DNA of 64,000 nucleotides from Desulfarculaceae bacterium (lineage in GTDB: Bacteria; Desulfobacterota; Desulfarculia; Desulfarculales; Desulfarculaceae). Of the stretch, positions 1 to 64,000 are shown piece after piece. The position numbers were made by a program, and so were the translations under genes. The stretch is from contig JAHLKT010000002.1 in NCBI GenBank assembly GCA_020444545.1, positions 278,870-342,869 on the forward strand, written 5' to 3'. The notes below the pieces were generated by a model. The model made no database searches, had not been told where the DNA came from, and worked only from the letters and a program-made list of their open reading frames with translations. Numbering within the stretch: the first letter of the stretch is position 1; each line of letters opens with the position of its first letter.

Positions 1-674
1 ACCTCTAGCTCATCGGCCATGACCTGGTTCCAGGCGATGGCCGCGTCGGGGTCGGCCCCGCGATAGCCCTTGGTGGTGGGGTTGTCCCAGGAGTGCACCA
101 CCGAGACCACCGGGCATCCGTGCCGCCGGGCGGCGCGCATGAACAGCACGTCATGGCCGTAGCCCACCGAGGAGGTGACCAGGGCCCGGGGCCGGTACTT
201 GGCGAAGTAGGGGTCGTAGAGCTTGCCTGGGGCCAGGGCGCTCTCCAGGGCCACCAGCCCGTGGCGCAGGAGGCGCGTTCGGCTGCCCAGAGCGGCCGCG
301 CCGGTGACGATCTTGGCCAGGGCGCGGGCGCGGAGGCTGTCAGCCGTGGAAAAGCCGTACAGCTCCACCCAGGTCTGGTCCGTGGTGTTGCTGAGCCCGC
401 CCCGGCGGCCGGACATGAAGCGCCGCACCCGCTGGAGCTGCTGGTTCAGGCGTCCCGTGGCCAGCGCCTTTTTGGCGGCAACGGTCTTAATGGGTTCGAA
501 GATGATATTCTCGCCGCCTAATAGGTCCTGGTAATAGCTCAGGTCCTGGTCCTTGACGAAAAAGACCAGCCGCGCCCCGGACTCGCGCAGCCCGGCCAGC
601 ACCTCGGAGTGCAGAAAGTAGCGCACCGAGGGGTTGCGCCAGATGGATATGAACAGGGTGGTGGGGGGCGTCAA
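1..674 (-). CDS. Putative surface-polysaccharide glycosyltransferase, C-terminus cut by window edge
   Basis: This leftward reading frame is open from a TTG at 674 to base 1, so only the first ~224 residues are seen. The TTG is chosen because AAAGGAAA lies just upstream and the downstream frame is uninterrupted. Visible segments include a hydrophobic strand (TLFISIWR) near the N-terminus and a stretch reading VVSVVHSWDNPTTKG followed by AIAWNQVMADELE. That arrangement is typical of the N-terminal half of putative GT-B-like glycosyltransferases and CDP-glycerol-transferase-like proteins in LPS and capsule loci. It diverges from the sugar operon at 977, which supports a role in surface glycan assembly. 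Substrate and exact family cannot be fixed without the C-terminal nucleotide-binding half. Confidence 0.6.
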   Translation of the reverse strand, partial: MTPPTTLFISIWRNPSVRYFLHSEVLAGLRESGARLVFFVKDQDLSYYQDLLGGENIIFEPIKTVAAKKALATGRLNQQLQRVRRFMSGRRGGLSNTTDQTWVELYGFSTADSLRARALAKIVTGAAALGSRTRLLRHGLVALESALAPGKLYDPYFAKYRPRALVTSSVGYGHDVLFMRAARRHGCPVVSVVHSWDNPTTKGYRGADPDAAIAWNQVMADELE

Positions 675-976
675 GTCGTTTCCTTTGTTACCGGGCTACG
701 GGGGCAGGTTGCCCCGTGATTCTACCGCATGGGGCGGGCAAAGCGAAGCGGCCGGGCGCTCCGGGCCGTTGCTTGGCTGAATATCGCTCATTTCCCGGAT
801 AGTTCATGCTTTCGCCGGGTTCCCCACCCACCGCCGGGCCAATTACTCCTTGAACTGGCCCAGGCGCTCGGATAAATTGACGGGGTGGCCGGCGACACCG
901 GCCGGGCGGCGGCGGGGTCCGCGCCTCCTCCCCATCCTTGCACAGGCCTTCGGGCCTTCCGGAGCGGCATACCGGC
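675..976. other. Divergent intergenic region of the sugar locus
   Basis: About 300 bp separate the leftward glycosyltransferase gene from the rightward operon. A candidate rightward promoter is at 850-877. A GC-rich inverted region (ggcaggttgcccc, near 695-706) is visible, but I see no gene here. Confidence 0.5.
850..877 (+). promoter_or_regulatory. Candidate sigma70 promoter for the nonulosonate operon
   Basis: TTGAAC at 850-855 is followed after 16 bp by ATAAAT at 872-877 (or after 17 bp by TAAATT). It lies about 100 bp upstream of the ATG at 977. It was found by eye and has no experimental support. Confidence 0.4.
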
Positions 977-2029
977 ATGACCCAGGATAATCCCCTTTGC
1001 ATTGCCCAAGGCGCCACGGTGCGCCAGGTGATGAAGGCCATCGACGGCAACAAGCAGGGCATCGTGCTCGTGGTCGATGCCGAGGGCAAGCTGCTGGGCA
1101 CCATCACCGATGGTGACGTGCGCCGCTTTTTGCTCACCGCCGGGGGCCTGGACGAGCCCGCCGACCCCCTGGTGTGGCGGCATCCGGTCACCGCTCCCCA
1201 GGAGGCCACCCGGGCCGAGCTGCTGGAGCTGTTGGCCGCCCACAAGCTTAGGAACATCCCCCTGTTGGACCCCGAGGGGCGGCCCAGCGGGGTGTTCAGC
1301 CTGCGCGACGCCCTGGAGGGCGGCAGCGCCGGGCCGGTGGCGGCGGTATTGGCCGGGGGCGAGGGCAAGCGCCTGCGCCCCCTGACCAACGACCTGCCCA
1401 AGCCCATGCTGCCCGTGGGCGACACCCCCCTGTTGCAGCTCATCGTGGAAAACCTGGTTTCCTCGGGCTTCAAGCAGATCCACATCTCGGTGAACTACAA
1501 GGCCGAGCTGATTGAGGAGCACTTCGGCGACGGCGCGGCTTTCGGGGCCGAGATAAGCTATCTGCGCGAAGAGACCAAGCTGGGCACCGCCGGGCCCCTG
1601 GGCCTGCTGCCCCCGCTCAGCGGGCCGCTGTTGGTGATCAACGGCGACGTGTTCACCGCCGCCAATCTGGACCGGCTCTACGAGTTCCATCTGGCCCAGC
1701 GCTGCGTGATGACCGTGGCCGCCACCGAGTACCGGGTCAAGGTGCCCTATGGGGTGCTCAAGCTGGCCGGGCACCTCATGCTGGGCATGGAGGAGAAGCC
1801 GGAGCAGAGCTTCTATTGCAACGGCGGCATCTACGTGATCAATCCCGAGGTGCTGCGCTTCGTGCCCAAGGGCGAGCCCCTGGGCATGAACGACCTCCTG
1901 GCGCGGGTCTTGGCCGCGGGCCTGCCGGTGGCCGCTTTCCCCATCCACGAGTCTTGGGTGGACGTGGGGCAGGCGGCCGACCTGGAGCGGGCCTGCCGCC
2001 AGGCCAACGGCCAAGGGGAGGGCGAATGA
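977..2029 (+). CDS. CBS-domain sugar-1-phosphate nucleotidyltransferase (PtmE-like)
   Basis: A 350-residue protein. The first ~115 residues hold two CBS motifs (GKLLGTITDGDVRRFLL is the clear one). They are followed by a nucleotidyltransferase domain opening with AAVLAGGEGKRLRPLTNDLP, the Rossmann-like G-x-G-x-R signature that binds NTP and sugar-1-phosphate. CBS-fused enzymes of this kind include Campylobacter PtmE, which makes GDP-glucosamine for CMP-legionaminic acid. The neighbouring LegB-, NeuB- and NeuC-type genes make that the best guess. The ATG at 977 is preferred to an upstream TTG at 938 because the first 13 residues of the longer form look non-coding. Its stop overlaps the next start in an ATGA arrangement, implying coupled translation. 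The nucleotide (GDP, UDP or other) is not shown by the sequence. Confidence 0.8.
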   Translation: MTQDNPLCIAQGATVRQVMKAIDGNKQGIVLVVDAEGKLLGTITDGDVRRFLLTAGGLDEPADPLVWRHPVTAPQEATRAELLELLAAHKLRNIPLLDPEGRPSGVFSLRDALEGGSAGPVAAVLAGGEGKRLRPLTNDLPKPMLPVGDTPLLQLIVENLVSSGFKQIHISVNYKAELIEEHFGDGAAFGAEISYLREETKLGTAGPLGLLPPLSGPLLVINGDVFTAANLDRLYEFHLAQRCVMTVAATEYRVKVPYGVLKLAGHLMLGMEEKPEQSFYCNGGIYVINPEVLRFVPKGEPLGMNDLLARVLAAGLPVAAFPIHESWVDVGQAADLERACRQANGQGEGE

Positions 2030-3024
2030 TGGGCTATTGGCAAGACAAGCCGGTCTTGGTCACCGGTGCGGACGGCTTCATCGGCAGCCACCTGGTGGAG
2101 CGCCTGGCCTTGGAGGGCGCGCGGGTCAGGGCCTTTGTGCTCTACAACTCCTTTGCCGCCTGGGGCTGGCTGGACTCGCTGCCCGCCGAGGTTATGCAGC
2201 GGGTGGAAATCTTCCCGGGCGACATCCGCGACCCCAACCGGGTGGCCGAGGCGGTGGCCGGGCAGGAGGTGGCGTTCCACCTAGCCAGCCTCATCGCCAT
2301 CCCCTACAGCTATCACGCGCCCGACTCCTATGTGCAGACCAACGTGGGTGGCGCGCTGAACCTATTGAACGCCTGCCGGGCCCACGGCATCCAGCGCCTG
2401 GTGCACACCTCCACCAGCGAGGTCTACGGTTCGGCCCAGTACGTGCCCATCGACGAGAAGCACCCCTTGCAGGGGCAGAGCCCCTACAGCGCCTCCAAGA
2501 TCGGGGCGGACATGCTGGCCGAGAGCTACTGGCGCTCCTTTGGCCTGCCGGTGGCGATCATCAGGCCCTTCAACACCTACGGCCCCCGCCAGAGCGCCCG
2601 GGCGGTGATCCCCACCATCCTCAGCCAGCTCCATACCGGAGCCACGGAGCTGAAGCTGGGCTCGCTCACCCCCACCCGCGACTTCAACTACGTGGCCGAC
2701 ACGGTGGCCGGTTTCCTGGCCGTGGCCCGGGCCGAGCAGGCGGTGGGCAAGGTGGTCAACGTAGGCTCGGGCCGCGAGATTTCCATCGGTGACCTGGCCA
2801 AGGCTCTGATGAAGGCGGTGGGCCGCGAGGTGCCCATCGTCACCGAGCAGGCCCGCCTGCGCCCCGAAGGCAGCGAGGTGGACCGTCTCTTGTGCGACAA
2901 CACCTGCGCCCGGGAGCTGACCGGATGGCAGCCCGCCCACAGCCTGGAAGAGGGCCTGGCCGCCACGGCCGCCTGGATCAAGGCCAACCCGCAATACTTC
3001 CGGCCCCAGGAATACAGCATCTAG
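2026..3024 (+). CDS. legB: NAD-dependent nucleotide-sugar 4,6-dehydratase (LegB-like)
   Basis: A 332-residue extended short-chain dehydrogenase. GADGFIGSHL at the N-terminus is the NAD-binding glycine motif. HTSTSEVYG and SPYSASKIGAD supply the Ser/Thr and YxxxK catalytic residues. RPFNTYGPRQSARAVIPTI is a segment characteristic of the LegB/GDP-GlcNAc 4,6-dehydratase group. It should form the 4-keto-6-deoxy intermediate at the start of di-N-acetylated nonulosonate synthesis. The start follows AAGGGGAGGGCGA and overlaps the upstream stop by four bases. The partner aminotransferase (LegC) is not in the window. Other 4,6-dehydratase substrates remain possible. Confidence 0.82.
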   Translation: MMGYWQDKPVLVTGADGFIGSHLVERLALEGARVRAFVLYNSFAAWGWLDSLPAEVMQRVEIFPGDIRDPNRVAEAVAGQEVAFHLASLIAIPYSYHAPDSYVQTNVGGALNLLNACRAHGIQRLVHTSTSEVYGSAQYVPIDEKHPLQGQSPYSASKIGADMLAESYWRSFGLPVAIIRPFNTYGPRQSARAVIPTILSQLHTGATELKLGSLTPTRDFNYVADTVAGFLAVARAEQAVGKVVNVGSGREISIGDLAKALMKAVGREVPIVTEQARLRPEGSEVDRLLCDNTCARELTGWQPAHSLEEGLAATAAWIKANPQYFRPQEYSI

Positions 3025-3025
3025 G

Positions 3026-4588
3026 ATGAGGGCGCTTTTCCTCACCCAGGGCGGCTCCCTGGAAACCTTTTACCGCCTGGCTCAGATCATGGCCCGCGAG
3101 GAGGGCCTCACCCGAGCGGGCTTCTTCGTCACCGACTCGCGCCAGTTCAACGAAAGCTTTCTGCCCGCTCATCCCGAGTTCATCGGGCTGGGCTGGCCGG
3201 TGCTCAAGGAGTGGGAGCTTTACCAGGCGGCCCTGAGCGGCGCGGCGGACCCGGCCGTGCTGACCGGGCTGGAAAAGCGCCTGGGCGCGCCCTATCTCTG
3301 GGACGCCATGGTGGCCGACCGGCGCATTTACTTGGGCCGCAAGGGCACCTTCACCCAGGATTACGCGCCGCGCTGGTCCCACGCTCAGATGCTCTCCATT
3401 TTGCAGCACACCGCCCTGGGCCTGGAGCGGCTCTGCGACGAGCTGCAACCGGATATGGTGGTGAGCTTCATCTGCGTGACCGCCGCCGACTACCTGGGCT
3501 GGCGGGTGGCGGCCAGCCGGGGCATCCCTTATCTGAACCTCAGACCCACGCGCATCCGCAACTACTTCTACGCGGGCGAGAGCCCCCTGGAACCCAGCCC
3601 CTGGCTGTGGGCCCAGTATGAGCGCCGCCGCGCGGCCGGGGGCGAGGAGTCCGAGGCGGCGGCTTATCTGGCCGAGGTGCGGGGCGGCACGGCCCGTTAC
3701 GAAGGGGTCATCGCGCCCTCGGCCAAGCCCATGGAGCAGGCCCTGGGCGCGGGCGAGCAGCCGGGGCTGAAGGAACGCCTGGCCAGAGCCTGGGGCTCGT
3801 GGCGCGACTACCAGAGCAAGTACCACGCCGATCCCTCGGTGCCCCCCCTGGCCAGCCAGACCTGGCACCGCCGGGTGGTCAAGCCCCTGCGGGCGCGGCT
3901 CATGGACTTCACCCAGCGCGCGGCCTATGCCAAGCCAGACGATTTGCCCGTGGGCGGCTTCGCCTTTTTCCCCCTGCACAAGGAGCCCGAGGTCACGCTC
4001 CTGGTCTACTCCCGGCCCTGGCTCAACCAGATCGAGGCCTGCCGCCTCATCGCCGCCAGCCTGCCCGTTGGAATGCCCCTGGTGGTCAAGGAGCACCCGG
4101 GCAGCGTGGGGACGCGCAGCCTAAGCTACTACGCCAAGCTGAGGGCCATACCCAATCTGCTCCTGGCCCCGCCGGAGCAGGAGGCGCGGCCCTATCTGGA
4201 GCGGGCGGCGCTGTGTGCGGTGATCGCGGGCAGCGTGGGCTTCGAGGCCGTATTATTGAACAAGCCGGTGCTCACCCTGGGCAACGCGCCTTTCAACTGC
4301 CTGCCCGGGGAGATGCTGCGCTTCGCGGACAAGCCCTTGGACCTGAGCCGCGAGGTGGCCGGGCTTTTGGCCGGGCACCGCCACGACGAGGCCGCTCTCT
4401 TGGCCTACCTGGGCGCAATGATGGACGCCTCGCTGCCCCTGGACTGGTACTCGCTCATGCTGGGCCGCCAGGGGGTGCACGTGGTGGACGGCGCAGGCCA
4501 GGACCGCGAGGCCAGGCGCGCCGCGCAGCTTAGCGCCCTGGGGGCCTACCTGCTGCGCCGGGCCGGAGAGCTGGGGCCGGCCGAGTAA
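3026..4588 (+). CDS. Capsule-type polysaccharide biosynthesis glycosyltransferase
   Basis: A 520-residue cytoplasmic protein starting one base after the previous stop. The C-terminal third has the pattern of the capsule polysaccharide synthesis family (KpsC/KpsS-like). It contains a PLVVKEHPGS motif, then a segment with IAGSVGFEAVLLNKPVLTLG, which resembles the nucleotide-sugar-binding part of retaining Kdo/nonulosonate-type transferases. The N-terminal half (FLTQGGSLETFYRLAQ, DMVVSFICVTAADYLGWRVA) looks like an acceptor-side Rossmann domain. Placed between a dehydratase and NeuB, it may transfer the sugar made by this operon or build the glycan it joins. Donor and acceptor are unknown. Confidence 0.6.
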   Translation: MRALFLTQGGSLETFYRLAQIMAREEGLTRAGFFVTDSRQFNESFLPAHPEFIGLGWPVLKEWELYQAALSGAADPAVLTGLEKRLGAPYLWDAMVADRRIYLGRKGTFTQDYAPRWSHAQMLSILQHTALGLERLCDELQPDMVVSFICVTAADYLGWRVAASRGIPYLNLRPTRIRNYFYAGESPLEPSPWLWAQYERRRAAGGEESEAAAYLAEVRGGTARYEGVIAPSAKPMEQALGAGEQPGLKERLARAWGSWRDYQSKYHADPSVPPLASQTWHRRVVKPLRARLMDFTQRAAYAKPDDLPVGGFAFFPLHKEPEVTLLVYSRPWLNQIEACRLIAASLPVGMPLVVKEHPGSVGTRSLSYYAKLRAIPNLLLAPPEQEARPYLERAALCAVIAGSVGFEAVLLNKPVLTLGNAPFNCLPGEMLRFADKPLDLSREVAGLLAGHRHDEAALLAYLGAMMDASLPLDWYSLMLGRQGVHVVDGAGQDREARRAAQLSALGAYLLRRAGELGPAE

Positions 4589-4629
4589 GAGTTTTCCCCG
4601 CTTCTCAAGCGGGTCCGAGGAGAGACACG

Positions 4630-5667
4630 ATGAGCGATTTCCAGCTGGCCGGGCGCAAGATAGGACCAGAGCATCCGCCCCTGGTCATGGCCGAGGCGGG
4701 CATCAACCACGAGGGCGAGTTCGACAAGGCCATTGCCCTGGTGGACGCGGCCAAAGAGGCCGGGGCCGAGGTGATCAAGTTCCAGTGCCACATCACCGAG
4801 GCCGAGATGATCCCCACGGACATGACGCCGGGCGAGATCAGCTCCGAGAAGCTGTGGGACATCATCAAGCGCTGCGAACTGAGCGCCGACGAGGAGCGCC
4901 GGGTGCAGGCCTATTGCGGCGAAAAAGGCATCCTCTACTTGTCCACTCCCTTCAGCCGCGAGGCGGCCGACCGCTTGGAGTCCATGGGCGTGCCCGCCTA
5001 CAAGATCGGCTCGGGCGAGTGCAACAACCTGCCCCTGCTCAAGCACATCGCCTCCTTCGGCAAGCCCATGATCCTCTCCACCGGCATGAACGACCTGGAG
5101 TCGGTGCGCCGCTCGGTGGCCGTGATCCAGGCCGCCGGCGCGCCGCTCATGCTCATGCACTGCACCTCTCTGTATCCCACGCCCTATGACAAGGTGCGCC
5201 TGGGGGCCATCCCCCAGATGATCGATTCCTTTGGTCTGCCCGTGGGCTTCAGCGATCACAGCCTGGGCATCTGGGCATGTTTGGGCGCGGTGGCCTTGGG
5301 GGCCTGCGTGTTGGAGAAGCACTTCACCATCAGCCGGGAGTGGCCTGGCCCGGACACCGGCCTGTCCATCGAGCCCCGGGAGCTGGCCGATCTGGTGACC
5401 GGCTCGCGCGCGGTGTGGCAGGCGGCCGGCGGCGGCAAGGGCATCCTGAGCGAAGAGCAGCCGGTGATCGACTTCGCCTACGCCTCGGTGGTGACCATCG
5501 CTCCGGTCAAGGCGGGCGAGGAGTTCAGTCACGCCAACACCTGGGTCAAGCGCCCGGGCACCGGGCCCATCCTGGCTCCCGAGCTGGAGAGGGTGCTGGG
5601 TAAGCGGGCCACCCGCGACCTCGCCGTGGACCAGCAGATAGCGCCCGAGGACGTCGTTGACTTCTAG
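4630..5667 (+). CDS. neuB: N-acetylneuraminate/legionaminate synthase family protein (NeuB)
   Basis: A 345-residue enzyme expected to condense phosphoenolpyruvate with an N-acyl hexosamine to give a nine-carbon nonulosonic acid. The N-terminal TIM barrel shows MAEAGINHEG, VIKFQCH, STPFSREAADRLESMGVPAYKIGSGE, ILSTGM and GFSDHS, all conserved in NeuB proteins. The C-terminal ~65 residues form the SAF (antifreeze-like) domain that closes the active site of the partner subunit. The start follows GAGGAGAGACACG. The family includes sialic, legionaminic and pseudaminic synthases. The PtmE/LegB context favours legionaminate (LegI), but sequence alone does not prove it. Confidence 0.9.
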   Translation: MSDFQLAGRKIGPEHPPLVMAEAGINHEGEFDKAIALVDAAKEAGAEVIKFQCHITEAEMIPTDMTPGEISSEKLWDIIKRCELSADEERRVQAYCGEKGILYLSTPFSREAADRLESMGVPAYKIGSGECNNLPLLKHIASFGKPMILSTGMNDLESVRRSVAVIQAAGAPLMLMHCTSLYPTPYDKVRLGAIPQMIDSFGLPVGFSDHSLGIWACLGAVALGACVLEKHFTISREWPGPDTGLSIEPRELADLVTGSRAVWQAAGGGKGILSEEQPVIDFAYASVVTIAPVKAGEEFSHANTWVKRPGTGPILAPELERVLGKRATRDLAVDQQIAPEDVVDF

Positions 5668-6604
5668 CTGGCAAGAGCGCCCGGTGGTCATCACCGGCGC
5701 GGCGGGCTTCCTGGGCCGTCACCTGATCCCCGCCCTGAGCGCGGCCGGGGCGCGGGTGCTGGCCCTGGACCTGGCCCCCGCCTGGCCCGGCCTGCCCGTC
5801 GGGGTGGATTGGCAACGGGCCGACCTGATGAGCCCCGAGGGGGTGGAGGCCGCCCTGGCCGCCGTGCCGGGAGACATGGCCTCGGCGGTGCTGTTCCATT
5901 TCGCCGCCCTGAGCATGCCCTTCGAATGCGCCCAGAACCCGGAGAAGGCGCGGGCCTTCAACGCGGGCATGGCCCTTGGCGTGGGCCGCGCCTGGGCCGC
6001 GCGGGGCGGCGGCCGCCTGGTCTTCGCCTCCAGCGCCCTGGTCTACCAGCCGAAGAGCGGAGGCCGCGACATCAGCGAGGACGACCCGGTTGAGGCGCGC
6101 AACCCCTACACCGAGGCCAAGATCGCGGCCGAAGAGGGCGTGGCTTCCCTGGCCGACCAGGGCGGCGTCGCGGTGGACGTGGTGCGCCTGAGCAACGTGT
6201 ACGGCCCGGACGCCCATCCCCAGACCGTGCTCATGGAGGCCATGGACCTGGCCCTGGCTGGCCAAAGCCCGGTGATGCGGTTCCCCGGCCATGAGCTGGA
6301 TTTCGTGCACGCCGACGACGTGGCCCAGGGCCTTTTGCGGCTCATCGCCCTGGAGCATCCCGGCGGCTGCCGCTACACCAACATCTCCACCGGCCAAGGC
6401 TGGCGGGTGGCCCAGGCCGCCGGGATCATCGCCCGCCTGGCCGGGGTGGCCCCGCCGCCGGACGACGAGGCGCAGCCGGGCTACGGCTACCGCCTGGTGT
6501 TGGACAACCGCCGTCTGCGCGAGCTGACCGGCTGGGCCCCGGAGGTGGAGTTTCGCCAGGGCCTGGAGCGCGCTTGGCGAGAAAGGACCGGCCGTGGGGC
6601 CTAA
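5657..6604 (+). CDS. NAD-dependent epimerase/dehydratase (SDR)
   Basis: A 315-residue extended SDR using a TTG start that overlaps the end of neuB by 11 bp; GAGG lies six bases upstream. GAAGFLGRHL is the dinucleotide-binding loop. VFASSALVYQ and NPYTEAKIAAE give the catalytic Ser and YxxxK pair. VRLSNVYGPD is the usual substrate-side strand. It resembles UDP-glucose 4-epimerase-like enzymes that modify nucleotide sugars. Its place between neuB and neuC suggests it alters a precursor or a side chain of the nonulosonate or a co-polymerised sugar. The specific reaction is not assignable. Confidence 0.72.
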   Translation: MTSSWQERPVVITGAAGFLGRHLIPALSAAGARVLALDLAPAWPGLPVGVDWQRADLMSPEGVEAALAAVPGDMASAVLFHFAALSMPFECAQNPEKARAFNAGMALGVGRAWAARGGGRLVFASSALVYQPKSGGRDISEDDPVEARNPYTEAKIAAEEGVASLADQGGVAVDVVRLSNVYGPDAHPQTVLMEAMDLALAGQSPVMRFPGHELDFVHADDVAQGLLRLIALEHPGGCRYTNISTGQGWRVAQAAGIIARLAGVAPPPDDEAQPGYGYRLVLDNRRLRELTGWAPEVEFRQGLERAWRERTGRGA

Positions 6605-7784
6605 GCGCAAGATCGCCATCTTCACCGGCAACCGGGCCGAATACGGCCTGCAAAAGCCCATCATCTCGGCGGTGAGCCAGCACCCCGGCCTGGAGCCCTA
6701 TCTGCTGGTGGGCGGGGCGCACCTCAACGAGGATTTCGGCAAGACGGTGGGCGAGATCGCGGCTGACGGCTTCGAGGTTTACGCGGAGGTGAAGATCGAC
6801 CTGCCCCAGGACGACCTGAAGGGCACCGCCCAGGCCATAGGCACAGGGGTGATCAACCTGAGCCAGATCCTGGCCGAGCTGAAGCCGGACCTGCTGGTGG
6901 TCTACGCCGACCGCTTCGAGGGCTTCGCCGCGGTGATCACCGGCAGCCAGATGGGCATCCCGGTGGCCCACATCGAGGGCGGCGACATCACCGAGGGCGG
7001 GGCCCTGGACGACATGGTGCGCCACGCCATGAGCAAGCTGGCCCATCTGCATTTCACCACCAACGCACAGGCGGCGGAGCGGGTGATGAAGCTGGGCGAG
7101 GAGCCCTGGCGGGTGCATGACGTGGGCTTCCCGGCCATTGACCTCCTCGCGCGGGGCGACCTGGCCACCCCCGCCGAGCTGGCCGAGCGCTACGGCCTGG
7201 ACCTGGCGCGCCCGGTGATCGTGTTCACTCAGCACTCGGTGACCACCGAGTTCGACCAGGCCGAGGCCCAGCTGGCCCCGTCGCTACAGGCCCTGGAGGC
7301 CATGGCCCGCGAGGGGGTGCAGGTGGTGGCCACCTTCCCCAACAACGACGCGGGCGGCCAGCGCATCATCGCCGCGCTCAAGAAGTGGGCCGCGCGGGGC
7401 GTGCCCAACCTGCAGCTGCACAACAGCCTGGGGCGCTACAATTACCACGGCATGTTGGCCCTGTGCGGCCGCGACGGCGTGGGGGCCTGCGTGGGCAACT
7501 CCTCCAGCGGCATAAAAGAGACCCCGGCCCTGGGCTGTCCGGCGGTGAACATCGGCTCGCGCCAGCAGGGCCGCCTGCGCGCGGACAACGTGATCGACGC
7601 GCCCTACGAGGCCGTGGCCATCGAGGCCGCCTGCCGCCGGGCGCTGTTCGACGAGCCGTTCCGCGCCCTGTGCCGCGAGGTGGAAAACCCCTACGGCAAG
7701 GGCGAGGCCGGGGCCAAGATCGCCGAGGTGCTGTCCACGGTGGAGCTGGGGCCCCAGCTAATCCAGAAAAAAATGACTTACTGA
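6594..7784 (+). CDS. neuC: NDP-sugar hydrolysing 2-epimerase (NeuC/LegG)
   Basis: A 396-residue GT-B-fold enzyme of the UDP-GlcNAc 2-epimerase family. FTGNRAEYGL at the N-terminus, LLVVYADRFEG, VAHIEGGDITEGG, and near the C-terminus GNSSSGIKETPALGCPAVNIGSRQQGR are the family's nucleotide- and sugar-binding segments. NeuC/LegG enzymes epimerise C2 and release the nucleotide, giving the ManNAc-like sugar that NeuB uses. The GTG start at 6594 overlaps the SDR stop and follows GAAAGGA. With the PtmE-like enzyme upstream, a GDP-linked di-acetamido sugar (LegG activity) is the likeliest substrate; ordinary sialate precursor formation is the alternative. Confidence 0.88.
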   Translation: MGPKRKIAIFTGNRAEYGLQKPIISAVSQHPGLEPYLLVGGAHLNEDFGKTVGEIAADGFEVYAEVKIDLPQDDLKGTAQAIGTGVINLSQILAELKPDLLVVYADRFEGFAAVITGSQMGIPVAHIEGGDITEGGALDDMVRHAMSKLAHLHFTTNAQAAERVMKLGEEPWRVHDVGFPAIDLLARGDLATPAELAERYGLDLARPVIVFTQHSVTTEFDQAEAQLAPSLQALEAMAREGVQVVATFPNNDAGGQRIIAALKKWAARGVPNLQLHNSLGRYNYHGMLALCGRDGVGACVGNSSSGIKETPALGCPAVNIGSRQQGRLRADNVIDAPYEAVAIEAACRRALFDEPFRALCREVENPYGKGEAGAKIAEVLSTVELGPQLIQKKMTY

Positions 7785-7792
7785 GGCCGGGC

Positions 7793-9040
7793 GTGCTGGA
7801 ACTGATCCACGACTTCGAGGGCGCCATCCTGGGCGGCGGCGAGGTGCAGGGCGTGCGGGTGCGGGCCCAGCTGCGGCGCGACCCGGTGACCCGGGCTGAC
7901 GGGGCCTCCCACGACTACAACTATCATTTCGTCTTCGGCCTGCGGAACACGGGCGACGCGCCGGTCAGCGCGGAGGTGGGCCTGGAGTGCGCCGGGCCGG
8001 AGGGCCTGGACCGCGAGGCCCTGATATATGCTACTCCGTCGCTGGGGCAAGAGTTCGCGCCCGCTGAGTTTCCGGCTCTGGGCGACGGCGGCCGCCGCAC
8101 CTGGCTGCGCCCCGTCATCCCGCCCCGGAGCGAGCTGTATCTGGCTAACACCTATCCCCGGCAGCCCCGGAAGCTTATCGCCGGGCTGGACGCCCTGGCC
8201 CAGGCGGGCGGGGCCCGGCGCGGGGTGTACGGCAAGAGCCTGGAGGGCCGCGACCTGACGGCCTACTATTACCCCGCCGCCAAAGGGCCCGATCAGGCCT
8301 GCGTGTTCATCACCTCGGGCTTCCATCCGCCCGAGCCCGACACCCTGGCAGCCGAGGCGGTCATGGCCTGGCTGGCTTCCGACGAGGCCGCCGAAGCGCG
8401 GCGAGAGCTGAGCTTCTGCGTTGCGCCGATGGCCAATCCGGACGGCTTTTTCCTGGGCACCCAGGGGCACAACGCGGCGGGAGTGAATTTCTACTGGGAG
8501 TTCGAGCCGAGCCAAAGGGAGAGGATTCCCGAGGCCGCCGCCCTATGGGCCCTGGCGCGGGGCCTGCAACCGGCCCTGTACTTTGACTTCCACGCCTACA
8601 CCTTCCAGGGCGCGGCCAAGCAGGCGGGGCCATATCTCAAGCCCCTGCACTTTTACCGGGGCGAGGCGGTGCGTGGCCTGGCCGGGGGCATGGAAGCGCT
8701 CTTGCTGGAGCTCACCCACGGCGGTTGCATGCGCGGCGAGTCGCCCCTGGCCCGCAGCACCTTGCAAGCCCGCCTGACCACCCGCTTCAACACCATCACC
8801 TTTGCCAAGTACCATTTGCACCTGGGCGCTGGCGTGGAGGCCTGCCGCGAGCACGGCCGCGAGGTGGTGAGCCGTTGCGTGGGGGCCATGCTCGAAGCGG
8901 GCCTCACCCGGCGGGAGCAAATCCTGGCCGCGCCCTGGGGAGGCCAGCCCCGCGACCCCGCGCGCAAGCTGCGCGCCGTGGGCCAGGCCCTGTGGGCCGG
9001 TCCGCTCAAGGGATTCCTGCGCGCCCGTTTGGGGCGCTGA
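7793..9040 (+). CDS. M14-type zinc carboxypeptidase-like protein
   Basis: A 415-residue protein with no evident signal peptide, starting at GTG 7793, eight bases after the neuC stop, behind GAGG. An N-terminal beta-rich domain of about 130 residues precedes a carboxypeptidase-fold segment. FHPPEPD supplies an HxxE zinc-binding pair and YFDFHAY a third candidate zinc His, the arrangement of M14 (including cytosolic carboxypeptidase-like) enzymes. CVAPMANPDGFFLG matches the region after the second core strand. I could not identify the catalytic Glu of classical M14 enzymes near the C-terminus. Hydrolysis of an amide on a glycopeptide or an acylated sugar is possible. Operon membership suggests a role in the surface-sugar pathway, but function is unproven. 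Confidence 0.65.
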   Translation: MLELIHDFEGAILGGGEVQGVRVRAQLRRDPVTRADGASHDYNYHFVFGLRNTGDAPVSAEVGLECAGPEGLDREALIYATPSLGQEFAPAEFPALGDGGRRTWLRPVIPPRSELYLANTYPRQPRKLIAGLDALAQAGGARRGVYGKSLEGRDLTAYYYPAAKGPDQACVFITSGFHPPEPDTLAAEAVMAWLASDEAAEARRELSFCVAPMANPDGFFLGTQGHNAAGVNFYWEFEPSQRERIPEAAALWALARGLQPALYFDFHAYTFQGAAKQAGPYLKPLHFYRGEAVRGLAGGMEALLLELTHGGCMRGESPLARSTLQARLTTRFNTITFAKYHLHLGAGVEACREHGREVVSRCVGAMLEAGLTRREQILAAPWGGQPRDPARKLRAVGQALWAGPLKGFLRARLGR

Positions 9041-9045
9041 GCAGC

Positions 9046-11709
9046 CTACTTTTCTTGGTACAACTTGAGGCGCAGGTTCGGAGGCAGGGGAGCCCCCGCG
9101 CGGGTCAGGCGCAGGCGCGTTGCCTCGGACGGGATCTCCAACTCCAAACGGGCCGGGCCCGGCCGCGCGGCCAGGGGCACAAGCCCGCTCCAGAACAGGC
9201 GCGGCGGCCAGAGGCCACGGACGGACGCGGGCAGGAAGGGGCCTTGCGCGGTGGCCAACTCCAGCTTGATACCAGCCCAACTCATCTCCGCGCCGGGCGG
9301 GGGGGCCAGCTCCAGGGCCTTTATGCGGGCCGCTCGGGGCAGCTCGGCCACAAGGCCCTCGCCATCGGGGCGCAAGGCCACTGTCTCCGAGGCCCCTCTT
9401 GATGCGGCCTCGGGCGGCACCGCCCTGAAAAGCACGTAGCCGTGCCGCTCCTCGCGGCTCAGCTTCCAACCCGCCGCGAAAAGGGCCGCCTCGGCCAGGG
9501 GGGCGCGCCCCGCCTCCGCCGCCACATACAGCGGCTTGCCGTCATCCAGCAACCAGGCGGGCTTGAGGGAGCGGGGCAGCCATTGGGGCCGGGCGTGGCG
9601 GCCGGGCTCGGGGCGCATATCCTCGGAGAGCCAGGCGGCCAGGGCCGGGCCGCACCATACCCGGGTTTCTCGTCCCAGGCGGCCGCGCAGCCAGGCGGCT
9701 GCTTGCTCGGGCTCGGGGCGCTGGGCCCCGGCCACGCCCACCATCATCTCGCGCACCGACCAGTTCCAGTTGGGCCGTTTGCCGGTCTGCTCCAGGCGCA
9801 GATAGCGCAAGGCCCGGGGGGTGAAGCGGAACTCCTGCCAGTTGTTCCAACGCAGGGCCACCAGGCTTTCGCCGGTCCAGGCAAAAGGCACCGGCAGCCC
9901 CTCCACCTGGCTGATCTCCTCCCAGGCCTGGCCGTCGCGGCTGCCCATGACCCTCAAGTGGTGAGGGCCGTTTTCGGCCATGCCGTTGAACAGGAGCAGG
10001 GAGCAGACCTGCGGCCGCACCTTGCCCAGGTCAACCTGTAGCCATTGCCCCGGCTCTTGGCCGCCGGGAGTGTGCCAGGCCAGATTGGCGTTGTAGTCCG
10101 CCGCCTGCCAGGCGGCATCCGGCGCGGGGGAGGCGCTGATACGCCAGCCTTTCGGCGAAAGGGCGCGGGGCACGTCCGGCGGCGGGGTGATGTCCCAGAA
10201 CACGCACCAGGAGCCCACCTGCTTGCGCCGGGGGCGCGCCCCCAGGGCGGCTAGGTTGGCGGCCATGCGGTCGCCCTGGCTCTTGCCCGGAATGACCATG
10301 GCGAAGCGCTTGGCCCGAAGGATGGCCCGCTCGAACTCGGGGTTGCGGTCCTTGCGGCTCACCACGTAGACCACTTTTTGCTTGCTGTCAAAGGTGAGCA
10401 GCGGGGCCAGCCAATACTCGGGCAGATAGGCGTGGGTCACGCCGTGGGAGGACAAAAAGCCGGTGAGCTGCTTGGCGGTATCCATGTCGTGGGCGTAGCG
10501 CTGTTTCAGACTGGGATCACCCAGGGGCGAGACTTGATACACCCCCACGGCCAGCAAAAGGGCCACCGCGCCCAGGCCGCCCCAGGCCAGGAGCTTGGCC
10601 CAGCCGTTGAAGGCCATGAGCCGGTGGAAGGCCCAGGCGATGAGCAGGGGATAGACCGCGTACAGGGGCACCAGATAGCGGTGGGTGCCCGAGGAGGAGA
10701 GCCCCATCATCCCGAAGATAAGCACTACAGCGGCCACGAACAGGATGAGCAGCTCCGAGCCGTCGCCCTGGTCGCGGCGCGCCAGTCGGGCCAGCAGGTT
10801 TTTGCCCCAGGCCAACAAGGCCCCCAGGCCGGCCAGGCCCAGAAGCAGGCTGACCGCCTGGCTTAGCCAGGGCACCACCGCCGGGGCCACCTCGCGGCCC
10901 GCGAAATGATGCGCCCCGGTGAGCACCGGCAGGCTGTAGCGCCAGATGAAGCTGACGCTCTGCCAGAAGGGCTCCTTGGGCTTGGGGTGGAACATGAAGT
11001 AGTAGGTGGACCAATCGGTGAGCAGGTTGTGCACCCAAAAGGGCAGGCTGCCCAGGAAAAACGCGGCCATCATCAGGGCGAAGTCCGCCCGGATGAGCAA
11101 ACGGGGATCGCGCCGCCACCAGAGCAGGGCGCAGGGCAGGATGAAGTACACCGCCAGCATGTGGCCCCACAGGGCGAAGCCGGTCAGGAGCCCGAAGGCC
11201 ATGCAGAGCCAGGGATAGCTCGGCGCTTCCGGTCCCTTGCGCAGGGCCTTGAGGGTCAGCCACATCAGCCAGACCCCGGCGGCCAGGGTGTCGATGTAGA
11301 TGGCGCGGGGCAGCACCGAGTGCCAGATAAGGTAGAAGGGCCCCAGGGCGGCGATGAACAGGGCGCAGAGCCCGGCCCGGCGGCCCCACAGGTCGCGGCC
11401 CAGCAGATACACGGCCCACAGATAAAAAAAGGACATGAAGGTGGGCGAGAGGTACAGGCTTTGGCGGCTAACCCCGAACAGGGCGAAGAAGCCCGCCGCC
11501 ACGATGGACTCCAGGCTGCCGCCGTAATCCTGGCCCCAGAACATCAGGGGTAGGTGCCCCTTAAGGATGTCCATGCCCATGAGCCCCACCACCGCCTGGT
11601 CCGCGTCCAGTGTAGGGTAGATGAAGAACAGGGCGCGCACCGCCGCGGCCAGGAGCATCAGCCCGGCGACGCCCCAGGCGACGGTTTTGGAGGTCAGCTC
11701 TCGGGTCAT
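9046..11709 (-). CDS. GT-C membrane glycosyltransferase with discoidin-like C-terminal domain
   Basis: An 887-residue protein of the PMT/ArnT type. The first ~470 residues hold about ten hydrophobic segments. An early extracytoplasmic loop contains TLDADQAVVG, the acidic pair expected for a polyprenyl-phosphate-sugar-dependent GT-C active site. A large soluble C-terminal part follows. Roughly residues 520-665 look like an F5/8 type C (discoidin) beta-sandwich, with WLQVDLGKVRPQV, SRDGQAWEEIS and LRYLRLEQTG. The last ~200 residues include another beta-rich section. It starts four bases after the stop of the 13986 gene, so the two are co-transcribed. It probably transfers a lipid-linked sugar to an envelope acceptor, with the C-terminal domains outside the membrane binding glycan or protein. 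Confidence 0.75.
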   Translation of the reverse strand: MTRELTSKTVAWGVAGLMLLAAAVRALFFIYPTLDADQAVVGLMGMDILKGHLPLMFWGQDYGGSLESIVAAGFFALFGVSRQSLYLSPTFMSFFYLWAVYLLGRDLWGRRAGLCALFIAALGPFYLIWHSVLPRAIYIDTLAAGVWLMWLTLKALRKGPEAPSYPWLCMAFGLLTGFALWGHMLAVYFILPCALLWWRRDPRLLIRADFALMMAAFFLGSLPFWVHNLLTDWSTYYFMFHPKPKEPFWQSVSFIWRYSLPVLTGAHHFAGREVAPAVVPWLSQAVSLLLGLAGLGALLAWGKNLLARLARRDQGDGSELLILFVAAVVLIFGMMGLSSSGTHRYLVPLYAVYPLLIAWAFHRLMAFNGWAKLLAWGGLGAVALLLAVGVYQVSPLGDPSLKQRYAHDMDTAKQLTGFLSSHGVTHAYLPEYWLAPLLTFDSKQKVVYVVSRKDRNPEFERAILRAKRFAMVIPGKSQGDRMAANLAALGARPRRKQVGSWCVFWDITPPPDVPRALSPKGWRISASPAPDAAWQAADYNANLAWHTPGGQEPGQWLQVDLGKVRPQVCSLLLFNGMAENGPHHLRVMGSRDGQAWEEISQVEGLPVPFAWTGESLVALRWNNWQEFRFTPRALRYLRLEQTGKRPNWNWSVREMMVGVAGAQRPEPEQAAAWLRGRLGRETRVWCGPALAAWLSEDMRPEPGRHARPQWLPRSLKPAWLLDDGKPLYVAAEAGRAPLAEAALFAAGWKLSREERHGYVLFRAVPPEAASRGASETVALRPDGEGLVAELPRAARIKALELAPPPGAEMSWAGIKLELATAQGPFLPASVRGLWPPRLFWSGLVPLAARPGPARLELEIPSEATRLRLTRAGAPLPPNLRLKLYQEK

Positions 11710-11712
11710 TGC

Positions 11713-13986
11713 TCAGCGCAGTTCCAGATAATCCAGCCCCAGCACGTCGCGGCCGTTGTGGCTCAGCATACGCAGCTCCAGGGTGTGCACCCCGGGGGGC
11801 AAGGGCGCGTCCAGGCGCACCAGGCTCCATTTCAGACCGGTGATGGGTAGGCGGCCCAGCTCCTTGCCGTCCAGGAACACGCCCAGCACCGGCGGCGGCT
11901 GGTCAAAGGGCGGCCCGGCGTGGCTTACGATCTTGATGTCCAGTCCCCGCGCCCCGGTCGGGATCACCACCCGGACCCGCCCCACGTCTTTGGTGGAACG
12001 CAGCACCAGCTGCACCGGCTGGTCGTAGATGTCGCCGTATAGGCGGCTCTGGCTGGTCAGCAGGTTCTCGGCTTCCAGGTGCCCGCTGCTCACCACGCGG
12101 CCGGCCAGGGAAAGACATATTACCACGGCCAGCAGGCCTCCGGCGGCCGCCAGACCGGCGCGCCGCGGGCTCCAGGAGCGGGCTCCGGGTCGTGGCTCCC
12201 GCCATAGATACACCGCCGCCGCCGCGATAAAGGCCAGCCAGATAACGGCGGGGAGCATGGGCTGCCAGGCGTGGTCGTTGAACGAGGGCAGGAAGTGGTA
12301 AACCACGCCGTTGATCTGGTCGCCCCACCAGGCCAGCAGGTTGTTCATGCCGGTGCGGCGGTGGAAACGCCATTGGGGGATCAGGGTGAAGACAAAGGCC
12401 AGGCCCAGGCTGAGCATCCCCAGCCAGGCCAGGACCACGCGCCAGGCCCGGCCCGCCCGGGCCAGGGCAGGCAGGGACCACAGGGCCAGCACGGGCAGCA
12501 GAGGCGCCAGGAAGCGGCCCGGCGGGGTGAAGCCGCCGAACCATTGCAGCCAGCGCCAGGCGATCACCGCCAGGAAAGCCACGCCCCCGGCCAACAGGGA
12601 GTAGAGGAACAGGCGCGGGTTGTCGCGGCCGAAGCGCGCCGCCCCGGCCAGACCCAACAACAGCCAGGGCGCAAAGGCGATGATTCCGAACTGCTGGTCC
12701 AGGAGCATGGCCGGCAGGGTAAGGGACATCAGGCCCAGGTCCAGAGGCGGCATGTTGCGCAGCTCGTGGCCCACCCGCCACAGCGCTTGAGGGCCCACTC
12801 CCCAATAGGCGGCCAAGATTATGGCGGCGCCCAGGGCGCCAATCAGGGCCGCGCCGAGCCCGGTCCAGATGCGCCGCCGGGGCAGCTCCAGGTAGAGGCT
12901 AACCACGGTGGCCATGATCAGGCCCAGGACGGCCGGGGCCAGGCGAAGCTTGATGAGCACCAGGGCCAGCCCCAGCCCAGCCAGGCCCGCCAGTCGCCAA
13001 CCGGCGCGCTGGGGCAGCCCGGCCAGCAGCACCAGGCCGCAAACCACCCCCAGCACCCCGAACACGCCGGGGTACACATGCTGGGTGAGCTGCATGAGCG
13101 GCAGGGTGAAGCCCAAGAGCCAGGTGGCGGCCAGGGCCACCCGGGCGCGGTAGCCCAGGCTCAGGGCCAGGGAGCAGAACAGGCCCAGGGACACGGCCCC
13201 GGCCAGGCCCAGCACGGCCAGGGCTCCCAGGCGTCCGGCCACCAGCCAGCCGGGAGCCAGGATGAGGCGCAGCAGCCAGGCCTCGCTCAAGGGCGCGGCC
13301 AGGGCCTTGCTCCAGCCGCCCCAGTAAAATGCCAGGCGGGCGGCGGGCTGGGCCGCGTTGCCGGCCGAAAGGCCGCAGGCGGCCAGCAGCCGGTCCACGT
13401 CGATCAGGTAGATCGTCTCGTCGCCGCAGGTGCTCACGGCCTGTACCACCCAGGCGGCCAGGGCCCAGAACAGGGCCAGGCCCAACAGGGCGCTGCCCCA
13501 GGCCAGCAAACGGCGAGGCGCCGAGGGCGCGGCCCCTGCCTCCCAGAGCAGCCCGGCGCATAGCCAGGCCTGGTAGGCGATGGCGGCCAGATAGACGGCC
13601 CCGGCCAGCAGGGACCACAGGTGGGTGGCGGCGTGCAGGGCCGTGCAGGCGACGAGCAGGGGCAGGGCCAGATAGGCCCCCCAGTCGCGCGCGCCCAGGC
13701 GGGGGCCGGTTTGCGCGGCCGCGCCTCCGGCCCAGCGGGCCAGCAGGTGCCCGGCGGTGCTCATGCCCAGCAAGCCCAATGGGGCCAAGGTGGCCAGGAA
13801 CTTCCACCAGAAGCCGGGGCGGTCCAGGCCGATGAGCGGGGCCAGCTCCGTGGCCGGCGAGTCGGGCAAGCCCAGGCCGGGCAGGAGCAGGCGCAGGGCC
13901 AGCACCCATAGCACGGCCAGACCGGCCTTGGACGGCCAGCCCGAGAGACGGAAAGGACCAAGGTTGTAGGGCAGAGACAGGCTCAT
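11713..13986 (-). CDS. GT-C-like multi-spanning glycosyltransferase with C-terminal beta domain
   Basis: A 757-residue protein with some twelve hydrophobic helices and, after a final helix near residue 650, a ~100-residue beta-rich extracytoplasmic tail (VLGVFLDGKELGRL, GVHTLELRML). An early loop contains STCGDETIYLIDVDR, acidic residues in the position used by GT-C enzymes. I chose ATG 13986 rather than an upstream frame extension because the extra 35 residues are not membrane-like and run into the terminator region. It is the first gene of a two-gene operon with the discoidin-tailed GT-C protein. The pair probably works at the periplasmic face of the inner membrane. Substrates are unknown. 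Confidence 0.68.
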   Translation of the reverse strand: MSLSLPYNLGPFRLSGWPSKAGLAVLWVLALRLLLPGLGLPDSPATELAPLIGLDRPGFWWKFLATLAPLGLLGMSTAGHLLARWAGGAAAQTGPRLGARDWGAYLALPLLVACTALHAATHLWSLLAGAVYLAAIAYQAWLCAGLLWEAGAAPSAPRRLLAWGSALLGLALFWALAAWVVQAVSTCGDETIYLIDVDRLLAACGLSAGNAAQPAARLAFYWGGWSKALAAPLSEAWLLRLILAPGWLVAGRLGALAVLGLAGAVSLGLFCSLALSLGYRARVALAATWLLGFTLPLMQLTQHVYPGVFGVLGVVCGLVLLAGLPQRAGWRLAGLAGLGLALVLIKLRLAPAVLGLIMATVVSLYLELPRRRIWTGLGAALIGALGAAIILAAYWGVGPQALWRVGHELRNMPPLDLGLMSLTLPAMLLDQQFGIIAFAPWLLLGLAGAARFGRDNPRLFLYSLLAGGVAFLAVIAWRWLQWFGGFTPPGRFLAPLLPVLALWSLPALARAGRAWRVVLAWLGMLSLGLAFVFTLIPQWRFHRRTGMNNLLAWWGDQINGVVYHFLPSFNDHAWQPMLPAVIWLAFIAAAAVYLWREPRPGARSWSPRRAGLAAAGGLLAVVICLSLAGRVVSSGHLEAENLLTSQSRLYGDIYDQPVQLVLRSTKDVGRVRVVIPTGARGLDIKIVSHAGPPFDQPPPVLGVFLDGKELGRLPITGLKWSLVRLDAPLPPGVHTLELRMLSHNGRDVLGLDYLELR

Positions 13987-14089
13987 TTCCCAAGGCCTCG
14001 TAAAAAGGCACGGATATCGGACCCCCCGGGCATAAGATACCAGCCAGGCCTCGGGGGCGGCAAGGGAAGCGCCTCCCGGAGGCGGGGCC

Positions 14090-14126
14090 AAAAAGACGGC
14101 CCGCCGCGCAGGATACGCGGCGGGCC
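14090..14126 (-). terminator. Intrinsic terminator of the glutamate synthase operon
   Basis: Reading leftward, an 11-bp perfect stem GGCCCGCCGCG/CGCGGCGGGCC (14098-14108 with 14116-14126) is followed by GTC and five Ts (14090-14094). It lies 24 bp beyond the stop of the 14150 gene. Confidence 0.8.
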
Positions 14127-14149
14127 GGTGGGGTCGGGTCGGAAGGGTC

Positions 14150-16798
14150 CTATTCGGGCACCGCCTCCTTGGCCAGCACGGCCAGCTTGACCGCGCCTAC
14201 CTTGCGGTAGACCTCCAGGGGCGAGCGCTTCACGCCGTCCACGGTGAGCAGGTCGTCGATGCTGATGCCGAACAGGCGCTGGTTCTCCTCCAGGTAGGGC
14301 AGGATCAGATCCCAGTCCTCCTGGGTCAGGTCGAAGTAGTGGCCGCCGTTGAGCTGCTCGTCCACCAGCTTCTTGTGCGGGTCGCGCACGAAGATGGCCC
14401 CGCCGCTGGCCAGGGAGAACAGGTTGGAGCCGGGGTAGGGGGAGGGCAACTCGATCACCTTGCCCTCGGCGTCGAAGGTGACGCCGTTGAGCACCACGAA
14501 GCCGCCGCCGTTGTAGGGGTCGCCGGCCATGAAGGACTCGGCCAGGAAGTCGAGGCAGGTGCCGTTGATTACCACCCGGGGATGGCCCACCGCGTTGATC
14601 AGGGGGCGGCCCGCGCCGTTGCCCATGATGTACACCTCGCCGCCCTTGGCGCCGTACATGAAGGCCTGGCCCACGTCGCCGTGCACCACCAGCTTGCCTT
14701 CCTTCATGATCTGGCCCAGCTGGTCCTGCCCGTTGTCGTGGATCTGAATCTCCATGCCGTCGATGCCCGAGGCAAGGTAGTCGCCCGAGGCTCCGTAGAG
14801 GTCGAAGCGCACGTCCTCGGTGGCCGGTCCCAGGCCGCAGCCCTGGAAGCGCTGGCCTTTGAGGCCGTAGACGATGAAGCGCTTCCAGCCCAGCTCATAG
14901 GCCTTCACTTCCAGGCGGGCGTCGCAGTCGTCGCCCTCGGGCGGGAAGTGGTGGGCGTAGACCACCAGGACCTTTTCGTCACCGGCCGGGGCGCGCAGGT
15001 CGTCGCGGGTCTCCCAGTCGATGCGGGCGTAGCGCTTGCCCGCCTTTTCGGCGATGGCCGGGGCCGAGTCGAGGATGCGGTTGATGGCGGTGCGCAGCAG
15101 CTGCAAGATCACCGAGCGCTTCATTTCGCCGGTGGCGTAGCGCCGGTTGTTGAGCAGGCTCAACAGCTCCAGGGCCCAGTCCACGCCATCGTCGCTGGCC
15201 GCCGCCTTGGCCTCGGCCTTTTCGATGAGCCAGCGCACCTGGGCGAAGTTCCAGCCCTTGACCGCCGGGGCCACCGCGTCGAAGACCTCCAAGGGGCTGC
15301 CGCCGTCCAGCAGGGCCTCCAGGCCGCCGGGCTCGGCCGGGGCGCTGGTGGCCTCGGCCGCGTCGAAGCGCCACTGGCCCGCCTCGCCGGTGATGGCCTT
15401 GCCGAACTTGTCCTCGCAGCTTAGCTCGAAGCCGTTGCCGTTGCCCTGCACGTTGAACAGGAAGGCGCCGCCGTCGGTGTGGCTGCCGCCCCGGGCGTTC
15501 CAGTAGCGGTCGGCCACCAGGCGGAAGCGGGGGTCTTCCTCGTTGAGCGAGAGCAGGGTGGCGTCGATGGCCTGCTTCTCCGAGCCCACCAGGCCGATGG
15601 ATACGTCGCCCTCCTGCAACGCAAAGACCTGGGGCCTGAGCATGGAGGTGTCGGTGATGCCCAGCAGCTGGTACAGGTCCTTGTCCGGGTTGGAGCGGGC
15701 GATGATGAAGAACCAGGGACCGTCCGGGCTGCCGTGCATGTGCAGGGCCTGGATGGCGCGATAGGTGGTCTGCCGCTCCGCGCTGAGCTGGGCGAAGTCC
15801 AACTCGGTGGTGGGGGCCATGGCCTCGATCACGTACTCCAGGGGGTAGTGATAGACCCGGGTCCACAGGTCGAACAAGAGGACCGCCACCTCGGTGTCGG
15901 TGAGGAACTGGGTGGCGATGCCGTGCTGCCTCAGGTACTCGCTCACGCTGAAGTAGTTGGCGAAGTCGCCGTTGTGCACCAGGGCCTCGTTCAGGCCGAT
16001 GAAGGGGTGGCTGCCGCCGGGGTGCCACACGCGCCCCTTGGTGGGGTAGCGCTGGTGGGCGATCCACACCTGGGCCTTGAAGTCGTCCATGCCGTAGTAC
16101 TGCACCACCGTTTCGGCGAAGCCCACGATCTTGAGGATGACCAGGTTGCGGGCGTGGCTGAGCACGAAGGCCCGCTTCTCGCCCAGGCTGGTGTAGAAGG
16201 TAGCGTTGAGGCGGTTGGTGTTGCGGTAGATGAACTCATCTTCCAGGGCGCGCCCCTCCAGGCCCACCAGGCCTTCCTCCTGGGCGAAGCGCTGCAGAGC
16301 GCCGTCCTTGGCCCGCACGAAGTAGCGCACCACGTCCGGAGGCTTGACCTCCAGGCCGAAGTCGCGGTAGTCGCCCATGGTCTGGACCCGCGCCTTGTGG
16401 TGCACTTCGAGGTAGGGGGTGATGCACTGCTGCTCGACCTCGGCCTCGGCCGAGTCGTCCAGCAGGGCCACCTGCAAGATGTAGTCGTTTTTCAAGGTCG
16501 CCGCGTCCACGCCCAGCTGCCCGGCGTCCAGGCAGGCCGCGGCTATGCCGCCGCCCTTGCCGTTGCCCCGGTTGTGCATCTGGATGGAGGGCTCGAAGAT
16601 GTGACGGCCGCGCACCGGCACGGAGGCCGCGAAGCCCACCACCCCGCAACCGCCTTCTTCGGCGGCCTTCATGGGGCTGATGGGCGCCGCGCCCTTGATG
16701 GAGCGCCGGCGGGAGGCCATGATGGCCTCGGTCATGCGGGTAAGCTCCTCCCGGCTGGGGAGGCGGCCTTGCTTTATGCTTTGAGTCAGGCTGGCCAT
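14150..16798 (-). CDS. Glutamate synthase class-II glutaminase domain fused to GXGXG domain
   Basis: An 882-residue protein. The N-terminal ~430 residues are a class-II (Ntn) glutamine amidotransferase. GGCGVVGFA places the presumed catalytic Cys at residue 51, so a ~50-residue propeptide would need removal as in GltB. HQRYPTKGRVWHPGGSHPFIGLNEA, LVHNGDF and DTEV are glutaminase pocket motifs. The C-terminal ~260 residues form the GXGXG beta-helix of GltB (GEVYIMGNGAGRPLINAVG, GTCLDFLAESFMAGD, ASGGAIFVRDP). The FMN barrel that normally lies between is missing here and is encoded by the gene immediately upstream. The two therefore presumably assemble as glutamate synthase, hydrolysing glutamine and passing ammonia to 2-oxoglutarate. 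It is the last gene of the operon. Confidence 0.85.
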   Translation of the reverse strand: MASLTQSIKQGRLPSREELTRMTEAIMASRRRSIKGAAPISPMKAAEEGGCGVVGFAASVPVRGRHIFEPSIQMHNRGNGKGGGIAAACLDAGQLGVDAATLKNDYILQVALLDDSAEAEVEQQCITPYLEVHHKARVQTMGDYRDFGLEVKPPDVVRYFVRAKDGALQRFAQEEGLVGLEGRALEDEFIYRNTNRLNATFYTSLGEKRAFVLSHARNLVILKIVGFAETVVQYYGMDDFKAQVWIAHQRYPTKGRVWHPGGSHPFIGLNEALVHNGDFANYFSVSEYLRQHGIATQFLTDTEVAVLLFDLWTRVYHYPLEYVIEAMAPTTELDFAQLSAERQTTYRAIQALHMHGSPDGPWFFIIARSNPDKDLYQLLGITDTSMLRPQVFALQEGDVSIGLVGSEKQAIDATLLSLNEEDPRFRLVADRYWNARGGSHTDGGAFLFNVQGNGNGFELSCEDKFGKAITGEAGQWRFDAAEATSAPAEPGGLEALLDGGSPLEVFDAVAPAVKGWNFAQVRWLIEKAEAKAAASDDGVDWALELLSLLNNRRYATGEMKRSVILQLLRTAINRILDSAPAIAEKAGKRYARIDWETRDDLRAPAGDEKVLVVYAHHFPPEGDDCDARLEVKAYELGWKRFIVYGLKGQRFQGCGLGPATEDVRFDLYGASGDYLASGIDGMEIQIHDNGQDQLGQIMKEGKLVVHGDVGQAFMYGAKGGEVYIMGNGAGRPLINAVGHPRVVINGTCLDFLAESFMAGDPYNGGGFVVLNGVTFDAEGKVIELPSPYPGSNLFSLASGGAIFVRDPHKKLVDEQLNGGHYFDLTQEDWDLILPYLEENQRLFGISIDDLLTVDGVKRSPLEVYRKVGAVKLAVLAKEAVPE

Positions 16799-16803
16799 TT
16801 AAA

Positions 16804-19728
16804 TCACGCCTTCTTCTGGTAGTCCAGGTGGGTGAGCAGATCGCTCCGGCCCACCAGCTCCCTGACACTCTTCAGGCCCAGGCGCCACAGGATTTCCCGC
16901 AGCTGGATGCCCCAGGAGCGGTACATGTTGATGACGCGCCGGGAGCCCCAATCCGAGTCGTAGTGCACCGACAGCTCGGGGTCGGTGGTGGCGATGCCGC
17001 GGGGGCAGCCCCGCCCGGACTCGCAGTTGGCGCAGCGGATGCACTCCAGGGCGATCATGTCGGCGGTGCCGGTGACCACCCCGTTGGCTCCCAGGGCGAT
17101 GGCCTTGGCCACGTCCCAGGCGGTGCGCAGACCGCCGGAGACGATCAGGGTTATCTTGTCGCGGATGCCTTCTTCCACCAGGAAGCGGTGCACCATGGGG
17201 ATGGCGTACTCGATGGGCATGGCGATGTTCTTCTTGGCGATGTCCGGGGCCGCCCCGGTGCCGCCGTAGCTGCCGTCCAGGTGCACGATGTGCGCCCCGG
17301 CGTAGTAGGAGCCCACGGCCACCATGTCCACGTCGATGGGGGTGGAGACCTTGACCGACACCAGGGTGGTGGGGTTGATCTGCTTGATCCAGTCGACGTG
17401 CTTTTTGTGGTCTTCCACCGAATAGACCGAGTGGAAGGGGAAGGGGCTGAACAGGGCGTTGCCCTCCACCGCCTCGCGCATCTTGGCCACGGCCGGGGTC
17501 ACCTTGTCGCCCAGGAGGTGGCCGCCCAGGCCGGGCTTGGCGCCCTGGGCGTACTTGAACTCCACGATGCGCACCCGCTGGATCGTCTCCTCGCGCACCC
17601 CGAACAGGCCGGTGGCCACCTGGGTGATCACGTGGTCGGAGTAGTTTTCCAACACGGGCGGGAAGCCGCCCTCGCCGGTGCAGGTGAAGGAGTTGAGCGA
17701 GGTGAAGGCCTTGGCCCGGCTCTCCATGGTGGCGCCGCTCACCGAGCCGAAGCTCATGCCGCCGCCATACACCGGGAAGTCGATAGTCACCTTGGGGCGG
17801 CCGTCGTCGTCGCGGTGGTTCAGGTCGATGGACAGGTCCACGTCCTCGGGGCCGAAGCTCTTATCCGGCGGCTCGGTGGGGAACACGATGTCCATGCGGT
17901 CGAAGCCGCCGCCGCTGGCGCCCTTGCGGTACTCCAGGCCGTTCTCCGGCGGCTTGCCGGTTTCGGCCTGAATCCAGGTGCTCACCAACAGATCGGCCGG
18001 CCAGCGGGGGTCGCCGAAGGTGCGCCAGACGGGGTTGAGGCCCACGCGGATGGCGCTCACCGGGCAGGCGTCGCCGCAGTAGGAGCCGATGGAGCGGCAG
18101 TAGTCCGCGCCCCGGCAGTGCTCGCTCTTGGGGGCGAGCATCTTGTCGCCGCTCTTGAGGTGCACCCCGAACTGGCAGGTCTCGGCGCACTTGCCGCAGG
18201 CCACGCAGGTGGTCATGCGCTCGGCCTTGAACTTGGTCAGGGCGTTGCGGTAGCGGCTGGGGGCCTGGGTGATCTCGCCGCCCAGGTTGGCGTACTCGCC
18301 GGGAGCCAGCACCGGCTCCGGGGGAGAGGGCGCGGGCTCGTCGTCGTTGATGCGCTCGCCGAAGATGGGCGCGAAGCTCATCTTCTCCAGATCCTCGAAG
18401 ATCATGGCCCGGCCCACCTCGCCGCGCAGGCGGCGGGTTTCGCGGATGCCCATGGCGCCCATGAGCTCGATGAGCTGGGAGTGGAAGGCGCCCATGAGGT
18501 TGATCACCCGGGACGATCCTTGCTCTTCGTCTATGGTGTCCAGGCCCACCGGGCAGTCGAAGCCCTCGGAGCAGGAGCCGCACATGCGGCACTCCATGGC
18601 CACGTTCAAGACCAGGTCCAGCCCCACGCCGTCCACGCCGCAGAGGATGATCTTGGCCACGTGCTCGGCCAGGGCGATGCCGCCGCTGGCCAAGAGGGTC
18701 ACCTGATCGCGGCAGGCCTCGTCCACCAGGCGCAGGTGCACCTCGCGGACCAGCTTGGTGACGAAACGATCCGCCGCCTGGCCCAGGCCCTGGCCCTTGT
18801 AGCCGGCCTGGAGGTGAATGACCTCGGCGCCGGCCTTGGCCAGCTCGGCCACACGGTCGGCCGCGTTTTCGTCCAGGGCGGTGCGCACCGAAGTGACCAT
18901 CTCCGGCATACGCGCCTTGAGGGCCGCGATCTCTTCCAGGACCGTGGGCGAGTCGATGAACTCGGCCAGGGCCGCGCCGTCCAGGGGCGAAAGGTCCTCG
19001 GGCACCCCGTCCAGGCGGACGATGAGGTGGTCCTTGAGGTCGGCCAACAGCTCGGCCGCCTCGTCATAGGTGGCCACGGCCAGGGTGTGGGAGGCCTTGG
19101 CGCCCAGGGCCACGGCCCGGCGGGTGCTGGGGCCGATCTTGCCCCAGGGGGCCATGTCCAGAATCATGGGCACCGGCAGTTCCACGAAAGGCGGAACGTC
19201 GATGGCCAGCTTGCCTTCTTCGTCGAACACCAGGCGCTCGGGGCGGCGGCCCAGCTCGATGACCGTGGAGATGTACTCACGGCCATGGATGCCGTCGCGG
19301 GTGGGCCGCACGATCTCGCTCATGTCGGTCCACATCTGATCGAAGCCCGGCCCGCTGAAGCGGCCGCGGTAGCCGGCCCCGGACACCGGGATCTTGCCGG
19401 TGGTGGCCTGCTTCCACAGGGTGGAGATGATGTCCGGCCGCCAGTAGTCGTCGCCCATGGCCTCGAACTGGGGGTTCATGGCCCGGGAGAGGATGCCCTT
19501 CTTGCACTCCTGCACGCAGCGCATGCAGTTGAGGCACATGGCGTCGGTGGTCTCCACCACTTGGTCGGCGTCGAAGGTCTTCTTGCGGTAGACCTCGTAG
19601 ATGCAGGCGTCGCGCTTGACGCACTGCAAGCAGCCCAGGCACCCCTCGGTCTCCATGGCCGCCAGGCGGGCCACCGGAGTGAAGCGGGGGGCGCGGGGCG
19701 CTACTTCGACGTGATACTTGTCACTCAT
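16804..19728 (-). CDS. Double-barrel, Fe-S-rich glutamate synthase FMN subunit
   Basis: A 974-residue protein with two homologous halves. Each half has ferredoxin-like cysteines, then an FMN glutamate-synthase-type barrel, then a cysteine motif and an RVINLMGAF / RVINMYRSW tail. Cysteines cluster at residues 30-42, 65-75, 380-392, 508-518, 538-555 and 896-908, enough for several [4Fe-4S] clusters. The C-terminal half carries the catalytic GltB core: GGGMSFGSVSG, CTGEGG, KYAQGAKPGLGG and LDGSYGGTGAAP. The N-terminal half lacks the CTGEGG-to-KPGLGG stretch and is probably not catalytic. The enzyme should reduce 2-iminoglutarate to glutamate with electrons through the clusters; no GltD-type NADPH subunit is adjacent. 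It starts 46 bp after metF and ends five bases before the glutaminase gene. Confidence 0.85.
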   Translation of the reverse strand: MSDKYHVEVAPRAPRFTPVARLAAMETEGCLGCLQCVKRDACIYEVYRKKTFDADQVVETTDAMCLNCMRCVQECKKGILSRAMNPQFEAMGDDYWRPDIISTLWKQATTGKIPVSGAGYRGRFSGPGFDQMWTDMSEIVRPTRDGIHGREYISTVIELGRRPERLVFDEEGKLAIDVPPFVELPVPMILDMAPWGKIGPSTRRAVALGAKASHTLAVATYDEAAELLADLKDHLIVRLDGVPEDLSPLDGAALAEFIDSPTVLEEIAALKARMPEMVTSVRTALDENAADRVAELAKAGAEVIHLQAGYKGQGLGQAADRFVTKLVREVHLRLVDEACRDQVTLLASGGIALAEHVAKIILCGVDGVGLDLVLNVAMECRMCGSCSEGFDCPVGLDTIDEEQGSSRVINLMGAFHSQLIELMGAMGIRETRRLRGEVGRAMIFEDLEKMSFAPIFGERINDDEPAPSPPEPVLAPGEYANLGGEITQAPSRYRNALTKFKAERMTTCVACGKCAETCQFGVHLKSGDKMLAPKSEHCRGADYCRSIGSYCGDACPVSAIRVGLNPVWRTFGDPRWPADLLVSTWIQAETGKPPENGLEYRKGASGGGFDRMDIVFPTEPPDKSFGPEDVDLSIDLNHRDDDGRPKVTIDFPVYGGGMSFGSVSGATMESRAKAFTSLNSFTCTGEGGFPPVLENYSDHVITQVATGLFGVREETIQRVRIVEFKYAQGAKPGLGGHLLGDKVTPAVAKMREAVEGNALFSPFPFHSVYSVEDHKKHVDWIKQINPTTLVSVKVSTPIDVDMVAVGSYYAGAHIVHLDGSYGGTGAAPDIAKKNIAMPIEYAIPMVHRFLVEEGIRDKITLIVSGGLRTAWDVAKAIALGANGVVTGTADMIALECIRCANCESGRGCPRGIATTDPELSVHYDSDWGSRRVINMYRSWGIQLREILWRLGLKSVRELVGRSDLLTHLDYQKKA

Positions 19729-19773
19729 GATCTATCCCTGCTAGGGCGAGGCGGCGCGCCGCCGGGGGCCTTC

Positions 19774-20715
19774 CTAGACCTCCGGCCGCGGGCTCAGCCC
19801 GGCCTGCTTGATGATGTCGGGCAGAAGCTCTTCGGCTTCGATGGCCTGCAAGTGCACGCCCTTCACGCCGTCCAGCTCGCGGACCTGCTCGATGAGCTCC
19901 ACGGTGACCTTGAGGCCCTCGGCCGCGGGATCGGCCGCGTCCTTCATGCGGGCGATCAGCTCGTCGGGCACCACCACGCCGGGCACGTTGTTGTGCATGT
20001 AGCGCAACATGCCCGCGCTGCGCGGCACGATGATGCCGGGCAGGATGGCGGTCTTCTCGGTCAGGCCCATGTCCACGGCCTTTTTCAGCTGCTCGGCAAA
20101 GGCCTTCACATCGTAGACCGCCTGGGTCTGGATGAAGTCGGCCCCGGCGGCAACCTTCTTGGCCAGGCGCAGCACGCGGAACTCGATCGGCGGTCCCAGG
20201 GGAGTCCAGGCCGCGCCGATGAAAAAGGCGGGCTTGCTGCTCAGGGTGTCGCCCCCGGCCTGCACGCCCTCGTCGCGCATGTTCTTGATGATGTTGATCA
20301 GCTGTATGGAGTCCACGTCGTACACGCCCTTGGCGCCGGGATGGCCCTTGAGCTTGCCGCTGGCTCCGGCCTGCTGGTGGTCGCCGCTGATGGCCAGGAT
20401 GTTCTTGAGGCCCAAGGCGGCCGCGCCCAGCAGGTCGCTCTGCATGGCGATGCGGTTGCGGTCGCGGCAGGTCATCTGGGCCACCGGCTCCAGGCCCGCG
20501 TCATTGAGCAGCTTGGAACCGGCGATGGAGGACATGCGCACCACCGCGGTCTGGTTGTCGGTGACGTTGTAGGCGTCGGCCACATCACGCAGGACCTCGG
20601 CCTTCTTGAGCACCTCTTCGGCATCGGGGCCGCGCGGGGGGCCGATCTCGGCGGTGAGGGCGAACTCGCCCGCGGCCAATACCTTCTCTAACTTGCTTCC
20701 CGCTTTCAGGCTCAT
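19774..20715 (-). CDS. metF: 5,10-methylenetetrahydrofolate reductase
   Basis: A 313-residue MetF. TAEIGPPRG near residue 22 contains the Glu expected for the active site. VTDNQTAVVRMSS, CRDRNR and ILAISGDH are FMN/FAD- and folate-binding strands of the MTHFR barrel. ADFIQTQAVYDV and PGIIVPRSAGMLRYM are in the expected C-terminal positions. It reduces methylene-H4folate to methyl-H4folate, a step of methionine synthesis and of the Wood-Ljungdahl methyl branch. Its ATG overlaps the metV stop by four bases, the usual MetV-MetF pairing in anaerobes, where electrons come through Fe-S proteins rather than NADH directly. Confidence 0.93.
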   Translation of the reverse strand: MSLKAGSKLEKVLAAGEFALTAEIGPPRGPDAEEVLKKAEVLRDVADAYNVTDNQTAVVRMSSIAGSKLLNDAGLEPVAQMTCRDRNRIAMQSDLLGAAALGLKNILAISGDHQQAGASGKLKGHPGAKGVYDVDSIQLINIIKNMRDEGVQAGGDTLSSKPAFFIGAAWTPLGPPIEFRVLRLAKKVAAGADFIQTQAVYDVKAFAEQLKKAVDMGLTEKTAILPGIIVPRSAGMLRYMHNNVPGVVVPDELIARMKDAADPAAEGLKVTVELIEQVRELDGVKGVHLQAIEAEELLPDIIKQAGLSPRPEV

Positions 20716-21383
20716 GACCGCAGATCCTCCCTAAGCATTCTCTTGGGGCCGCCCGCGGGGGAGTTGGACCAGTTCTTGGGCGGCTTCACCTCCACCAGGC
20801 TCTCAAGCTGGCCGCGGGCGGTGGCCCGCTCCACGATGAGGCGCCAGATGCAGGGGGTGTCCTCGTTGATTTCGCACATGCCATTCTCGCGGGTGCCGCC
20901 GCAGGGGCCGTTCATCAGGCTCTTGGCGCAGCGGGCCACGGGGCACAGGCCGAAGGTGAGGCCTAGCACGCAGTCGCCGCAAGCGGCGCAACGGCTGGTC
21001 CACAGGCCCGGCTCCTCGCGGATGGACAGGCTGGTGGTGTTGACCCCGGGGAACAGGGGGGTGTCGGCATAGGTGTCGGCGACCAGCTGCATGCCGATGC
21101 CACAGGAAACGCTCACGATGGCGTCGGCATCGGCTGCCTGGTCGGCAATGGTGGCCACGAACTCGGGCTCGCACTGCCGCTCCAGGGTGGCGCTGGTTAT
21201 CTCGATGGGGTTGCCGTCGTTCTGCATAGCCATGGCCAGCAGGGGAGCCAGGGTCTCCACCTCGCGCTCTCCGCCGGCGGCGCACTCGGCCACGCAAGTG
21301 GCGCAGCCGATAAGCAGCACCTTCTTGTGGCCGCGCAGGTAACCCACCATCTCTTCAATGGGCTTCCACTCTGCGGTGATCAT
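20712..21383 (-). CDS. metV: MTHFR partner protein MetV (zinc/iron-sulfur)
   Basis: A 223-residue cysteine-rich protein of the MTHFR C-terminal-domain family. The N-terminal LLIGCATCVAECAAGG and later VSVSCGIGMQ suggest one metal site. The C-terminal run CAACGDCVLGLTFGLCPVAR followed by CAKSLMNGPCGG and GMCEI is the family hallmark. In acetogens and sulfate reducers MetV binds MetF and carries electrons to its flavin. It starts seven bases before (upstream of) the region overlapping metF and six bases after the mvhD stop, so the three genes form one transcript. Confidence 0.92.
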   Translation of the reverse strand: MITAEWKPIEEMVGYLRGHKKVLLIGCATCVAECAAGGEREVETLAPLLAMAMQNDGNPIEITSATLERQCEPEFVATIADQAADADAIVSVSCGIGMQLVADTYADTPLFPGVNTTSLSIREEPGLWTSRCAACGDCVLGLTFGLCPVARCAKSLMNGPCGGTRENGMCEINEDTPCIWRLIVERATARGQLESLVEVKPPKNWSNSPAGGPKRMLREDLRS

Positions 21384-21389
21384 CGGCGC

Positions 21390-21803
21390 TCAAACTCCTT
21401 TCATGGGGTTGGGCCCCAGGGCCCGCACGGCTTCGGCGCGGCGGCCGGCCATTTGCAAAAGATCGTCCAAGCTCTGGCCGGCTCCCCGCTCCAGGCCCAG
21501 GCGCTCGGCGCCCATGCCAACGGTCTCCAGCAGGCTTTGTCCATATTTGATGCGGTTCTCGGCCCGGTTGCTGCCCACCAGGTGCTGGCAGGCGGTCTCG
21601 GGACAGGCGGCGATCTGCACCGCGTCGCTGCCCTTTTCCAGCAGGCGCATCAGATGGGGCAACTGCACCTTGCTGCTGCAGGGCAACACCACCAGGCGGG
21701 CGCTGAAGCCCTCGCCGGAGCGGCGGCCCTCTACCGGCTTGACCCCGGAGGCCAAACACTGCCGGCAGTAGAGCAGGGTTATTTCGGGTTGGAAGCTATC
21801 CAT
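21390..21803 (-). CDS. mvhD: MvhD-type iron-sulfur electron-transfer protein
   Basis: A 137-residue protein of the hydrogenase delta-subunit family. ITLLYCRQCLASGV gives a C-x2-C near the N-terminus. VVLPCSSKVQLPHLMRLLEKGSDAVQIAACPETACQHLVGS provides the other ligands of the [2Fe-2S]-type site. ATG 21803 is preferred to GTG 21815 because AAGGTGA lies eight bases upstream. MvhD normally joins HdrA to a hydrogenase or to MetFV. No hdrABC is in the window, so here it may hand electrons to MetVF and possibly to the glutamate synthase encoded in the same operon. It is the first gene of the operon. Confidence 0.85.
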   Translation of the reverse strand: MDSFQPEITLLYCRQCLASGVKPVEGRRSGEGFSARLVVLPCSSKVQLPHLMRLLEKGSDAVQIAACPETACQHLVGSNRAENRIKYGQSLLETVGMGAERLGLERGAGQSLDDLLQMAGRRAEAVRALGPNPMKGV

Positions 21804-22030
21804 GGCTTGGTTCACCTTGTCTAAAGCGAATCTGCTCGGCCGGTCCCTGGCATGGCTGCTCGGGGCCGGCCCCTCGTGGACTTTTCAGGCAACCGTGGGC
21901 AAGGCCAACCGCGACGAAAACCCTCCCGCTTCGCCCCGAAGGGAAGCGGCCGAGGGCCTTTAGCGCGGATTGTAGCGGTCGTCCGCTTCGCGGGGAAGAG
22001 GACGGGGGCTGGAAGGCCCGTAACCAAAAC

Positions 22031-22043
22031 GGCAACCGTTGCC
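22031..22043. promoter_or_regulatory. Palindrome GGCAACCGTTGCC at the presumed transcription start of the mvhD-glt operon
   Basis: A perfect 6-bp inverted repeat around one central base. It sits just downstream of the candidate -10 (22044-22049, minus strand), where a repressor would block initiation. Its GGCA-N5-TGCC form recalls archaeal NrpR operators (GGAA-N6-TTCC, GGTA-N6-TACC). The nrpR homologue is encoded divergently 240 bp away. Assignment is inference. Confidence 0.4.
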
Positions 22044-22072
22044 TTTATGACAGAGGATTACCTTATTGTCAA
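22044..22072 (-). promoter_or_regulatory. Candidate promoter of the mvhD-metVF-glutamate synthase operon
   Basis: On the minus strand TTGACA (22072-22067) is followed after 17 bp by CATAAA (22049-22044). The -35 lies inside an 11-bp palindrome TATTGACAATA (22064-22074). The 5' UTR to mvhD would be about 235 nt. A further partial inverted repeat (GGTAAGGGGTTACACC, minus strand, 22097-22112) lies upstream of the -35. Confidence 0.5.
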
Positions 22073-22210
22073 TACCTCTGCGCTCTCCAACGAAAAGGTG
22101 TAACCCCTTACCTGTATTGTATGGAGTCAAGTGTTGGATCGGGCAGGGCCAACAGGCGCGGCCCGGAAAAACCCGGCAAGGCGAACCCGGCAAAATTGCC
22201 GCATCAAGCC

Positions 22211-22239
22211 TTGACAATCCGGTAGGGTCCGGCTAGGTT
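22211..22239 (+). promoter_or_regulatory. Candidate promoter of nrpR
   Basis: TTGACA at 22211-22216, a 17-bp spacer, then TAGGTT at 22234-22239, about 46 bp upstream of the nrpR start. GGTTGG (22237) and CCAACC (22272) form a spaced inverted repeat over the leader. Confidence 0.5.
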
Positions 22240-22284
22240 GGGGGTCGATCCGCCCCCCTGGAGCGGAGAGCCAACCCGGCAGCC

Positions 22285-23289
22285 GTGGAGACATGCGAAG
22301 TGGACGAACGAAGCAGGCGCAAAATTATTGATGTTTTACGGGTGTTGGCCGAGTCGGAAAAGCCTCTGGGGGGGGCGCGCATAGCCCAGGCCCTGGCCCT
22401 GGCCGGCAAGGACATGAGCCAGCGCACCATCCGCTACTACCTGAGCTTCACCGACAACGAAGGGCTCACCGAGCAGGTGGGCCGCCGAGGCCGCCGCCTC
22501 ACCGAGCTGGGCCGCCGCGAGCTGGAGACCGCCTACGTGGCCGACAAGGTGGGCTTCGTGGCCGCCCGGGCCGAGGCCCTTATCTTCGGCATGGACTTTC
22601 GCCTCCGGCAGGGCAAGGGCAGGGTGGTGGTGAACATGTCCACCCTGGACCAGGCCGACCTGCCCCGGGCCAAGGAGATCATGCGCCAGGTGTTCGCGGC
22701 GGGCTACTCCTTGGGCGACCGCCTGATCATCGGCCAGCCCGGCCAGCGCATGGGCAACTTCATGCCCCGGCCCCACGAGGTGGTGGTGGCCACGGTGTGC
22801 TCGGTGAGCGTCAACGGGGTGGCCCTGGCCGAGGGCATCCCCATGACCAACCGCTTCGGCGGCCTGTTGCAGATATCCGAGCACAAGCCGGTGCGCTTCA
22901 CCCAGATCATCAACTATGACGGCACCACCCTGGACCCCCTGGAGATCTTCATCAAGGGACAGATGACCTCGGTGTGGCTAGCCGCCCAAAGCGGGGAGGG
23001 CGTCATCGGGGCCTCCTTCCGGGAGATACCCGCTCCGGCGGCGGAAAAGGCCCGCCGCCTGGCCGCGCGCCTGGAGCGCCACGGCCTGGGCGCGGTGCTC
23101 CTGGTGGGCCGTCCGGGCCAGCCCCTCTTGGAGGTGCCCCTGCCCCAGGGCAGGGTGGGCATGGTGGTGCGTGGGGGCCTCAACCCCATGGCCGCGGTGG
23201 AGGAGGCGGGCATCGCCACCAGCAACCGGGCCTTTGGCCAGCTCTTTCCCTTTGAACAGCTTCGGCCTTACCGGGAGGTGCTGGGATGA
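22285..23289 (+). CDS. nrpR: NrpR-family (DUF128) transcriptional regulator
   Basis: A 334-residue protein. Residues ~10-75 form a winged helix (RRKIIDVLRVLAESEKPLGG, SQRTIRYYLSFTDNEGL). The remaining ~250 residues are a single NrpR/DUF128 effector domain, with SLGDRLIIGQPGQRMG, VCSVSVNGVALAEGIP and GLNPMAAVEEAGI. In methanogens NrpR represses nitrogen-assimilation genes and is released by 2-oxoglutarate. Homologues with one effector domain occur in some anaerobic bacteria. Being divergent from a glutamate synthase operon makes regulation of that operon by nitrogen status likely. The start could be the GTG at 22285 or a nearby alternative; no strong Shine-Dalgarno decides it. Its stop overlaps the channel gene (ATGA). 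Confidence 0.82.
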   Translation: METCEVDERSRRKIIDVLRVLAESEKPLGGARIAQALALAGKDMSQRTIRYYLSFTDNEGLTEQVGRRGRRLTELGRRELETAYVADKVGFVAARAEALIFGMDFRLRQGKGRVVVNMSTLDQADLPRAKEIMRQVFAAGYSLGDRLIIGQPGQRMGNFMPRPHEVVVATVCSVSVNGVALAEGIPMTNRFGGLLQISEHKPVRFTQIINYDGTTLDPLEIFIKGQMTSVWLAAQSGEGVIGASFREIPAPAAEKARRLAARLERHGLGAVLLVGRPGQPLLEVPLPQGRVGMVVRGGLNPMAAVEEAGIATSNRAFGQLFPFEQLRPYREVLG

Positions 23290-24002
23290 GTCCGTTGCCC
23301 AAGGAGGGGCCCAGCCGGCGGCGCTACCACATCCCCTGGTTCAAGTCGCAGCACTTGTGGCTCTTCGTCACCCTGATGATCTACTTCCTGGCGGTGCCCT
23401 TGGTGGAGCAGCTTTTCCCGCGCACCAAGACCCTGCTGGACCTGTTCATCGTGGCCGTGCTGGTGGCCGCGGCCTACGCCGTGATCCACCGCCGCCGCTC
23501 CTTCTTCGTTTCAGTCGTCTGCCTGCTGGGCGGCCTGGTGCTCACCCTGGGCGACTTCGGCATGCGCTCCAACAGGTTGGAGGTGCTGGGCTGCGTGCTG
23601 CTCATCGTATTTCTGATCATGGTGCTGGTGGGCATCGGGCGCGACGTAATGAGCACCGAACGGGTGACCTTCGACACCATCAGCGGAGCCTTGAGCGGCT
23701 ATCTGCTCATCGGCATCCTGTGGGGCTTCGCCTTTCAGGCGGTGGAGATGGTCTGGCCCGGCTCCTTCGAGTTCAGCGACGGTGTGCTGACCACCATGAA
23801 GGCCAGCGACTACGCGGGCCACAACTGGTCGGTGTTGTTCTATTTCAGCTTTGTCACCCTGACCACCACCGGATACGGCGACATCACCCCCCTGAGCAAC
23901 GTGGCCGGCCAGCTGGCCAACACCGAGGCGGTGGTGGGGCAGTTTTACATGGTGGTTTTGGTGGCCCGTTTGGTGGCCCTGTATTCCCGGCGCGAAAAAT
24001 AA
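23286..24002 (+). CDS. Two-pore-domain-type potassium channel protein
   Basis: A 238-residue membrane protein translated with a four-base overlap from nrpR. About six hydrophobic segments are visible. The last two bracket a pore loop with the K+ selectivity signature TTTGYGDITP, preceded by FYFSFVTL and followed by a helix with GQFYMVVLVARLVALY. No RCK/TrkA-N domain follows, so gating input is not obvious. Coupling to nrpR suggests osmotic or charge balance linked to the glutamate pool (K-glutamate), which is inference. Confidence 0.78.
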   Translation: MSPLPKEGPSRRRYHIPWFKSQHLWLFVTLMIYFLAVPLVEQLFPRTKTLLDLFIVAVLVAAAYAVIHRRRSFFVSVVCLLGGLVLTLGDFGMRSNRLEVLGCVLLIVFLIMVLVGIGRDVMSTERVTFDTISGALSGYLLIGILWGFAFQAVEMVWPGSFEFSDGVLTTMKASDYAGHNWSVLFYFSFVTLTTTGYGDITPLSNVAGQLANTEAVVGQFYMVVLVARLVALYSRREK

Positions 24003-24045
24003 TGCTCCGCCCGTTCAGCATAAATACATGCATCCGTCCGGTAAA

Positions 24046-24076
24046 TATTGACAATAACCGCCCTGTCGCCGAAGAT
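24046..24076 (+). promoter_or_regulatory. Candidate promoter/operator of the RND efflux operon
   Basis: TTGACA at 24048-24053 with a weak -10 GAAGAT at 24071-24076 (17-bp spacer). The -35 is embedded in the palindrome TATTGACAATA (24046-24056), identical to the one over the mvhD promoter -35. The -10 is poor, so an activator or a different start is possible. Confidence 0.35.
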
Positions 24077-24102
24077 GGCCTTACGCTAGGGAGGACGGAT
24101 CA

Positions 24103-25602
24103 ATGCGGCACCGCGGAGTTATAGCGCCAGGGACAATCAGATGGGTGCTTTTGGGGCTGGCCGTGGCGGCGTTGCTCCTGGCGGCCGGGTGCATGAAGGT
24201 GGGCCCAGACTACAAGCCGCCGGAGAAGAAGGTGCCCCCGTCCTGGCAACAGGCGGGCGACCCCTCCCTGCGACGTAGCGAGTCCAACCTGGTGACCTGG
24301 TGGCAGGTCTTCGACGACCCCCTGCTCACCAGCCTGATCAAGCGCGCCGACCTGGGCAACCTGACCCTCAAGGCCGCGGTTTCGCGGGTCAAGCAGGCCC
24401 GGGCCCAGTTGGGCGTGGTCACCGGCGAGCTCTATCCCCAGGTGGACGCCAACGCCGACGGCAGCCGCCAGCAAGCCAGCCAAAAGGCACTGAGCAACGT
24501 GACCCAGCAGGGCATCACCGGCGAGCAGTTCGACATCGGCGCCAGCGCCTCCTGGGAGATCGATCTCTTCGGGCGCATCCGGCGCTCGGTGGAGGCGGCC
24601 CAGGCCGACCTCCAGGCCAGCCAGGAGGACCGGGCCGACGTGATGGTCAGCCTCTACTCCCAGGTGGCCCAGACCTACTTCACGGTGCGCACCCTGCAAG
24701 CGCGCATCGCGGCCACCCAGGAAAACATCACCTCGCAAAAGGGCGTGCTCAAGCTGACCCAGGCCCGCTTCAAGTGGGGCCTGGCCACGGACCTGGACGT
24801 GTCCCAGGCCGAAACGGTGCTGGGCTCCTCCCAGGCCGAGCTGCCTCCCCTGCGCACCAGCCTGATCCAGTCTTTCAACACCCTGGCCCTCTTGTTGGGC
24901 CTGCCGCCCAGCTCGCTCAGGAAGGAGCTGGAGAAGCCCATGCCCCTGCCGGCCCTGCCGGCCAAGGTGGCGGTGGGGGTGCCGGCCGACCTGCTGCGCC
25001 AGCGGCCGGACATCCGCCGGGCCGAGCGCCAGCTGGCCGCGGCCACCGCCCGCATCGGCGTGGCCACCGCGGACCTCTATCCCCGCTTCACCCTGCTGGG
25101 CAGCCTGGGCACCTCGGCCTCCAACTTCTCCGACCTGTTCGGGGCCGGCTCGCTCACCTACAGCTTCGGGCCCAGCATCTATTGGAACATCTTCGCGGGC
25201 GGCAGCATCCGCAGCCAGATCAAGGTGCAGGACGCCCTGACCGAGCAGGCGCTGTTGACCTACGAGAACTCGGTGCTGTCCGCGCTCAAGGAAGTGGAAG
25301 ACTCCTTGGAGGCCTTCAAGCAGGAGAAGCGGCGCCAGGTGGCCCTGGCCCAGACCGTGTCCTCCTCGCGGCGCTCGTTGGACCTGGCCATCCGCCTGTA
25401 CAAGGAGGGCTTGCAGGACTTCCAGCCGGTGCTGGACGCCCAGCGCAACCTGTTCAATTACGATAATCAGCTCGCCGCCTCCAAGGGGCAGGTGGCCATC
25501 GACCTGGTGGTCATCTATCAATCCCTGGGAGGCGGATGGGATCCCAACCAAACAGCCGTTCCGGCTCCCAGCGGAACGGCCTCGGCCTCGGCCAGACCAT
25601 AA
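24103..25602 (+). CDS. TolC/OprM-family outer-membrane efflux lipoprotein
   Basis: A 499-residue protein with a signal peptide ending in a lipobox (LLLAAGC, Cys ~30), then MKVGPDYKPPE, the opening typical of the NodT/OprM lipoprotein family. Two repeats of the outer-membrane efflux domain follow: FDIGASASWEIDLFGRIRRSVEAA in the first, and FSDLFGAGSLTYSFGPSIYWNIFAGG in the second. It should form the trimeric outer-membrane channel of the tripartite pump encoded by the next two genes. The ATG follows GGGAGGACGG. Confidence 0.9.
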   Translation: MRHRGVIAPGTIRWVLLGLAVAALLLAAGCMKVGPDYKPPEKKVPPSWQQAGDPSLRRSESNLVTWWQVFDDPLLTSLIKRADLGNLTLKAAVSRVKQARAQLGVVTGELYPQVDANADGSRQQASQKALSNVTQQGITGEQFDIGASASWEIDLFGRIRRSVEAAQADLQASQEDRADVMVSLYSQVAQTYFTVRTLQARIAATQENITSQKGVLKLTQARFKWGLATDLDVSQAETVLGSSQAELPPLRTSLIQSFNTLALLLGLPPSSLRKELEKPMPLPALPAKVAVGVPADLLRQRPDIRRAERQLAAATARIGVATADLYPRFTLLGSLGTSASNFSDLFGAGSLTYSFGPSIYWNIFAGGSIRSQIKVQDALTEQALLTYENSVLSALKEVEDSLEAFKQEKRRQVALAQTVSSSRRSLDLAIRLYKEGLQDFQPVLDAQRNLFNYDNQLAASKGQVAIDLVVIYQSLGGGWDPNQTAVPAPSGTASASARP

Positions 25603-25638
25603 GGGCCCTTCGGCGGCCCGGGGGAGGGCCCCAGGAAG

Positions 25639-26934
25639 ATGCGACAGATGCTATCGGCTAAATCCCGCATGTTTGTCTTGGCCGCCGCGGTTCTGTGCCT
25701 GACGGCGGCTTCGGCCTGCGATGGAGACAAAGAGAAGTTCCACGCTCCCCCGCCGCCCATGGTCACCGTGGCCGAACCGGTGATCAAGACGGTGACCGAC
25801 CACAGCGTGTTCACCGGCAACACCCAGGCGGTGTTCTCGGTGGACATCATGGCCCGGGTGGAAGGCCAGCTACGTAGCGTGAACTTCGAAGTGGGCAGCC
25901 GGGTGGACAAGGGACAGCTCCTGTTCATCATCGAGCCCGAGCCCTACAAGGCCAAGGTGGACATCGCCCTGGCCAACCTGGCCGTGGCCAAGGCCCAGTA
26001 CCAGCTGGCCCAGGCCACCCTGGTGCGCAAGGAGAACGCCTACAAGGACCGCGCGGTGAGCGAGGTCGAGGTCATCCAGGCCAAGGCCCAGTCGGCCGAG
26101 GCGGCGGCCCAGATTGAGGCGGCCAAGGCCCAGCTGGAGCGGACCAAGATCGACTACGGCTACACCCACGTGCACGCGCCCATCAGCGGGCGCATCTCGC
26201 GCAACCTGGTGGACGTGGGCAACCTGGTGGGAGCGGGCCAGACCACCAAGCTGGCCAGCATCGTCATGGACGACCCCATCTACGCCTACTTCACGGTCAG
26301 CGAGCGGGAGATGCTCCAGTACCGCGACAGCCAGCGCCTGAAGGAAGTGCCCCTGGACGACAAGGGGCGCCCCCTGGCCGCGCTGAGCCTGAGCAACGAA
26401 AAGGGCTTCCCCCACAAGGGCTACCTGGACTGGATCGACAACAAGGTGGACCCCAACACCGGCACCATCCAGGTGCGCGGGGTGTTCCCCAACAAGGACA
26501 TGAGCCTGTTGCCCGGCCTGTTCGTGCGCGTCCAGGTGCCCACCGGGGTGATCAAGGACGCTCTGATGGTGCCCGAGTCCTCCCTGAGCCGCGACCAGCG
26601 GGGCAATTACCTCTACACCGTGAACCAGGCCAACCAGGTGGAGTACAAGCCGGTGGAACTGGGCCCCTTGCAGAATGGCCAGCAGGTGATCCTCAAGGGA
26701 ATCAAGGCCGGCGACCGGGTGGTGATAAACGGGCTCCAGAGGGTGAGGGCCGGGGCCAAGTGCACCCCGCTGACCGTGGAGCAGGCCAAGCAGATGGCCG
26801 CCCAGCAAGAGGCCCAGATGAAGGCCAAGCTCAAGGCCGAGGCCGCTTGCGAACAAAAAGAGGAAGCCAAGGGCAAGGCCAAGGACTCCTCAAAAGCCAA
26901 GGCCAAGGATTCTTCCGAATCCAAGGCCAAGTAG
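25639..26934 (+). CDS. RND efflux periplasmic adaptor (membrane fusion protein)
   Basis: A 431-residue protein with an N-terminal export signal and possible lipid-attachment Cys (TAASAC, residue ~27). The order is family-typical: a barrel-sandwich strand (DIMARVEGQLRSVNFEVGSRVDKGQLLF), an alpha-hairpin rich in Ala and Lys (SEAAAQIEAAKAQLERTKIDYGYTHV), then lipoyl and beta-barrel segments (PISGRISRNLVDVGNLVG, GYLDWIDNKVDPNTGTIQVRG). It links the inner-membrane pump to the outer-membrane channel. The last ~35 residues are an unusual lysine/serine-rich tail made of repeated KAKDSS units, not needed by the family. The -3 lipobox residue is Ala, so lipidation is uncertain. Confidence 0.9.
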   Translation: MRQMLSAKSRMFVLAAAVLCLTAASACDGDKEKFHAPPPPMVTVAEPVIKTVTDHSVFTGNTQAVFSVDIMARVEGQLRSVNFEVGSRVDKGQLLFIIEPEPYKAKVDIALANLAVAKAQYQLAQATLVRKENAYKDRAVSEVEVIQAKAQSAEAAAQIEAAKAQLERTKIDYGYTHVHAPISGRISRNLVDVGNLVGAGQTTKLASIVMDDPIYAYFTVSEREMLQYRDSQRLKEVPLDDKGRPLAALSLSNEKGFPHKGYLDWIDNKVDPNTGTIQVRGVFPNKDMSLLPGLFVRVQVPTGVIKDALMVPESSLSRDQRGNYLYTVNQANQVEYKPVELGPLQNGQQVILKGIKAGDRVVINGLQRVRAGAKCTPLTVEQAKQMAAQQEAQMKAKLKAEAACEQKEEAKGKAKDSSKAKAKDSSESKAK

Positions 26935-26947
26935 GGGCGGCGCTTAG

Positions 26948-29900
26948 ATGTTTTCCCGCTTTTTCATCAACCGGCCCATCTTCGCGGCGGTGGTGTCCAT
27001 CGTGATCGTGCTGGGTGGCCTGCTCACTTTGGTGGGCCTGCCCATCTCCCAGTACCCCACCATCGAGCCGCCCACGGTCAACGTGACCGCCAGCTACCCC
27101 GGCGCCAGCGCCGACGTGGTTGCGCAGACGGTGGCCCAGCCCATCGAGCAGCAGGTCAACGGCGTGGAAGGCATGCTCTACATGTCCTCCAACAGCGCCT
27201 CGGACGGCTCCTACAGCCTTACCGTGACCTTCGAGACCGGCGTGGACCAGGACATGGCCACGGTGCTCACCCAGAACCGGGTTGCCGTGGCCACTCCCTC
27301 GCTGCCCGACGAGGTCAAGCGCCTGGGCGTGACCACCAAAAAGAAGTCGCCCAACTTCGCCATGCTCATCACCCTGGTGGACAGAAGCGGCCTGTATGAC
27401 GACGTCTATCTGAGCAACTACGCCTCCATCAACATCCGCGACGAGCTGGCCCGGATAAACGGGGTGGGCGACGTGCAGGTGTTGGGCGCGGGCGACTACT
27501 CCATGCGCGTGTGGCTGGACCCCCAGAAGCTCAAGAGCTTCAGCCTGACCACCGACGACGTGGCCAACGCCATCAAGGAGCAGAACGTCCAGGTGGCCGC
27601 CGGGGTTATCGGCCAGCCGCCCGCCCCCAAGGGGCAGAGCTTCCAGCTCACGGTGAACGTGCTGGGCCGCCTCAAGGACGTGGACCAGTTCGCCGACATC
27701 ATCGTCAAGACCGGGCCCGATGGCCGTTTGGTCAGGGTCAAGGACGTGGCCAAGGTGGACCTGGGGGCCAAGACCTACACGGTCAACTGCCAGCTCAACC
27801 AGCAGCCCACCACCACCATCATGGTCTACCAGCTTCCCGGGGCCAACCTCTTGCAGCTCTCCGAGGCCTGCCGCAAGGTGCTGGCCGGGCTGGCCGAGCG
27901 CTTCCCCGAGGGCCTGGAGTCGGTGGTGGCCTACGACGCCTCGGACGTGGTGCGCGCCTCCATCGAAGAGATCGTTTCGACCCTGCTCATCGCCATCGTG
28001 CTGGTTATCCTGACGGTGTACGTGTTCCTGCAGGACGTGCGCTCCACCCTTATCCCGGCCATCACCATCCCGGTGTCGCTCATCGGCACCTTCGGGGTCA
28101 TGGGCATCCTGGGCTTCTCCATCAACACCCTCACGCTCTTTGGACTTGTGCTAGCCATCGGCATTGTGGTGGACGATGCCATTGTGGTGGTGGAGAACTG
28201 CGCCCGAAATATCGACGAGCACAAGCTCACGGGCAAGGAAGCGGCCATCCGCTCCATGGAGGAGATCTCCGGAGCGGTCATCGCCACCACCTTGGTGCTC
28301 CTGGCCGTGTTCGTGCCCACCGCCTTCATGGGCGGCATGACCGGCATCCTCTACAAGCAGTTCGCCCTGACCATCGCGGTGGCCACCATCTTCTCCTCCA
28401 TCAACGCCCTGACCATGAGCCCGGCCCTGTGCGCCCTGCTTCTGCGCCCCAGCAAAGAGCACCGCAGCTGGTTCTGGCGCGGCTTCAACAAGTTCTTGGG
28501 CTGGGCCACCGCGGGCTACGAAGGCATCGTCAAGCAGGTGGTGCGCAAGCTTTTCTTGGCCATGCTCGTCTACGGAATCCTGGGCGTGGCCGCCTTCTGG
28601 ATCATGGGCCACACCGCAACCGGCTTCGTGCCCCAGGAGGACCAGGGCTACGCCATCGCCAATATCCAGCTGCCCGACGGCGCCAGCCTGGAGCGCACCC
28701 AGGCGGTGGTGGACCAGGCCAACAAGATCGTGGCCGCCACTCCGGGCATCGCCTACAACATCGCCATCACCGGCTACAACCTGTTGGACAGCACCGTGGC
28801 TTCCAATATGGCCGGCTTGGTGCTGGTCTACAAATCCTGGGGCGCCCGGGCCGACAAGCCGGAGCAGTCCCAGGACGCCATGCTGCAACACCTCAACATG
28901 GCCTTCTACGGCATCCAGGAGGCCCAGCTGGTGGCCTTTCCCACTCCGGCCCTGCCCGGGTTGGGACTGTCTGGCGGCTTCGAGTTCCAGCTGCAGGACC
29001 GCGGGTCCCTGGGCCTGCTGAACCTGCAAAAAGTGGCCGGCGAATTCATCCAGGACGGCAACAGCCAGGCCGGACTCACCGGCATGTACACTTCCTTCCG
29101 GGCCAACGTGCCGCAGTTGTTCGTGGACGTGGACCGCGTGAAGGTCATGAGCCTAGGCGTGCCCCTGTCCACGGTGTTCGACACCCTCCAGGCTTACCTG
29201 GGCTCGGCCTACGTGAACGACTTCAACAAGTTCGGCCGCACCTACCAGGTGAACATCCAGGCCGAGGCCCAGTTCCGCGACCAGGCCGACGAGATCCTTT
29301 CCTTGCAGGTGCGCAACCCCGAGGGCCAGATGCTGCCCCTGGGCACCCTGGTCAATGTAACCCCCTACCTGGGCCCCCAGATCGTGCCGCGCTTCAACCT
29401 GTATTCCGCGGCCACCATCCGGGGCAACGCCGCGCCCGGCTACAGCTCGGGCCAGGCCATCAGCCTCTTGAAGAGCATGGCCAAGGAAAAGCTGCCTTTG
29501 TCCATGGGCTACGCCTGGAGCGGCATCTCCTACCAGCAGGTGGTGGCCGGCGGCACCGGCGCGGTGGTCTTCGTGGTGGCGGTGGTGTTCGTGTTCCTGG
29601 TGCTGGCCGCTCAGTATGAGAGCTGGAAGCTGCCGGTGCCCGTGGTCCTGGCCGTGCCCTTGGCCCTGCTGGGCGCCTTCATCGCCCTGCATGTCAGGGG
29701 GTTGGACAACAACGTCTACACCCAGATCGGATTGGTGCTTCTCGTCGGCCTTGCCACGAAGAACGCAATTCTGATCGTGGAGTTTGCCCGCGATCTGAAC
29801 GAGCAGGGCAAAAACATCCTGGACGCGGCCATCGAGGCCTCTCGCCTGCGCTTCAGGCCCATCCTCATGACCGCTTTCAGCTTCATCCTCGGCGTGATTC

Positions 29901-30142
29901 CGCTGTTGATCGCCACCGGGGCCGGGGCCGGGGCCCGCAAGGCCTTGGGCACCGCGGTGTTCGGCGGCATGTTGGCCGCCACCTTCCTGGGCGTTTGCTT
30001 CGTGCCCGGCCTGTTCGTGCTCTTCCAGCGCATGGGCGCCAAGAAGCGGGCTAAGGCCCAGGCAGCGGCGAACCCGGCTCCTCCCGCCGAGGAGCAGACC
30101 GCTCCCCAGCCGCCCAAGGACGGCGGCGAGGGGGGCGCCTAG
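26948..30142 (+). CDS. RND multidrug efflux inner-membrane pump (HAE1/AcrB type)
   Basis: A 1064-residue pump with the expected 12 transmembrane helices and two large periplasmic loops. FINRPIFAAVVSIVIVLGG is helix 1. GIVVDDAIVVVENCARNI in helix 4 contains the Asp pair used for proton relay in AcrB/MexB. GFVPQEDQGY begins the second periplasmic loop. The start of RF2-type sequence QPIEQQVNGVEGMLYMSS matches hydrophobe/amphiphile transporters rather than metal exporters. It exports drugs, solvents or bile-like compounds with proton antiport. It is 13 bp after the adaptor gene. The C-terminal tail after the last helix is Ala/Pro-rich and variable. Confidence 0.93.
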   Translation: MFSRFFINRPIFAAVVSIVIVLGGLLTLVGLPISQYPTIEPPTVNVTASYPGASADVVAQTVAQPIEQQVNGVEGMLYMSSNSASDGSYSLTVTFETGVDQDMATVLTQNRVAVATPSLPDEVKRLGVTTKKKSPNFAMLITLVDRSGLYDDVYLSNYASINIRDELARINGVGDVQVLGAGDYSMRVWLDPQKLKSFSLTTDDVANAIKEQNVQVAAGVIGQPPAPKGQSFQLTVNVLGRLKDVDQFADIIVKTGPDGRLVRVKDVAKVDLGAKTYTVNCQLNQQPTTTIMVYQLPGANLLQLSEACRKVLAGLAERFPEGLESVVAYDASDVVRASIEEIVSTLLIAIVLVILTVYVFLQDVRSTLIPAITIPVSLIGTFGVMGILGFSINTLTLFGLVLAIGIVVDDAIVVVENCARNIDEHKLTGKEAAIRSMEEISGAVIATTLVLLAVFVPTAFMGGMTGILYKQFALTIAVATIFSSINALTMSPALCALLLRPSKEHRSWFWRGFNKFLGWATAGYEGIVKQVVRKLFLAMLVYGILGVAAFWIMGHTATGFVPQEDQGYAIANIQLPDGASLERTQAVVDQANKIVAATPGIAYNIAITGYNLLDSTVASNMAGLVLVYKSWGARADKPEQSQDAMLQHLNMAFYGIQEAQLVAFPTPALPGLGLSGGFEFQLQDRGSLGLLNLQKVAGEFIQDGNSQAGLTGMYTSFRANVPQLFVDVDRVKVMSLGVPLSTVFDTLQAYLGSAYVNDFNKFGRTYQVNIQAEAQFRDQADEILSLQVRNPEGQMLPLGTLVNVTPYLGPQIVPRFNLYSAATIRGNAAPGYSSGQAISLLKSMAKEKLPLSMGYAWSGISYQQVVAGGTGAVVFVVAVVFVFLVLAAQYESWKLPVPVVLAVPLALLGAFIALHVRGLDNNVYTQIGLVLLVGLATKNAILIVEFARDLNEQGKNILDAAIEASRLRFRPILMTAFSFILGVIPLLIATGAGAGARKALGTAVFGGMLAATFLGVCFVPGLFVLFQRMGAKKRAKAQAAANPAPPAEEQTAPQPPKDGGEGGA

Positions 30143-30153
30143 CCGGTTCGGCC

Positions 30154-31083
30154 ATGAACCAATCCCGGAAAGCAATCCCGGGGGCGGCGGTAAACCCGCC
30201 GCCCCCGTTGTTTGGCGCCCTGGCCTCGGTGTCGGGCGGGGCCTTGCTGATCAGCTTCGCGCCGGTGATGGTGCGCCTGGTGGAGGTGGGCCCCAGCGCA
30301 AGCGCCTTTTGGCGTATGCTCATCGGCGGGCTGGGCCTGTTGCTCTGGGCCGCCTGGCGGGGCCAGGCCTTGTGGGGCGGCTGGCCGGCTCTGGCCGGGG
30401 CGGGCTTGGCCGGTCTGTTCTTTGCTCTGGACCTGTTCGCCTGGCACCGGGCCATCCTCAGCCTGGGGCCGGGTCTGTCCACCATCCTGGCCAATTTCCA
30501 GGTGTTCTTCATGGCCCTGGTGGGGGTGGTCTACTTCAAGGAGCGCCCGGGATGGCGCTTGGGGGCGGCCATAGCCTTGGCCATGGCCGGGCTCTGGGGC
30601 CTGGTGGGAGCCTCCTGGCCTGAGCTGAGCTCGGCATCGCGCCTGGGGGTGTTGCTGAGCCTGCTAGCGGCCGGGGCCTACAGCGGCTATCTCCTTACCA
30701 TGCGCTGGTCCCTGCGCCGTATCGGCGGGCTAAAGCCGGTGGCCAGCGTGGCCCTGATGTCCTTGGCCTGCGCCTTGCTGCTTTTGCCGGCGGCCCTGGC
30801 CGAGCCCGGCGGCTTGGCCGTGCCCGCCCTGGCGGACTGGGGCTTGCTGGGCGTATACGGGCTGGGCTGCCATGCCCTGGGCTGGGTGCTCATCTCCCGG
30901 GGGCTGATGCTCCTGCCGGCCTCCCGGGCGGGCCTGGTGCTGCTGCTGCAACCCACCATGGCCTTTGTGTGGGACATCGTTTTCTTTGGGCGGGCCACCA
31001 GCTGGCTGGAAGCGGGGGGAGCTTTTTTGGCTTTGGCGGCTATTTACCTGGGGTCGCAGAGCCGGGCCTCGCGGGCGGGCTGA
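30154..31083 (+). CDS. DMT-superfamily transporter (EamA domains)
   Basis: A 309-residue protein with about ten hydrophobic helices in two EamA repeats (WRMLIGGLGLLLWAAWRG, LFFALDLFAWHRAILSLGPG, YFKERPGW in the first; LLQPTMAFVWDIVFFGR and a final FLALAAIYLGS in the second). It belongs to the drug/metabolite transporter superfamily and probably moves an amino acid or small metabolite across the inner membrane. It lies 11 bp after the RND pump gene on the same strand, so it may be read through from the efflux promoter. Confidence 0.82.
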   Translation: MNQSRKAIPGAAVNPPPPLFGALASVSGGALLISFAPVMVRLVEVGPSASAFWRMLIGGLGLLLWAAWRGQALWGGWPALAGAGLAGLFFALDLFAWHRAILSLGPGLSTILANFQVFFMALVGVVYFKERPGWRLGAAIALAMAGLWGLVGASWPELSSASRLGVLLSLLAAGAYSGYLLTMRWSLRRIGGLKPVASVALMSLACALLLLPAALAEPGGLAVPALADWGLLGVYGLGCHALGWVLISRGLMLLPASRAGLVLLLQPTMAFVWDIVFFGRATSWLEAGGAFLALAAIYLGSQSRASRAG

Positions 31084-31447
31084 GGGCAGGGGTCGCCCGC
31101 CGGGATGCCCCGGCCGGCTTTGGAAGGCGCCTATGCCCATCGGCGGCGGGTCAGAAGCTGAAAAACCGGTGATAACAATCCCGGCAACGGTAAGGATTGA
31201 ACCCTAAAATGGACAAGGCTCTTTCCAAGCTGTTGCGCCGGTGGGAACGCCTGACCAAGGTGCTGCCACAATGAGGGCAGGCGAGTTTGCCAAACGAAAT
31301 AAATCGCACAGCGGACCTTTTGAGTTCAAGTTTGTTCGAAATCCCAGACTAGCACAATAATCGAACATGCGAAATACCCCCACCATGCCTGGGGCATTAA
31401 AACCAGTTTACAACTTATCGTCGACGCTCCGGCCGCATGGTTGCTTC
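31084..31447. other. Intergenic stretch between convergent genes
   Basis: About 360 bp between the rightward DMT gene and the leftward diguanylate cyclase gene. It holds a GC hairpin (GCCGGG-ATGC-CCCGGC, near 31098-31113) that could weakly terminate the efflux transcript, and an AT-richer section. No supported gene or recognised RNA. Confidence 0.4.
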
Positions 31448-33148
31448 TTAGTTGTCCAGGTACACGGTCTGGTTTTTGCCCCGGGCCTTGGCCCGGTACA
31501 GGGCCTGGTCGGCCCGGCTGACCAGGGATTGCGACGTGTCGCCGGAGATGAGCTGGGCGGTGCCCAGGCTGACCGTAACCACCGCCCGGTTTCCGTTGCC
31601 CGGCTGGAACACATGCCGGGCCAGGCTGTTGCGGATGCGCTCGGCCACCTCCCGGGCTCCCTTGCCCGTGGCCCCGGGCAAAAGCAGGGCAAACTCCTCC
31701 CCGCCATAGCGGCAGGCCGAGTCAGCCGGGCGCACCGTCAGGCGCAGGATGCGGCCCAGCTCGGTGAGCACCTTGTCTCCCTCGGGGTGACCGTAGGTGT
31801 CGTTGAAGCGCTTGAAGTCGTCCACGTCCAGGATGACCAGACTCAGAGGCTCGTTCAGCTCCTGGGCGTGCTTCACCTCGCTGTCCAGCTTGCTCCAGAA
31901 ATAGCGGGCGTTGAATAGGCTGGTGAGTTCGTCGGTGATGCTTAGTTGATGGTAGCGGCGCTCCCGCTGCACCAGCACCTGGCGCTCACGGTGCAACACC
32001 CGCACCCGGTCAGCCAGGGCCATGGACAACAGCACGCTCTCCAAGGCGGCGGCCAGGGTGAGCAGGGAGCGGGGCAGAGGCACCAGGAACTGCCATCCCA
32101 TGGACCAGGCCCCCCAGGCCATGCTGCCCAAGAGCAACACGATCCAGGCGGCAAGATAGAAGCGCGCGGGCCTAAATCCCCGGATCAGGGCCAGGATGCC
32201 CGCCGCGATGCCCAGGACGGGACCCAAGAGGGCCATGCTGTGCGCCACCCAGGTGCCCAGCCAAATCTGCTGGCCCAGGACCAGAGCCAGCATGGCCAAG
32301 GCCATGAACTGGTAGGTCCATAGCAGGCGATCCACCACCGGGGCGTTGCTCTTGGTGTCCAGGAACACGCGGCAGAACGCGGCCCCGAAAAAGAACAGGG
32401 CCGCCGAAACCAGCAGGCTTATCTCCGGCACCCAGGGCCACAGGGCGTGGGGCAAAAACAGAGCCTGGCCTTGCAAGCACATCTGATGGAGCGTGATGCT
32501 GGCCAGATAGAGCACATAGAGCAGATAGGCCCGGTCGCGGGTGGCCAGGAGCACCATGAGGTTGACCAGGAACATGGCCCCCAGCACACCGTAGAGCACC
32601 CCATAGAGGTACCCATCGTGCACCAGGTCCTCGACGAATTCGGCTTCGGGCCACAGGCGGATGCCCGCGTTGAGCGAAAGTTCGGACTTGAGGCGCAAAT
32701 AAGCGTAGCCGGTGCGGGGGGTGTCGGCCGGGGCACTAAGGGCGAAGCAGCCGGGCGCTGAATCGGGGCCGGGCTGTTGCAGGCCGGTGTACAGGTGCTC
32801 CCAGCCGCCGCCGGGGCGGGGCAGGTACAGGTCGACCTGGTCCATCCAGGGGGCGGCCACCGACAGCACCCAGCAGTCCTCGGTCGGGGGGACCTGGTCC
32901 AGGGCCAGGCGCACCCACAGGGCCGAACGGCTGAAGCCCATGGACATGCGGTTGCCCTTTTGCCGGACATAGCGTTCCGCCCTGGAGGGGGCGGCGGCTT
33001 GCTCGATGCCCGCCTGGCCGCCGGCGTCTTCCCACAGGCCCACCTCGTTGGGCGGGTGGTTCGCCCGGGGGGACGTATCGCACCCACAGGCGGAACAAAC
33101 CGCCAAAAGCAGAACCAACAGCAGGAAGGGCGGGCGCCTGGAAAACAT
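31448..33148 (-). CDS. 7TM-sensor diguanylate cyclase (7TMR-DISM plus GGDEF)
   Basis: A 566-residue protein starting at ATG 33148 (preceded by AGGGA); an in-frame extension to 33196 adds 16 unconvincing residues. A signal/lipoprotein-like N-terminus (LLLVLLLAVCSAC) precedes a ~150-residue periplasmic beta domain of the 7TMR-DISM extracellular type. About seven helices follow (DRAYLLYVLYLASITLHQMCLQG marks the start of this region), then a short coiled coil and a GGDEF domain with the intact active motif CRYGGEEFALLLPG. RPAD, five residues upstream of GGEEF, is the inhibitory I-site. It should make c-di-GMP in response to an external ligand. No EAL domain is present. Confidence 0.88.
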   Translation of the reverse strand: MFSRRPPFLLLVLLLAVCSACGCDTSPRANHPPNEVGLWEDAGGQAGIEQAAAPSRAERYVRQKGNRMSMGFSRSALWVRLALDQVPPTEDCWVLSVAAPWMDQVDLYLPRPGGGWEHLYTGLQQPGPDSAPGCFALSAPADTPRTGYAYLRLKSELSLNAGIRLWPEAEFVEDLVHDGYLYGVLYGVLGAMFLVNLMVLLATRDRAYLLYVLYLASITLHQMCLQGQALFLPHALWPWVPEISLLVSAALFFFGAAFCRVFLDTKSNAPVVDRLLWTYQFMALAMLALVLGQQIWLGTWVAHSMALLGPVLGIAAGILALIRGFRPARFYLAAWIVLLLGSMAWGAWSMGWQFLVPLPRSLLTLAAALESVLLSMALADRVRVLHRERQVLVQRERRYHQLSITDELTSLFNARYFWSKLDSEVKHAQELNEPLSLVILDVDDFKRFNDTYGHPEGDKVLTELGRILRLTVRPADSACRYGGEEFALLLPGATGKGAREVAERIRNSLARHVFQPGNGNRAVVTVSLGTAQLISGDTSQSLVSRADQALYRAKARGKNQTVYLDN

Positions 33149-33299
33149 GCGAATCCCTGCGAGGGTATAGGTTATACGCTGGCTAACATAACCCAAAACA
33201 GTGTCAACGCACCAAAAAAATTACATTTCCCCTAAAATGCCACGAAATATTTAGGTGATTTCAGGCCGCAGCGGATAGGCCCGCCCGGCGGCGAGCCGC

Positions 33300-34043
33300 C
33301 TAGAGGGCGCCCTTGGCTGGGGGGCGCTTGGCGGCGGCGGGCGGGCCGGGGTCGAAAAGCTCGGCAAGGGAGTCGGTGATCTGGTGGCCGAGCAGCTTGG
33401 AGGCTTCGGCGTGGCTCAGGCCGGTTTGTTGGGCCGAAACGGTAAGGGTGGCCTGCCGCTTTTCCCAAAGGGGCGGGGAGTCCGTTTCCACCGGATAGCT
33501 CCGGGTCCGCTGCCAGAGCTGCACCTTGGCCTCCAAGGAATAGTGGTCCACCGGAAACAGGGCCGCGCCCAAGGTTTCCAGCCAGGCGTAGACCATGATG
33601 GCCGCCGCGCCGGCGGCCCCTTGCCAGGACCCGCCCGTGGCGCTGGCCATGTTGGCGGCTGCTTGGGTGGTTTGGGACTGCGCCTCGGGGTCGGCGCCGG
33701 CGGTGTTGGTGGGGTGGGCATCGATGCCCTGCAAGGAAATCCGCAGCCGATAGTCGGCTTGGGCCGGGTAATCCACCAGCCGGTACCCCGCCTTTCCCAG
33801 CTTTTGGGCGAGGGCCGGCTTGAGACCGCCGCAGATCTGGTTGGGGTCCAGAATCTTGAGGTAAACGGTGCGGGAGCGCAGGGAAAGGCCGGCCACCTTA
33901 ATTTCCTGGTCGAGCTTGCTATCCGTGGCCAGGTCGCGGTGCTCCATGGCGTGGTAGGCGCTGAAGCAGCCGGATAGCGCCAGGAGCAAGGCAAGGCAGG
34001 CCACTGTAAGCCAAATTACGCCTTGCCTTGCACCGGAGCCCAT
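33300..34043 (-). CDS. TraT-like outer-membrane lipoprotein
   Basis: A 247-residue protein with a lipoprotein signal (LALLLALSGC, Cys ~26). The mature part follows the layout of TraT complement-resistance/surface-exclusion proteins. A segment near SRTVYLKILDPNQI is followed by AQKLGKAGYRLVDYPAQADYRLRISL, a glycine/alanine-rich region suited to a membrane hairpin (SWQGAAGAAAIMVYAWLETLGAA), and a C-terminal beta part. It starts 30 bp after the alcohol dehydrogenase stop on the same strand. There is no conjugation locus nearby, so it is probably a chromosomal TraT homologue of unknown role. Confidence 0.68.
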   Translation of the reverse strand: MGSGARQGVIWLTVACLALLLALSGCFSAYHAMEHRDLATDSKLDQEIKVAGLSLRSRTVYLKILDPNQICGGLKPALAQKLGKAGYRLVDYPAQADYRLRISLQGIDAHPTNTAGADPEAQSQTTQAAANMASATGGSWQGAAGAAAIMVYAWLETLGAALFPVDHYSLEAKVQLWQRTRSYPVETDSPPLWEKRQATLTVSAQQTGLSHAEASKLLGHQITDSLAELFDPGPPAAAKRPPAKGAL

Positions 34044-34073
34044 CAGGGTTGGCCGAGCCTTTCCCCGTCTAAA

Positions 34074-35231
34074 CTATTTGGGAGCCTCCAGAAGGCCCAC
34101 GATCTCCTCGGGGCCCGAAACCCGGGGGTTGGCCTGCTTGGTGGGCACCGAGAGAATCTCCTCCAGAACGTCTTCGTGAATCTGGAAGTCCTCGATGCCC
34201 ATCTCCTCGTAGCTCATGGCAAGGCCCACGTCGTCGAAGAGATCCTGCACCGCCTCCAGGGCGGCCATGGCGGCGTCGTGGTCGCTGAGCCCGTTCACGT
34301 CCTGGCCCAGGGCCTCGGCGGCCATGCGGTACTTGGGCGCGGCGGCCAGGATGTTGAAGTGCATGACGTAGGGCAGATACAGGGCGCAGGCCGCGCCGTG
34401 GCTGATGTGGTAGTGGGCGCCCAGGGGGTGGGCCAGGGAATGGGTGAGGCCCAGGCCCACGTTGGTCCAGCCCATGGAGGCCAGGGTGGAGGCCAGGAGC
34501 ATGTTGGCCGCGGCTTCCGGGTTGCCCGGGTCGCCCACCATGGCCCTGAGGTTCTGGCCGATGAGCTTGATGGCGTGCAGCTCCAGGGCGTCGGAAACCG
34601 GCTGGGCGTTGCGGGTCACCAGGCCTTCCATGGCATGGGACATGGCGTCGGCCCCGGTCTCGGCCGCGATGCGCGGGGGCAGACCGGCCAAGAGGTCCGG
34701 GTCCAACACGGCCAGCTTGGGCACCAGAGCCTGGTTGCGGATGACGATCTTGCGGGTGGTCTGGTTGTCGCTGATCACCGCCGAGTAGGTCACCTCGCTG
34801 CCCGTGCCCGCGGTGGTGGGGATGGCCGTGAAGGGGGGCAGGGGAGCCTCGATGACCCGGCCGGTGGCGTATTCACGCACCGAGCCGGGCTGGGACACGT
34901 CCACGCCCACGCCCTTGGCCGCGTCCATGGGGCTGCCGCCGCCGATGGCCATGATCGCGCCGCAGCCCTCGCTCCGGTACAGCTCCGCCGCCTGCATGAT
35001 CTGGTCCAGGGGCGCGTCCTGGCTCACCTGATCGTAGACCACGTATTCAACCCCGAGGCGCTCCAACTGGTCGGTGGCCTTTTCCACCAGGCCCGCCGCC
35101 CGCAACCCCTGGTCGGTAACCACAAGGGTCTTGGCCCTGCTGGGGAGGAAATCGTCCATCTGCCCCAGGCTGCCCTTTCCAAAGAGCAATTGGCCGGGAT
35201 TGAGGTGGTTGTAGATCTGCAGGGGATTCAT
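34074..35231 (-). CDS. Iron-containing (type III) alcohol dehydrogenase
   Basis: A 385-residue enzyme of the Fe-ADH family. IMAIGGGSPMDAAKG is the NAD(P)-binding glycine motif and TAGTGSEVT the conserved phosphate-contact segment. Metal ligands fall at Asp195 and His199 (ETGADAMSHAMEG), His264 (HSLAHPLG) and His278 (HYHISHGA), all present. It interconverts primary alcohols or lactaldehyde-like substrates with aldehydes in the cytoplasm. A promoter and a GGAG ribosome-binding site precede the ATG. The adjacent porin-like gene could supply the substrate route, but the substrate is not identifiable. Confidence 0.92.
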   Translation of the reverse strand: MNPLQIYNHLNPGQLLFGKGSLGQMDDFLPSRAKTLVVTDQGLRAAGLVEKATDQLERLGVEYVVYDQVSQDAPLDQIMQAAELYRSEGCGAIMAIGGGSPMDAAKGVGVDVSQPGSVREYATGRVIEAPLPPFTAIPTTAGTGSEVTYSAVISDNQTTRKIVIRNQALVPKLAVLDPDLLAGLPPRIAAETGADAMSHAMEGLVTRNAQPVSDALELHAIKLIGQNLRAMVGDPGNPEAAANMLLASTLASMGWTNVGLGLTHSLAHPLGAHYHISHGAACALYLPYVMHFNILAAAPKYRMAAEALGQDVNGLSDHDAAMAALEAVQDLFDDVGLAMSYEEMGIEDFQIHEDVLEEILSVPTKQANPRVSGPEEIVGLLEAPK

Positions 35232-35287
35232 GAGAGCTCCTCGCGCCGCCGGTCACCGCCGGATAAGGGTTGTGTAAAACCTGCCCC

Positions 35288-35315
35288 ATTCTACTGCCCT
35301 GATCACAGAGAGCAA
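35288..35315 (-). promoter_or_regulatory. Candidate promoter of the alcohol dehydrogenase gene
   Basis: On the minus strand TTGCTC (35315-35310), 16 bp, then TAGAAT (35293-35288), about 57 bp before the ATG at 35231. Confidence 0.45.
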
Positions 35316-35350
35316 ATCATTAGCGCACAGGTTGCGATTTTTTCTCTTAC

Positions 35351-36568
35351 CTAAAGGGAGAAGTCGTAGTTCACGATGAAACGCAGGTCGGTGTAGGTGT
35401 CTCCGCCCATGGTTATGTCCTGGTCCACGTAGCCGCCCCTGAGGTGCAGCCACAGCGGCTTCAGCTCGTCGCTGAAGTAGTACCTGAGGTCCACGTCGGT
35501 CTCCACCTGGTCGGGCTTGGCGAAGTTGCGCCCGTCGGGCACCGTGGCCCGGGTGTGGGTCAGGGTGGCCGTGAGGCCCGGCAGGCCGTACTGGGCCATC
35601 TCCGCCCCCAAGCGGAAGAGCCAGGTGCGCTGCCCGGCCAGGTCGTTGGACAGCTCCATGATCGCAGTGAAGCCGGGCCAGGCCGCCCAGGGGTTGACCA
35701 TGTCGTGGCCGTCGCCGGTGTCGGTGTAGGCCACGGTGAAGGTGGTTTCTTTCCAGCTAAGCGCCGCCTTGAGGCCGGTCTGCAAGGCCCGGAAGCTGCC
35801 GATTTTGGCCGCGCCCACGTCCTGCTGGGCCATGATCTGCAACCCGCCGGCAAGGCGCCAGTCCGGGGCCAGGTCCCAGCCGCCGTCCGCCTGCGCGTAA
35901 AACGAGTTCATGTACTCATGGCACACGTAGTCCCACACCTGCAGCTTGTACCCGCCCCAGGCATAGGCCGCGCCGCCCAGGGTGACCGGCTCGTCGCCGC
36001 CGCCCAGCCCCGGCGCGCGGCTCATGGGCTGAAAGGTGGTGTCGTTCCAGCTCTTGTAGCCTTGCACCTGGGCCAGGTTGAGGCTGAGCCCGCTCGAGGT
36101 GTAGGCCAGGCTCAGGGCCTCGTAGGTCACCGGGGTCATGCGGAAGTCAAAGGGGTTGATCAGGGGGTTGTCCAGGGCCTGGCGGCCCAGGGTGGCGCTG
36201 AAGCCGCGGTAGGCGGCCTTGATATAGGCCTGGCCCAACACGGTGTAGCCGGTCTGGCTGTTGGTTAGGAGGTCCGTGCCCGCGCGGTCCAGGGGGGCGT
36301 AGAAGAACGGCTGCGAGGTGTAAAGGCTCGCGCCCATGGACAGGCCGTGCCAGGGCCGGGTGGCGTAAGACAGCTCCCCGCCGATGGCCCAGGCCGATTG
36401 GTCCGGCTTGTCGTTGTAATCCCGGTCCATGTAGAAACTGCGCAAATGGATGTTCAGCTCGCCTCGGCTCAGGCTGGCCCACAGGCCGCCGGTGGCCTCG
36501 GCCCACGCGGTCGGGCAGGGGAGCAGGGCGGTCAGCAGAAGCAGACCCCAGAGGAGCTTGCGCAACAT
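35351..36568 (-). CDS. Outer-membrane porin-like beta-barrel protein
   Basis: A 405-residue protein with a cleavable signal peptide (LLWGLLLLTALLPCPTAWA). The start at 36568 is chosen for GGAGA upstream. The mature part is a run of alternating-hydrophobic strands with many aromatic residues. It ends in a strand closing with Phe-Ser-Leu (RFIVNYDFSL), near the usual terminal aromatic of outer-membrane barrels. GFSATLGRQALDNPLINPFDFRMTP resembles the OprD/Opr porin family, in which substrate-specific channels carry small organic molecules. It lies upstream of the Fe-ADH gene on the same strand with 119 bp between them. Confidence 0.72.
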   Translation of the reverse strand: MLRKLLWGLLLLTALLPCPTAWAEATGGLWASLSRGELNIHLRSFYMDRDYNDKPDQSAWAIGGELSYATRPWHGLSMGASLYTSQPFFYAPLDRAGTDLLTNSQTGYTVLGQAYIKAAYRGFSATLGRQALDNPLINPFDFRMTPVTYEALSLAYTSSGLSLNLAQVQGYKSWNDTTFQPMSRAPGLGGGDEPVTLGGAAYAWGGYKLQVWDYVCHEYMNSFYAQADGGWDLAPDWRLAGGLQIMAQQDVGAAKIGSFRALQTGLKAALSWKETTFTVAYTDTGDGHDMVNPWAAWPGFTAIMELSNDLAGQRTWLFRLGAEMAQYGLPGLTATLTHTRATVPDGRNFAKPDQVETDVDLRYYFSDELKPLWLHLRGGYVDQDITMGGDTYTDLRFIVNYDFSL

Positions 36569-36596
36569 GGATGTCTCCGCGAGGGGCGGCGGGGGC

Positions 36597-36631
36597 AAAA
36601 AGGCGGCGGGGAGGTACGGGACCTCCCCGCC
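36597..36631 (-). terminator. Intrinsic terminator after the DUF3089 gene
   Basis: An 11-bp perfect stem GGCGGGGAGGT/ACCTCCCCGCC (36605-36615 with 36621-36631, loop ACGGG) is followed leftward by GCC and five Ts (36597-36601). It lies 13 bp after the stop at 36645 and upstream of the porin gene. Confidence 0.75.
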
Positions 36632-36644
36632 GGTGTCTTGGCGT

Positions 36645-37634
36645 TTATTTGGCCTTGGGGTGCTTGGCGCTCCAGGCGGCGCAACGGGCTTTCACGTTCT
36701 CCCGGAAGTTGTTGTAGAAGAAGTCGTAGTCATAGCGATGGTAAACGCCCTTGCCCATGGGCATGCTCAGCTTATCCTGGATGGCGGGCACCGGGATGAC
36801 CAGGCCGCCCTGGTCGTCGATCTGGGCCGAGGTGAAATGGGGCACCTTGAGGGTCTTGCCGTGGCCCAGGTCGATCACCGCTCCCAGGTTCAGCTTCTTG
36901 GGCTGGTTCTTCTTGGTCTGGGTCCACACCAGGGGGTTGATGCACAGGGCGGGCGGGAAGAACATGGGCGGCTTGCCGCCCTTGCTGATGGTGTTCCAGG
37001 TGATCAGGCAGCAGTTCTGGTCGGGCCGCTGGGAGAAGGGCATTTTCATCTCCGTGCAGTCCTTGGGGGTGATGGTCCAGCCCACCAGATAGGCCGCGAT
37101 GATCTGCTCGTCCTTGAACAGATCGCGGTGCTTCTTGAGCACCCGGGTGGTGACCACCGAGCCCTGGCTGTGCGAGGCGATGACATAGGGGCGCCCCTGG
37201 TTGTAGTGCTTCAGGTAGTACTTGAAGGCCTCCACCACGTCCCCGGCCGCGATGCGCAGGTAGGGGTCGCGCTCGGCGAACTTCTTGGGCAGCACCCCCC
37301 GGTTCACCTGGCGGTAGCGCGGCGCGTAGATGTTGCAGATGCCCTGGAACACGCCCATCTGCTGGGTGTTGGTGTCGTTGGTGGTGGCCCGCACCACCTT
37401 GTTGTCGAACGATGCGTTGGGCCCGTCCACCTCGTCGAAATAGGTGGTGGGGTGCACGTAGAACACGTCGTAGGGCAGATTCGGTTCTTCGGTGCGCTCG
37501 GTCCAGTAGTAAGGGTCGCTGTAGTCCGGCGGGGCCGGGGCCTGGTCCTTGGCCGAGGCGCTTGCCGCCAGGCTCAGGAAAAGAAACGAGGTGAGCAGCA
37601 AACCTCGGACCGCTCGCGTGGCGATGCTTTTCAT
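36645..37634 (-). CDS. Secreted DUF3089 alpha/beta-hydrolase
   Basis: A 329-residue protein with a signal peptide (GLLLTSFLFLSLAASASA). YDVFYVHPTTYFDEVDGP near residue 55, YAPRYRQVN, and the nucleophile elbow YVIASHSQGSVVTTRVL (G-x-S-like, SHSQG) are hallmarks of the DUF3089 lipase-like family. The fold should be alpha/beta hydrolase with the Ser near residue 155, acting in the periplasm or outside the cell on an ester. Four Cys in the C-terminal half (NCCLITW, CINPL) could form disulfides. ATG 37634 is preferred to a TTG six codons upstream. Confidence 0.78.
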   Translation of the reverse strand: MKSIATRAVRGLLLTSFLFLSLAASASAKDQAPAPPDYSDPYYWTERTEEPNLPYDVFYVHPTTYFDEVDGPNASFDNKVVRATTNDTNTQQMGVFQGICNIYAPRYRQVNRGVLPKKFAERDPYLRIAAGDVVEAFKYYLKHYNQGRPYVIASHSQGSVVTTRVLKKHRDLFKDEQIIAAYLVGWTITPKDCTEMKMPFSQRPDQNCCLITWNTISKGGKPPMFFPPALCINPLVWTQTKKNQPKKLNLGAVIDLGHGKTLKVPHFTSAQIDDQGGLVIPVPAIQDKLSMPMGKGVYHRYDYDFFYNNFRENVKARCAAWSAKHPKAK

Positions 37635-37906
37635 GTGTGTACTTCTTCCCAATTGATGAGGGTTGCCCAGTTGCGGACCTTTGCCTGTTTGGTTACCGCC
37701 GCCTCGGGGGAAGCCGGCGGAGCTAGAATGGGTTTTGTCTGGCTAACTGGTTGTAATTGCTAAAGTGCCTGGCAGAAGGGGCAGTAATAACCAAAATGTT
37801 AGCCCATTGAATCGGGCTCAGCAAGCAATGCCTTTAAAAAATAGGGGGAAAGCGCAACAAGATGGGGGGGCGGCGCCATGGGCACGCGGTTGTCATGAGC
37901 GCCCGC

Positions 37907-37941
37907 AAAAAAAGGGCCCAGGCATGATCGCCTGGGCCCTT
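37907..37941 (-). terminator. Original chromosomal terminator of tRNA-Asn, now stranded at the left island junction
   Basis: Reading leftward from the tRNA remnant, a 12-bp perfect stem AAGGGCCCAGGC/GCCTGGGCCCTT (37912-37923 with 37930-37941) leads into seven Ts (37907-37913). It lies on the chromosomal side of the displaced 3' tRNA fragment, so it is presumably the tRNA gene's pre-insertion terminator. Confidence 0.75.
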
Positions 37942-37947
37942 GAACTC

Positions 37948-37999
37948 TCTGGCTCCCCGGGACGGATTCGAACCGCCGGCCCGGTGGTTAACAGCCACC
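37948..37999. repeat. Left attachment repeat (52 bp, identical to 58321-58372)
   Basis: It begins TCTGGCTCCCCGG and ends GTTAACAGCCACC. Identity with the right copy stops at C37947/T58320 on one side and A38000/T58373 on the other. Beyond the one mismatch the linker CCTTGAACT is also shared. Confidence 0.92.
37950..37999 (-). pseudogene. 3' fragment of tRNA-Asn displaced by integration
   Basis: It contains the 3' 50 nt of tRNA-Asn: anticodon loop/stem, variable loop, T arm, 3' acceptor strand and CCA. Homology ends inside the anticodon stem region, and no D arm or 5' acceptor strand exists to the right, so it cannot fold as a tRNA. Confidence 0.9.
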
Positions 38000-38123
38000 A
38001 GTTTTGCCTTCTTTGTAATTCTCTCTGGTACTCTAAATAATGTCGCTATCCATTAAATAGCATAGTTAAGGCTTGTAATAATACCGTGCCATACGTTACT
38101 CTACTCGCGTATTCCTTGCCTGT

Positions 38124-38169
38124 TGCTTACCCAATGCTTACCCGGACGATTCGGGTGCCCTGCTTACCC
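38124..38169 (+). repeat. TGCTTACCC direct repeats at left element end
   Basis: TGCTTACCC occurs at 38124, 38135 and 38161. The first two are spaced exactly 11 bp apart. They lie between the left attachment repeat and the integrase start. The same core with the same spacing recurs at the right end. Likely integrase or excisionase arm-binding sites (inference). Confidence 0.55.
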
Positions 38170-38180
38170 GGGAGGGGACC

Positions 38181-39410
38181 ATGCCAAAGGTGAAGTTAGC
38201 CAAGAGACTGCTTGATGGTGTCAAGGCCGAAGGCTCTGACATGCTTTTCTGGGATACGGAGCAGGTGGGCCTTGGAGTGAGAGTGAAGCCTTCTGGCGTC
38301 AAGTCGTTCTGCCTTCAGTATCGTAATGCTCAGGGCCGGAGTCGACGCATCACCCTGGGCAAGTACGGCCGCATGACTCTGGATCAAGCCCGTAAAATCG
38401 CCCGAGAGAAGCTATCGGCAGTTGACCGGGGTGGAGACCCCGCCGAAGAGCGCAATGCAGCCAGAGGCGCTCCCACGGTCGCCGAACTGGTTTCTCGTTA
38501 CATGCTCGAGCATAGCGAGGTCAAAAAAAAGGCGGAGAGCATCCGGAAAGACCGTTTCGTTGTTGACCACTACGTATTGCCCGCCCTGGGCCGCTATAAC
38601 GTTGATGAGGTTAGCCGCGAGCAGATAGCGAAACTTCACCACAGCCTGCGAGAAAAGCCCTACCAGGGCAACCGCGTCTTGGAGATCGTCCGCAAAATGT
38701 TCAACTTGGCCGAAGCATGGGGGCTTCGGCCGGATGGCACCAACCCTGCCAGGCACGTTGAGAAGTACCGAGAGCAAAAAAGGCAACGATACTTGTCCGA
38801 GGATGAATGGGCCCGGTTGGGAAAGGCGCTGGCCGAGGTTGATCAGGACAACTCGGAGTTGCCCTCCGTGATCACTGCCGTGCGCTTGTTGATTTTCACC
38901 GGCTGCCGCTTATCCGAGATTCTAAATCTCCGATGGGCAGACGTTGATTGGGAGCGGGGGGCATTGAGACTTGAGGATTCGAAAACAGGCCCGCGGCTCA
39001 TACCGCTCGGCCAGGCCTCCCTGGAGCTTCTGGAGAACACAGAGCGCGAAGCCGGCAACCCATTTGTCTGCCCGGGCGCCAGGCCCATGAGGCCGCTGGT
39101 AAATCTCCAACGTCCTTGGCGGCGGATACGGCAGCGGGCAGGGCTGGAGGATGTCAGGTTGCACGATTTAAGGCACTCGTTCGCTTCCGTGGGCGCTGGA
39201 GCTGGTATGAGCTTGCCGGTAATAGGGAAGCTGTTGGGCCACAGCCAGGCTCAGACCACCATGAGGTATAGTCACCTAGGGGATGATCCTCTCAAGCAAG
39301 CCGCGAGTCAAATCGGGGAAAGAATTGCCTGGGCCATGGCCCGGGAACCTGAGAAAAAGGTATTGCCGTTTGCAGGCGGCAAAAAATCAACCAATGGTGC
39401 GAAGAAGTAA
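38181..39410 (+). CDS. Tyrosine recombinase/integrase (P4-type)
   Basis: A 409-residue site-specific recombinase. The N-terminal ~90 residues (GLGVRVKPSGVKSFCLQYR, RITLGKYGRMTLDQAR) are the P4-integrase-type DUF4102 domain. An SAM-like core-binding domain occupies ~100-195. The catalytic domain shows Arg243 (TGCRLSEIL), Lys268 (DSKTG), His328/Arg331 (HDLRHSF), His354 (LLGHSQAQTT) and nucleophile Tyr363, so the full active site is intact. It is adjacent to the left attachment repeat and reads into the element. It should catalyse insertion into and excision from tRNA-Asn. The ATG follows GGGAGGGGACC. Confidence 0.95.
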   Translation: MPKVKLAKRLLDGVKAEGSDMLFWDTEQVGLGVRVKPSGVKSFCLQYRNAQGRSRRITLGKYGRMTLDQARKIAREKLSAVDRGGDPAEERNAARGAPTVAELVSRYMLEHSEVKKKAESIRKDRFVVDHYVLPALGRYNVDEVSREQIAKLHHSLREKPYQGNRVLEIVRKMFNLAEAWGLRPDGTNPARHVEKYREQKRQRYLSEDEWARLGKALAEVDQDNSELPSVITAVRLLIFTGCRLSEILNLRWADVDWERGALRLEDSKTGPRLIPLGQASLELLENTEREAGNPFVCPGARPMRPLVNLQRPWRRIRQRAGLEDVRLHDLRHSFASVGAGAGMSLPVIGKLLGHSQAQTTMRYSHLGDDPLKQAASQIGERIAWAMAREPEKKVLPFAGGKKSTNGAKK

Positions 39411-39436
39411 GGGCGTTCTCCGGGGAGGAGCAGACA

Positions 39437-39583
39437 GTGGGCATCACGCGAATTGGGCATGAACAGGATGACTGGCAGGCTGGGCTGGCAAGCCGGCTGT
39501 TGGTCCGCCTGGAGTATTCATGCAAGCAACCCAAGGTGGTCATGCAGGATACAAAATCAAGAGCGTGGAATCGGCCCAGATAA
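39437..39583 (+). CDS. Possible 48-aa protein downstream of the integrase
   Basis: A GTG-initiated frame preceded by GGGGAGGAG, beginning VGITRIGHEQDDWQ, 26 bp after the integrase stop. Composition is plausible (Trp, Arg-rich) but no family is recognised. It might be a small excisionase-like protein or chance; there is no helix-turn-helix signature. Confidence 0.25.
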   Translation: MGITRIGHEQDDWQAGLASRLLVRLEYSCKQPKVVMQDTKSRAWNRPR

Positions 39584-39763
39584 TGGTAAGTATGATGCAC
39601 TGCCCTGATGGCTAACCCGAAATTAACTTATAAATCCTAGGTTGATTTTGGATGAGGCTGCTTGAGTTAAGCTTTTAGCCGATATCGTTCACTAGCCCCA
39701 TTAGGGCACAAATCAAAGCAGCTTTTACAAGTCTATATTTTCGAGAAGTGACCTATCAGAAAA

Positions 39764-42391
39764 TTAGGCATCCAGCACCTGGCGGACGATCTCAAGCATC
39801 TCACGTATTTTGAAAGGCTTGGACAGCAAGGCGGCAGCGCCATCCGACATGGTCTCATCGAGATCACCGTCGCGGGCATAGCCCGTGGAAACAATGATCT
39901 TGAGCTCAGGAGATAGGGAAAGCAACTCCCGCAAGCACTTGTGCCCCCCCATGCCAGGCATGCTCAGGTCAAGAACGACCAAATCGATTTTCCGGCCAAG
40001 GTTACGGTAAATGCCCACTGCCTCCTCGCCGGTCGAGGCGGAAAGCACCTTATACCCAGCGCCGGTCAACACCTTTCCCCCGATGTTTACAATCGCCGGC
40101 TCGTCATCCACCAGAAGAATTGTTTCATCACCACCGGCTATGATTTCTCCCACCGCGGTCTGGGTTTCTGGTTCGACACTGCCTTCCAGTTGGGGCAGGT
40201 AGATGTCCACCGTTGTGCCTTCTCCCAGGGCGCTCTCTACCACTATGTGACCGCTGTGCCCCTGGACTATGCCGAAGATCATGGAGAGGCCCAGCCCGGT
40301 GCCCTTGCCCACCTCCTTGGTGGTAAAAAACGGATCGAATACCTTGCACAAGGTTTTCCGGTCCATGCCGGTGCCGCTGTCCTTGACCCGAAATCGGATG
40401 TATTCGCCAGAGAACCTGCCGGCGCAGGCTGTACAGTGGAGGTCGTTTGCATTTTCCTTAGAGGTCTCAAGCAACAAATTGCCGCCTTCGGGCATTGCGT
40501 CGCGTGCGTTGGTGGCCAGGTTTATAATCACCTGCTCGAACTGGGTATGGTCGCCTTTGAAAATGCCGACATCCGCGCCCAAGTCGGTTTGCAATTCAAT
40601 CATGCGGGGCAAGGTGTCACGCAGCAAGACCGCTGTATCGGCCACGATGCGGTTGAGGTCCAAAGCCGTGACCGCCGCACTCATGCCGCGGGAGAAAGTC
40701 AGAATGCGCTTTACCAGATTACTGGCCCGCACGGCTCCCTTGAGAATTTCCGCGATATCCGTTGATGCGTCCTCGCCGTCAAGGATTTTTTCCTGGGCGA
40801 GTTCCCCATAACCCATGATGGCGGCCAGGATGTTGTTGAAGTCGTGGGCGATGCCCCCGGCCAGGGTCCCCACGGCCTCCATTTTTTGGGACTGGCGCAG
40901 TTGCGCCTCCATGTCCTGCTTGCCCTCCTCCAACTGTTTTTGTTGAGTGAGGTCATCGTACATGGCCACCAAATCACCGTTGGGCAGCCTGAAAACGTAG
41001 TTTTCTACCCACTGGATGACGCGCTCATCCTCGTAAAAACTGATGGGGTGGTGCTCGGCCTCACCAGTGCGCCAAACCCGCTGAAACACCTCGAACAGGC
41101 CAAATTTTTCCACTCCAGGGAAAGCCTCTCGGACCTCGTGGCCGATCACATCTCCTTCTTCATATCCTGCGCTACGCAGCCCCGCCGGGTTGATGTGGCG
41201 GAAAACGAACCGCTCGCCATCCCCTTGCGCCTCGTAGATGGCCACGCCGGTGCTCATGTGGTTGAAAAGCTCGTGGAAGCGTTTCTCGCTGTTCTTCAGG
41301 CCATCAAGCAGGCGAATGTTGTTCAGGGACATGGCCGCGATGTCCCCGAATGCTTCCACCAGGCGGGCGTCTCCCGAAGAGAAGCCCCCCGGCTTATTGG
41401 CCAGGCCCATGACCCCCACGGTCCTGCCTTGCACATTCAGCGGAGCGAAAAGCACGTTCTCCAGCTTTACGTGACCCGGAGGCAAAAGCTTATGCCAGTT
41501 GCTTCCCGCGAAGTCATTTTCGTAGACCGGCTTGCCGGTTTTGTAACACTGGGCCCGCAGGCCCCGGACGGGCATGGGCAGTTCCGGGTCCACCAGGCAG
41601 GGCAAGCCGCCCGCCTCCAGGAACAACAACTCATTTTCCTGGCCGTCCTCCGAGAGCATGGCCACATAACCGGCGGGTACATCCATAACGCCGGAGCATA
41701 TATCGAAAAGCTCCCTGGCCGCCACCTGGAAGTCATGGCTGGTCTGGACCTTTTGCGATCCTTGCAGCAGGGCCCTTACTTCCTTTTCGCGGCGTTGGGC
41801 TTGGGTCAGGGCCTGGGCGCGTTCTTCCTCGGCTTTCTTGCGCTTGGTGATGTCCACCATGACCAAGCGGAAACCGGTGGAATTCCCCTGCTCGTCAAGC
41901 TCGGGGATGCCCTCCAGGCGGGCGTGGATGGCTGGCCCTTTCTTGGGGACCAGCCCCACTTCACAGGTTTGTTTGGAACCTGAGTCGGTCAAGGCTTTTC
42001 GGAACAGCCTGAAAGTGTTCGCTCCCTCTTGGTCCATGAAGGTGCCAAGCGGGCGTCGTATTAAAACGCTGCGATCCAAGCCCAGCAGGTTGGCCGCTGT
42101 GAGGTTGGCCCTGGTGATAAAGCCTTTTTGGTCAAGGCTCAAGTAGCCCACCGGAGCAAGTTCGTACAAGTCAAAGTAGAGGTCGCGCGCCTGGCCCAAC
42201 TCCACCTGGGCCCGGCGCAGTTCCTCGTTCTGGATCTCCAGTTCGGCTTGGTGCACCCGCAACTCGTGCAAAATTTCTGTAAGGTCCCGGGAATCTAGAC
42301 GGGAGACGTCTTCAGGAGCGGAGCACAGAAGTTCCTCGGCCTTGCGCCGCAATTCAGCGCCCTTGGGCGGGGGTTTTGGGTGCGGACCCAT
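39764..42391 (-). CDS. PAS/GAF hybrid sensor histidine kinase with receiver
   Basis: An 875-residue cytoplasmic kinase with no membrane segment. Order: an N-terminal helical module (~12-75, with [20 protein letters not shown]), PAS (~70-185), coiled coil, GAF (~215-360), PAS (~370-485), HisKA with His516 ([10 protein letters not shown]), HATPase ([21 protein letters not shown]), and a C-terminal receiver with acceptor Asp808 (VLDLSMPG). An HCTAC cysteine pair sits between the ATPase N and G boxes and could bind metal or sense redox. It likely feeds phosphate to its own receiver. The output partner is unknown but may be one of the other island regulators. Confidence 0.9.
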
Positions 42392-42556
42392 ATCTATAAC
42401 CTTAAACTATTCTCATATTAGAGCATATCCTTGTATTATTTAGTAAATTTATAACGCTCTGTTTGCTTGCGGCCATTGACGGTTGGCTTCGGCGCTCCCA
42501 AACCTCGGCACCCATACCCTGCCCTAACGAACCCGCTCGGGCCGCCCCCGGCCCGC

Positions 42557-45301
42557 TTAACTCTTCTTTCTATCCTCGCCGCCGGAAGTCTCGCTCAACT
42601 CGGCCAGCGCCTTTTTCAGTTCTCCGTCACGAATTTTAAGCAAGCTTTTCAGATCAGCCCCTGATTCCTTGAGAGCCTTGTTTAGCAGCGACAAGGCCTC
42701 CTGGGCCTTTTTCTGCTTGTCAATGTTGCTGAAGGTGACCACCACTCCGTCTATCCTGTTGTCCATGGTGCGGTAGGGCATGATGCGCATCAGGTACCAG
42801 ACCCCGTCCTTGGTGCACACCTCCTTCTCATCGGCTTTAAGGCTCTTGATCACTGCGCTGGCATCGGCCACCAGATCGTCGTAAGCAAGGTTGGTAACCA
42901 AGTGACGCAAAGGGCGCCCCACGTCACTGGCGATGAGATTGATCAATTTGACGGCTTCGGGAGTGAAGCGCTTTACGGTCAGGTCGTTGCCCAGGAACAC
43001 TGTGGCGATTTCGGTGCTGGTCAGCAGGTTTTTCAGGTCGTCCTGGGACTGGGCCAGTTCGTCGATCTTGGCCTGCAACTCGGTGTTGACCGTGGCCAGT
43101 TCCTCGTTGAGCGACTGCTGCTCCTCCTTGGTGGCTTCAAGTTCCTCGTTGGTGCTTTGCAGCTCCTCGTTGGCCGACTGCAACTCCTCGTTTATGGACT
43201 TTAGCTCCTCGTTGGATGTCTCCAGTTCCTCAATGGCCCCCTGGTGTCTCTCCCGGGTGTGCTGCAGTTCCTGCTCCAGATCGGCCAAGCGCTCGACCAA
43301 ATCAGCGTCCGGTGTTTGCCTGCCTTTGGCCTGGACATTTGTCGGGGGCTGCCTTGTCTCCTCAAACACTACCGCCAGTAGTCCCCGCATGGGCTCTGGT
43401 TTATCCAGGGGCTTGACCGTGAGGTCCACATACTGGTGCCCCCCGTTGATCTTGACCTCCACTCCGGCAGAGCGCACCACTTGACCGCTGGCCTGGGCCT
43501 TACGGAGGGCGGCGGCCAGTTCCAGGCGCAGCCCCTCACGGGCCATGGCTGAAATCTTATGGCTGGCTCGGCCTACCGCTGGTTCCAGGAACTTGCCGGT
43601 ATGGCCGTGGATGTATTGCACCTCGCCTTTTGGGTCCACGATGACCGTTGCCGGAGAAAACTCCGATAGCACCAGGTTACGGGCTTCCTTGGCCAGATCG
43701 GCCTCACCGGCAACCCTTAGCGGCTGAGCCATTCCTTCACCCGCCGAATCGCGGGTGACCGGCCCGGTGGGAAAGTCGATAATCTGCCGAATCGCCCCGG
43801 AGGTTGGCTTGCGGGAATATATCTTCCACTTCTTGTCCCACACCTTGAATAGGTCGGCAAAGCCCCCGATTGATTCGGAAGAGCCCAGGAAAAGCATCCC
43901 TTGCGGCTTAAGCGTGTAGTGAAATAAAGGGAGGAGCTTTTTTTGGGCCGCCCCGTCCAGGTAGATGAGCAGGTTGCGGCAGCAGAGCAGATCCAGCTTG
44001 GAAAAGGGCGGGTCTTTCATGACGTCCTGCACCGAGAACACCACCGGATCGCGCAGTTCCTTGGTGACCCTGTAATAGCCGGGCTCTTCGCTGAAATAGC
44101 GTGCCAGCCGCTCGGGGCTGAAGTCCGCGGCAATGCTGGCGGGGTACAGCCCCGCCCGGGCCTTGTCCACCGCCACCTTGTCGATGTCCGTGCCAAACAC
44201 CTGCAGAGGTACTTCTTTCCCCGCCCTGGCCAGGCACTCCTTTATGATAATGACCAGGGAATACACCTCCTCGCCGGTGGAGCAGCCCGGCACCCACACC
44301 CGCAGGGCCTGCTTGGGCTTCAGTTGTTCCAAAAGTCTGGGGATGACCTTTTCCTTGATGGCCTCGAAAGCCTGGGGGTCCCGGAAGAAGCTGGTCACTC
44401 CAATCAATAGATCCTTGAACAAGGCGTCCAGCTCGCTGGGATTGGACCGGACGTAGCGAAGGTATTTTTCTATTCCGTCGATTTGCTGGATGCTCATACG
44501 CCGCTGGATTCGTCGTGTGATCGTGCTTTGCTTGTAACAGGTAAAATCGTGGCCTACCCGGTCTCTCAACAGCACCAGGATCTTTTGCACGGGCTCCCCG
44601 CCGGATCCATTTAACTCGGCTGGCTGAGCATCTTGGGCGATCGGCACATGCGGGGCGTTGAAATAGTAGATTAGCTTGGCAGGCATCTGGTCGGGCGGAA
44701 GAACCAGGTCAACCAAGCCAGTGCCCATGGCGCTGGAGGGCATGCCGTCATACTTGGCCGAGGAAAGCTCCTGGGCCATAACCAGCCCACCCGCGCCCTT
44801 GATGTCCCTGAGGCCCAGGGAGCCGTCCGAGCCGGTGCCGGATAGAATTATGCACCCGGCCCTATCACCCTGATCCTGGGCCAATTGCCGGAAAAAGAAG
44901 TCGATGGGAAGCCGATGGCCCCGGGGCGACTCCGGGTCCAGCAACAATATCTCGCCCTTCAAAAGGGCCATGTCCTTGTTGGGTGGGGCCACGTATACCC
45001 GGTTGGGACTAACCTTGGTCTTGTCCTCGGCCGCCTTCACTTCCATGGATGTGTATCTCTGGACTAGTTCGGGCAGGATGCTGGTGTGGTCGGGATCAAG
45101 ATGCGTCAACACCAGAAAAGCCATACCCGAATCCGGGGGCATGGCCTCAAAGAACTGCTTGAGTGCTTCCAGTCCGCCCGCCGAAGCTCCCAGGCCCAGT
45201 ATGGGGAAGCTCTCATCGCGTGGGGCGGCGGATTTCTTGGCCTTGGCTTTGGCCGAAGCCGGTTTGCCAGCGCGGGTAGGCTTGCCTTTGTCTGGGGGCA
45301 T
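42557..45301 (-). CDS. CheB-CheR fusion with coiled coil and PAS domain
   Basis: A 914-residue protein. Residues ~32-215 are a CheB methylesterase domain with the triad Ser40 (GASAGG), His67 (THLD) and Asp159 (GTGSDG). ~235-500 is a CheR methyltransferase with SAM motif GCSTGEE at ~339. Then comes a PAS-like part and a long heptad coil built on NEELQS repeats (~690-760), then a PAS domain (EIATVFLGNDLTVKRFTPEA) and a short coil. No HisKA/HATPase follows, unlike many CheBR-PAS kinases. No receptor (MCP) or CheA gene is in the window. It may modify or regulate a noncanonical signalling complex, perhaps with the adjacent hybrid kinase. Confidence 0.9.
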   Translation of the reverse strand: MPPDKGKPTRAGKPASAKAKAKKSAAPRDESFPILGLGASAGGLEALKQFFEAMPPDSGMAFLVLTHLDPDHTSILPELVQRYTSMEVKAAEDKTKVSPNRVYVAPPNKDMALLKGEILLLDPESPRGHRLPIDFFFRQLAQDQGDRAGCIILSGTGSDGSLGLRDIKGAGGLVMAQELSSAKYDGMPSSAMGTGLVDLVLPPDQMPAKLIYYFNAPHVPIAQDAQPAELNGSGGEPVQKILVLLRDRVGHDFTCYKQSTITRRIQRRMSIQQIDGIEKYLRYVRSNPSELDALFKDLLIGVTSFFRDPQAFEAIKEKVIPRLLEQLKPKQALRVWVPGCSTGEEVYSLVIIIKECLARAGKEVPLQVFGTDIDKVAVDKARAGLYPASIAADFSPERLARYFSEEPGYYRVTKELRDPVVFSVQDVMKDPPFSKLDLLCCRNLLIYLDGAAQKKLLPLFHYTLKPQGMLFLGSSESIGGFADLFKVWDKKWKIYSRKPTSGAIRQIIDFPTGPVTRDSAGEGMAQPLRVAGEADLAKEARNLVLSEFSPATVIVDPKGEVQYIHGHTGKFLEPAVGRASHKISAMAREGLRLELAAALRKAQASGQVVRSAGVEVKINGGHQYVDLTVKPLDKPEPMRGLLAVVFEETRQPPTNVQAKGRQTPDADLVERLADLEQELQHTRERHQGAIEELETSNEELKSINEELQSANEELQSTNEELEATKEEQQSLNEELATVNTELQAKIDELAQSQDDLKNLLTSTEIATVFLGNDLTVKRFTPEAVKLINLIASDVGRPLRHLVTNLAYDDLVADASAVIKSLKADEKEVCTKDGVWYLMRIMPYRTMDNRIDGVVVTFSNIDKQKKAQEALSLLNKALKESGADLKSLLKIRDGELKKALAELSETSGGEDRKKS

Positions 45302-45455
45302 ATGGGCCCTCTCAATTTCTTTCTGGGACGGAAATCGGCGTGTGGCGGCAGGGTGCGCTCTGTCTAAACATCAGGGTATCACAGGTAGATCGCGGCCCAG
45401 CCAATAAGGTCGGTGGTGACGGGTGGCTCCACTCGTCCGCTCCGCTGGAAATCCA

Positions 45456-46835
45456 TCAGGTCAAACCCTTGGCTTCCGCGTACGACTGAAAGCCTGCATA
45501 TGACTTCCGGTTCAGGCGAAGATTTTTCTTGTATGAGAAATTGCCCGCCAAGCTGACCAGCGGTTTGCAGCGTCGCCATATGCTGCTCCAAGCTCTGCAC
45601 AGAATGCGCCGCATGGAATAAAAATTCCAATCGCAGGCGATCATCTCTTGGATAATGCCCTCCAGAGACAAATTCTTATACCGGGCCACCGGGAAGGTGA
45701 GCGTGAAATATTTCCAGTCCTCCGGGAATTCATTAAGGGCGATGCGGTTATCAGATTTCATCTGGTCCCAAAGGCGAGTGCCGGGCAGGGGGGTCAGAAA
45801 CAGCGCATTGAGATTGTCCACGCCGTATCGCCTAGCTGTCTCGGCTATAAGCTTGCCTACACCCGGTTTGTCTGTGTCCAGTCCGATGATAAAGGAACCC
45901 GCGACCAGTATGCCGTGCCTCTGGATGCGCTGCACCGAGCCGGGGAAATCCCGGTCCTTCTGAAGGTTGAATTTCTTGCCTATTTCCCGGAGCCCCTCGG
46001 GCGTGGGGGATTCGAAGCCGATGAAGACCCCGATGCAACCGGCCTTGGCAGCTAGCGTTAGGAGTTCATCGTCATCGGCGAAGTTGATGCTGGCCTGGGC
46101 AAACCACTGCTTTCCCAATTTCGCCTGTGCCATGGCACGAAAAAGGTCCTTGGCGCGGGCGACGTGCTCCCGGCGGGTGCCTACGAGATTGTCATCCACC
46201 ACCAGCACATGCTTTTCTCGAATCAGCTGAAATTCCCGCACCACATCCGCTATGGGTCGTTGCCGGTAATGGGCTCCGTTAAAGGCCGTCACGCTACAAA
46301 AGCTGCAGTTCAAGGGACAGCCGCGCGTGGTCTGAATGGCCCCGCAGGCATATCCCCCATTGAGCAAATCATGTCGGGCCATCGGCACGTCCTTTATATC
46401 GGCAAGCCCTCCGTCATACCGTTGTCGCAGCCTGCCGTTTTGGGCGTCTTCCAAAACCTCCGGCCAGATGCCCTCTGCTTCCCCCGCAACCACCGCATCC
46501 ACGCGCTCCATCGCCTCTTCTCGGCACATGGTTGCGTGAATGCCGCCCATGACCACGGGTACGCCTAGACGCCGGAAATGAGCGGCCACCTCGTAGGCGC
46601 GGTTCGCCTGGGAGGTGAAAGCGGTTATCCCCACCAGGTCCGGCCGGGGCAGAGCCGTATAGTCCGGCGCGCCGAGGTTCTCGTCTATGATCTGGATCTC
46701 CCACTCCGATGGGGTCAGGCCAGCCAGAACCATTAGGCTGAGCGGCTTCCACACTCGGTAGCGGTTCCAACGGCTCTCTTTAACATTGACGATGCTTACG
46801 AGCGGGTTGGATGGATTGATCAAGTAAAGTCGCAT
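45456..46835 (-). CDS. B12-binding/radical SAM enzyme
   Basis: A 459-residue enzyme. The first ~150 residues form a cobalamin-binding-type Rossmann domain (LYLINPSNP, DLVGITAFTSQANRAYEVA, PVVMGGIHAT). The radical SAM core follows with the cluster motif CPLNCSFC, then VVDDNLVGTRREHVARAKD and GCIGVFIGFESPTPEGL, as in the group that modifies lipids or polyketide-like chains (HpnJ, Elp3-like neighbours). The C-terminal ~100 residues are Trp/Arg-rich and may contact membrane or substrate. The start has AAGGACAGG upstream. Its reaction cannot be read from sequence; methyl transfer or carbon-skeleton chemistry are options. It is a single gene among signalling cargo. Confidence 0.82.
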   Translation of the reverse strand: MRLYLINPSNPLVSIVNVKESRWNRYRVWKPLSLMVLAGLTPSEWEIQIIDENLGAPDYTALPRPDLVGITAFTSQANRAYEVAAHFRRLGVPVVMGGIHATMCREEAMERVDAVVAGEAEGIWPEVLEDAQNGRLRQRYDGGLADIKDVPMARHDLLNGGYACGAIQTTRGCPLNCSFCSVTAFNGAHYRQRPIADVVREFQLIREKHVLVVDDNLVGTRREHVARAKDLFRAMAQAKLGKQWFAQASINFADDDELLTLAAKAGCIGVFIGFESPTPEGLREIGKKFNLQKDRDFPGSVQRIQRHGILVAGSFIIGLDTDKPGVGKLIAETARRYGVDNLNALFLTPLPGTRLWDQMKSDNRIALNEFPEDWKYFTLTFPVARYKNLSLEGIIQEMIACDWNFYSMRRILCRAWSSIWRRCKPLVSLAGNFSYKKNLRLNRKSYAGFQSYAEAKGLT

Positions 46836-46982
46836 CCTGTCCTTTCATTCCTGGGTAGGCATCATATTTGGTCATGTTTGGTCATGGCTTTTTCTCCTAC
46901 GCGGCGCTTTTACGGGAGGCCACCCCAGCCAAGCAGGCATTAGTACCAGAAGCAAGGAGCTGGAAAGACCACCCACTGACGA

Positions 46983-47480
46983 TCATGGTTTGGGGATACC
47001 CTCGGGATGGGGCTTCCATTGGGAGGTCCGCGTCTGTACCCTTTCTACTTCCTCGCTAGTCAGCTTGGAGTGCAGCCGATTCCGGAGATACACGGCCTGG
47101 CCGATTCCTTTGGATGCAGCCAGGGTGTACCAGAAATAGGCCTGCACCAAATCCTTCGGGCCGCCCTTGCCTTCCACGCAAAGAGTCGCCACTTCCCACA
47201 TGGCTTGGGCTGAGCCTTGTTGAGCCGCCCGCAGATACCATTTCCGCGCCCAGCCGAAGTGCTGAGGTGCATTAATCCCCTTGAGGTACCGTTCTCCCAG
47301 GAGTTCTTGTGCCTTTAGATCGCCAGCCTTGGCTTTGGAAAGCAGGTCTGCGATGGATTTTTTCTGTTCCTCGCCTCTGTAAGGCAACTGGTAGCCATAA
47401 TCGTCCCGAGCACTGGCTGCCAGCGGCGGCAGACAGAAAACCAAAACCAGGACGATGATCGCTAAGTGCTTAACAGACAT
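46983..47480 (-). CDS. Exported Sel1-repeat protein
   Basis: A 165-residue protein with a signal peptide (AIIVLVLVFCLPPLAASA). Two to three Sel1-like TPR repeats follow, around KAKAGDLKAQELLGERYLKG, WYLRAAQQGSAQAMWEVATLCVEG and YFWYTLAASKGIGQA. Such repeats form a protein-binding solenoid. In the periplasm it may scaffold envelope-stress partners. AAGG precedes the ATG. Neighbouring genes on the same strand encode other small envelope or stress proteins. Confidence 0.8.
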   Translation of the reverse strand: MSVKHLAIIVLVLVFCLPPLAASARDDYGYQLPYRGEEQKKSIADLLSKAKAGDLKAQELLGERYLKGINAPQHFGWARKWYLRAAQQGSAQAMWEVATLCVEGKGGPKDLVQAYFWYTLAASKGIGQAVYLRNRLHSKLTSEEVERVQTRTSQWKPHPEGIPKP

Positions 47481-47599
47481 AAAAAACCTTCAATTACCCC
47501 TATTGGTTGATTCCACAAACAGATTGCTTTAATCCCATCGCCTACCAGCCGATGTGATTTCGCTATCGGCAAGGCCCACCACCGAATACTCACACAGGC

Positions 47600-48040
47600 T
47601 TAACCGGCCAGTTCGGCCTTTGCCTTTTGGTAGGCCTGCTTAAGATTCTGCAACGCCTCATCCAACTCGACCTTGGCCTTTTCCCAGGCCTTGCCGCTGG
47701 CCGATTGCATGGCCTTCAGCTTCTCCTGCACCACCGCTTGCCTCTTTTGAAGATCAGCCAAGACCTCCTTGGCCTTATCCTGCCCAGCGGCGGCCTTTTC
47801 CTTGGCCTTGTCCATCAACTGGGAGGTCTCTCGCTCCAGTTCTTGGTATTGGGCCTTGGCCTGGGCCATCAACTCCTCTTGTTTCTGCTTGCTATAGGCC
47901 ACGGCAGTGTTCACGGCCTCCTTGGCCTCTTTTTTCACTTGCTCGGCAGTGACCTTCTTGTCCCCATTGTCCCCGCACCCCGCCAAGGCCAAGGCCCCCA
48001 GGGCGATGAGAGTGATTAAAGCCGCTAATGTCCTTTTCAT
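47600..48040 (-). CDS. Helical coiled-coil lipoprotein
   Basis: A 146-residue protein with a lipoprotein signal ending ALALAGC (Cys ~22). After that it is almost entirely charged alpha-helix with Ala/Lys/Glu heptads (EELMAQAKAQYQELERETS, AQNLKQAY-type repeats) and no Pro. It resembles YtxH/apolipoprotein-like periplasmic coiled coils, but no specific family is assigned. GGAGG precedes the ATG. It lies directly downstream of the CsbD-like gene. Confidence 0.75.
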   Translation of the reverse strand: MKRTLAALITLIALGALALAGCGDNGDKKVTAEQVKKEAKEAVNTAVAYSKQKQEELMAQAKAQYQELERETSQLMDKAKEKAAAGQDKAKEVLADLQKRQAVVQEKLKAMQSASGKAWEKAKVELDEALQNLKQAYQKAKAELAG

Positions 48041-48151
48041 GCATCAACCTCCGCGTTTCCGATTGATTCGATGGTTTGAAACCCGATGCGGCGCGATCCA
48101 AGGTCTACTCCAGCCAACCCCAAAGGCTGGCTGGTGCATGACACCTACGCT

Positions 48152-48331
48152 CTATTTCCCCACTACCTTCTCGATCTCTCCGGTCTTTTCCTGAATTTTG
48201 CCGGCCCTGGTTTCGTCCTTGCCTTTGCCTTCCAGCTCAGCATTCAGACCGGCTTTTCCTGCAAGCTCCTTGAGCTTGCCCTTTATTTTGTGAAATTTGC
48301 CTTGCGCTTGGTTTTTGGTGCTGGATTTCAT
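48152..48331 (-). CDS. CsbD-family stress protein (59 aa)
   Basis: A short highly charged protein: MKSSTKNQAQGKFHKIKGKL, then KELAGKAGLNAELEGKGK, then RAGKIQEKTGEIEKVVGK. The G-K-x-KE-x-x-GK and GK-x-QE-x-x-G pattern is that of CsbD proteins, small general-stress proteins of unknown mechanism. The ATG is preceded by GGAGAACCTC. Its length matches the family (~60 aa). Confidence 0.85.
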   Translation of the reverse strand: MKSSTKNQAQGKFHKIKGKLKELAGKAGLNAELEGKGKDETRAGKIQEKTGEIEKVVGK

Positions 48332-48388
48332 GAGGTTCTCCTTAAGGGATTCAGGTTTATTTCAACGTAGCCTTGGCAAAGCCTAATT

Positions 48389-48574
48389 TCAGAGCATTTG
48401 GTTCTGCGCCCTGCGACGGAACAGCAGCCAGCCGATAAGCGCCAAGAGAAAAAGCACCAGGAAAGCCAAGAACAAGATTTCAGAGATGTCTGGCACAGCT
48501 TTTGAGATATTGGTGAAAGCAAAAACGCCGGTCACTAAAGTTATTATCAGTAATCCAAAGGTCAACTTGAGCAT
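48389..48574 (-). CDS. DUF1328-family small membrane protein
   Basis: A 61-residue protein with two hydrophobic helices (LTFGLLIITLVTGVFAF and ISEILFLAFLVLFLLALIGW) and a basic C-terminus (RRRAQNQML), the layout of the UPF0391/YtjA family. GGGAGACAC precedes the ATG. It is co-oriented and close to the CsbD gene, a pairing often seen in stress-inducible gene sets. Function unknown. Confidence 0.82.
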   Translation of the reverse strand: MLKLTFGLLIITLVTGVFAFTNISKAVPDISEILFLAFLVLFLLALIGWLLFRRRAQNQML

Positions 48575-48672
48575 TTGTGTCTCCCATGAAGTTGGCTTGT
48601 TCCCGCTCGGGCCAAGAGATGGCCTAGTATTTCCCCCAGACTTTGTGGCAACCGTTGCCTCCCCTCTCTTTT

Positions 48673-49182
48673 TTATTTACGTGGCGGCGGCTTTATCACA
48701 TCCGCCGCGCCTTTTATTGAAGTTATCAGGGCGCTCCTCACGGCCTGTGAAGCATCCGCCCCGATTGCGTCGCCGGCTTCAATTGCTCCGGTGACCGCTT
48801 CCTTGGTGGCCGTGCTGATATCGGTGCCTGCCTTGGCTCCTGACTTGATGGCCACTTCAGTCGCCGCAACAGCGGTCTTGCCCACGTCCGCCCCTACCTC
48901 CGAGCCAGCTTTCACGATTCCAAAGACCGTACTTTTTATGGTCACGTATAAGTCGCCACCAATTTCGTTTGCAGCCTCGATTGTCCCTGAAACTATCTCT
49001 CCCACTCTTTTTTCGATTGCCACCGTCAAATTGCCAGCTCCCGCAATAGTCGCCTTCACCATATCCGTAGTGGTTTCCACGACGGCTTGGGCTAATTCGC
49101 CTGTGCCCTTAAGGGCTCCAATGACAGCATTCCTGGTAACTCTGGTAACTACCGATAATGTGCTTTCTTTGCTTTCCACCAT
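48673..49182 (-). CDS. Repetitive helical 169-aa protein, family not recognised
   Basis: A 169-residue, Cys-free protein rich in Ala, Gly, Val and Thr with degenerate 11-residue amphipathic repeats (GALKGTGELAQAVVETTTD, IKSGAKAGTDISTATKEAV, GAIEAGDAIGADASQAV). It has no signal peptide or clear membrane helix. The pattern recalls phasin- or apolipoprotein-like proteins that coat surfaces, but this is only resemblance. A strong AGGAGG Shine-Dalgarno suggests high expression. It heads a leftward run with DUF1328, CsbD and the coiled-coil lipoprotein. Confidence 0.7.
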   Translation of the reverse strand: MVESKESTLSVVTRVTRNAVIGALKGTGELAQAVVETTTDMVKATIAGAGNLTVAIEKRVGEIVSGTIEAANEIGGDLYVTIKSTVFGIVKAGSEVGADVGKTAVAATEVAIKSGAKAGTDISTATKEAVTGAIEAGDAIGADASQAVRSALITSIKGAADVIKPPPRK

Positions 49183-49303
49183 CTCTAACCTCCTGTCTTT
49201 TCTATCCTGATATAAAAGTTATTAACTTGGTTAATGCGGCGTACCTCGCTCTTCTATAGGCTTGAGTCTTTTGGGGCTCCAGGTGAACGTTGTTGCCACA
49301 CAG

Positions 49304-50254
49304 TTAAAAAGAGGTTGCCAGACGAGGGGATCTGCCGCCAAACATTCCTCGGAACCCCACACACTTTCCATGGCCATCAATAACAGGGGTCCCGTTGGTT
49401 TCCAAAAAAACCCGTCCGCCTTCCTTGCGGAGATAGGTGGTTTTCAAATGAAGCAAGGGCTCTTGGTTGTCCAAGGCCAAGCGAAACAAGGGCCTGACCC
49501 GATCGGCTTCAGCTGGGGGCATAAGATCAAATAAAGTCTTGCCAATTATCTCTTCCGGATCATAGCCCAAGGAATATTTAACTTTGGTGCTGACTTGCAG
49601 GTATCGGCCGTCTTGGTCAACTTCCCAAAACCAGGCACCGATTGTTTCCAATAGTTCCCGGTATTGTTCAATCTTTTTCGCGGTGCTCGCATCGCCTTTC
49701 TTGCGTTCGGTGATCTCCAGTATGGCCAGATGGTATCTCTGGGTTCTTTCCCATTGATCAAGCTGGGCAATGCATTCCACATGCAGGAAGCGGGAGGGGC
49801 CTAGTTTTGGCCTGAGCTCCACTTCGCACGCGCGCTTTTCCCCGGCCTTTCCCGCGGATTTGAGGGAGTTATGCAACAAAAGTTGGTGCTCGCTTGAGGC
49901 AAATTGAAAAATACTGACCCCGATCAAATGACGGCACTCCCGGCCCAACATGGCCGCACCGGTCGAATTGATTTCGCAAATAGCGCCATTTCGTTCCAGG
50001 GAAATGAAACCCACCGGCGCCAATTCGAACAAATCTTGATACTTGTCCCTGGTTGCGGCTAATTCGGCCTGGGACTGACGGAGTTGTTCGTTTTGGGTCT
50101 CAATCTCGTACTGGAAAGCCTCCAGGTCCCCGATAAGATCCAAAGGGCTTCTTTTAGGCGAAGTGCCTTTCGTATCCTTTTGCAAAAGCAACAGCTTCGC
50201 AGTGTGTTGCCGCAGTTCTTCAAATTCGGCGGCGTTTTTTAAAGATGTCTTCAT
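49304..50254 (-). CDS. Two-PAS protein without output domain
   Basis: A 316-residue protein from ATG 50254 (AGGAAAGGCA upstream). An N-terminal helical module (AEFEELRQHTAKLLL, EIETQNEQLRQSQAEL) is shared with the island's hybrid kinase and PAS-LuxR proteins. It is followed by PAS (~75-185, ELAPVGFISLERNG) and a second PAS (~205-300, WEVDQDGRYLQVSTKVKYSLGYDPEEIIG). The frame then stops (GGRSPRLATSF) with no kinase, GGDEF or DNA-binding domain. It could be a natural sensory adaptor or a remnant of a longer kinase; I see no kinase-like sequence downstream (leftward) to 49190. Confidence 0.78.
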   Translation of the reverse strand: MKTSLKNAAEFEELRQHTAKLLLLQKDTKGTSPKRSPLDLIGDLEAFQYEIETQNEQLRQSQAELAATRDKYQDLFELAPVGFISLERNGAICEINSTGAAMLGRECRHLIGVSIFQFASSEHQLLLHNSLKSAGKAGEKRACEVELRPKLGPSRFLHVECIAQLDQWERTQRYHLAILEITERKKGDASTAKKIEQYRELLETIGAWFWEVDQDGRYLQVSTKVKYSLGYDPEEIIGKTLFDLMPPAEADRVRPLFRLALDNQEPLLHLKTTYLRKEGGRVFLETNGTPVIDGHGKCVGFRGMFGGRSPRLATSF

Positions 50255-50305
50255 TGCCTTTCCTAGCGGGGCGATTGAATGGGCAAGGCCCATATGATTG
50301 TTTGT

Positions 50306-50551
50306 CTAAATCTTCAGGCTCATCCCTCCGCCCCAGATGTCTTCCCATCCCAAGGCCTCCCTGCTCAAGTTGTCCAGGCCAATGGGACGCCGGTTCTTGC
50401 GGTGTGCACAGAATTCGCAGGTGAAGCGCGGCCACTGGGCGGAAGCGACCAAGTCCAAACAGGCCGCATAATGGGGGCAGTCAAGATTGCGGCGGCCGCT
50501 GTGATTGATGGGATTATTCCCCATTGGTTCCCTGCTAGCCTTTTTTTGCAT
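50306..50551 (-). CDS. Small Cys/His protein, possible zinc binder
   Basis: An 81-residue protein with CPHYAACLDLVASAQWPRFTC followed by EFCAHR: four Cys in two pairs plus His residues, compatible with a zinc-ribbon fold. Similar short C-x5-C...C-x2-C proteins accompany regulators in related bacteria, but no named family is recalled. ATG 50551 is preferred to ATG 50563 because GGGGGAAG lies just upstream. It lies between the PAS-only and receiver-like genes. Confidence 0.6.
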   Translation of the reverse strand: MQKKASREPMGNNPINHSGRRNLDCPHYAACLDLVASAQWPRFTCEFCAHRKNRRPIGLDNLSREALGWEDIWGGGMSLKI

Positions 50552-50618
50552 TACTTCCCCCATTGCGCGCCTGCCACCAGACCATTACTCGCCATGGCGA
50601 GTTGGCTTATGCCAAACC

Positions 50619-51026
50619 TCAGCCTTCCATGCGAATCTGGCAGTTTGGCACTCTCGAAGGATTATCCGGGCTCTGGCTGTGTAAAACGTTCTCCACTATT
50701 ATGGGTAGTGCGTCCGGCAGGGGGCTCATCATCGCGTAGTGACCATTCGGGGAGACATGCACCGCCCCCCAGTAATTAGCATCCGTACTGAAAACCACCG
50801 CGGGACGAGGTTCAGGCAATGCCTTGACGCTTCGCCAAAGCAAATCAGACGGAGCGTGTTCACCAGACAGATCGGCCACAATCACCTCCGGCTGGAAAGA
50901 AGTTATCTCTTCTGTTAGCTGAGGCGTGAAACCGGTGCTCCTTACCAAATGCTCCCCGTTGCTGAGTTGGTAAGCATGGAAATTACGGGACCACCCATAG
51001 CTGGCAATCAAGAGAATCCTGGCCAT
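50619..51026 (-). CDS. Receiver-like (CheY-fold) single-domain protein
   Basis: A 135-residue protein from ATG 51026, preceded by AAGGGAGGGACC. ARILLIASYGWSRNFHAY starts a strand-helix pattern. FQPEVIVADLSGEHAPSDLLWRSV places an Asp where CheY phosphorylates, and PAVVFSTDANYWG follows as the next strand. The acidic pair expected in the first loop is missing (ASYG instead of DD), so phosphorylation is doubtful. It may be a pseudo-receiver docking to the nearby PAS proteins. The longer frame to 51167 has no good ribosome site. Confidence 0.55.
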   Translation of the reverse strand: MARILLIASYGWSRNFHAYQLSNGEHLVRSTGFTPQLTEEITSFQPEVIVADLSGEHAPSDLLWRSVKALPEPRPAVVFSTDANYWGAVHVSPNGHYAMMSPLPDALPIIVENVLHSQSPDNPSRVPNCQIRMEG

Positions 51027-51271
51027 GGTCCCTCCCTTACCCAAGGTGTGAAGATGGACGTAGGAAACAATCGAAGCGTCGAACTGGTTGCCCAGTAAAA
51101 TGTCACTTCTCAATGGTCGGTAGGCTTGCCTGGGCGAGGTTGGCCGAAGCTTGACCACGGGTGGCAAGAGGGAGCAAGCGGCGCCCGCTTTGTCTCTATT
51201 AAATTATCCCTTGAATTCCAGGAAACGCACAGATGAGAAACAATTGAAATAATGGCTAGATAAAATCACCA

Positions 51272-52792
51272 TTATGAGAGTTGGGATAGGTGGGCGTTCA
51301 AGCTGATCTTTTTCCCTAATATACCAATCTTGCGGCGTATACTATGCCGATAGGTTGCAACTGTGTCTCCAGAGACTTTCAATACCTCGGCGATTTCCTT
51401 GGTTGCCAAACCCTCGCGAATCATCATGGCTACCTGGATCTCTCTAGGCGTGAGACCGAATTTGGGGGAGTTCAACCGCTGGGCAAAAGAAGAGGTGATC
51501 TGCCTCAGCTGAGATATCAACAACTGCACCACTTTTTGTTGGTTCTGATCGAGCCCAGATTCCAGCAGCCCCTGCAGGCGAGGAACAAGGAGCCTGTGGG
51601 TTTGCTGGGTAATGGCGTTTTCCAACTCTTTCTTGTCTTCTTCGCCTCGGCGCATCAAAACCCGCAAGGCGGTGTTTGCCTCTTCCAATTCCGCAGTTTT
51701 GAATTCCAGGTCGATCTTCTGTTCGCGCAACTCCGCAGCATCCTTCTTGCGCTTTTCCAATCCTTCTTGCAGGGACCGGTTGGCTTGGGACAATTCCAGG
51801 GTCCTTTTCTGCACCTCGGCTTCAAGGGTGTCGCGTGAGTTGCGTAATGCCCACTCGGCCTTCTTGCGTTTGGTGATGTCGCGTCCCATTGCCCAGACGC
51901 CGGTAACTTTGCCAAACTCAAACTCAGGCTCTACAATGAAATAAACAATCAAGTAGTCGCCGGCGCTCGATAAAATTCTTGTTTCCTCGGCTATTCTTCC
52001 TTTCCCAGCCAGGGCGGTCTTTATCAGCTTCTTGGCCATGCCCAAATCGTCGGGGTGAAGCAAGTCCCAAAAACTGCGCCCCAGCCAATCAGCCCTGTTA
52101 AAACCAGTGATTTTTTCAAAGGCCGGGTTTAGAGAAGCAATCGCCCCATCCGGCAAAAGGGTGAAGACCCCGTCCGGCATGGTCTCTACTAGGCGGCGGT
52201 AACGCTCTTCGCTCTGGCTTAGTTGGTATTCAGTTCGCTTGCGCTCGGTTACATCGACAATCGCCATTCTGAATTGCATGGGGAGATCGTCATTATCCAG
52301 TTGTGGCGCGCTTTCCAACTGGGCGTGGAATCGGGAGCCGTCTTTTCGGATCATTTCGATGGCCAGGGTCTGCTTGCCCCTGTCTTCTGCCCCTAAATTC
52401 AGGAGATCAAGCATAGCCGTGTGGTGGTCCCGGGCCGCGAAGAGATAGAGGCTTTGCCCCACCAGGTTTCCGCGAGGCAGGCCCAGCATGCTGGACGCAG
52501 TCAGGTTGGCTTGGAGGATTCTCCCCTTGGCGTCCGTGGTTAGATAGCCTACCGGAGCCTGGTCATAAAGATCGAAATACTGGTCCCGCGATTCCTCAAG
52601 CTCCTCCCGGGTGCGTCGCAGTTCCTCATTCTGGATCTCCAGTTCTACCTGATGAACTCGCAGCTCCTGAAGGATAGAGGGAAAGTTTTCCGGGCGCAGT
52701 TCGGAGTCGTCAGTAGGACTTGCTTGCAAGCGACCCTCAGCCATCCGGCGCAATTCTTGTGGTTCGGTTTGGCCCCGAGTGGGCTTTTTCAT
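51272..52792 (-). CDS. PAS-PAS-coiled coil-LuxR transcription regulator
   Basis: A 506-residue cytoplasmic protein. Order: helical module (~10-80, with the [20 protein letters not shown] block), PAS (~75-190), PAS (~205-320), a long coiled coil (~325-430), and a C-terminal LuxR-type helix-turn-helix (GLTPREIQVAMMIREGLATK, then EIAEVLKVSGDTVATYRHSI). It likely binds DNA directly in response to a small ligand or redox signal through PAS. It is the only clear DNA-binding output among the island's PAS proteins, so it may be the output of the cluster. It lacks a receiver domain. Confidence 0.88.
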   Translation of the reverse strand: MKKPTRGQTEPQELRRMAEGRLQASPTDDSELRPENFPSILQELRVHQVELEIQNEELRRTREELEESRDQYFDLYDQAPVGYLTTDAKGRILQANLTASSMLGLPRGNLVGQSLYLFAARDHHTAMLDLLNLGAEDRGKQTLAIEMIRKDGSRFHAQLESAPQLDNDDLPMQFRMAIVDVTERKRTEYQLSQSEERYRRLVETMPDGVFTLLPDGAIASLNPAFEKITGFNRADWLGRSFWDLLHPDDLGMAKKLIKTALAGKGRIAEETRILSSAGDYLIVYFIVEPEFEFGKVTGVWAMGRDITKRKKAEWALRNSRDTLEAEVQKRTLELSQANRSLQEGLEKRKKDAAELREQKIDLEFKTAELEEANTALRVLMRRGEEDKKELENAITQQTHRLLVPRLQGLLESGLDQNQQKVVQLLISQLRQITSSFAQRLNSPKFGLTPREIQVAMMIREGLATKEIAEVLKVSGDTVATYRHSIRRKIGILGKKISLNAHLSQLS

Positions 52793-53351
52793 CCTTGGCT
52801 CCGCACCCGTTCCCCCTTTTCATAACTTGCTGACATTATCATTATGCTTGAAGGCTGCTGTCCAGGTCATCGGCGCAAACCGGATACTATGCTAGATTTG
52901 GTCGTTTCGAATGTAAGGAAGGTGCGGCAAGCTACAGGTCGGGCGGCCAACTTAGAGTGCAAGTAGTGCTAAGAATGTGAACTGCAGATCCACCTAAGCA
53001 GGCTTCAACTTACAAATCCTGCCTTCACTCATGGCGGTGACAGACTTGATCACAGGGGATCTGAAAAAGCACCCGGACCGGGACGGCGAGGTTTATCTAA
53101 AGAGGATGTAGATGCACGAAGAAGCGCGGATGTCGGCGGACGAGACCACCTTGCCGAGGTACGTCCTGCTGCCACCCGTAGGTTAGGGCACCACCCTCGT
53201 GAATGGCGCCCCGGGTGGCGGCGGCTTGTAAGCTTGGCCGGGCACCTACTGACCTCTAATTAATCGTCCTCAAGGCCCTTTGCATCGCCGCGTTGACCTT
53301 CCTCTGCTAGAGGGCGGACAGAGGCGCGCCCTACATGGTCTTTCGATATTC
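52793..53351. other. Gene-poor junction between cargo and replication module
   Basis: About 560 bp with no supported gene. Short open stretches (for example VTDLITGDLKKHPDRDGEVY, 53037 onward) end quickly at stops. The composition shifts from the moderate GC of the cargo to high GC at ~53350. It probably holds the promoter of the 52792 gene and decayed sequence. Confidence 0.4.
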
Positions 53352-53615
53352 TCATTTCCTCGCTTTATAGTTGGGGTTGACCTGGCATAAAAACTCATCG
53401 AGCATCCGCCGCACCTCCGGGTCTCTGACGGCGTACCTGTCGCCCTCTCCACGCGCCGGGGCTGTCACTTTGTATTCCTCGGTGGTGTCGGGGGGTATGC
53501 CCAAATATCGGTCAAGTTCCCGCCTCAAAAAGGCATCCCTCTCGGCCGACTTGGCGTCTTCGCAGGCATGGACGACCCCCTCAAGGCTTCTGATCCTGGT
53601 TTGTAGCTTGTTCAT
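53352..53615 (-). CDS. Hypothetical 87-aa element protein
   Basis: An 87-residue charged protein (MNKLQTRIRSLEGVVHACED...; FLRRELDRYLGIPPDTTEEY) with no recognised family. Its ATG overlaps the DUF5681 stop (ATGA), so it belongs to the same translationally coupled module, which supports it being real. The short C-terminal stretch VRRMLDEFLCQVNPNYKARK is basic. Possibly a small packaging or regulatory accessory. Confidence 0.55.
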   Translation of the reverse strand: MNKLQTRIRSLEGVVHACEDAKSAERDAFLRRELDRYLGIPPDTTEEYKVTAPARGEGDRYAVRDPEVRRMLDEFLCQVNPNYKARK

Positions 53616-54068
53616 CTGTTCTTCTCCTGCTCCAGGGCGACGATCCGCCGTTCAAGTTCTTCAACCTCCAGGGCCCGTCGGTAGGATTCCAACAGTCCCG
53701 CCACGGCCTGGGCCTCGGTCGGTGTTAGCTCACCCCGGCCCACGGCCTCCAGCAGGGCGGATAGCGCCTTGACTGCATCCTGGGGGCCGGCGATAGAGGG
53801 GAGCTCCACATTGACCGGGGAGTCTTTTCTGGGCGGCACCAGCCGCTCCAGGCACAGCCGCAGGGCCGTTGTATCGCCCCCCAGGGCCAACTCCACGGCT
53901 TTGTGGGTTAGGGGCCTCGGCTTCGCCGTCCAGGAGCACCTGGGCCGCCACGGTGGCCGCGTTGCGGGTGCCAGGCGGTCTCCCCGCGCGGTTGCCGCTG
54001 TACCCCGGCTTGAACCTTCCGTCTTTGCCGCGCCCCTGCTCCGTGCCTGTTTTTTTAGGCGTCGCCAT
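53612..54068 (-). pseudogene. DUF5681 protein with a one-base frameshift
   Basis: The N-terminal frame (54068 leftward) reads RGKDGRFKPGYSGNRAGRPP then GTRNAATVAAQVLLDGEAEA, the DUF5681 signature. The continuation AVELALGGDTTALRLCLERL and VPPRKDSPV is in another frame beginning near 53900. Removing one G from the run GGGG at 53911-53914 joins them as EAEALTHKAVELALGG, giving 151 residues with no stop. Intact homologues are small phage/plasmid-type proteins next to terminases or primases. Either the gene is broken, or the extra base is a sequencing error, or the run allows programmed slippage. Confidence 0.78.
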
Positions 54069-54337
54069 CAGTAACCGCGCCCCTGGACCACCCGCTCCAG
54101 TAAACCTTCAATGCTTATGAATGTGCTGTTCATGACCCCAAGCTCCTCTAACACCCCGGCCTGGAATCGAAGCTGGGCCGCGTGCCACAGATAGTCCAAG
54201 CTGGGCTCGCCGAGTTCGCGGCTCTGGACCCCAGCCTCCTGGAATACCTTGGCTAAGTTCAACAAATCACTATAGGGGGCCACTTGGCGGGGAGCCGGGG
54301 CCTTGCTCTTGCTGCTGGCTATTACTCGCTGTTCCAT
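54068..54337 (-). CDS. Hypothetical 89-aa element protein
   Basis: An 89-residue protein with a mainly helical appearance (SDLLNLAKVFQEAGVQSREL, SLDYLWHAAQLRFQAGVLEE) and no known family. Start and stop overlap the neighbouring genes by one base each (TAATG and TGATG), indicating translational coupling within the leftward module. Confidence 0.6.
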   Translation of the reverse strand: MEQRVIASSKSKAPAPRQVAPYSDLLNLAKVFQEAGVQSRELGEPSLDYLWHAAQLRFQAGVLEELGVMNSTFISIEGLLERVVQGRGY

Positions 54338-54834
54338 TAAAGTCCTCCGCTAGTTGTATAATTCGCGCAATGATGGGGGGCCCGCGGCCACTGGCCTTCG
54401 TGCCCATCCCAAGGCCGCCCCAGGCAGCGGCCCAGGGCATGTTGACTGTCGCCCACGCCTGGTTGAAAATGTTGACATCCGCAACAACAGACGATGTTGT
54501 CTCGGGCTTCTTCGCGACACCGGGTTGTCGAGGCCGGTGCGGGCACCCACTCGGCCTGCGCCCCGGGACCAAAAACATCCTTGGCCGCAGTTACCGTCTC
54601 CGCTTGGCACTCGGCGGGGCCAGGGGCGAGGATGCCCTTCTCAGAAGAACCATCACAAGGAGTGGACCCTGGAGGGCTATGGACAGAATGGACTATATGG
54701 ACAGAATTGCCTTCCGCTTTAATTGTGTCCATATTGTCCAATTTGTCCGGGGGGGGCTGCCCCCAGCTTTTCGGTCTATCTGTCTCCGGCTGGGGATAGC
54801 CTAGGGATTCGGCCAGGGTCTTGCGCCAACTCAT
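54337..54834 (-). CDS. Element protein with C-terminal Cys/His zinc-like motif
   Basis: A 165-residue protein beginning MSWRKTLAESLGYPQPETDR, overlapping the primase stop by four bases. The middle is Pro/Gly-rich and probably unstructured. The C-terminal ~40 residues carry CCCGCQHFQPG, then LGRCLGRPWDGHEGQWP and HHCANY. This is the C..C.HF...GRC....W.G..GQWP...H.C motif found after primases on proteobacterial mobile elements. A zinc-binding replication accessory is likely, but the activity is unknown. Confidence 0.68.
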   Translation of the reverse strand: MSWRKTLAESLGYPQPETDRPKSWGQPPPDKLDNMDTIKAEGNSVHIVHSVHSPPGSTPCDGSSEKGILAPGPAECQAETVTAAKDVFGPGAQAEWVPAPASTTRCREEARDNIVCCCGCQHFQPGVGDSQHALGRCLGRPWDGHEGQWPRAPHHCANYTTSGGL

Positions 54835-57221
54835 GATCCGGCCTCCCACAGCTTGGGGTTGACCACGTAGGTGGGGCTTGGGGCTCTGCCTGGTCCCCGT
54901 TTCTCTGGCGGCACCTCCCGCCAAATGAAGGCCCTATCTTCCAGGATTTCCAATCCCCGGCGGATTTGCTCGGCCTTAGGGTATGAACCCCGCACGGCCC
55001 GGTGTGCATCGCGTGCCGTGAACCTGTCCACGCCTTCACACTTCAACCAGGCCAGCACCTTCTTGGCGGCTTCTTGGTCTTGGTCCGTCCCCATGACCCC
55101 GAAGGCGGCCAGGGCATGGCCCGCCAGGGCCCCGGCCAACTCCAGGGCGGCCTCCATGGTCTGCCCGGATATGGCGTGGGCGGGAGCCTCGGCCAAGTGC
55201 TCCATGACGTGCAGGAGTCCAGCCAGGCGGGCGGCCAAGCCGGGCAGCTTGCCTGCCCAGTCACGCACGTTCTCAAAGCGGCCACCGTCCACGAGCTCGG
55301 CTTCGATGGCGCCGGAGAACTCAGCCCAGGCAGTATGGGCGGCTGGCTGCAGCTGCAGGCAATGCTCCAGGGGTTCGCCCTCCGGGCCGGGGTCCAAGTC
55401 CAAGAGATCACCCAGGGCCGCCGCATAGGCGCGGCTCACCTGCTCAGGCACGGGCTGGCCCTGGGGCTTGCGGCGGCCCAGGCGGCTCTCCGGCAAAATA
55501 TATGCAAAGCGGGCCAGGAGACCTCGGCCCCGGAAACCGGGCTTGCTCGGCAGACTGGCCAGCACGTCGGGTTGAGGGCTGATACAGATGGTCAGGGCCG
55601 GGGCCTGCATCATCACCGGCTGGCCGCTCTTGCGGTCCACCCGCACCGGCTCACCGGGGTGCGCCTTGAGGATCAAGTCCAGGTTGGGCACGCCATTCTG
55701 ATAGCGGCCCCCGAGCGTGTCAAACAGTCCACCCTCTGCACTTATCACGGCCATGCGCTCGCCGTTGTTGGCCATCAGGGACGCAAGGGCTTCGGCGGTC
55801 ACGTCATCAGCCACAAGGCGTGGCGGCCGGGGCGCTTCTTCGAGCCCCAGCTCCAGCTCCTCCACCTCGGCCATGAGTGCGGCGCGATCTTCAGTCTTGG
55901 CCTTGGCCAGCTTGCCCCGCAACCCCGAGATTATGGCCTCCTGGCTTTTGCGTCGGCTGGCGGCGGCCCTGATTTCGTCCCGCATGGACTCGGCCCGGTC
56001 GCGCTCCCACTGGAACAGGGGGGACAGGCAGGCGGCCTGGGCCGCGCTCTTGCGTTCAGCCGGCGGGGCCGGAACCAAAAGGTAAAGGTTTACCGGCTCC
56101 GTGTAGCCCTCGTGCACCTGCACCCAGAAGCGGCGGGCCGCACAAGCGGACACCGCGCCAAAGACGTTGGCCAGGACCAAGCAGGGGGCCACCTGGATTT
56201 GCTCAGCCGCAGCTAAGACGAATTCCCGCGCCCAGGCCGACAGACCTTCCACGGGCAGCGGGGGCGCGTTGTGCGTCCCGAAGGGCACTAGCTCGGGCCA
56301 ACCGGGGGAGGTGGCCGGTTCGGCTCTCGGCGGCTGGGCGGCTTCCACCTGCGCTTTGACGGTTTCCAATCCTTCCGCCTGGTGCAGGTCGTTGAAGTCG
56401 GTCCCTACGCCCGGTTCTCGGAACACTGGCAGGGCCACCTTGCCACCAACCGCCCGGGCGGCGGCTTCGGCCTTGGTCCGGCCGGGGTTGCCAGGCGTGG
56501 CGTGGTCATCATCGCCGCAGATGATGATGGGCCGGCCGGGATACCTCTCCCTCGCCATGCGGGCCACGGCCTCCAGGTTGCCGGCATTGCAGGCCACCAG
56601 CACCGTGCCTCCTGTGGCCTCATGCACAGAAAGACTAGTGCTCAGCCCTTCGCATATGTGCAGGGGACCATCCTTGCGGCCCTTAATTGGAAAGTACCCG
56701 CCTGCCGTCTTTCCGCCGCTGAGGAACTTTTTGTCGCCGTCTGGCGTGATCGCCTGAAGAGATTGGGCTTTATTGTCTGGTCCCAGCACGGGCATCAGTA
56801 GCTCGCCGCCCATGCCTACCATGAGCTGCGGGCAGGGCTCGACGCCCTTGCTCGCCAGGTAGGGGTGACGCTGGCAGGGTTTGCCCTTGGCCAGGATGTC
56901 GCTGGCGCGGTTCGCCGCCTCGGCATGGCGGCGGGCCTGCTCGACTTCGCGCTTCTTGCGGGCTGCCTCGGCCTTCTCGGCCCGTTCGCGGCGTTCCTCG
57001 GCGCTCAGGGGCTGACTGCTGGTGTGGCCCCAAGTAACCTCTTCGCCCGTGCGATGGTTTAAGGCCCATCCACCCCCATCGGGATAACAAAAGTAGGCTC
57101 CATTTCGCTTATGGGGCTTATCCTCGGTCGGGCTGCGATGGATTGCGCCGTCGGGGATGATCTCCCCGGGGCATACCCCGATCGACTCAAGCTGGGCCCG
57201 GGGCCCCGCGGAATTATGCAT
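54831..57221 (-). CDS. Toprim/DUF3987 primase-like replication protein
   Basis: A 796-residue protein. The N-terminal ~60 residues resemble a primase-type zinc/charge module (KRNGAYFCYPDGGGWALNHR), followed by a basic coil. Residues ~195-300 are a Toprim-like domain with PLHICEGLSTSLSVHEATGG and IIICGDDDHA (acidic metal ligands). The remainder is DUF3987: a region around WAREFVLAAAEQIQVAPCLVLANVFGAVSACAAR, VISAEGGLFDTLGGRYQNG and PALTICISPQPDVLASLPS, and a C-terminal winged-helix-like end. It should prime or unwind element DNA. ATG 57221 has ideal Shine-Dalgarno spacing; ATG 57227 overlaps the previous stop (ATGA), so either may be used. Confidence 0.82.
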   Translation of the reverse strand: MHNSAGPRAQLESIGVCPGEIIPDGAIHRSPTEDKPHKRNGAYFCYPDGGGWALNHRTGEEVTWGHTSSQPLSAEERRERAEKAEAARKKREVEQARRHAEAANRASDILAKGKPCQRHPYLASKGVEPCPQLMVGMGGELLMPVLGPDNKAQSLQAITPDGDKKFLSGGKTAGGYFPIKGRKDGPLHICEGLSTSLSVHEATGGTVLVACNAGNLEAVARMARERYPGRPIIICGDDDHATPGNPGRTKAEAAARAVGGKVALPVFREPGVGTDFNDLHQAEGLETVKAQVEAAQPPRAEPATSPGWPELVPFGTHNAPPLPVEGLSAWAREFVLAAAEQIQVAPCLVLANVFGAVSACAARRFWVQVHEGYTEPVNLYLLVPAPPAERKSAAQAACLSPLFQWERDRAESMRDEIRAAASRRKSQEAIISGLRGKLAKAKTEDRAALMAEVEELELGLEEAPRPPRLVADDVTAEALASLMANNGERMAVISAEGGLFDTLGGRYQNGVPNLDLILKAHPGEPVRVDRKSGQPVMMQAPALTICISPQPDVLASLPSKPGFRGRGLLARFAYILPESRLGRRKPQGQPVPEQVSRAYAAALGDLLDLDPGPEGEPLEHCLQLQPAAHTAWAEFSGAIEAELVDGGRFENVRDWAGKLPGLAARLAGLLHVMEHLAEAPAHAISGQTMEAALELAGALAGHALAAFGVMGTDQDQEAAKKVLAWLKCEGVDRFTARDAHRAVRGSYPKAEQIRRGLEILEDRAFIWREVPPEKRGPGRAPSPTYVVNPKLWEAGS

Positions 57222-57223
57222 GC

Positions 57224-57682
57224 TCATCGCCTCCCCCACAGCCCCCACACAGGGTCGGCGGCGTATGGCACCCAGCTCATAATGGAGTTCCAGGCCAGAT
57301 CGCTCACCATGGAGTTGTCGATGCCCCGCAACGCTCCGGCTGCGGCCCCCAAGGGCCAGGCCATGTCGCCCAGGATGCCGCCATCGGCGGGCGCGCCGGA
57401 AGCTTCGCCTTTTAGGAATCCCCGCGCGGACCTGGCCTTATGGCGCAGGAACGGGTCCATGATGGGGATGCTCGCACCCTTCGTGTTCAGATTGACCGGC
57501 TTCGCCCCCAGTATCTCCTCCTGGAGTGAGGCCAGAAGGAGCCGGCTTTCCTCTGTGGAGGGGAGGGCGCCTTTCCGGCCGGGTTTGGCCGAACTGCCGG
57601 TCATGGAATCGTCGCCCAGCAGGCCGCCGATTAGGCCGATGCCTCCGGTGACCGCCGCAGGGATAACATCAGGCCGCCCCAT
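57224..57682 (-). CDS. Hypothetical 152-aa element protein
   Basis: A 152-residue protein with a glycine-rich hydrophobic start (PAAVTGGIGLIGGLLGDDS), a charged middle (STEESRLLLASLQEEILGAK) and a Gly/Ala/Trp-rich C-terminus (DMAWPLGAAAGALRGIDNSM). No family recognised; the composition resembles small phage virion-associated or membrane-interacting proteins. It begins two bases after the AlpA-like stop and overlaps the primase start. Confidence 0.5.
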   Translation of the reverse strand: MGRPDVIPAAVTGGIGLIGGLLGDDSMTGSSAKPGRKGALPSTEESRLLLASLQEEILGAKPVNLNTKGASIPIMDPFLRHKARSARGFLKGEASGAPADGGILGDMAWPLGAAAGALRGIDNSMVSDLAWNSIMSWVPYAADPVWGLWGRR

Positions 57683-57684
57683 AA

Positions 57685-57933
57685 CTATGCGCCTCCAGGG
57701 CCCGGACCAGCCGGAGAGGCCGTGGACTCCTGCAAGCCGGCCTCGACCCAGGCGTCCAGGTCTTCGCGCCGGTATCGCACGGCGGAGCCGAGCTTAATGA
57801 AGCGGGGGCCGCCACCGCGATACCGCAAGTTTTCGAGGGTGCGCCGCGAGAGGCCCAGATAGTCGGCCGCCGGGGAGGTCTTTAAGAGGAGGGGGGTGTC
57901 GGGAGGATTGGTCTGCGATGGGTTCTTGCACAT
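57685..57933 (-). CDS. AlpA/MerR-type helix-turn-helix regulator or excisionase
   Basis: An 82-residue protein with LLLKTSPAADYLGLSRRTLENLRYRG, then GPRFIKLGSAVRYRREDLDAWVEAG. This is the classic HTH_17 (AlpA/excisionase) winged helix that reads as a helix-turn-helix plus the VRYRREDLDAW wing. In P4-like satellites AlpA activates the integrase; in other elements this fold is the excisionase. It is the first gene of the leftward replication module and sits near the right attachment site, matching either role. GAGG precedes the ATG. Confidence 0.86.
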   Translation of the reverse strand: MCKNPSQTNPPDTPLLLKTSPAADYLGLSRRTLENLRYRGGGPRFIKLGSAVRYRREDLDAWVEAGLQESTASPAGPGPGGA

Positions 57934-58256
57934 AAAAAGCCTCGCTCGCCCACGATCTTCGCAGGCATGCCAGGCTGATATTAACCATGCCCCAGCAACG
58001 TCTTACCGGGGCTCTCCAATTCTCTCTCTTACGTCTACTTTACACCCCGCCGCCAGCCACCCCACCGGAAAAATGGCTTTGCTCCCCAAAAAAGTTACCC
58101 CGTTCTAATGACGGCGTCTATTTTTATAGATATACCGGTTGGTTGCTGCCGGGTGTAAGTATGGTCCAGCAGGCCGCCGCAGCTCTCAAAGCGAATGCGG
58201 CCCGGGCCATCCGGGCCAAAAGGACTGGCGGTATTTCACCAAGACTTTGTTCCTGA
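57934..58256. other. Right-end regulatory region of the element
   Basis: About 320 bp between the AlpA-like gene and the terminal repeats. It contains AT-rich patches (TATTTTTATAGATAT near 58119) and no supported gene. Short frames such as MVQQAAAALKANAARAIRAK (58161 onward) are too short to call. It is expected to hold the leftward promoter and one arm of the attachment site. Confidence 0.4.
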
Positions 58257-58277
58257 TGCTTACCTCTTGCTTACCTC
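58257..58277 (+). repeat. Paired TGCTTACCTC repeats at right element end
   Basis: TGCTTACCTC at 58257 and again at 58268, exactly 11 bp apart, sharing TGCTTACC with the left-end repeats (38124, 38135). Orientation is the same at both ends. Likely integrase arm sites. Confidence 0.55.
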
Positions 58278-58312
58278 AAAAAAATAGGGGTTAGGCCAAT
58301 TAGCCTAACCCC
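58278..58312 (-). terminator. Replacement tRNA-Asn terminator brought by the element
   Basis: Reading leftward from the intact tRNA, a 10-bp perfect stem GGGGTTAGGC/GCCTAACCCC (58287-58296 with 58303-58312) is followed by TA and seven Ts (58278-58284). Its stem sequence differs from the chromosomal terminator at 37912, but both are joined to the tRNA by the same CCTTGAACT linker. Confidence 0.78.
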
Positions 58313-58320
58313 TTGAACTT

Positions 58321-58372
58321 TCTGGCTCCCCGGGACGGATTCGAACCGCCGGCCCGGTGGTTAACAGCCACC
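58321..58372. repeat. Right attachment repeat (52 bp, identical to 37948-37999)
   Basis: It covers the 3' end of the intact tRNA-Asn from the anticodon stem to three bases past CCA. It is the copy that rebuilds the functional tRNA after insertion. Confidence 0.92.
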
Positions 58373-58398
58373 TGCTCTGCCAGCTGAGCTACCGGGGA
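58323..58398 (-). tRNA. tRNA-Asn (anticodon GTT)
   Basis: A 76-nt gene with a 7-bp acceptor stem (TCCCCGG/CCGGGGA), a D arm GCTCAGCTGGCAGAGC, an anticodon arm GGTGGCTGTTAACCACC with GTT, a T loop GGTTCGAATCC, discriminator G and an encoded CCA. Transcribed leftward. Its 3' 50 nt lie inside the element's attachment repeat. Confidence 0.95.
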
Positions 58399-58411
58399 AT
58401 TTGTAGGGCGA

Positions 58412-58440
58412 TTTTTACCACAGGGTCTCCAAGCCGTCAA
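58412..58440 (-). promoter_or_regulatory. Promoter of tRNA-Asn
   Basis: On the minus strand TTGACG (58440-58435), 17 bp, then TAAAAA (58417-58412), with the tRNA 5' end 14 bp downstream. It lies outside the element, so the chromosome still drives the rebuilt tRNA. Confidence 0.6.
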
Positions 58441-58476
58441 CAATATTGGGCCATAAGCAGCGCCAAAGGCCGAGGC

Positions 58477-58505
58477 TTGCCAAGCCGCCGGGCATGGGCT
58501 ATAAA
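58477..58505 (+). promoter_or_regulatory. Promoter of the symporter gene leader
   Basis: TTGCCA (58477-58482), 17 bp, then TATAAA (58500-58505). Transcription would start near 58512 and meet the hairpin at 58531 before reaching the symporter ATG at 58591. Confidence 0.5.
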
Positions 58506-58530
58506 GGCGGCGCAGGTTATGCACTAGGCC

Positions 58531-58570
58531 AACGGCCATCCCGGCTTGCACCGGGGTGGCCGTTTTTTTA
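58531..58570 (+). terminator. Intrinsic terminator in the symporter leader (possible attenuator)
   Basis: A 14-bp stem (58531-58544 with 58551-58564, one G-U pair, loop CTTGCA) is followed by a T-rich tract TTTTTTATTTTT. It ends about 15-20 bases upstream of the symporter start codon and its GAGGGG ribosome site. It either ends a short upstream RNA or attenuates the symporter gene. Confidence 0.75.
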
Positions 58571-58590
58571 TTTTTCCGAGGGGTTCAACG

Positions 58591-60192
58591 ATGCTTACCA
58601 AGATCCTGGTCCTGGCCGCCTACTTCGTGGCGGTCATCATCCTGGGCCTTTTGGCCAAGAGCCGCCTCAAGGACGGCCCGGCCGACTACTTTTTGGCCGG
58701 GCGCGGCCTGGGCACCTTCGTGCTAGTGGGCACCATGGCCGCCACCAACTTCAGCGCCTTCACCGTGTTCGGGGCCTCGGGCGCGGGCTATCGCGACGGG
58801 CTGAGCTTTTTCCCCATCATGGCCTTCGGCACCGGCTTCATGGCCCTGACCTTCTGGCTGCTGGGGCGCAAGGTGTGGCAGTGGGGCCGCACCCACCGCC
58901 TGGTCACCCCGGCCGAGCTGGTGGAGCAGGTCTACGGCAACAAGTGGCTGGCCGCCCTGTTCGCCCTGGTCATGGTGGTGTTCACCGTGCCCTATTTGGC
59001 CCTGCAACCCCTGGCCGGGGCCAAGGTGCTGGGCCAGCTCTTCGGCCTGCCGCCCTGGGCCGGGGCCAGCCTGATCACGGCCATCATCCTGCTCTACACC
59101 CTCAGGGGCGGGCTAAAGGCTGTGGCCTGGACCGACGTGTTACAGGGGCTTCTTATGTTTATTCTGATGGCCGTGGCCCTGTTCATGGTCACCAGCCACT
59201 TCGGCGGCTGGTCCGAGGCCTTCGGCTCGGCCCGCCAGGCCGCGCCCGAGCTGTTCAGCCGCCCCGGGCCGCGCGGGGTGTACACTCCGGCGGCGTGGTT
59301 CAGTTTCCTGGCCTTGTGGTTCTTTTGCGACCCCATGTTCCCCCAGCTCTTCCAGCGCTTCTACTCAGCCAAGAAGGAGCGCTCCCTGGCCCGCACCATG
59401 GCCCTGTACCCCCTGATCTGCACCCTGGTCTTCGCCCTGCCCGTGGCCATGGGCGTGCTGGGGCATTTGGCCTTTCCGGGCCTGGCCGGGCGCGCCTCGG
59501 ACAACATCGTGCCCCTGTTGATGACCGAGCTGGCTGGCGATTTCATGGGCACCCTGGTGCTGGCCGCCGGGCTGGCCGCGCTGATGTCCACCATGGATTC
59601 GCAGCTACTAACCCTGAGCTCCATTTTCAGCCGCGACCTTTTCCCGCTCATCAGCGGGCGCAAGTCCGAGAGCAGCCTGGTGGGACGGGTCTTCGTGCTC
59701 TGCCTGGCCGTGGCCGGGCTCTTGGTGGCGCTCCTCTCGGACGCCACCATCCTCTCCCTGGGGCTCACCGCCTTCACCGGACTGGCGGTGTTGTTCCCCA
59801 CCGTGTTCTTCGGGCTCTACCTCAAAACCCCGCGCGCCTCGGCGGCCATCGCCTCCATCCTGGTGGGCGAGGCCTTGGTGGTGGCTTATCATCTCAAGCT
59901 GCTGCCCGCCTGGGGCTTCCTGCCCGCCATGCCGGCCATGGCCGGGGCGCTGATCGCCTACTTGGCGGTGCAACTTATGTCCGGTGGCCTGGGCTTGCCC
60001 CGTTTCACCCGGCGCGGCTGGCTGGCCTTATTGCTTTTCGGGGGCGTGTTCCTTTTGGCTCAGGACTTTTGGGCCTGGGGCGAGGTGGGGTCCACCCTGG
60101 CCGGGTGGCCCTTGTGGGCCTGGTATTTCGTGGGGCTCAGCGCCTTGCAGACCGCATTCATCGCCTGGTGGCTGCGCACGTCAAAAGAATGA
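58591..60192 (+). CDS. Sodium:solute symporter (SSS family)
   Basis: A 533-residue membrane protein with about thirteen helices. GPADYFLAGRGLGTFVLVGTM near residue 30 and NFSAFTVFGASGAGYRDGLSFFP match the first helices of SSS transporters, with a Na+-site-like Ser/Thr-rich segment in helix 8 (AALMSTMDSQLLTLSSIFSRDL). WLLGRKVWQWGRTHRLVTPAELV is the family loop. It should import an organic solute (amino acid, carboxylate, pantothenate-like) with Na+; the substrate is not identifiable. ATG 58591 is chosen for GAGGGGTTCAACG upstream, rather than a start at 58546 inside the hairpin. Confidence 0.9.
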   Translation: MLTKILVLAAYFVAVIILGLLAKSRLKDGPADYFLAGRGLGTFVLVGTMAATNFSAFTVFGASGAGYRDGLSFFPIMAFGTGFMALTFWLLGRKVWQWGRTHRLVTPAELVEQVYGNKWLAALFALVMVVFTVPYLALQPLAGAKVLGQLFGLPPWAGASLITAIILLYTLRGGLKAVAWTDVLQGLLMFILMAVALFMVTSHFGGWSEAFGSARQAAPELFSRPGPRGVYTPAAWFSFLALWFFCDPMFPQLFQRFYSAKKERSLARTMALYPLICTLVFALPVAMGVLGHLAFPGLAGRASDNIVPLLMTELAGDFMGTLVLAAGLAALMSTMDSQLLTLSSIFSRDLFPLISGRKSESSLVGRVFVLCLAVAGLLVALLSDATILSLGLTAFTGLAVLFPTVFFGLYLKTPRASAAIASILVGEALVVAYHLKLLPAWGFLPAMPAMAGALIAYLAVQLMSGGLGLPRFTRRGWLALLLFGGVFLLAQDFWAWGEVGSTLAGWPLWAWYFVGLSALQTAFIAWWLRTSKE

Positions 60193-60252
60193 CGCCAAGG
60201 GTCGTATCCATCCCGGGCGGCCTGTGCTAAGCTGGCCGGCGTGGAGGTGAAC

Positions 60253-60981
60253 ATGCAAGCATTGGTGCTCAACGGCAGCGCGCGGGGAGACAAGGGCGTA
60301 ACCGGCAGGCTTTCCAGGGCCTTGGCGGCCGGGTTGGAGCAGGGCGGGGCCTCGGTGGACACCATCCTGGTCAAGGACCTGGAGATATCGCCCTGCGTGG
60401 CCTGCCTAAGCTGCATGCACCGCCATCCGGGCCGCTGCGCCCAGCGCGACGGTATGGATCAAATTTACCCCTTGCTGCAACAGGCCGATCTGCTGGTCAT
60501 TGCCGCGCCGGTATACACCGACTCCATGAGCGCCCAGATCAAGGCGGTGATGGACCGCTGCGTCTGCGCCATGCAGGCCTTTCTGGAAAAGGACGCGGCC
60601 GGGCGCATCCGCCATCCCATGGCCTGGGACTTGCCCGCCCAGACGGTGCTGGTGAGCACCTGCTCCTTCCCGGAGTACGCCACCTTCGGCCCGCTCATCG
60701 CCACGGTGCGGGCCCAGGCGGCCAACTTCGGCGGCCAGTGCGTGGCCGAGCTGTGCGTGCCCGGCTCCCTGGCCTTGCAGATGGCCCCCGCCGAGTTGGA
60801 GCCGCATCTGGAGCTGATCGCCCAGGCGGGCCAAGAGCTGGCCAAGGAGGGCAGGGTGCGCGAGACCACCCTGAGGGCCATCCAGAGGCCTCCGCTCAGC
60901 GTGGACCGCTTCCGCGAGCTGGCCGGGCGCTATGAGCAGTGGTGCCGCAAGCAGCTGGCCAAGGCGGCGGACAATTCGTAA
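60253..60981 (+). CDS. Iron-sulfur flavoprotein / NADPH-dependent FMN reductase-like protein
   Basis: A 242-residue flavodoxin-fold protein. ALVLNGSARGDKGVTGRLS is the FMN phosphate loop. CVACLSCMHRHPGRCAQRDGM gives a compact Cys motif (C-x2-C-x2-C-x6-C) like the [4Fe-4S] site of archaeal-type iron-sulfur flavoproteins. LLVIAAPVYTDSMSAQIKAVMDR is the family's dimer/FMN strand. It likely carries out low-potential electron transfer or flavin reduction in the cytoplasm. A near-consensus GGAGGTGAAC precedes the ATG; the upstream GTG 60241 is inside that site and is rejected. Confidence 0.82.
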   Translation: MQALVLNGSARGDKGVTGRLSRALAAGLEQGGASVDTILVKDLEISPCVACLSCMHRHPGRCAQRDGMDQIYPLLQQADLLVIAAPVYTDSMSAQIKAVMDRCVCAMQAFLEKDAAGRIRHPMAWDLPAQTVLVSTCSFPEYATFGPLIATVRAQAANFGGQCVAELCVPGSLALQMAPAELEPHLELIAQAGQELAKEGRVRETTLRAIQRPPLSVDRFRELAGRYEQWCRKQLAKAADNS

Positions 60982-61024
60982 CCGTCAGATATATTTTATG
61001 ATTAATTAACGGAGTGTGGCGGGG

Positions 61025-61780
61025 CTAGAGGCTCTGGGCCCAGCGCTTGGCCGCGGTGCCCGCCTTGGCCAGAAGCTCGTGGGCCTCGGCCTCGTCGCCG
61101 CCCAACAGGGCCTTGGTAACCGCCACCTTGAGCCCCAGCGCCTGCTGTTGTCCCAGAGCCAAGGCGGCCACCATGTAGGCCAGATCGCCGCCAAAATCGT
61201 GCAGCCGCTCCAAGCCACCAGGCAGGTCTTGCCCCAACTCTTCGATGCGCTCTTCCAGGGCATCCAGGGCCGCGTCGTCCGGGGCCGGCCCCACGGGCTT
61301 TACGCCCTCGCAGTAGGCCGGGGCCGGAGCCAGCACCTCGGGGGGCAGCTCCACCCCCAGGCCGCGCCAGGCGTCGGCCACCGCCTCCTGGCCCGCGGCG
61401 GCGTCGGCGGCGCGCTTGGCATAGGACGCGGGCGACCACAGGCCATAGGCCCGGCAGCCCAGGAAGCGGCGCTCGTACACCGCGCAGGCGTCCTTCAGGG
61501 CCCAGGGGCAGGGGAGCCGCCGGGCGGCGTTGGTCAGAAAATGCTCAACCAGCTTGCGGGCTTGGGCCGCCTTTTCGCGGTAGGGCAGTTCCAGGAAGGC
61601 CCAAAGCCAGGCGGCCAGCTCCACCGCGTGCAAGGGGGGCAACAGGCCGCAGCATTCCCCCCGCCGCTCGCAGGTGGTGGCTGGAAGGTCTTGATATATT
61701 TGCTCTAACTGGGTGAATCTGCCCTGGGCGGCAGTTTCGGAGAGGGCACGGCGCAGCCCGCCGCCAGACGGAGCGCCCAT
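61025..61780 (-). CDS. YkgJ-type cysteine-cluster protein
   Basis: A 251-residue protein. TTCERRGECCGLLPPLHAVE, then LPCPWALKDACAVYERRFLG and CRAYGLW follow the C...C-C...C...C....CR.YG pattern of the YkgJ/CxxCxxCC zinc- or Fe-S-binding family. The C-terminal ~100 residues are helical and extra to the core. It lies on the same strand 51 bp after the FmdB-like gene, so the sigma54 promoter may drive both. Its function in related organisms is unknown. Confidence 0.72.
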   Translation of the reverse strand: MGAPSGGGLRRALSETAAQGRFTQLEQIYQDLPATTCERRGECCGLLPPLHAVELAAWLWAFLELPYREKAAQARKLVEHFLTNAARRLPCPWALKDACAVYERRFLGCRAYGLWSPASYAKRAADAAAGQEAVADAWRGLGVELPPEVLAPAPAYCEGVKPVGPAPDDAALDALEERIEELGQDLPGGLERLHDFGGDLAYMVAALALGQQQALGLKVAVTKALLGGDEAEAHELLAKAGTAAKRWAQSL

Positions 61781-61831
61781 CAGGCGCCCGCCCCAAGCGG
61801 GCTCACGGCGTTGCGAATATCGGCAATATGG

Positions 61832-62011
61832 CTAGGAGCCTTGGCCGTCGGCCTGGTGCATCGGCGAATAGGAGGCCAGCAGGGAGTCCAGGTCGCCTTG
61901 GCGCACCATGACCTGACCGCACTGGTCGCAGATGACCGTGTGATCATCCAGGCCGCCGATGCGTTGCTCGACGGCCTCGCAATTGCTGCAGATGTAGTCG
62001 TAAGCGGGCAT
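61832..62011 (-). CDS. FmdB-like small zinc-ribbon protein (59 aa)
   Basis: MPAYDYICSNCEAVEQRIGG, then LDDHTVICDQCGQVMVRQGD. Two C-x2-C pairs 22 residues apart, after MPAYDY, match the FmdB-type putative regulatory zinc ribbon. GGAGATAGAAA precedes the ATG. A strong sigma54 promoter lies 55 bp upstream. Probable role in regulation or metal sensing; target unknown. The C-terminal tail is short compared with typical FmdB proteins. Confidence 0.82.
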   Translation of the reverse strand: MPAYDYICSNCEAVEQRIGGLDDHTVICDQCGQVMVRQGDLDSLLASYSPMHQADGQGS

Positions 62012-62065
62012 TTTCTATCTCCAAAACGCGAAGGTTGGAAATTCAACGTTGCGTGCCCTCCTATT

Positions 62066-62082
62066 AAGCAAGCCGCGTGCCA
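62066..62082 (-). promoter_or_regulatory. Sigma54 (RpoN) promoter of the FmdB-like gene
   Basis: On the minus strand TGGCAC (62082-62077), five bases GCGGC, then TTGCTT (62071-62066), a full match to the -24/-12 consensus TGGCAC-N5-TTGCW. Transcription would begin ~55 bp before the ATG. It needs an enhancer-binding protein, not identified here. Confidence 0.75.
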
Positions 62083-62310
62083 TAGCGGCGGCACGGCTAT
62101 ATTTGATAATCAATATTAACTGTAACGTGCTGCAATAACGCTGAAAAATAAAGGGAATCGCATCCGGGGTACTTGTGGGGAGAATTTTCACAAACTCAAC
62201 AAGGTTGCCCGAGCATGGTGCATAATCCCCCCTCTTGGGGAAAAATGCCCCATTAGCGATAGTTCAGACTTGACAGCCCCTTACGTTACCGTATGCAACA
62301 AAATGGCTCT

Positions 62311-62326
62311 CCTACCGAATGGTAGG
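62311..62326 (-). terminator. Weak hairpin after surE
   Basis: CCTACC/GGTAGG stem (62311-62316 with 62321-62326) directly after the surE stop, followed leftward by AGAGCCATTTTG. The stem is short and the T-tract poor, so termination is uncertain. Confidence 0.3.
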
Positions 62327-62329
62327 CGC

Positions 62330-63097
62330 CTAAACGGGAGGCAGCTCCAGGCCCCGGCCGCGCAGGGCCTCCAGGGAGCGGTCGTGGGTCAGGTCGTGCT
62401 CCACCGGGGTTATGGTCACGTAGCCTTCCAGCAGGGCGGGGTAGTCGGTCTGGCCATCGCCCTCGGTGCCCATCTTCTCCCCGGCCTGCCAGTAGTAGGT
62501 GTGGCCCCGGGGGTCCTCGCGGCGCAGAAAGCTCTCGCTGAGCCGGGCCTGGGACTGGCGGGTGAAGCGGATGCCTTTGATGCGCTGGGGGGCTAGGGCG
62601 GGCACGTTCACGTTGAGCGAGACCCCGGGCGGCACCCCCAGGCCCTGCCACTCGCGCACCAGTAGGGCCCCCACCGAGGCGGCGTAGGAGAAGTCAAAGG
62701 GCTCGTGGGTGGCCAGGGAGAGGCTCATGGCCGGCAGGCCCATGATGGCCCCCTCGGTGGCCGCGCTCACCGTGCCCGAGTAGAGCAGGTTCACCCCCAC
62801 GTTGGCCCCCTGGTTGATGCCCGAGAGCACCATCTGGGGAGGCGCGGGCAACAGCTCGCACAGGGCCAGCTTCACGCAGTCGGCCGGGGTGCCGGTGACC
62901 GCCCAGCCCTGCATCCCGCTCTCCGGAGTCAGGGGATGCACCCGGATGGGGTCGGCCAGGGTGATGGCGTGGCCCACGGCGGATTGCTCGGTCTCAGGGG
63001 CCACCACCCAAACCTCGTGCTCCGGGGCCAGGGCCGCGTACAGGGCCTTGATGCCCGGCGCGTAGGCCCCGTCGTCGTTGGTGATGAGCAGCCGCAT
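62330..63097 (-). CDS. surE: 5'/3'-nucleotidase SurE
   Basis: A 255-residue enzyme. MRLLITNDDGAYAPGIKALY has the Asp-Asp metal pair (Asp8/Asp9) that defines the family. VVAPETEQSAVGHAIT and SGINQGANVGVNLLYSGTV supply the phosphate and metal loops. SurE removes phosphate from nucleoside monophosphates and aids survival in stationary phase. Length and motif order are standard. Leftward, divergent from the GNAT gene; no coupling to neighbours. Confidence 0.95.
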   Translation of the reverse strand: MRLLITNDDGAYAPGIKALYAALAPEHEVWVVAPETEQSAVGHAITLADPIRVHPLTPESGMQGWAVTGTPADCVKLALCELLPAPPQMVLSGINQGANVGVNLLYSGTVSAATEGAIMGLPAMSLSLATHEPFDFSYAASVGALLVREWQGLGVPPGVSLNVNVPALAPQRIKGIRFTRQSQARLSESFLRREDPRGHTYYWQAGEKMGTEGDGQTDYPALLEGYVTITPVEHDLTHDRSLEALRGRGLELPPV

Positions 63098-63216
63098 AAC
63101 GCCGGGAAGTCTACCCCGGCGCGGGCGAGGGCGTCAAACGTCGCGGCGTTGACAGGCCGGTGCGCCGCTCCTAGAGTTGAAGCCTTGTTGCCTGCCCCCA
63201 GCTCTGGAACAGAACC

Positions 63217-63705
63217 ATGCAAAAGACGGCAATGGAAATACGTCCCCTGAACGCTGACGGATATGAAGATGCCTGCGCCCTGGTGCGCCGGGTGTTTGCC
63301 GAACACGTGGCTCCGCTCTTTCCGCCCGAGGGGGTGGAGGAGTTTTTGAGCTACGTGACGCCAGAGGCCCTGACCACGCGGCGCGAAGAGGGCAACCTGC
63401 AATTGGCCGCCTGGCAGGGCGGGGACATGATCGCCTTTCTGGAGATGCGAACCGGGCCACACCTGGCCCTGCTGTTCGTGGACTCGGCCCGGCAGAGGGG
63501 CGGCGTGGGCCGTGGCCTGCTGGCCCGGGGCCTGGAGCTGTGGCCCGAGGCGGGATTCAGCCAAGTAACGGTCAACGCCTCGCCCAACGCGGTGGGGGCC
63601 TATGCCCGTCTGGGCTTCGCGCCCGACGGCGGGCTGCAAACCCACAACGGCATCACCTTCCAGGCCATGCGCCTGGAAATCGAACCAAACAAGGGTAATA
63701 CTTAG
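63217..63705 (+). CDS. GNAT-family N-acetyltransferase
   Basis: A 162-residue protein with the GNAT fold. EIRPLNADGYEDACALVRR opens the first strand-helix. VDSARQRGGVGRGLLARGLELW is motif A with the acetyl-CoA pyrophosphate loop (Q/R-x-x-G-x-G). VNASPNAVGAYARLGFAPDG is motif B. It transfers an acetyl group to an amine; the acceptor is unknown. ATG 63217 is used (GGAAC upstream), though ATG 63232 is possible. Confidence 0.85.
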   Translation: MQKTAMEIRPLNADGYEDACALVRRVFAEHVAPLFPPEGVEEFLSYVTPEALTTRREEGNLQLAAWQGGDMIAFLEMRTGPHLALLFVDSARQRGGVGRGLLARGLELWPEAGFSQVTVNASPNAVGAYARLGFAPDGGLQTHNGITFQAMRLEIEPNKGNT

Positions 63706-63756
63706 GTAGTGGCGGCCAGGGGTTGGCCGTTTGGGTTCACTTGCCCGGGATAGACC

Positions 63757-64000
63757 ATGAGCCGTTTGTCGCCCAGACCAGCCATATTCATCTTCCCGTT
63801 GCTCATTGCCCTGCTGCTGGCCTCCCCGGCCGCGCCGGGGGCCAGCGAGCGCCGCACCAGCCCGGTGGTGGAGGTGGTCAAGGCGGCCGGGCCCGCGGTG
63901 GTCAACATCTCCTCCACCGCCCGCCGTCAGGTGAGCCCTTTCCGCTCCGGCGACGACATGCTGGACCGCTTCTTTCAAGAGTTCTTTCGGCCCCTGGAGC
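63757..64000 (+). CDS. HtrA/Deg-family periplasmic serine protease, N-terminus only
   Basis: The first 81 residues before the window ends. A signal peptide (AIFIFPLLIALLLASPAAPGA) leads to SPVVEVVKAAGPAVVNISST, then SGDDMLDRFFQEFFRP. That opening is characteristic of DegP/DegQ-type proteases just before the trypsin-like domain. The catalytic residues and PDZ domains lie beyond the right edge. It should act in envelope protein quality control. Confidence 0.85.
   Translation, partial: MSRLSPRPAIFIFPLLIALLLASPAAPGASERRTSPVVEVVKAAGPAVVNISSTARRQVSPFRSGDDMLDRFFQEFFRPLE

Follow-up and report, generated by a model that had tools for sequence, protein, structure and literature searches.

A gene cluster joining MvhD and MetVF to a split glutamate synthase in a Desulfarculaceae bacterium, and its possible role in methyl-tetrahydrofolate-dependent glutamate synthesis

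Closest described systems and organization of the locus

Two kinds of electron-transferring complexes already known, the Hdr-type MetVF and the F420-dependent glutamate synthase, are precedents for the locus presented in this work, while a pairing of MvhD with a glutamate synthase was not found described. In the Hdr-type complex the interaction of MvhD, MetVF and HdrBCA was demonstrated by pull-down, and MetVF preparations oxidized methyl-tetrahydrofolate (PMC9430772), the methylene-/methyl-tetrahydrofolate (methylene-/methyl-H4F) step having an E0' of -200 mV (PMC8760232). The literature searched, with subscription papers mostly outside it, held no description of MvhD coupled to glutamate synthase; likewise, no paper was found describing the coupling of C1 metabolism and ammonia assimilation, which a preliminary description of this DNA did not know as an established pathway.

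The window, i.e., the whole stretch of 64,000 nt analyzed here, belongs to contig JAHLKT010000002.1 of a Desulfarculaceae bacterium of the sulfate-reducer type, and all coordinates are positions in it. The minus strand carries the run mvhD-metV-metF-gltB-gltA, five genuine genes at the positions previously assigned, with a third-position GC of 0.83-0.95 and starts preceded by Shine-Dalgarno-like sequences. The first gene, mvhD (21390..21803), begins with ATG, or possibly with a GTG at 21815, and encodes a member of the MvhD/FlpD family (PF02662), which we propose to act as electron adaptor for the glutamate synthase. It is followed by metV (20712..21383; PF12225, conserved Cys set) and metF (19774..20715; PF02219, placed by tree), predicted to encode the Fe-S and the flavoprotein subunits of a MetVF-type methylene-H4F reductase, the catalytic residues E23, D112 and Q198 being kept in MetF. 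The two last genes are gltB (16804..19728) and gltA (14150..16798), and an intrinsic terminator, composed of a stem of 14 pairs and a T-run, lies 3' of gltA (14097..14127, minus strand). From mvhD to gltA the genes are separated by 6 bp, a 4-bp overlap, 45 bp and 5 bp; the preliminary description had given the same spacing except for the metF-gltB gap, whose "~58 bp" does not agree with the 45 bp found here and implied by its own interval 19729-19773. A promoter in this interval would have spoken against a single unit, and a strict sigma-70 scan of positions 14000-22400 returned no site and so none in the gap either. We infer that the five genes probably share one common transcript. Neither gltD nor hdrABC was found adjoining the operon, as had been claimed. 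A riboswitch or attenuator was considered and discarded, since the single sub-threshold Rfam match lies inside gltB and was taken as chance, and the metF-gltB gap folded no better than its shuffles (z -0.73).

A promoter-like sequence, TTGACA-N17-CATAAA, lies 5' of mvhD (22044..22072, minus strand); it is kept in members of the genus and is without match in the strict scan. Its -10 box is abutted by an operator-like dyad, GGCAACGGTTGCC (22031..22043, minus strand), for which 0.15 matches are expected in the window and which is kept, with a variable centre, in six genus members. The related dyad CGGCAAAATTGCCG (22188..22201, plus strand) adjoins the promoter of an nrpR-like nitrogen repressor gene (22285..23289, plus strand), divergent from the operon, whose product combines the HTH_12 and NRD domains that characterize NrpR (PF01995 and PF08461). 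This divergent gene and the conserved dyads were absent from the preliminary description. Besides the two dyads of the nrpR-mvhD gap, the remaining exact matches in the genome are not at nitrogen genes; a genome-wide NrpR regulon based on the dyads was rejected, the exact sites being too few and the others away from nitrogen genes.

GltA and GltB as a glutamate synthase in two chains

The gltB gene encodes a fusion of 974 aa with PF01645 and Fer4 (4Fe-4S) domains, identified by alignments, structure model and fold search. Its N-half (residues 1-459; 18352..19728, minus strand), which carries the nearly invariant motif WTDMSEIVRPTRDGIHGREYIST, the prime candidate for docking or for holding a cluster, and is a separate gene in distant relatives, corresponds to a central-type domain and its C-half to the FMN domain (E 4e-53 against the FMN domain of GltS), each with one 4Fe-4S ferredoxin-like stretch. 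In the predicted model, where these 4Fe-4S parts are poorly resolved, residues 91..972 align on GltS 444..1220 and superpose over 591 residues. The alignment had given the impression that the N-half was a broken duplicate of unknown role, an idea abandoned because the superposition puts it on the central domain of GltS. Selenocysteine in the N-half was also discarded, since the in-frame TGA flagged in G020 and G053 coincides with the normal stop codon that ends the N-half gene in split versions of gltB. GltA, of 882 aa, is a class II glutamine amidotransferase (PF13522, GATase_6) fused to a GXGXG domain (PF01493), with C51 and H275-N276-G277-D278 invariant in 29-63 alignment rows. Cys51 stands behind a propeptide, and in the predicted structure residue 51 falls on residue 1 of GltS; the model aligns on GltS residues 1-1498 and superposes over 570 residues. 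Sequence searches of the PDB with GltA and MetV gave no match. Taken together, alignments and models show that GltA and GltB would rebuild a complete glutamate synthase, comprising an amidotransferase with N-terminal Cys, a central domain, an FMN domain with its Cys cluster and a GXGXG domain, and that catalytic residues are kept in GltA, MetF, MvhD and GltB; in the latter, the AQGAKPG motif, K725, K731 and C896/C902/C908 are invariant (23 alignment rows).

The N-methylglutamate synthase of methylotrophs is related to glutamate synthases. The association with C1 genes could hint that the product is not glutamate but, for instance, an amino acid with an N-methyl or another C1-linked group, as could some positions around the 2-oxoglutarate pocket of GltB that are unlike classical GltS (GLGGHLLGDK versus GEGGQLPGFK, and SPFPFHSVYS versus SPPPHHDIYS). 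Such a product appears highly improbable to us: GGHL is also read in ordinary split glutamate synthases of the same family, the AQGAKPG motif and the lysines are invariant, the neighbours in relatives are the general nitrogen-assimilation genes glnA, glnD, purF and nrpR and not methylamine genes, and no second full Glu_synthase match was found in the genome. As the genome has two glutamate-dehydrogenase-like genes, the operon is not the sole route to glutamate. The genome also holds CdhC, a marker of the acetyl-CoA pathway, and its sole full-length GltD-like gene adjoins an NfnB-like gene.

Conservation of the cluster and source of the electrons

Matches to gltB are spread over about ten phyla, in many unrelated anaerobes, and, within the organism's own phylum, occur in 73 of the 296 genomes sampled. 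Of 120 distinct loci that carry this gltB type, 65 display the exact order mvhD-metV-metF-gltB-gltA; given its recurrence in different families and phyla, this order is far beyond chance, and the proposal that mvhD-metV-metF and the Fe-S glutamate synthase form one conserved unit is sustained by the very many relatives that keep it. Gene context could be judged in 112 loci: mvhD is upstream of gltB in 110, and metV and/or metF are within the cluster in 83. MetVF is not essential, since no MetVF lies directly beside the cluster in 29 of the 112 loci (MvhD-GltS alone) and metV occurs without metF in 10.

The MvhD protein has the PF02662 domain and the four cluster Cys of the MvhD/FlpD adaptor family; C17, C46, C71 and C76 are conserved in 78-79 of 79 relatives. 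In the tree, the MvhD proteins linked to glutamate synthase constitute their own group, one branch (99% SH-aLRT) apart from those linked to MetVF/Hdr. The MetF and MetV labels require 3 changes, against 27.4 and 22.5 when shuffled. Two loci, L215 and L223, have two mvhD genes each, the one beside MetV being of the Hdr type and the one beside GltB of the glt type. The comparative-genomic evidence for a link between MvhD and glutamate synthase is strong, and this MvhD would be a dedicated electron plug for the enzyme. The preliminary description had suggested that MvhD may let C1 metabolism and ammonia assimilation draw on common reduced ferredoxin-type electrons; the comparison favours a narrower reading, with an MvhD subfamily almost always accompanied by glutamate synthase and MetVF as one of several oxidoreductase modules that can replace each other.

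MetVF-MvhD and the glutamate synthase might also be separate enzymes that are only co-regulated, because under nitrogen limitation the cell requires glutamate as well as methyl-H4F (for methionine and C1 supply). In relatives, nrpR and nitrogen genes adjoin the operon (nrpR at L056-L059, L061-L063, L065 and L071), and metVF is also found without glutamate synthase, adjoining HdrA. We regard mere co-regulation as rather improbable, however, as MvhD stays beside GltB once MetVF is gone and forms a separate subfamily, L215 and L223 retain one MvhD for each partner, MetV without MetF would be unusual if a simple metabolic need were all that is served, and the glutamate synthase would be left without GltD or any NAD(P)H module.

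GlcD-type oxidases normally donate electrons, and a GlcD-type FAD oxidase with 4Fe-4S replaces MvhD in some relatives; in others HdrA-MvhD-MetVF is the swapped, presumed donor part, HdrA-type genes lying with the cluster only in some relatives (L215, L223, L259 and L260). Alternatively, an external donor of low potential, reduced ferredoxin, could feed the Fe-S chain of MvhD and GltB, with glutamate synthase and MetVF both as acceptors and a common supply for C1 reduction and ammonia assimilation, perhaps by flavin-based bifurcation. The two 4Fe-4S ferredoxin-like stretches of GltB and the HdrA of some clusters are consistent with this supply, as is the in vitro transfer of electrons from reduced ferredoxin to purified MetVF (PMC9430772; PMC8760232). 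Nevertheless, this operon is without HdrA or other bifurcating flavoprotein, and an electron-donating oxidase stands in where MvhD is missing. Moreover, the 29 loci that keep MvhD-GltS without MetVF make glutamate synthase the fixed end, and we consider a ferredoxin supply unlikely. Rather than drawing on ferredoxin as a further consumer, MetVF more probably supplies the electrons. The usual MetVF reaction is the reduction of methylene-H4F, a direction that counts against MetVF as donor.

Proposed mechanism and comparison with known systems

We hypothesize, with about even confidence and from sequences and predicted models, that the locus encodes a split glutamate synthase with a dedicated MvhD adaptor, MetVF as the usual donor oxidizing methyl-H4F, and control by NrpR. 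In place of GltD, an MvhD-type Fe-S protein would serve as the docking piece between an oxidoreductase and the Fe-S chain of GltB. Here and in most relatives this oxidoreductase would be MetVF, oxidizing methyl-H4F to methylene-H4F (about -200 mV). Electrons would pass from the MetF flavin through the Fe-S clusters of MetV, MvhD and those of GltB to FMN, the site at which glutamate would be formed from 2-oxoglutarate and the ammonia of glutamine; under nitrogen limitation, NrpR would derepress the operon. Sequence and models show the genes, their order, the kept catalytic residues, the distinct MvhD subfamily and the folds of a glutamate synthase, from which we infer that the proteins form a complex, that MetVF is the donor, that electrons flow in this direction and that NrpR exerts control. 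More tentatively, a methyl-H4F-dependent glutamate synthase may be widespread in anaerobes, its donor module swapping by lineage (MetVF, HdrA-MvhD-MetVF or GlcD-type oxidase). If true, such an enzyme would connect one-carbon metabolism directly, by electron transfer, to nitrogen assimilation. It would also offer a sink for the mid-potential electrons released when methyl-H4F is oxidized, whose transfer to NAD+ or ferredoxin requires an input of energy. It would also represent one more kind of MetVF complex beyond the four described, and many metF and mvhD genes of anaerobes, usually taken as Wood-Ljungdahl parts, would serve nitrogen assimilation instead.

The NADPH-dependent GltBD (PDB 1ea0, 2vdc and 6s6s) has like and superposable amidotransferase, central, FMN and GXGXG domains, but here they are distributed over two chains (amidotransferase plus GXGXG, and central plus FMN) with 4Fe-4S stretches in GltB, and the operon has MvhD-MetVF instead of a GltD. 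The ferredoxin-dependent glutamate synthase (PDB 1ofd, 1ofe and 1llw), the closest structural match of GltA, is also alike in its catalytic domains; it is a single chain with the amidotransferase first and uses free ferredoxin, whereas the enzyme encoded here has two chains, with Fe-S stretches of its own and a putative adaptor encoded beside it. The subunits are split too in ordinary glutamate synthases of the same family (L073 and L074), with nrpR and glnA near the former, but their donor module consists of a Pyr_redox_2 flavoprotein and a 4Fe-4S protein, and they have no MvhD, MetVF or N-half. The NrpR of methanogens has the same domains and an adjoining ammonia-assimilation operon, as here, while our host is bacterial, the dyad differs and the operator is a predicted one. 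The Hdr-type MetVF-MvhD-HdrCBA of Moorella and Sporomusa (PMC9430772) shares the mvhD-metV-metF trio and likely the same docking, although glutamate synthase here takes the place of HdrABC (hdrA, hdrB and hdrC are absent) and the MvhD subfamily differs. Finally, the F420-dependent glutamate synthase provides a precedent for an exchanged, gene-linked electron-input subunit, in that case an F420H2 dehydrogenase of the FrhB/Fsr-N-like kind; no such Pfam domain is present in the five proteins here.

Operon structure and putative regulatory region

The five genes mvhD-metV-metF-gltB-gltA (minus strand, 21803-14150) all lie where the preliminary description had placed them, and Pfam assigned to their products FlpD/MvhD, the MetV C-terminal family, MTHFR, Glu_synthase with 4Fe-4S, and GATase_6 with GXGXG, respectively. 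Third-position GC is high in every gene, and each start is preceded by a Shine-Dalgarno-like sequence; the spacing is 6 bp, a 4-bp overlap, 45 bp (earlier miscounted as ~58 bp) and 5 bp. In agreement with the single transcript proposed before, a strict promoter scan of 14000-22400 gave no match, and thus none in the metF-gltB gap (19729-19773). A terminator with a 14-pair stem follows gltA; beyond it (9046-14091, minus strand) are encoded two large membrane-type proteins of 887 and 792 aa, the latter without a Pfam match. In this genome the full Glu_synthase domain occurs only at the operon, while FlpD-domain and MetF matches number 16 and 5.

Divergent from the operon is nrpR (PF01995, PF08461); NrpR is the nitrogen repressor of methanogens, responsive to 2-oxoglutarate. 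Six members of the genus share the outline of a promoter-like TTGACA-N17-CATAAA with the directly adjoining dyad GGCAACGGTTGCC (22072-22031, minus strand). Near the nrpR start lies another dyad, CGGCAAAATTGCCG (22188-22201). No other exact dyad copy was found at nitrogen genes of this genome. Exact copies of the operator-like dyads away from such genes occur at 48647-48659 and elsewhere in the genome (C7:181293-181306, L262), one of them before a porin-like gene. Beside the cluster in relatives stand glnA, glnD and purF (by Pfam) and glnB, carA, nadE and hisF (named by eye).

Anatomy of the predicted proteins

The GltA amidotransferase nucleophile, C51, is preceded by a 50-residue propeptide; both it and the remaining residues of the pocket are conserved across the aligned rows. 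The predicted GltA model (pLDDT 77, pTM 0.78) superposes on ferredoxin-dependent glutamate synthase (GltS) over 570 residues (rmsd 3.6, Z 25.1), residue 51 falling on GltS residue 1 and the match extending to the GXGXG end. Residues 91..972 of the GltB model (pLDDT 72, pTM 0.64; 4Fe-4S parts poorly modelled) match GltS 444..1220 over 591 residues (rmsd 4.2, Z 27.2). These superpositions show that the N-half of GltB replaces the GltS central domain and that the C-half is the FMN domain; as modelled, the two chains jointly rebuild a glutamate synthase. The motif WTDMSEIVRPTRDGIHGREYIST of the N-half is nearly invariant across 120 loci, despite only 45-63% identity to our N-half in the sample, and the alignment shows this half without the segment that bears AQGAKPG in the C-half. 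Four Cys of MvhD are retained in 78-79 of 79 rows. MetF retains Glu23, Asp112 and Gln198, which are counterparts of active-site residues.

Gene order and partners in relatives

The 974-aa GltB, searched against 60 relatives, matched in its own genus and in other families; gltB is split in more distant relatives into separate genes for the N-half (~465 aa) and the C-half (~500 aa). The N-half has at least 558 confirmed relatives among GTDB species genomes, and the best 80 include Thermodesulfobacteriota, Planctomycetota, Chloroflexota, Nitrospirota, Verrucomicrobiota, Actinomycetota, Fibrobacterota, Armatimonadota, Bacteroidota and others, as assigned by MAG titles, which can err ('Deltaproteobacteria' titles map to odd phyla). 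Within its own phylum it occurs in 73/296 genomes and 50/199 genera.

The gene order, whose conservation the preliminary description had made decisive, is retained in close relatives whose contigs are intact here. Of 120 distinct loci (a non-random sample over-representing the closest matches), 112 could be judged, and 110 of these have MvhD upstream. GltB is preceded by MvhD-MetV-MetF at 65 loci, by MvhD alone at 29, by MvhD-MetV at 10 (L091, L113, L117, L121, L126, L130, L141, L196, L197, L201) and by MvhD-MetF at one; MetVF follows gltA in two and MetV in one, and two loci have two MvhD genes and two none. Since L191 and L198 (= L259, L260), counted as MvhD alone, carry HdrA-MvhD-MetVF after gltA, loci with MetV and/or MetF total 83. 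The ten MvhD-MetV clusters have no MetF beside GltB, and there MetV might act in electron transfer by itself. An extra FMN glutamate-synthase-like protein of ~525-537 aa, often adjoining glnA in several relatives, lies near the cluster at L071:3530-5143, L188:854-2431 and L194:1193-2767.

In a quick tree of few columns, 111 glutamate-synthase-linked and 21 MetVF/Hdr-linked MvhD sequences are split by a single branch (99% SH-aLRT), with one partner-label change versus 19.8 shuffled; MetF and MetV gave 3 versus 27.4 and 3 versus 22.5. The two closest other MetVF sets of this genome follow HdrA-like and MvhD genes, the arrangement of Moorella. L215 and L223 combine both types in the run HdrC-like gene-MvhD-MetV-MetF-MvhD-GltBN-GltBC-GltA (in L215 behind an HdrA-like gene), where the MvhD adjoining MetV is Hdr-type and that adjoining GltB is glt-type. 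Downstream of gltA, L259 and L260 carry HdrA-MvhD-MetV-MetF and then two HdrC/HdrB-like genes; Pfam identified the HdrA domains in L191, and HdrB/C were named by eye. The two judgeable loci without MvhD encode, directly before the N-half gene, a GlcD-type FAD_binding_4 oxidase with C-terminal 4Fe-4S, assigned by domain match (L225:8114-10024, L226:8288-10180, minus strand). In L073 and L074, which belong to the host's own family, the split glutamate synthase is of the ordinary kind and is accompanied by a Pyr_redox_2 flavoprotein and a 4Fe-4S protein. From these varied partners we conclude that the donor part is exchangeable and MvhD its usual plug. Three other MvhD-family genes of this genome (C5:28518-28886, C3:78717-79085, C2:200281-200649) have an in-frame TGA that probably encodes selenocysteine, a residue reported in the MvhD of Desulfobacterium autotrophicum (PMC2702500).

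Proposed electron donor and known systems

MetVF would oxidise methyl-H4F and pass the electrons to glutamate synthase. The 2-oxoglutarate plus ammonium/glutamate couple has a potential of about -120 mV, and the hydrolysis of glutamine contributes further driving force. Given the methylene/methyl-THF couple at -200 mV (PMC8760232), this transfer would be downhill, whereas that from methyl-H4F to NAD+ would not. The GlcD-type oxidase that replaces MvhD in L225 and L226 would also donate electrons at mid potential, and since CdhC, the acetyl-CoA synthase marker, is present, methyl-H4F should be a main metabolite of the host. We therefore favour MetVF as donor, at a probability near one half. That MetVF and glutamate synthase both draw on ferredoxin electrons, close to what the preliminary description had supposed of MvhD, is a less probable alternative, as is mere co-regulation of the two.

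Pull-downs have shown MetVF interacting with HdrBCA and MvhD, and the same study, which describes four MTHFR types, measured methyl-THF oxidation with artificial acceptors (PMC9430772). A search of the open literature found no description of a glutamate synthase associated with MvhD or MetVF; the MvhD-MetVF-linked enzyme is unusually widespread and easily tested. A precedent for an exchanged donor is provided by the F420-linked glutamate synthases, for which the exchange was deduced from gene clusters (PMC3448663, PMC9012536).
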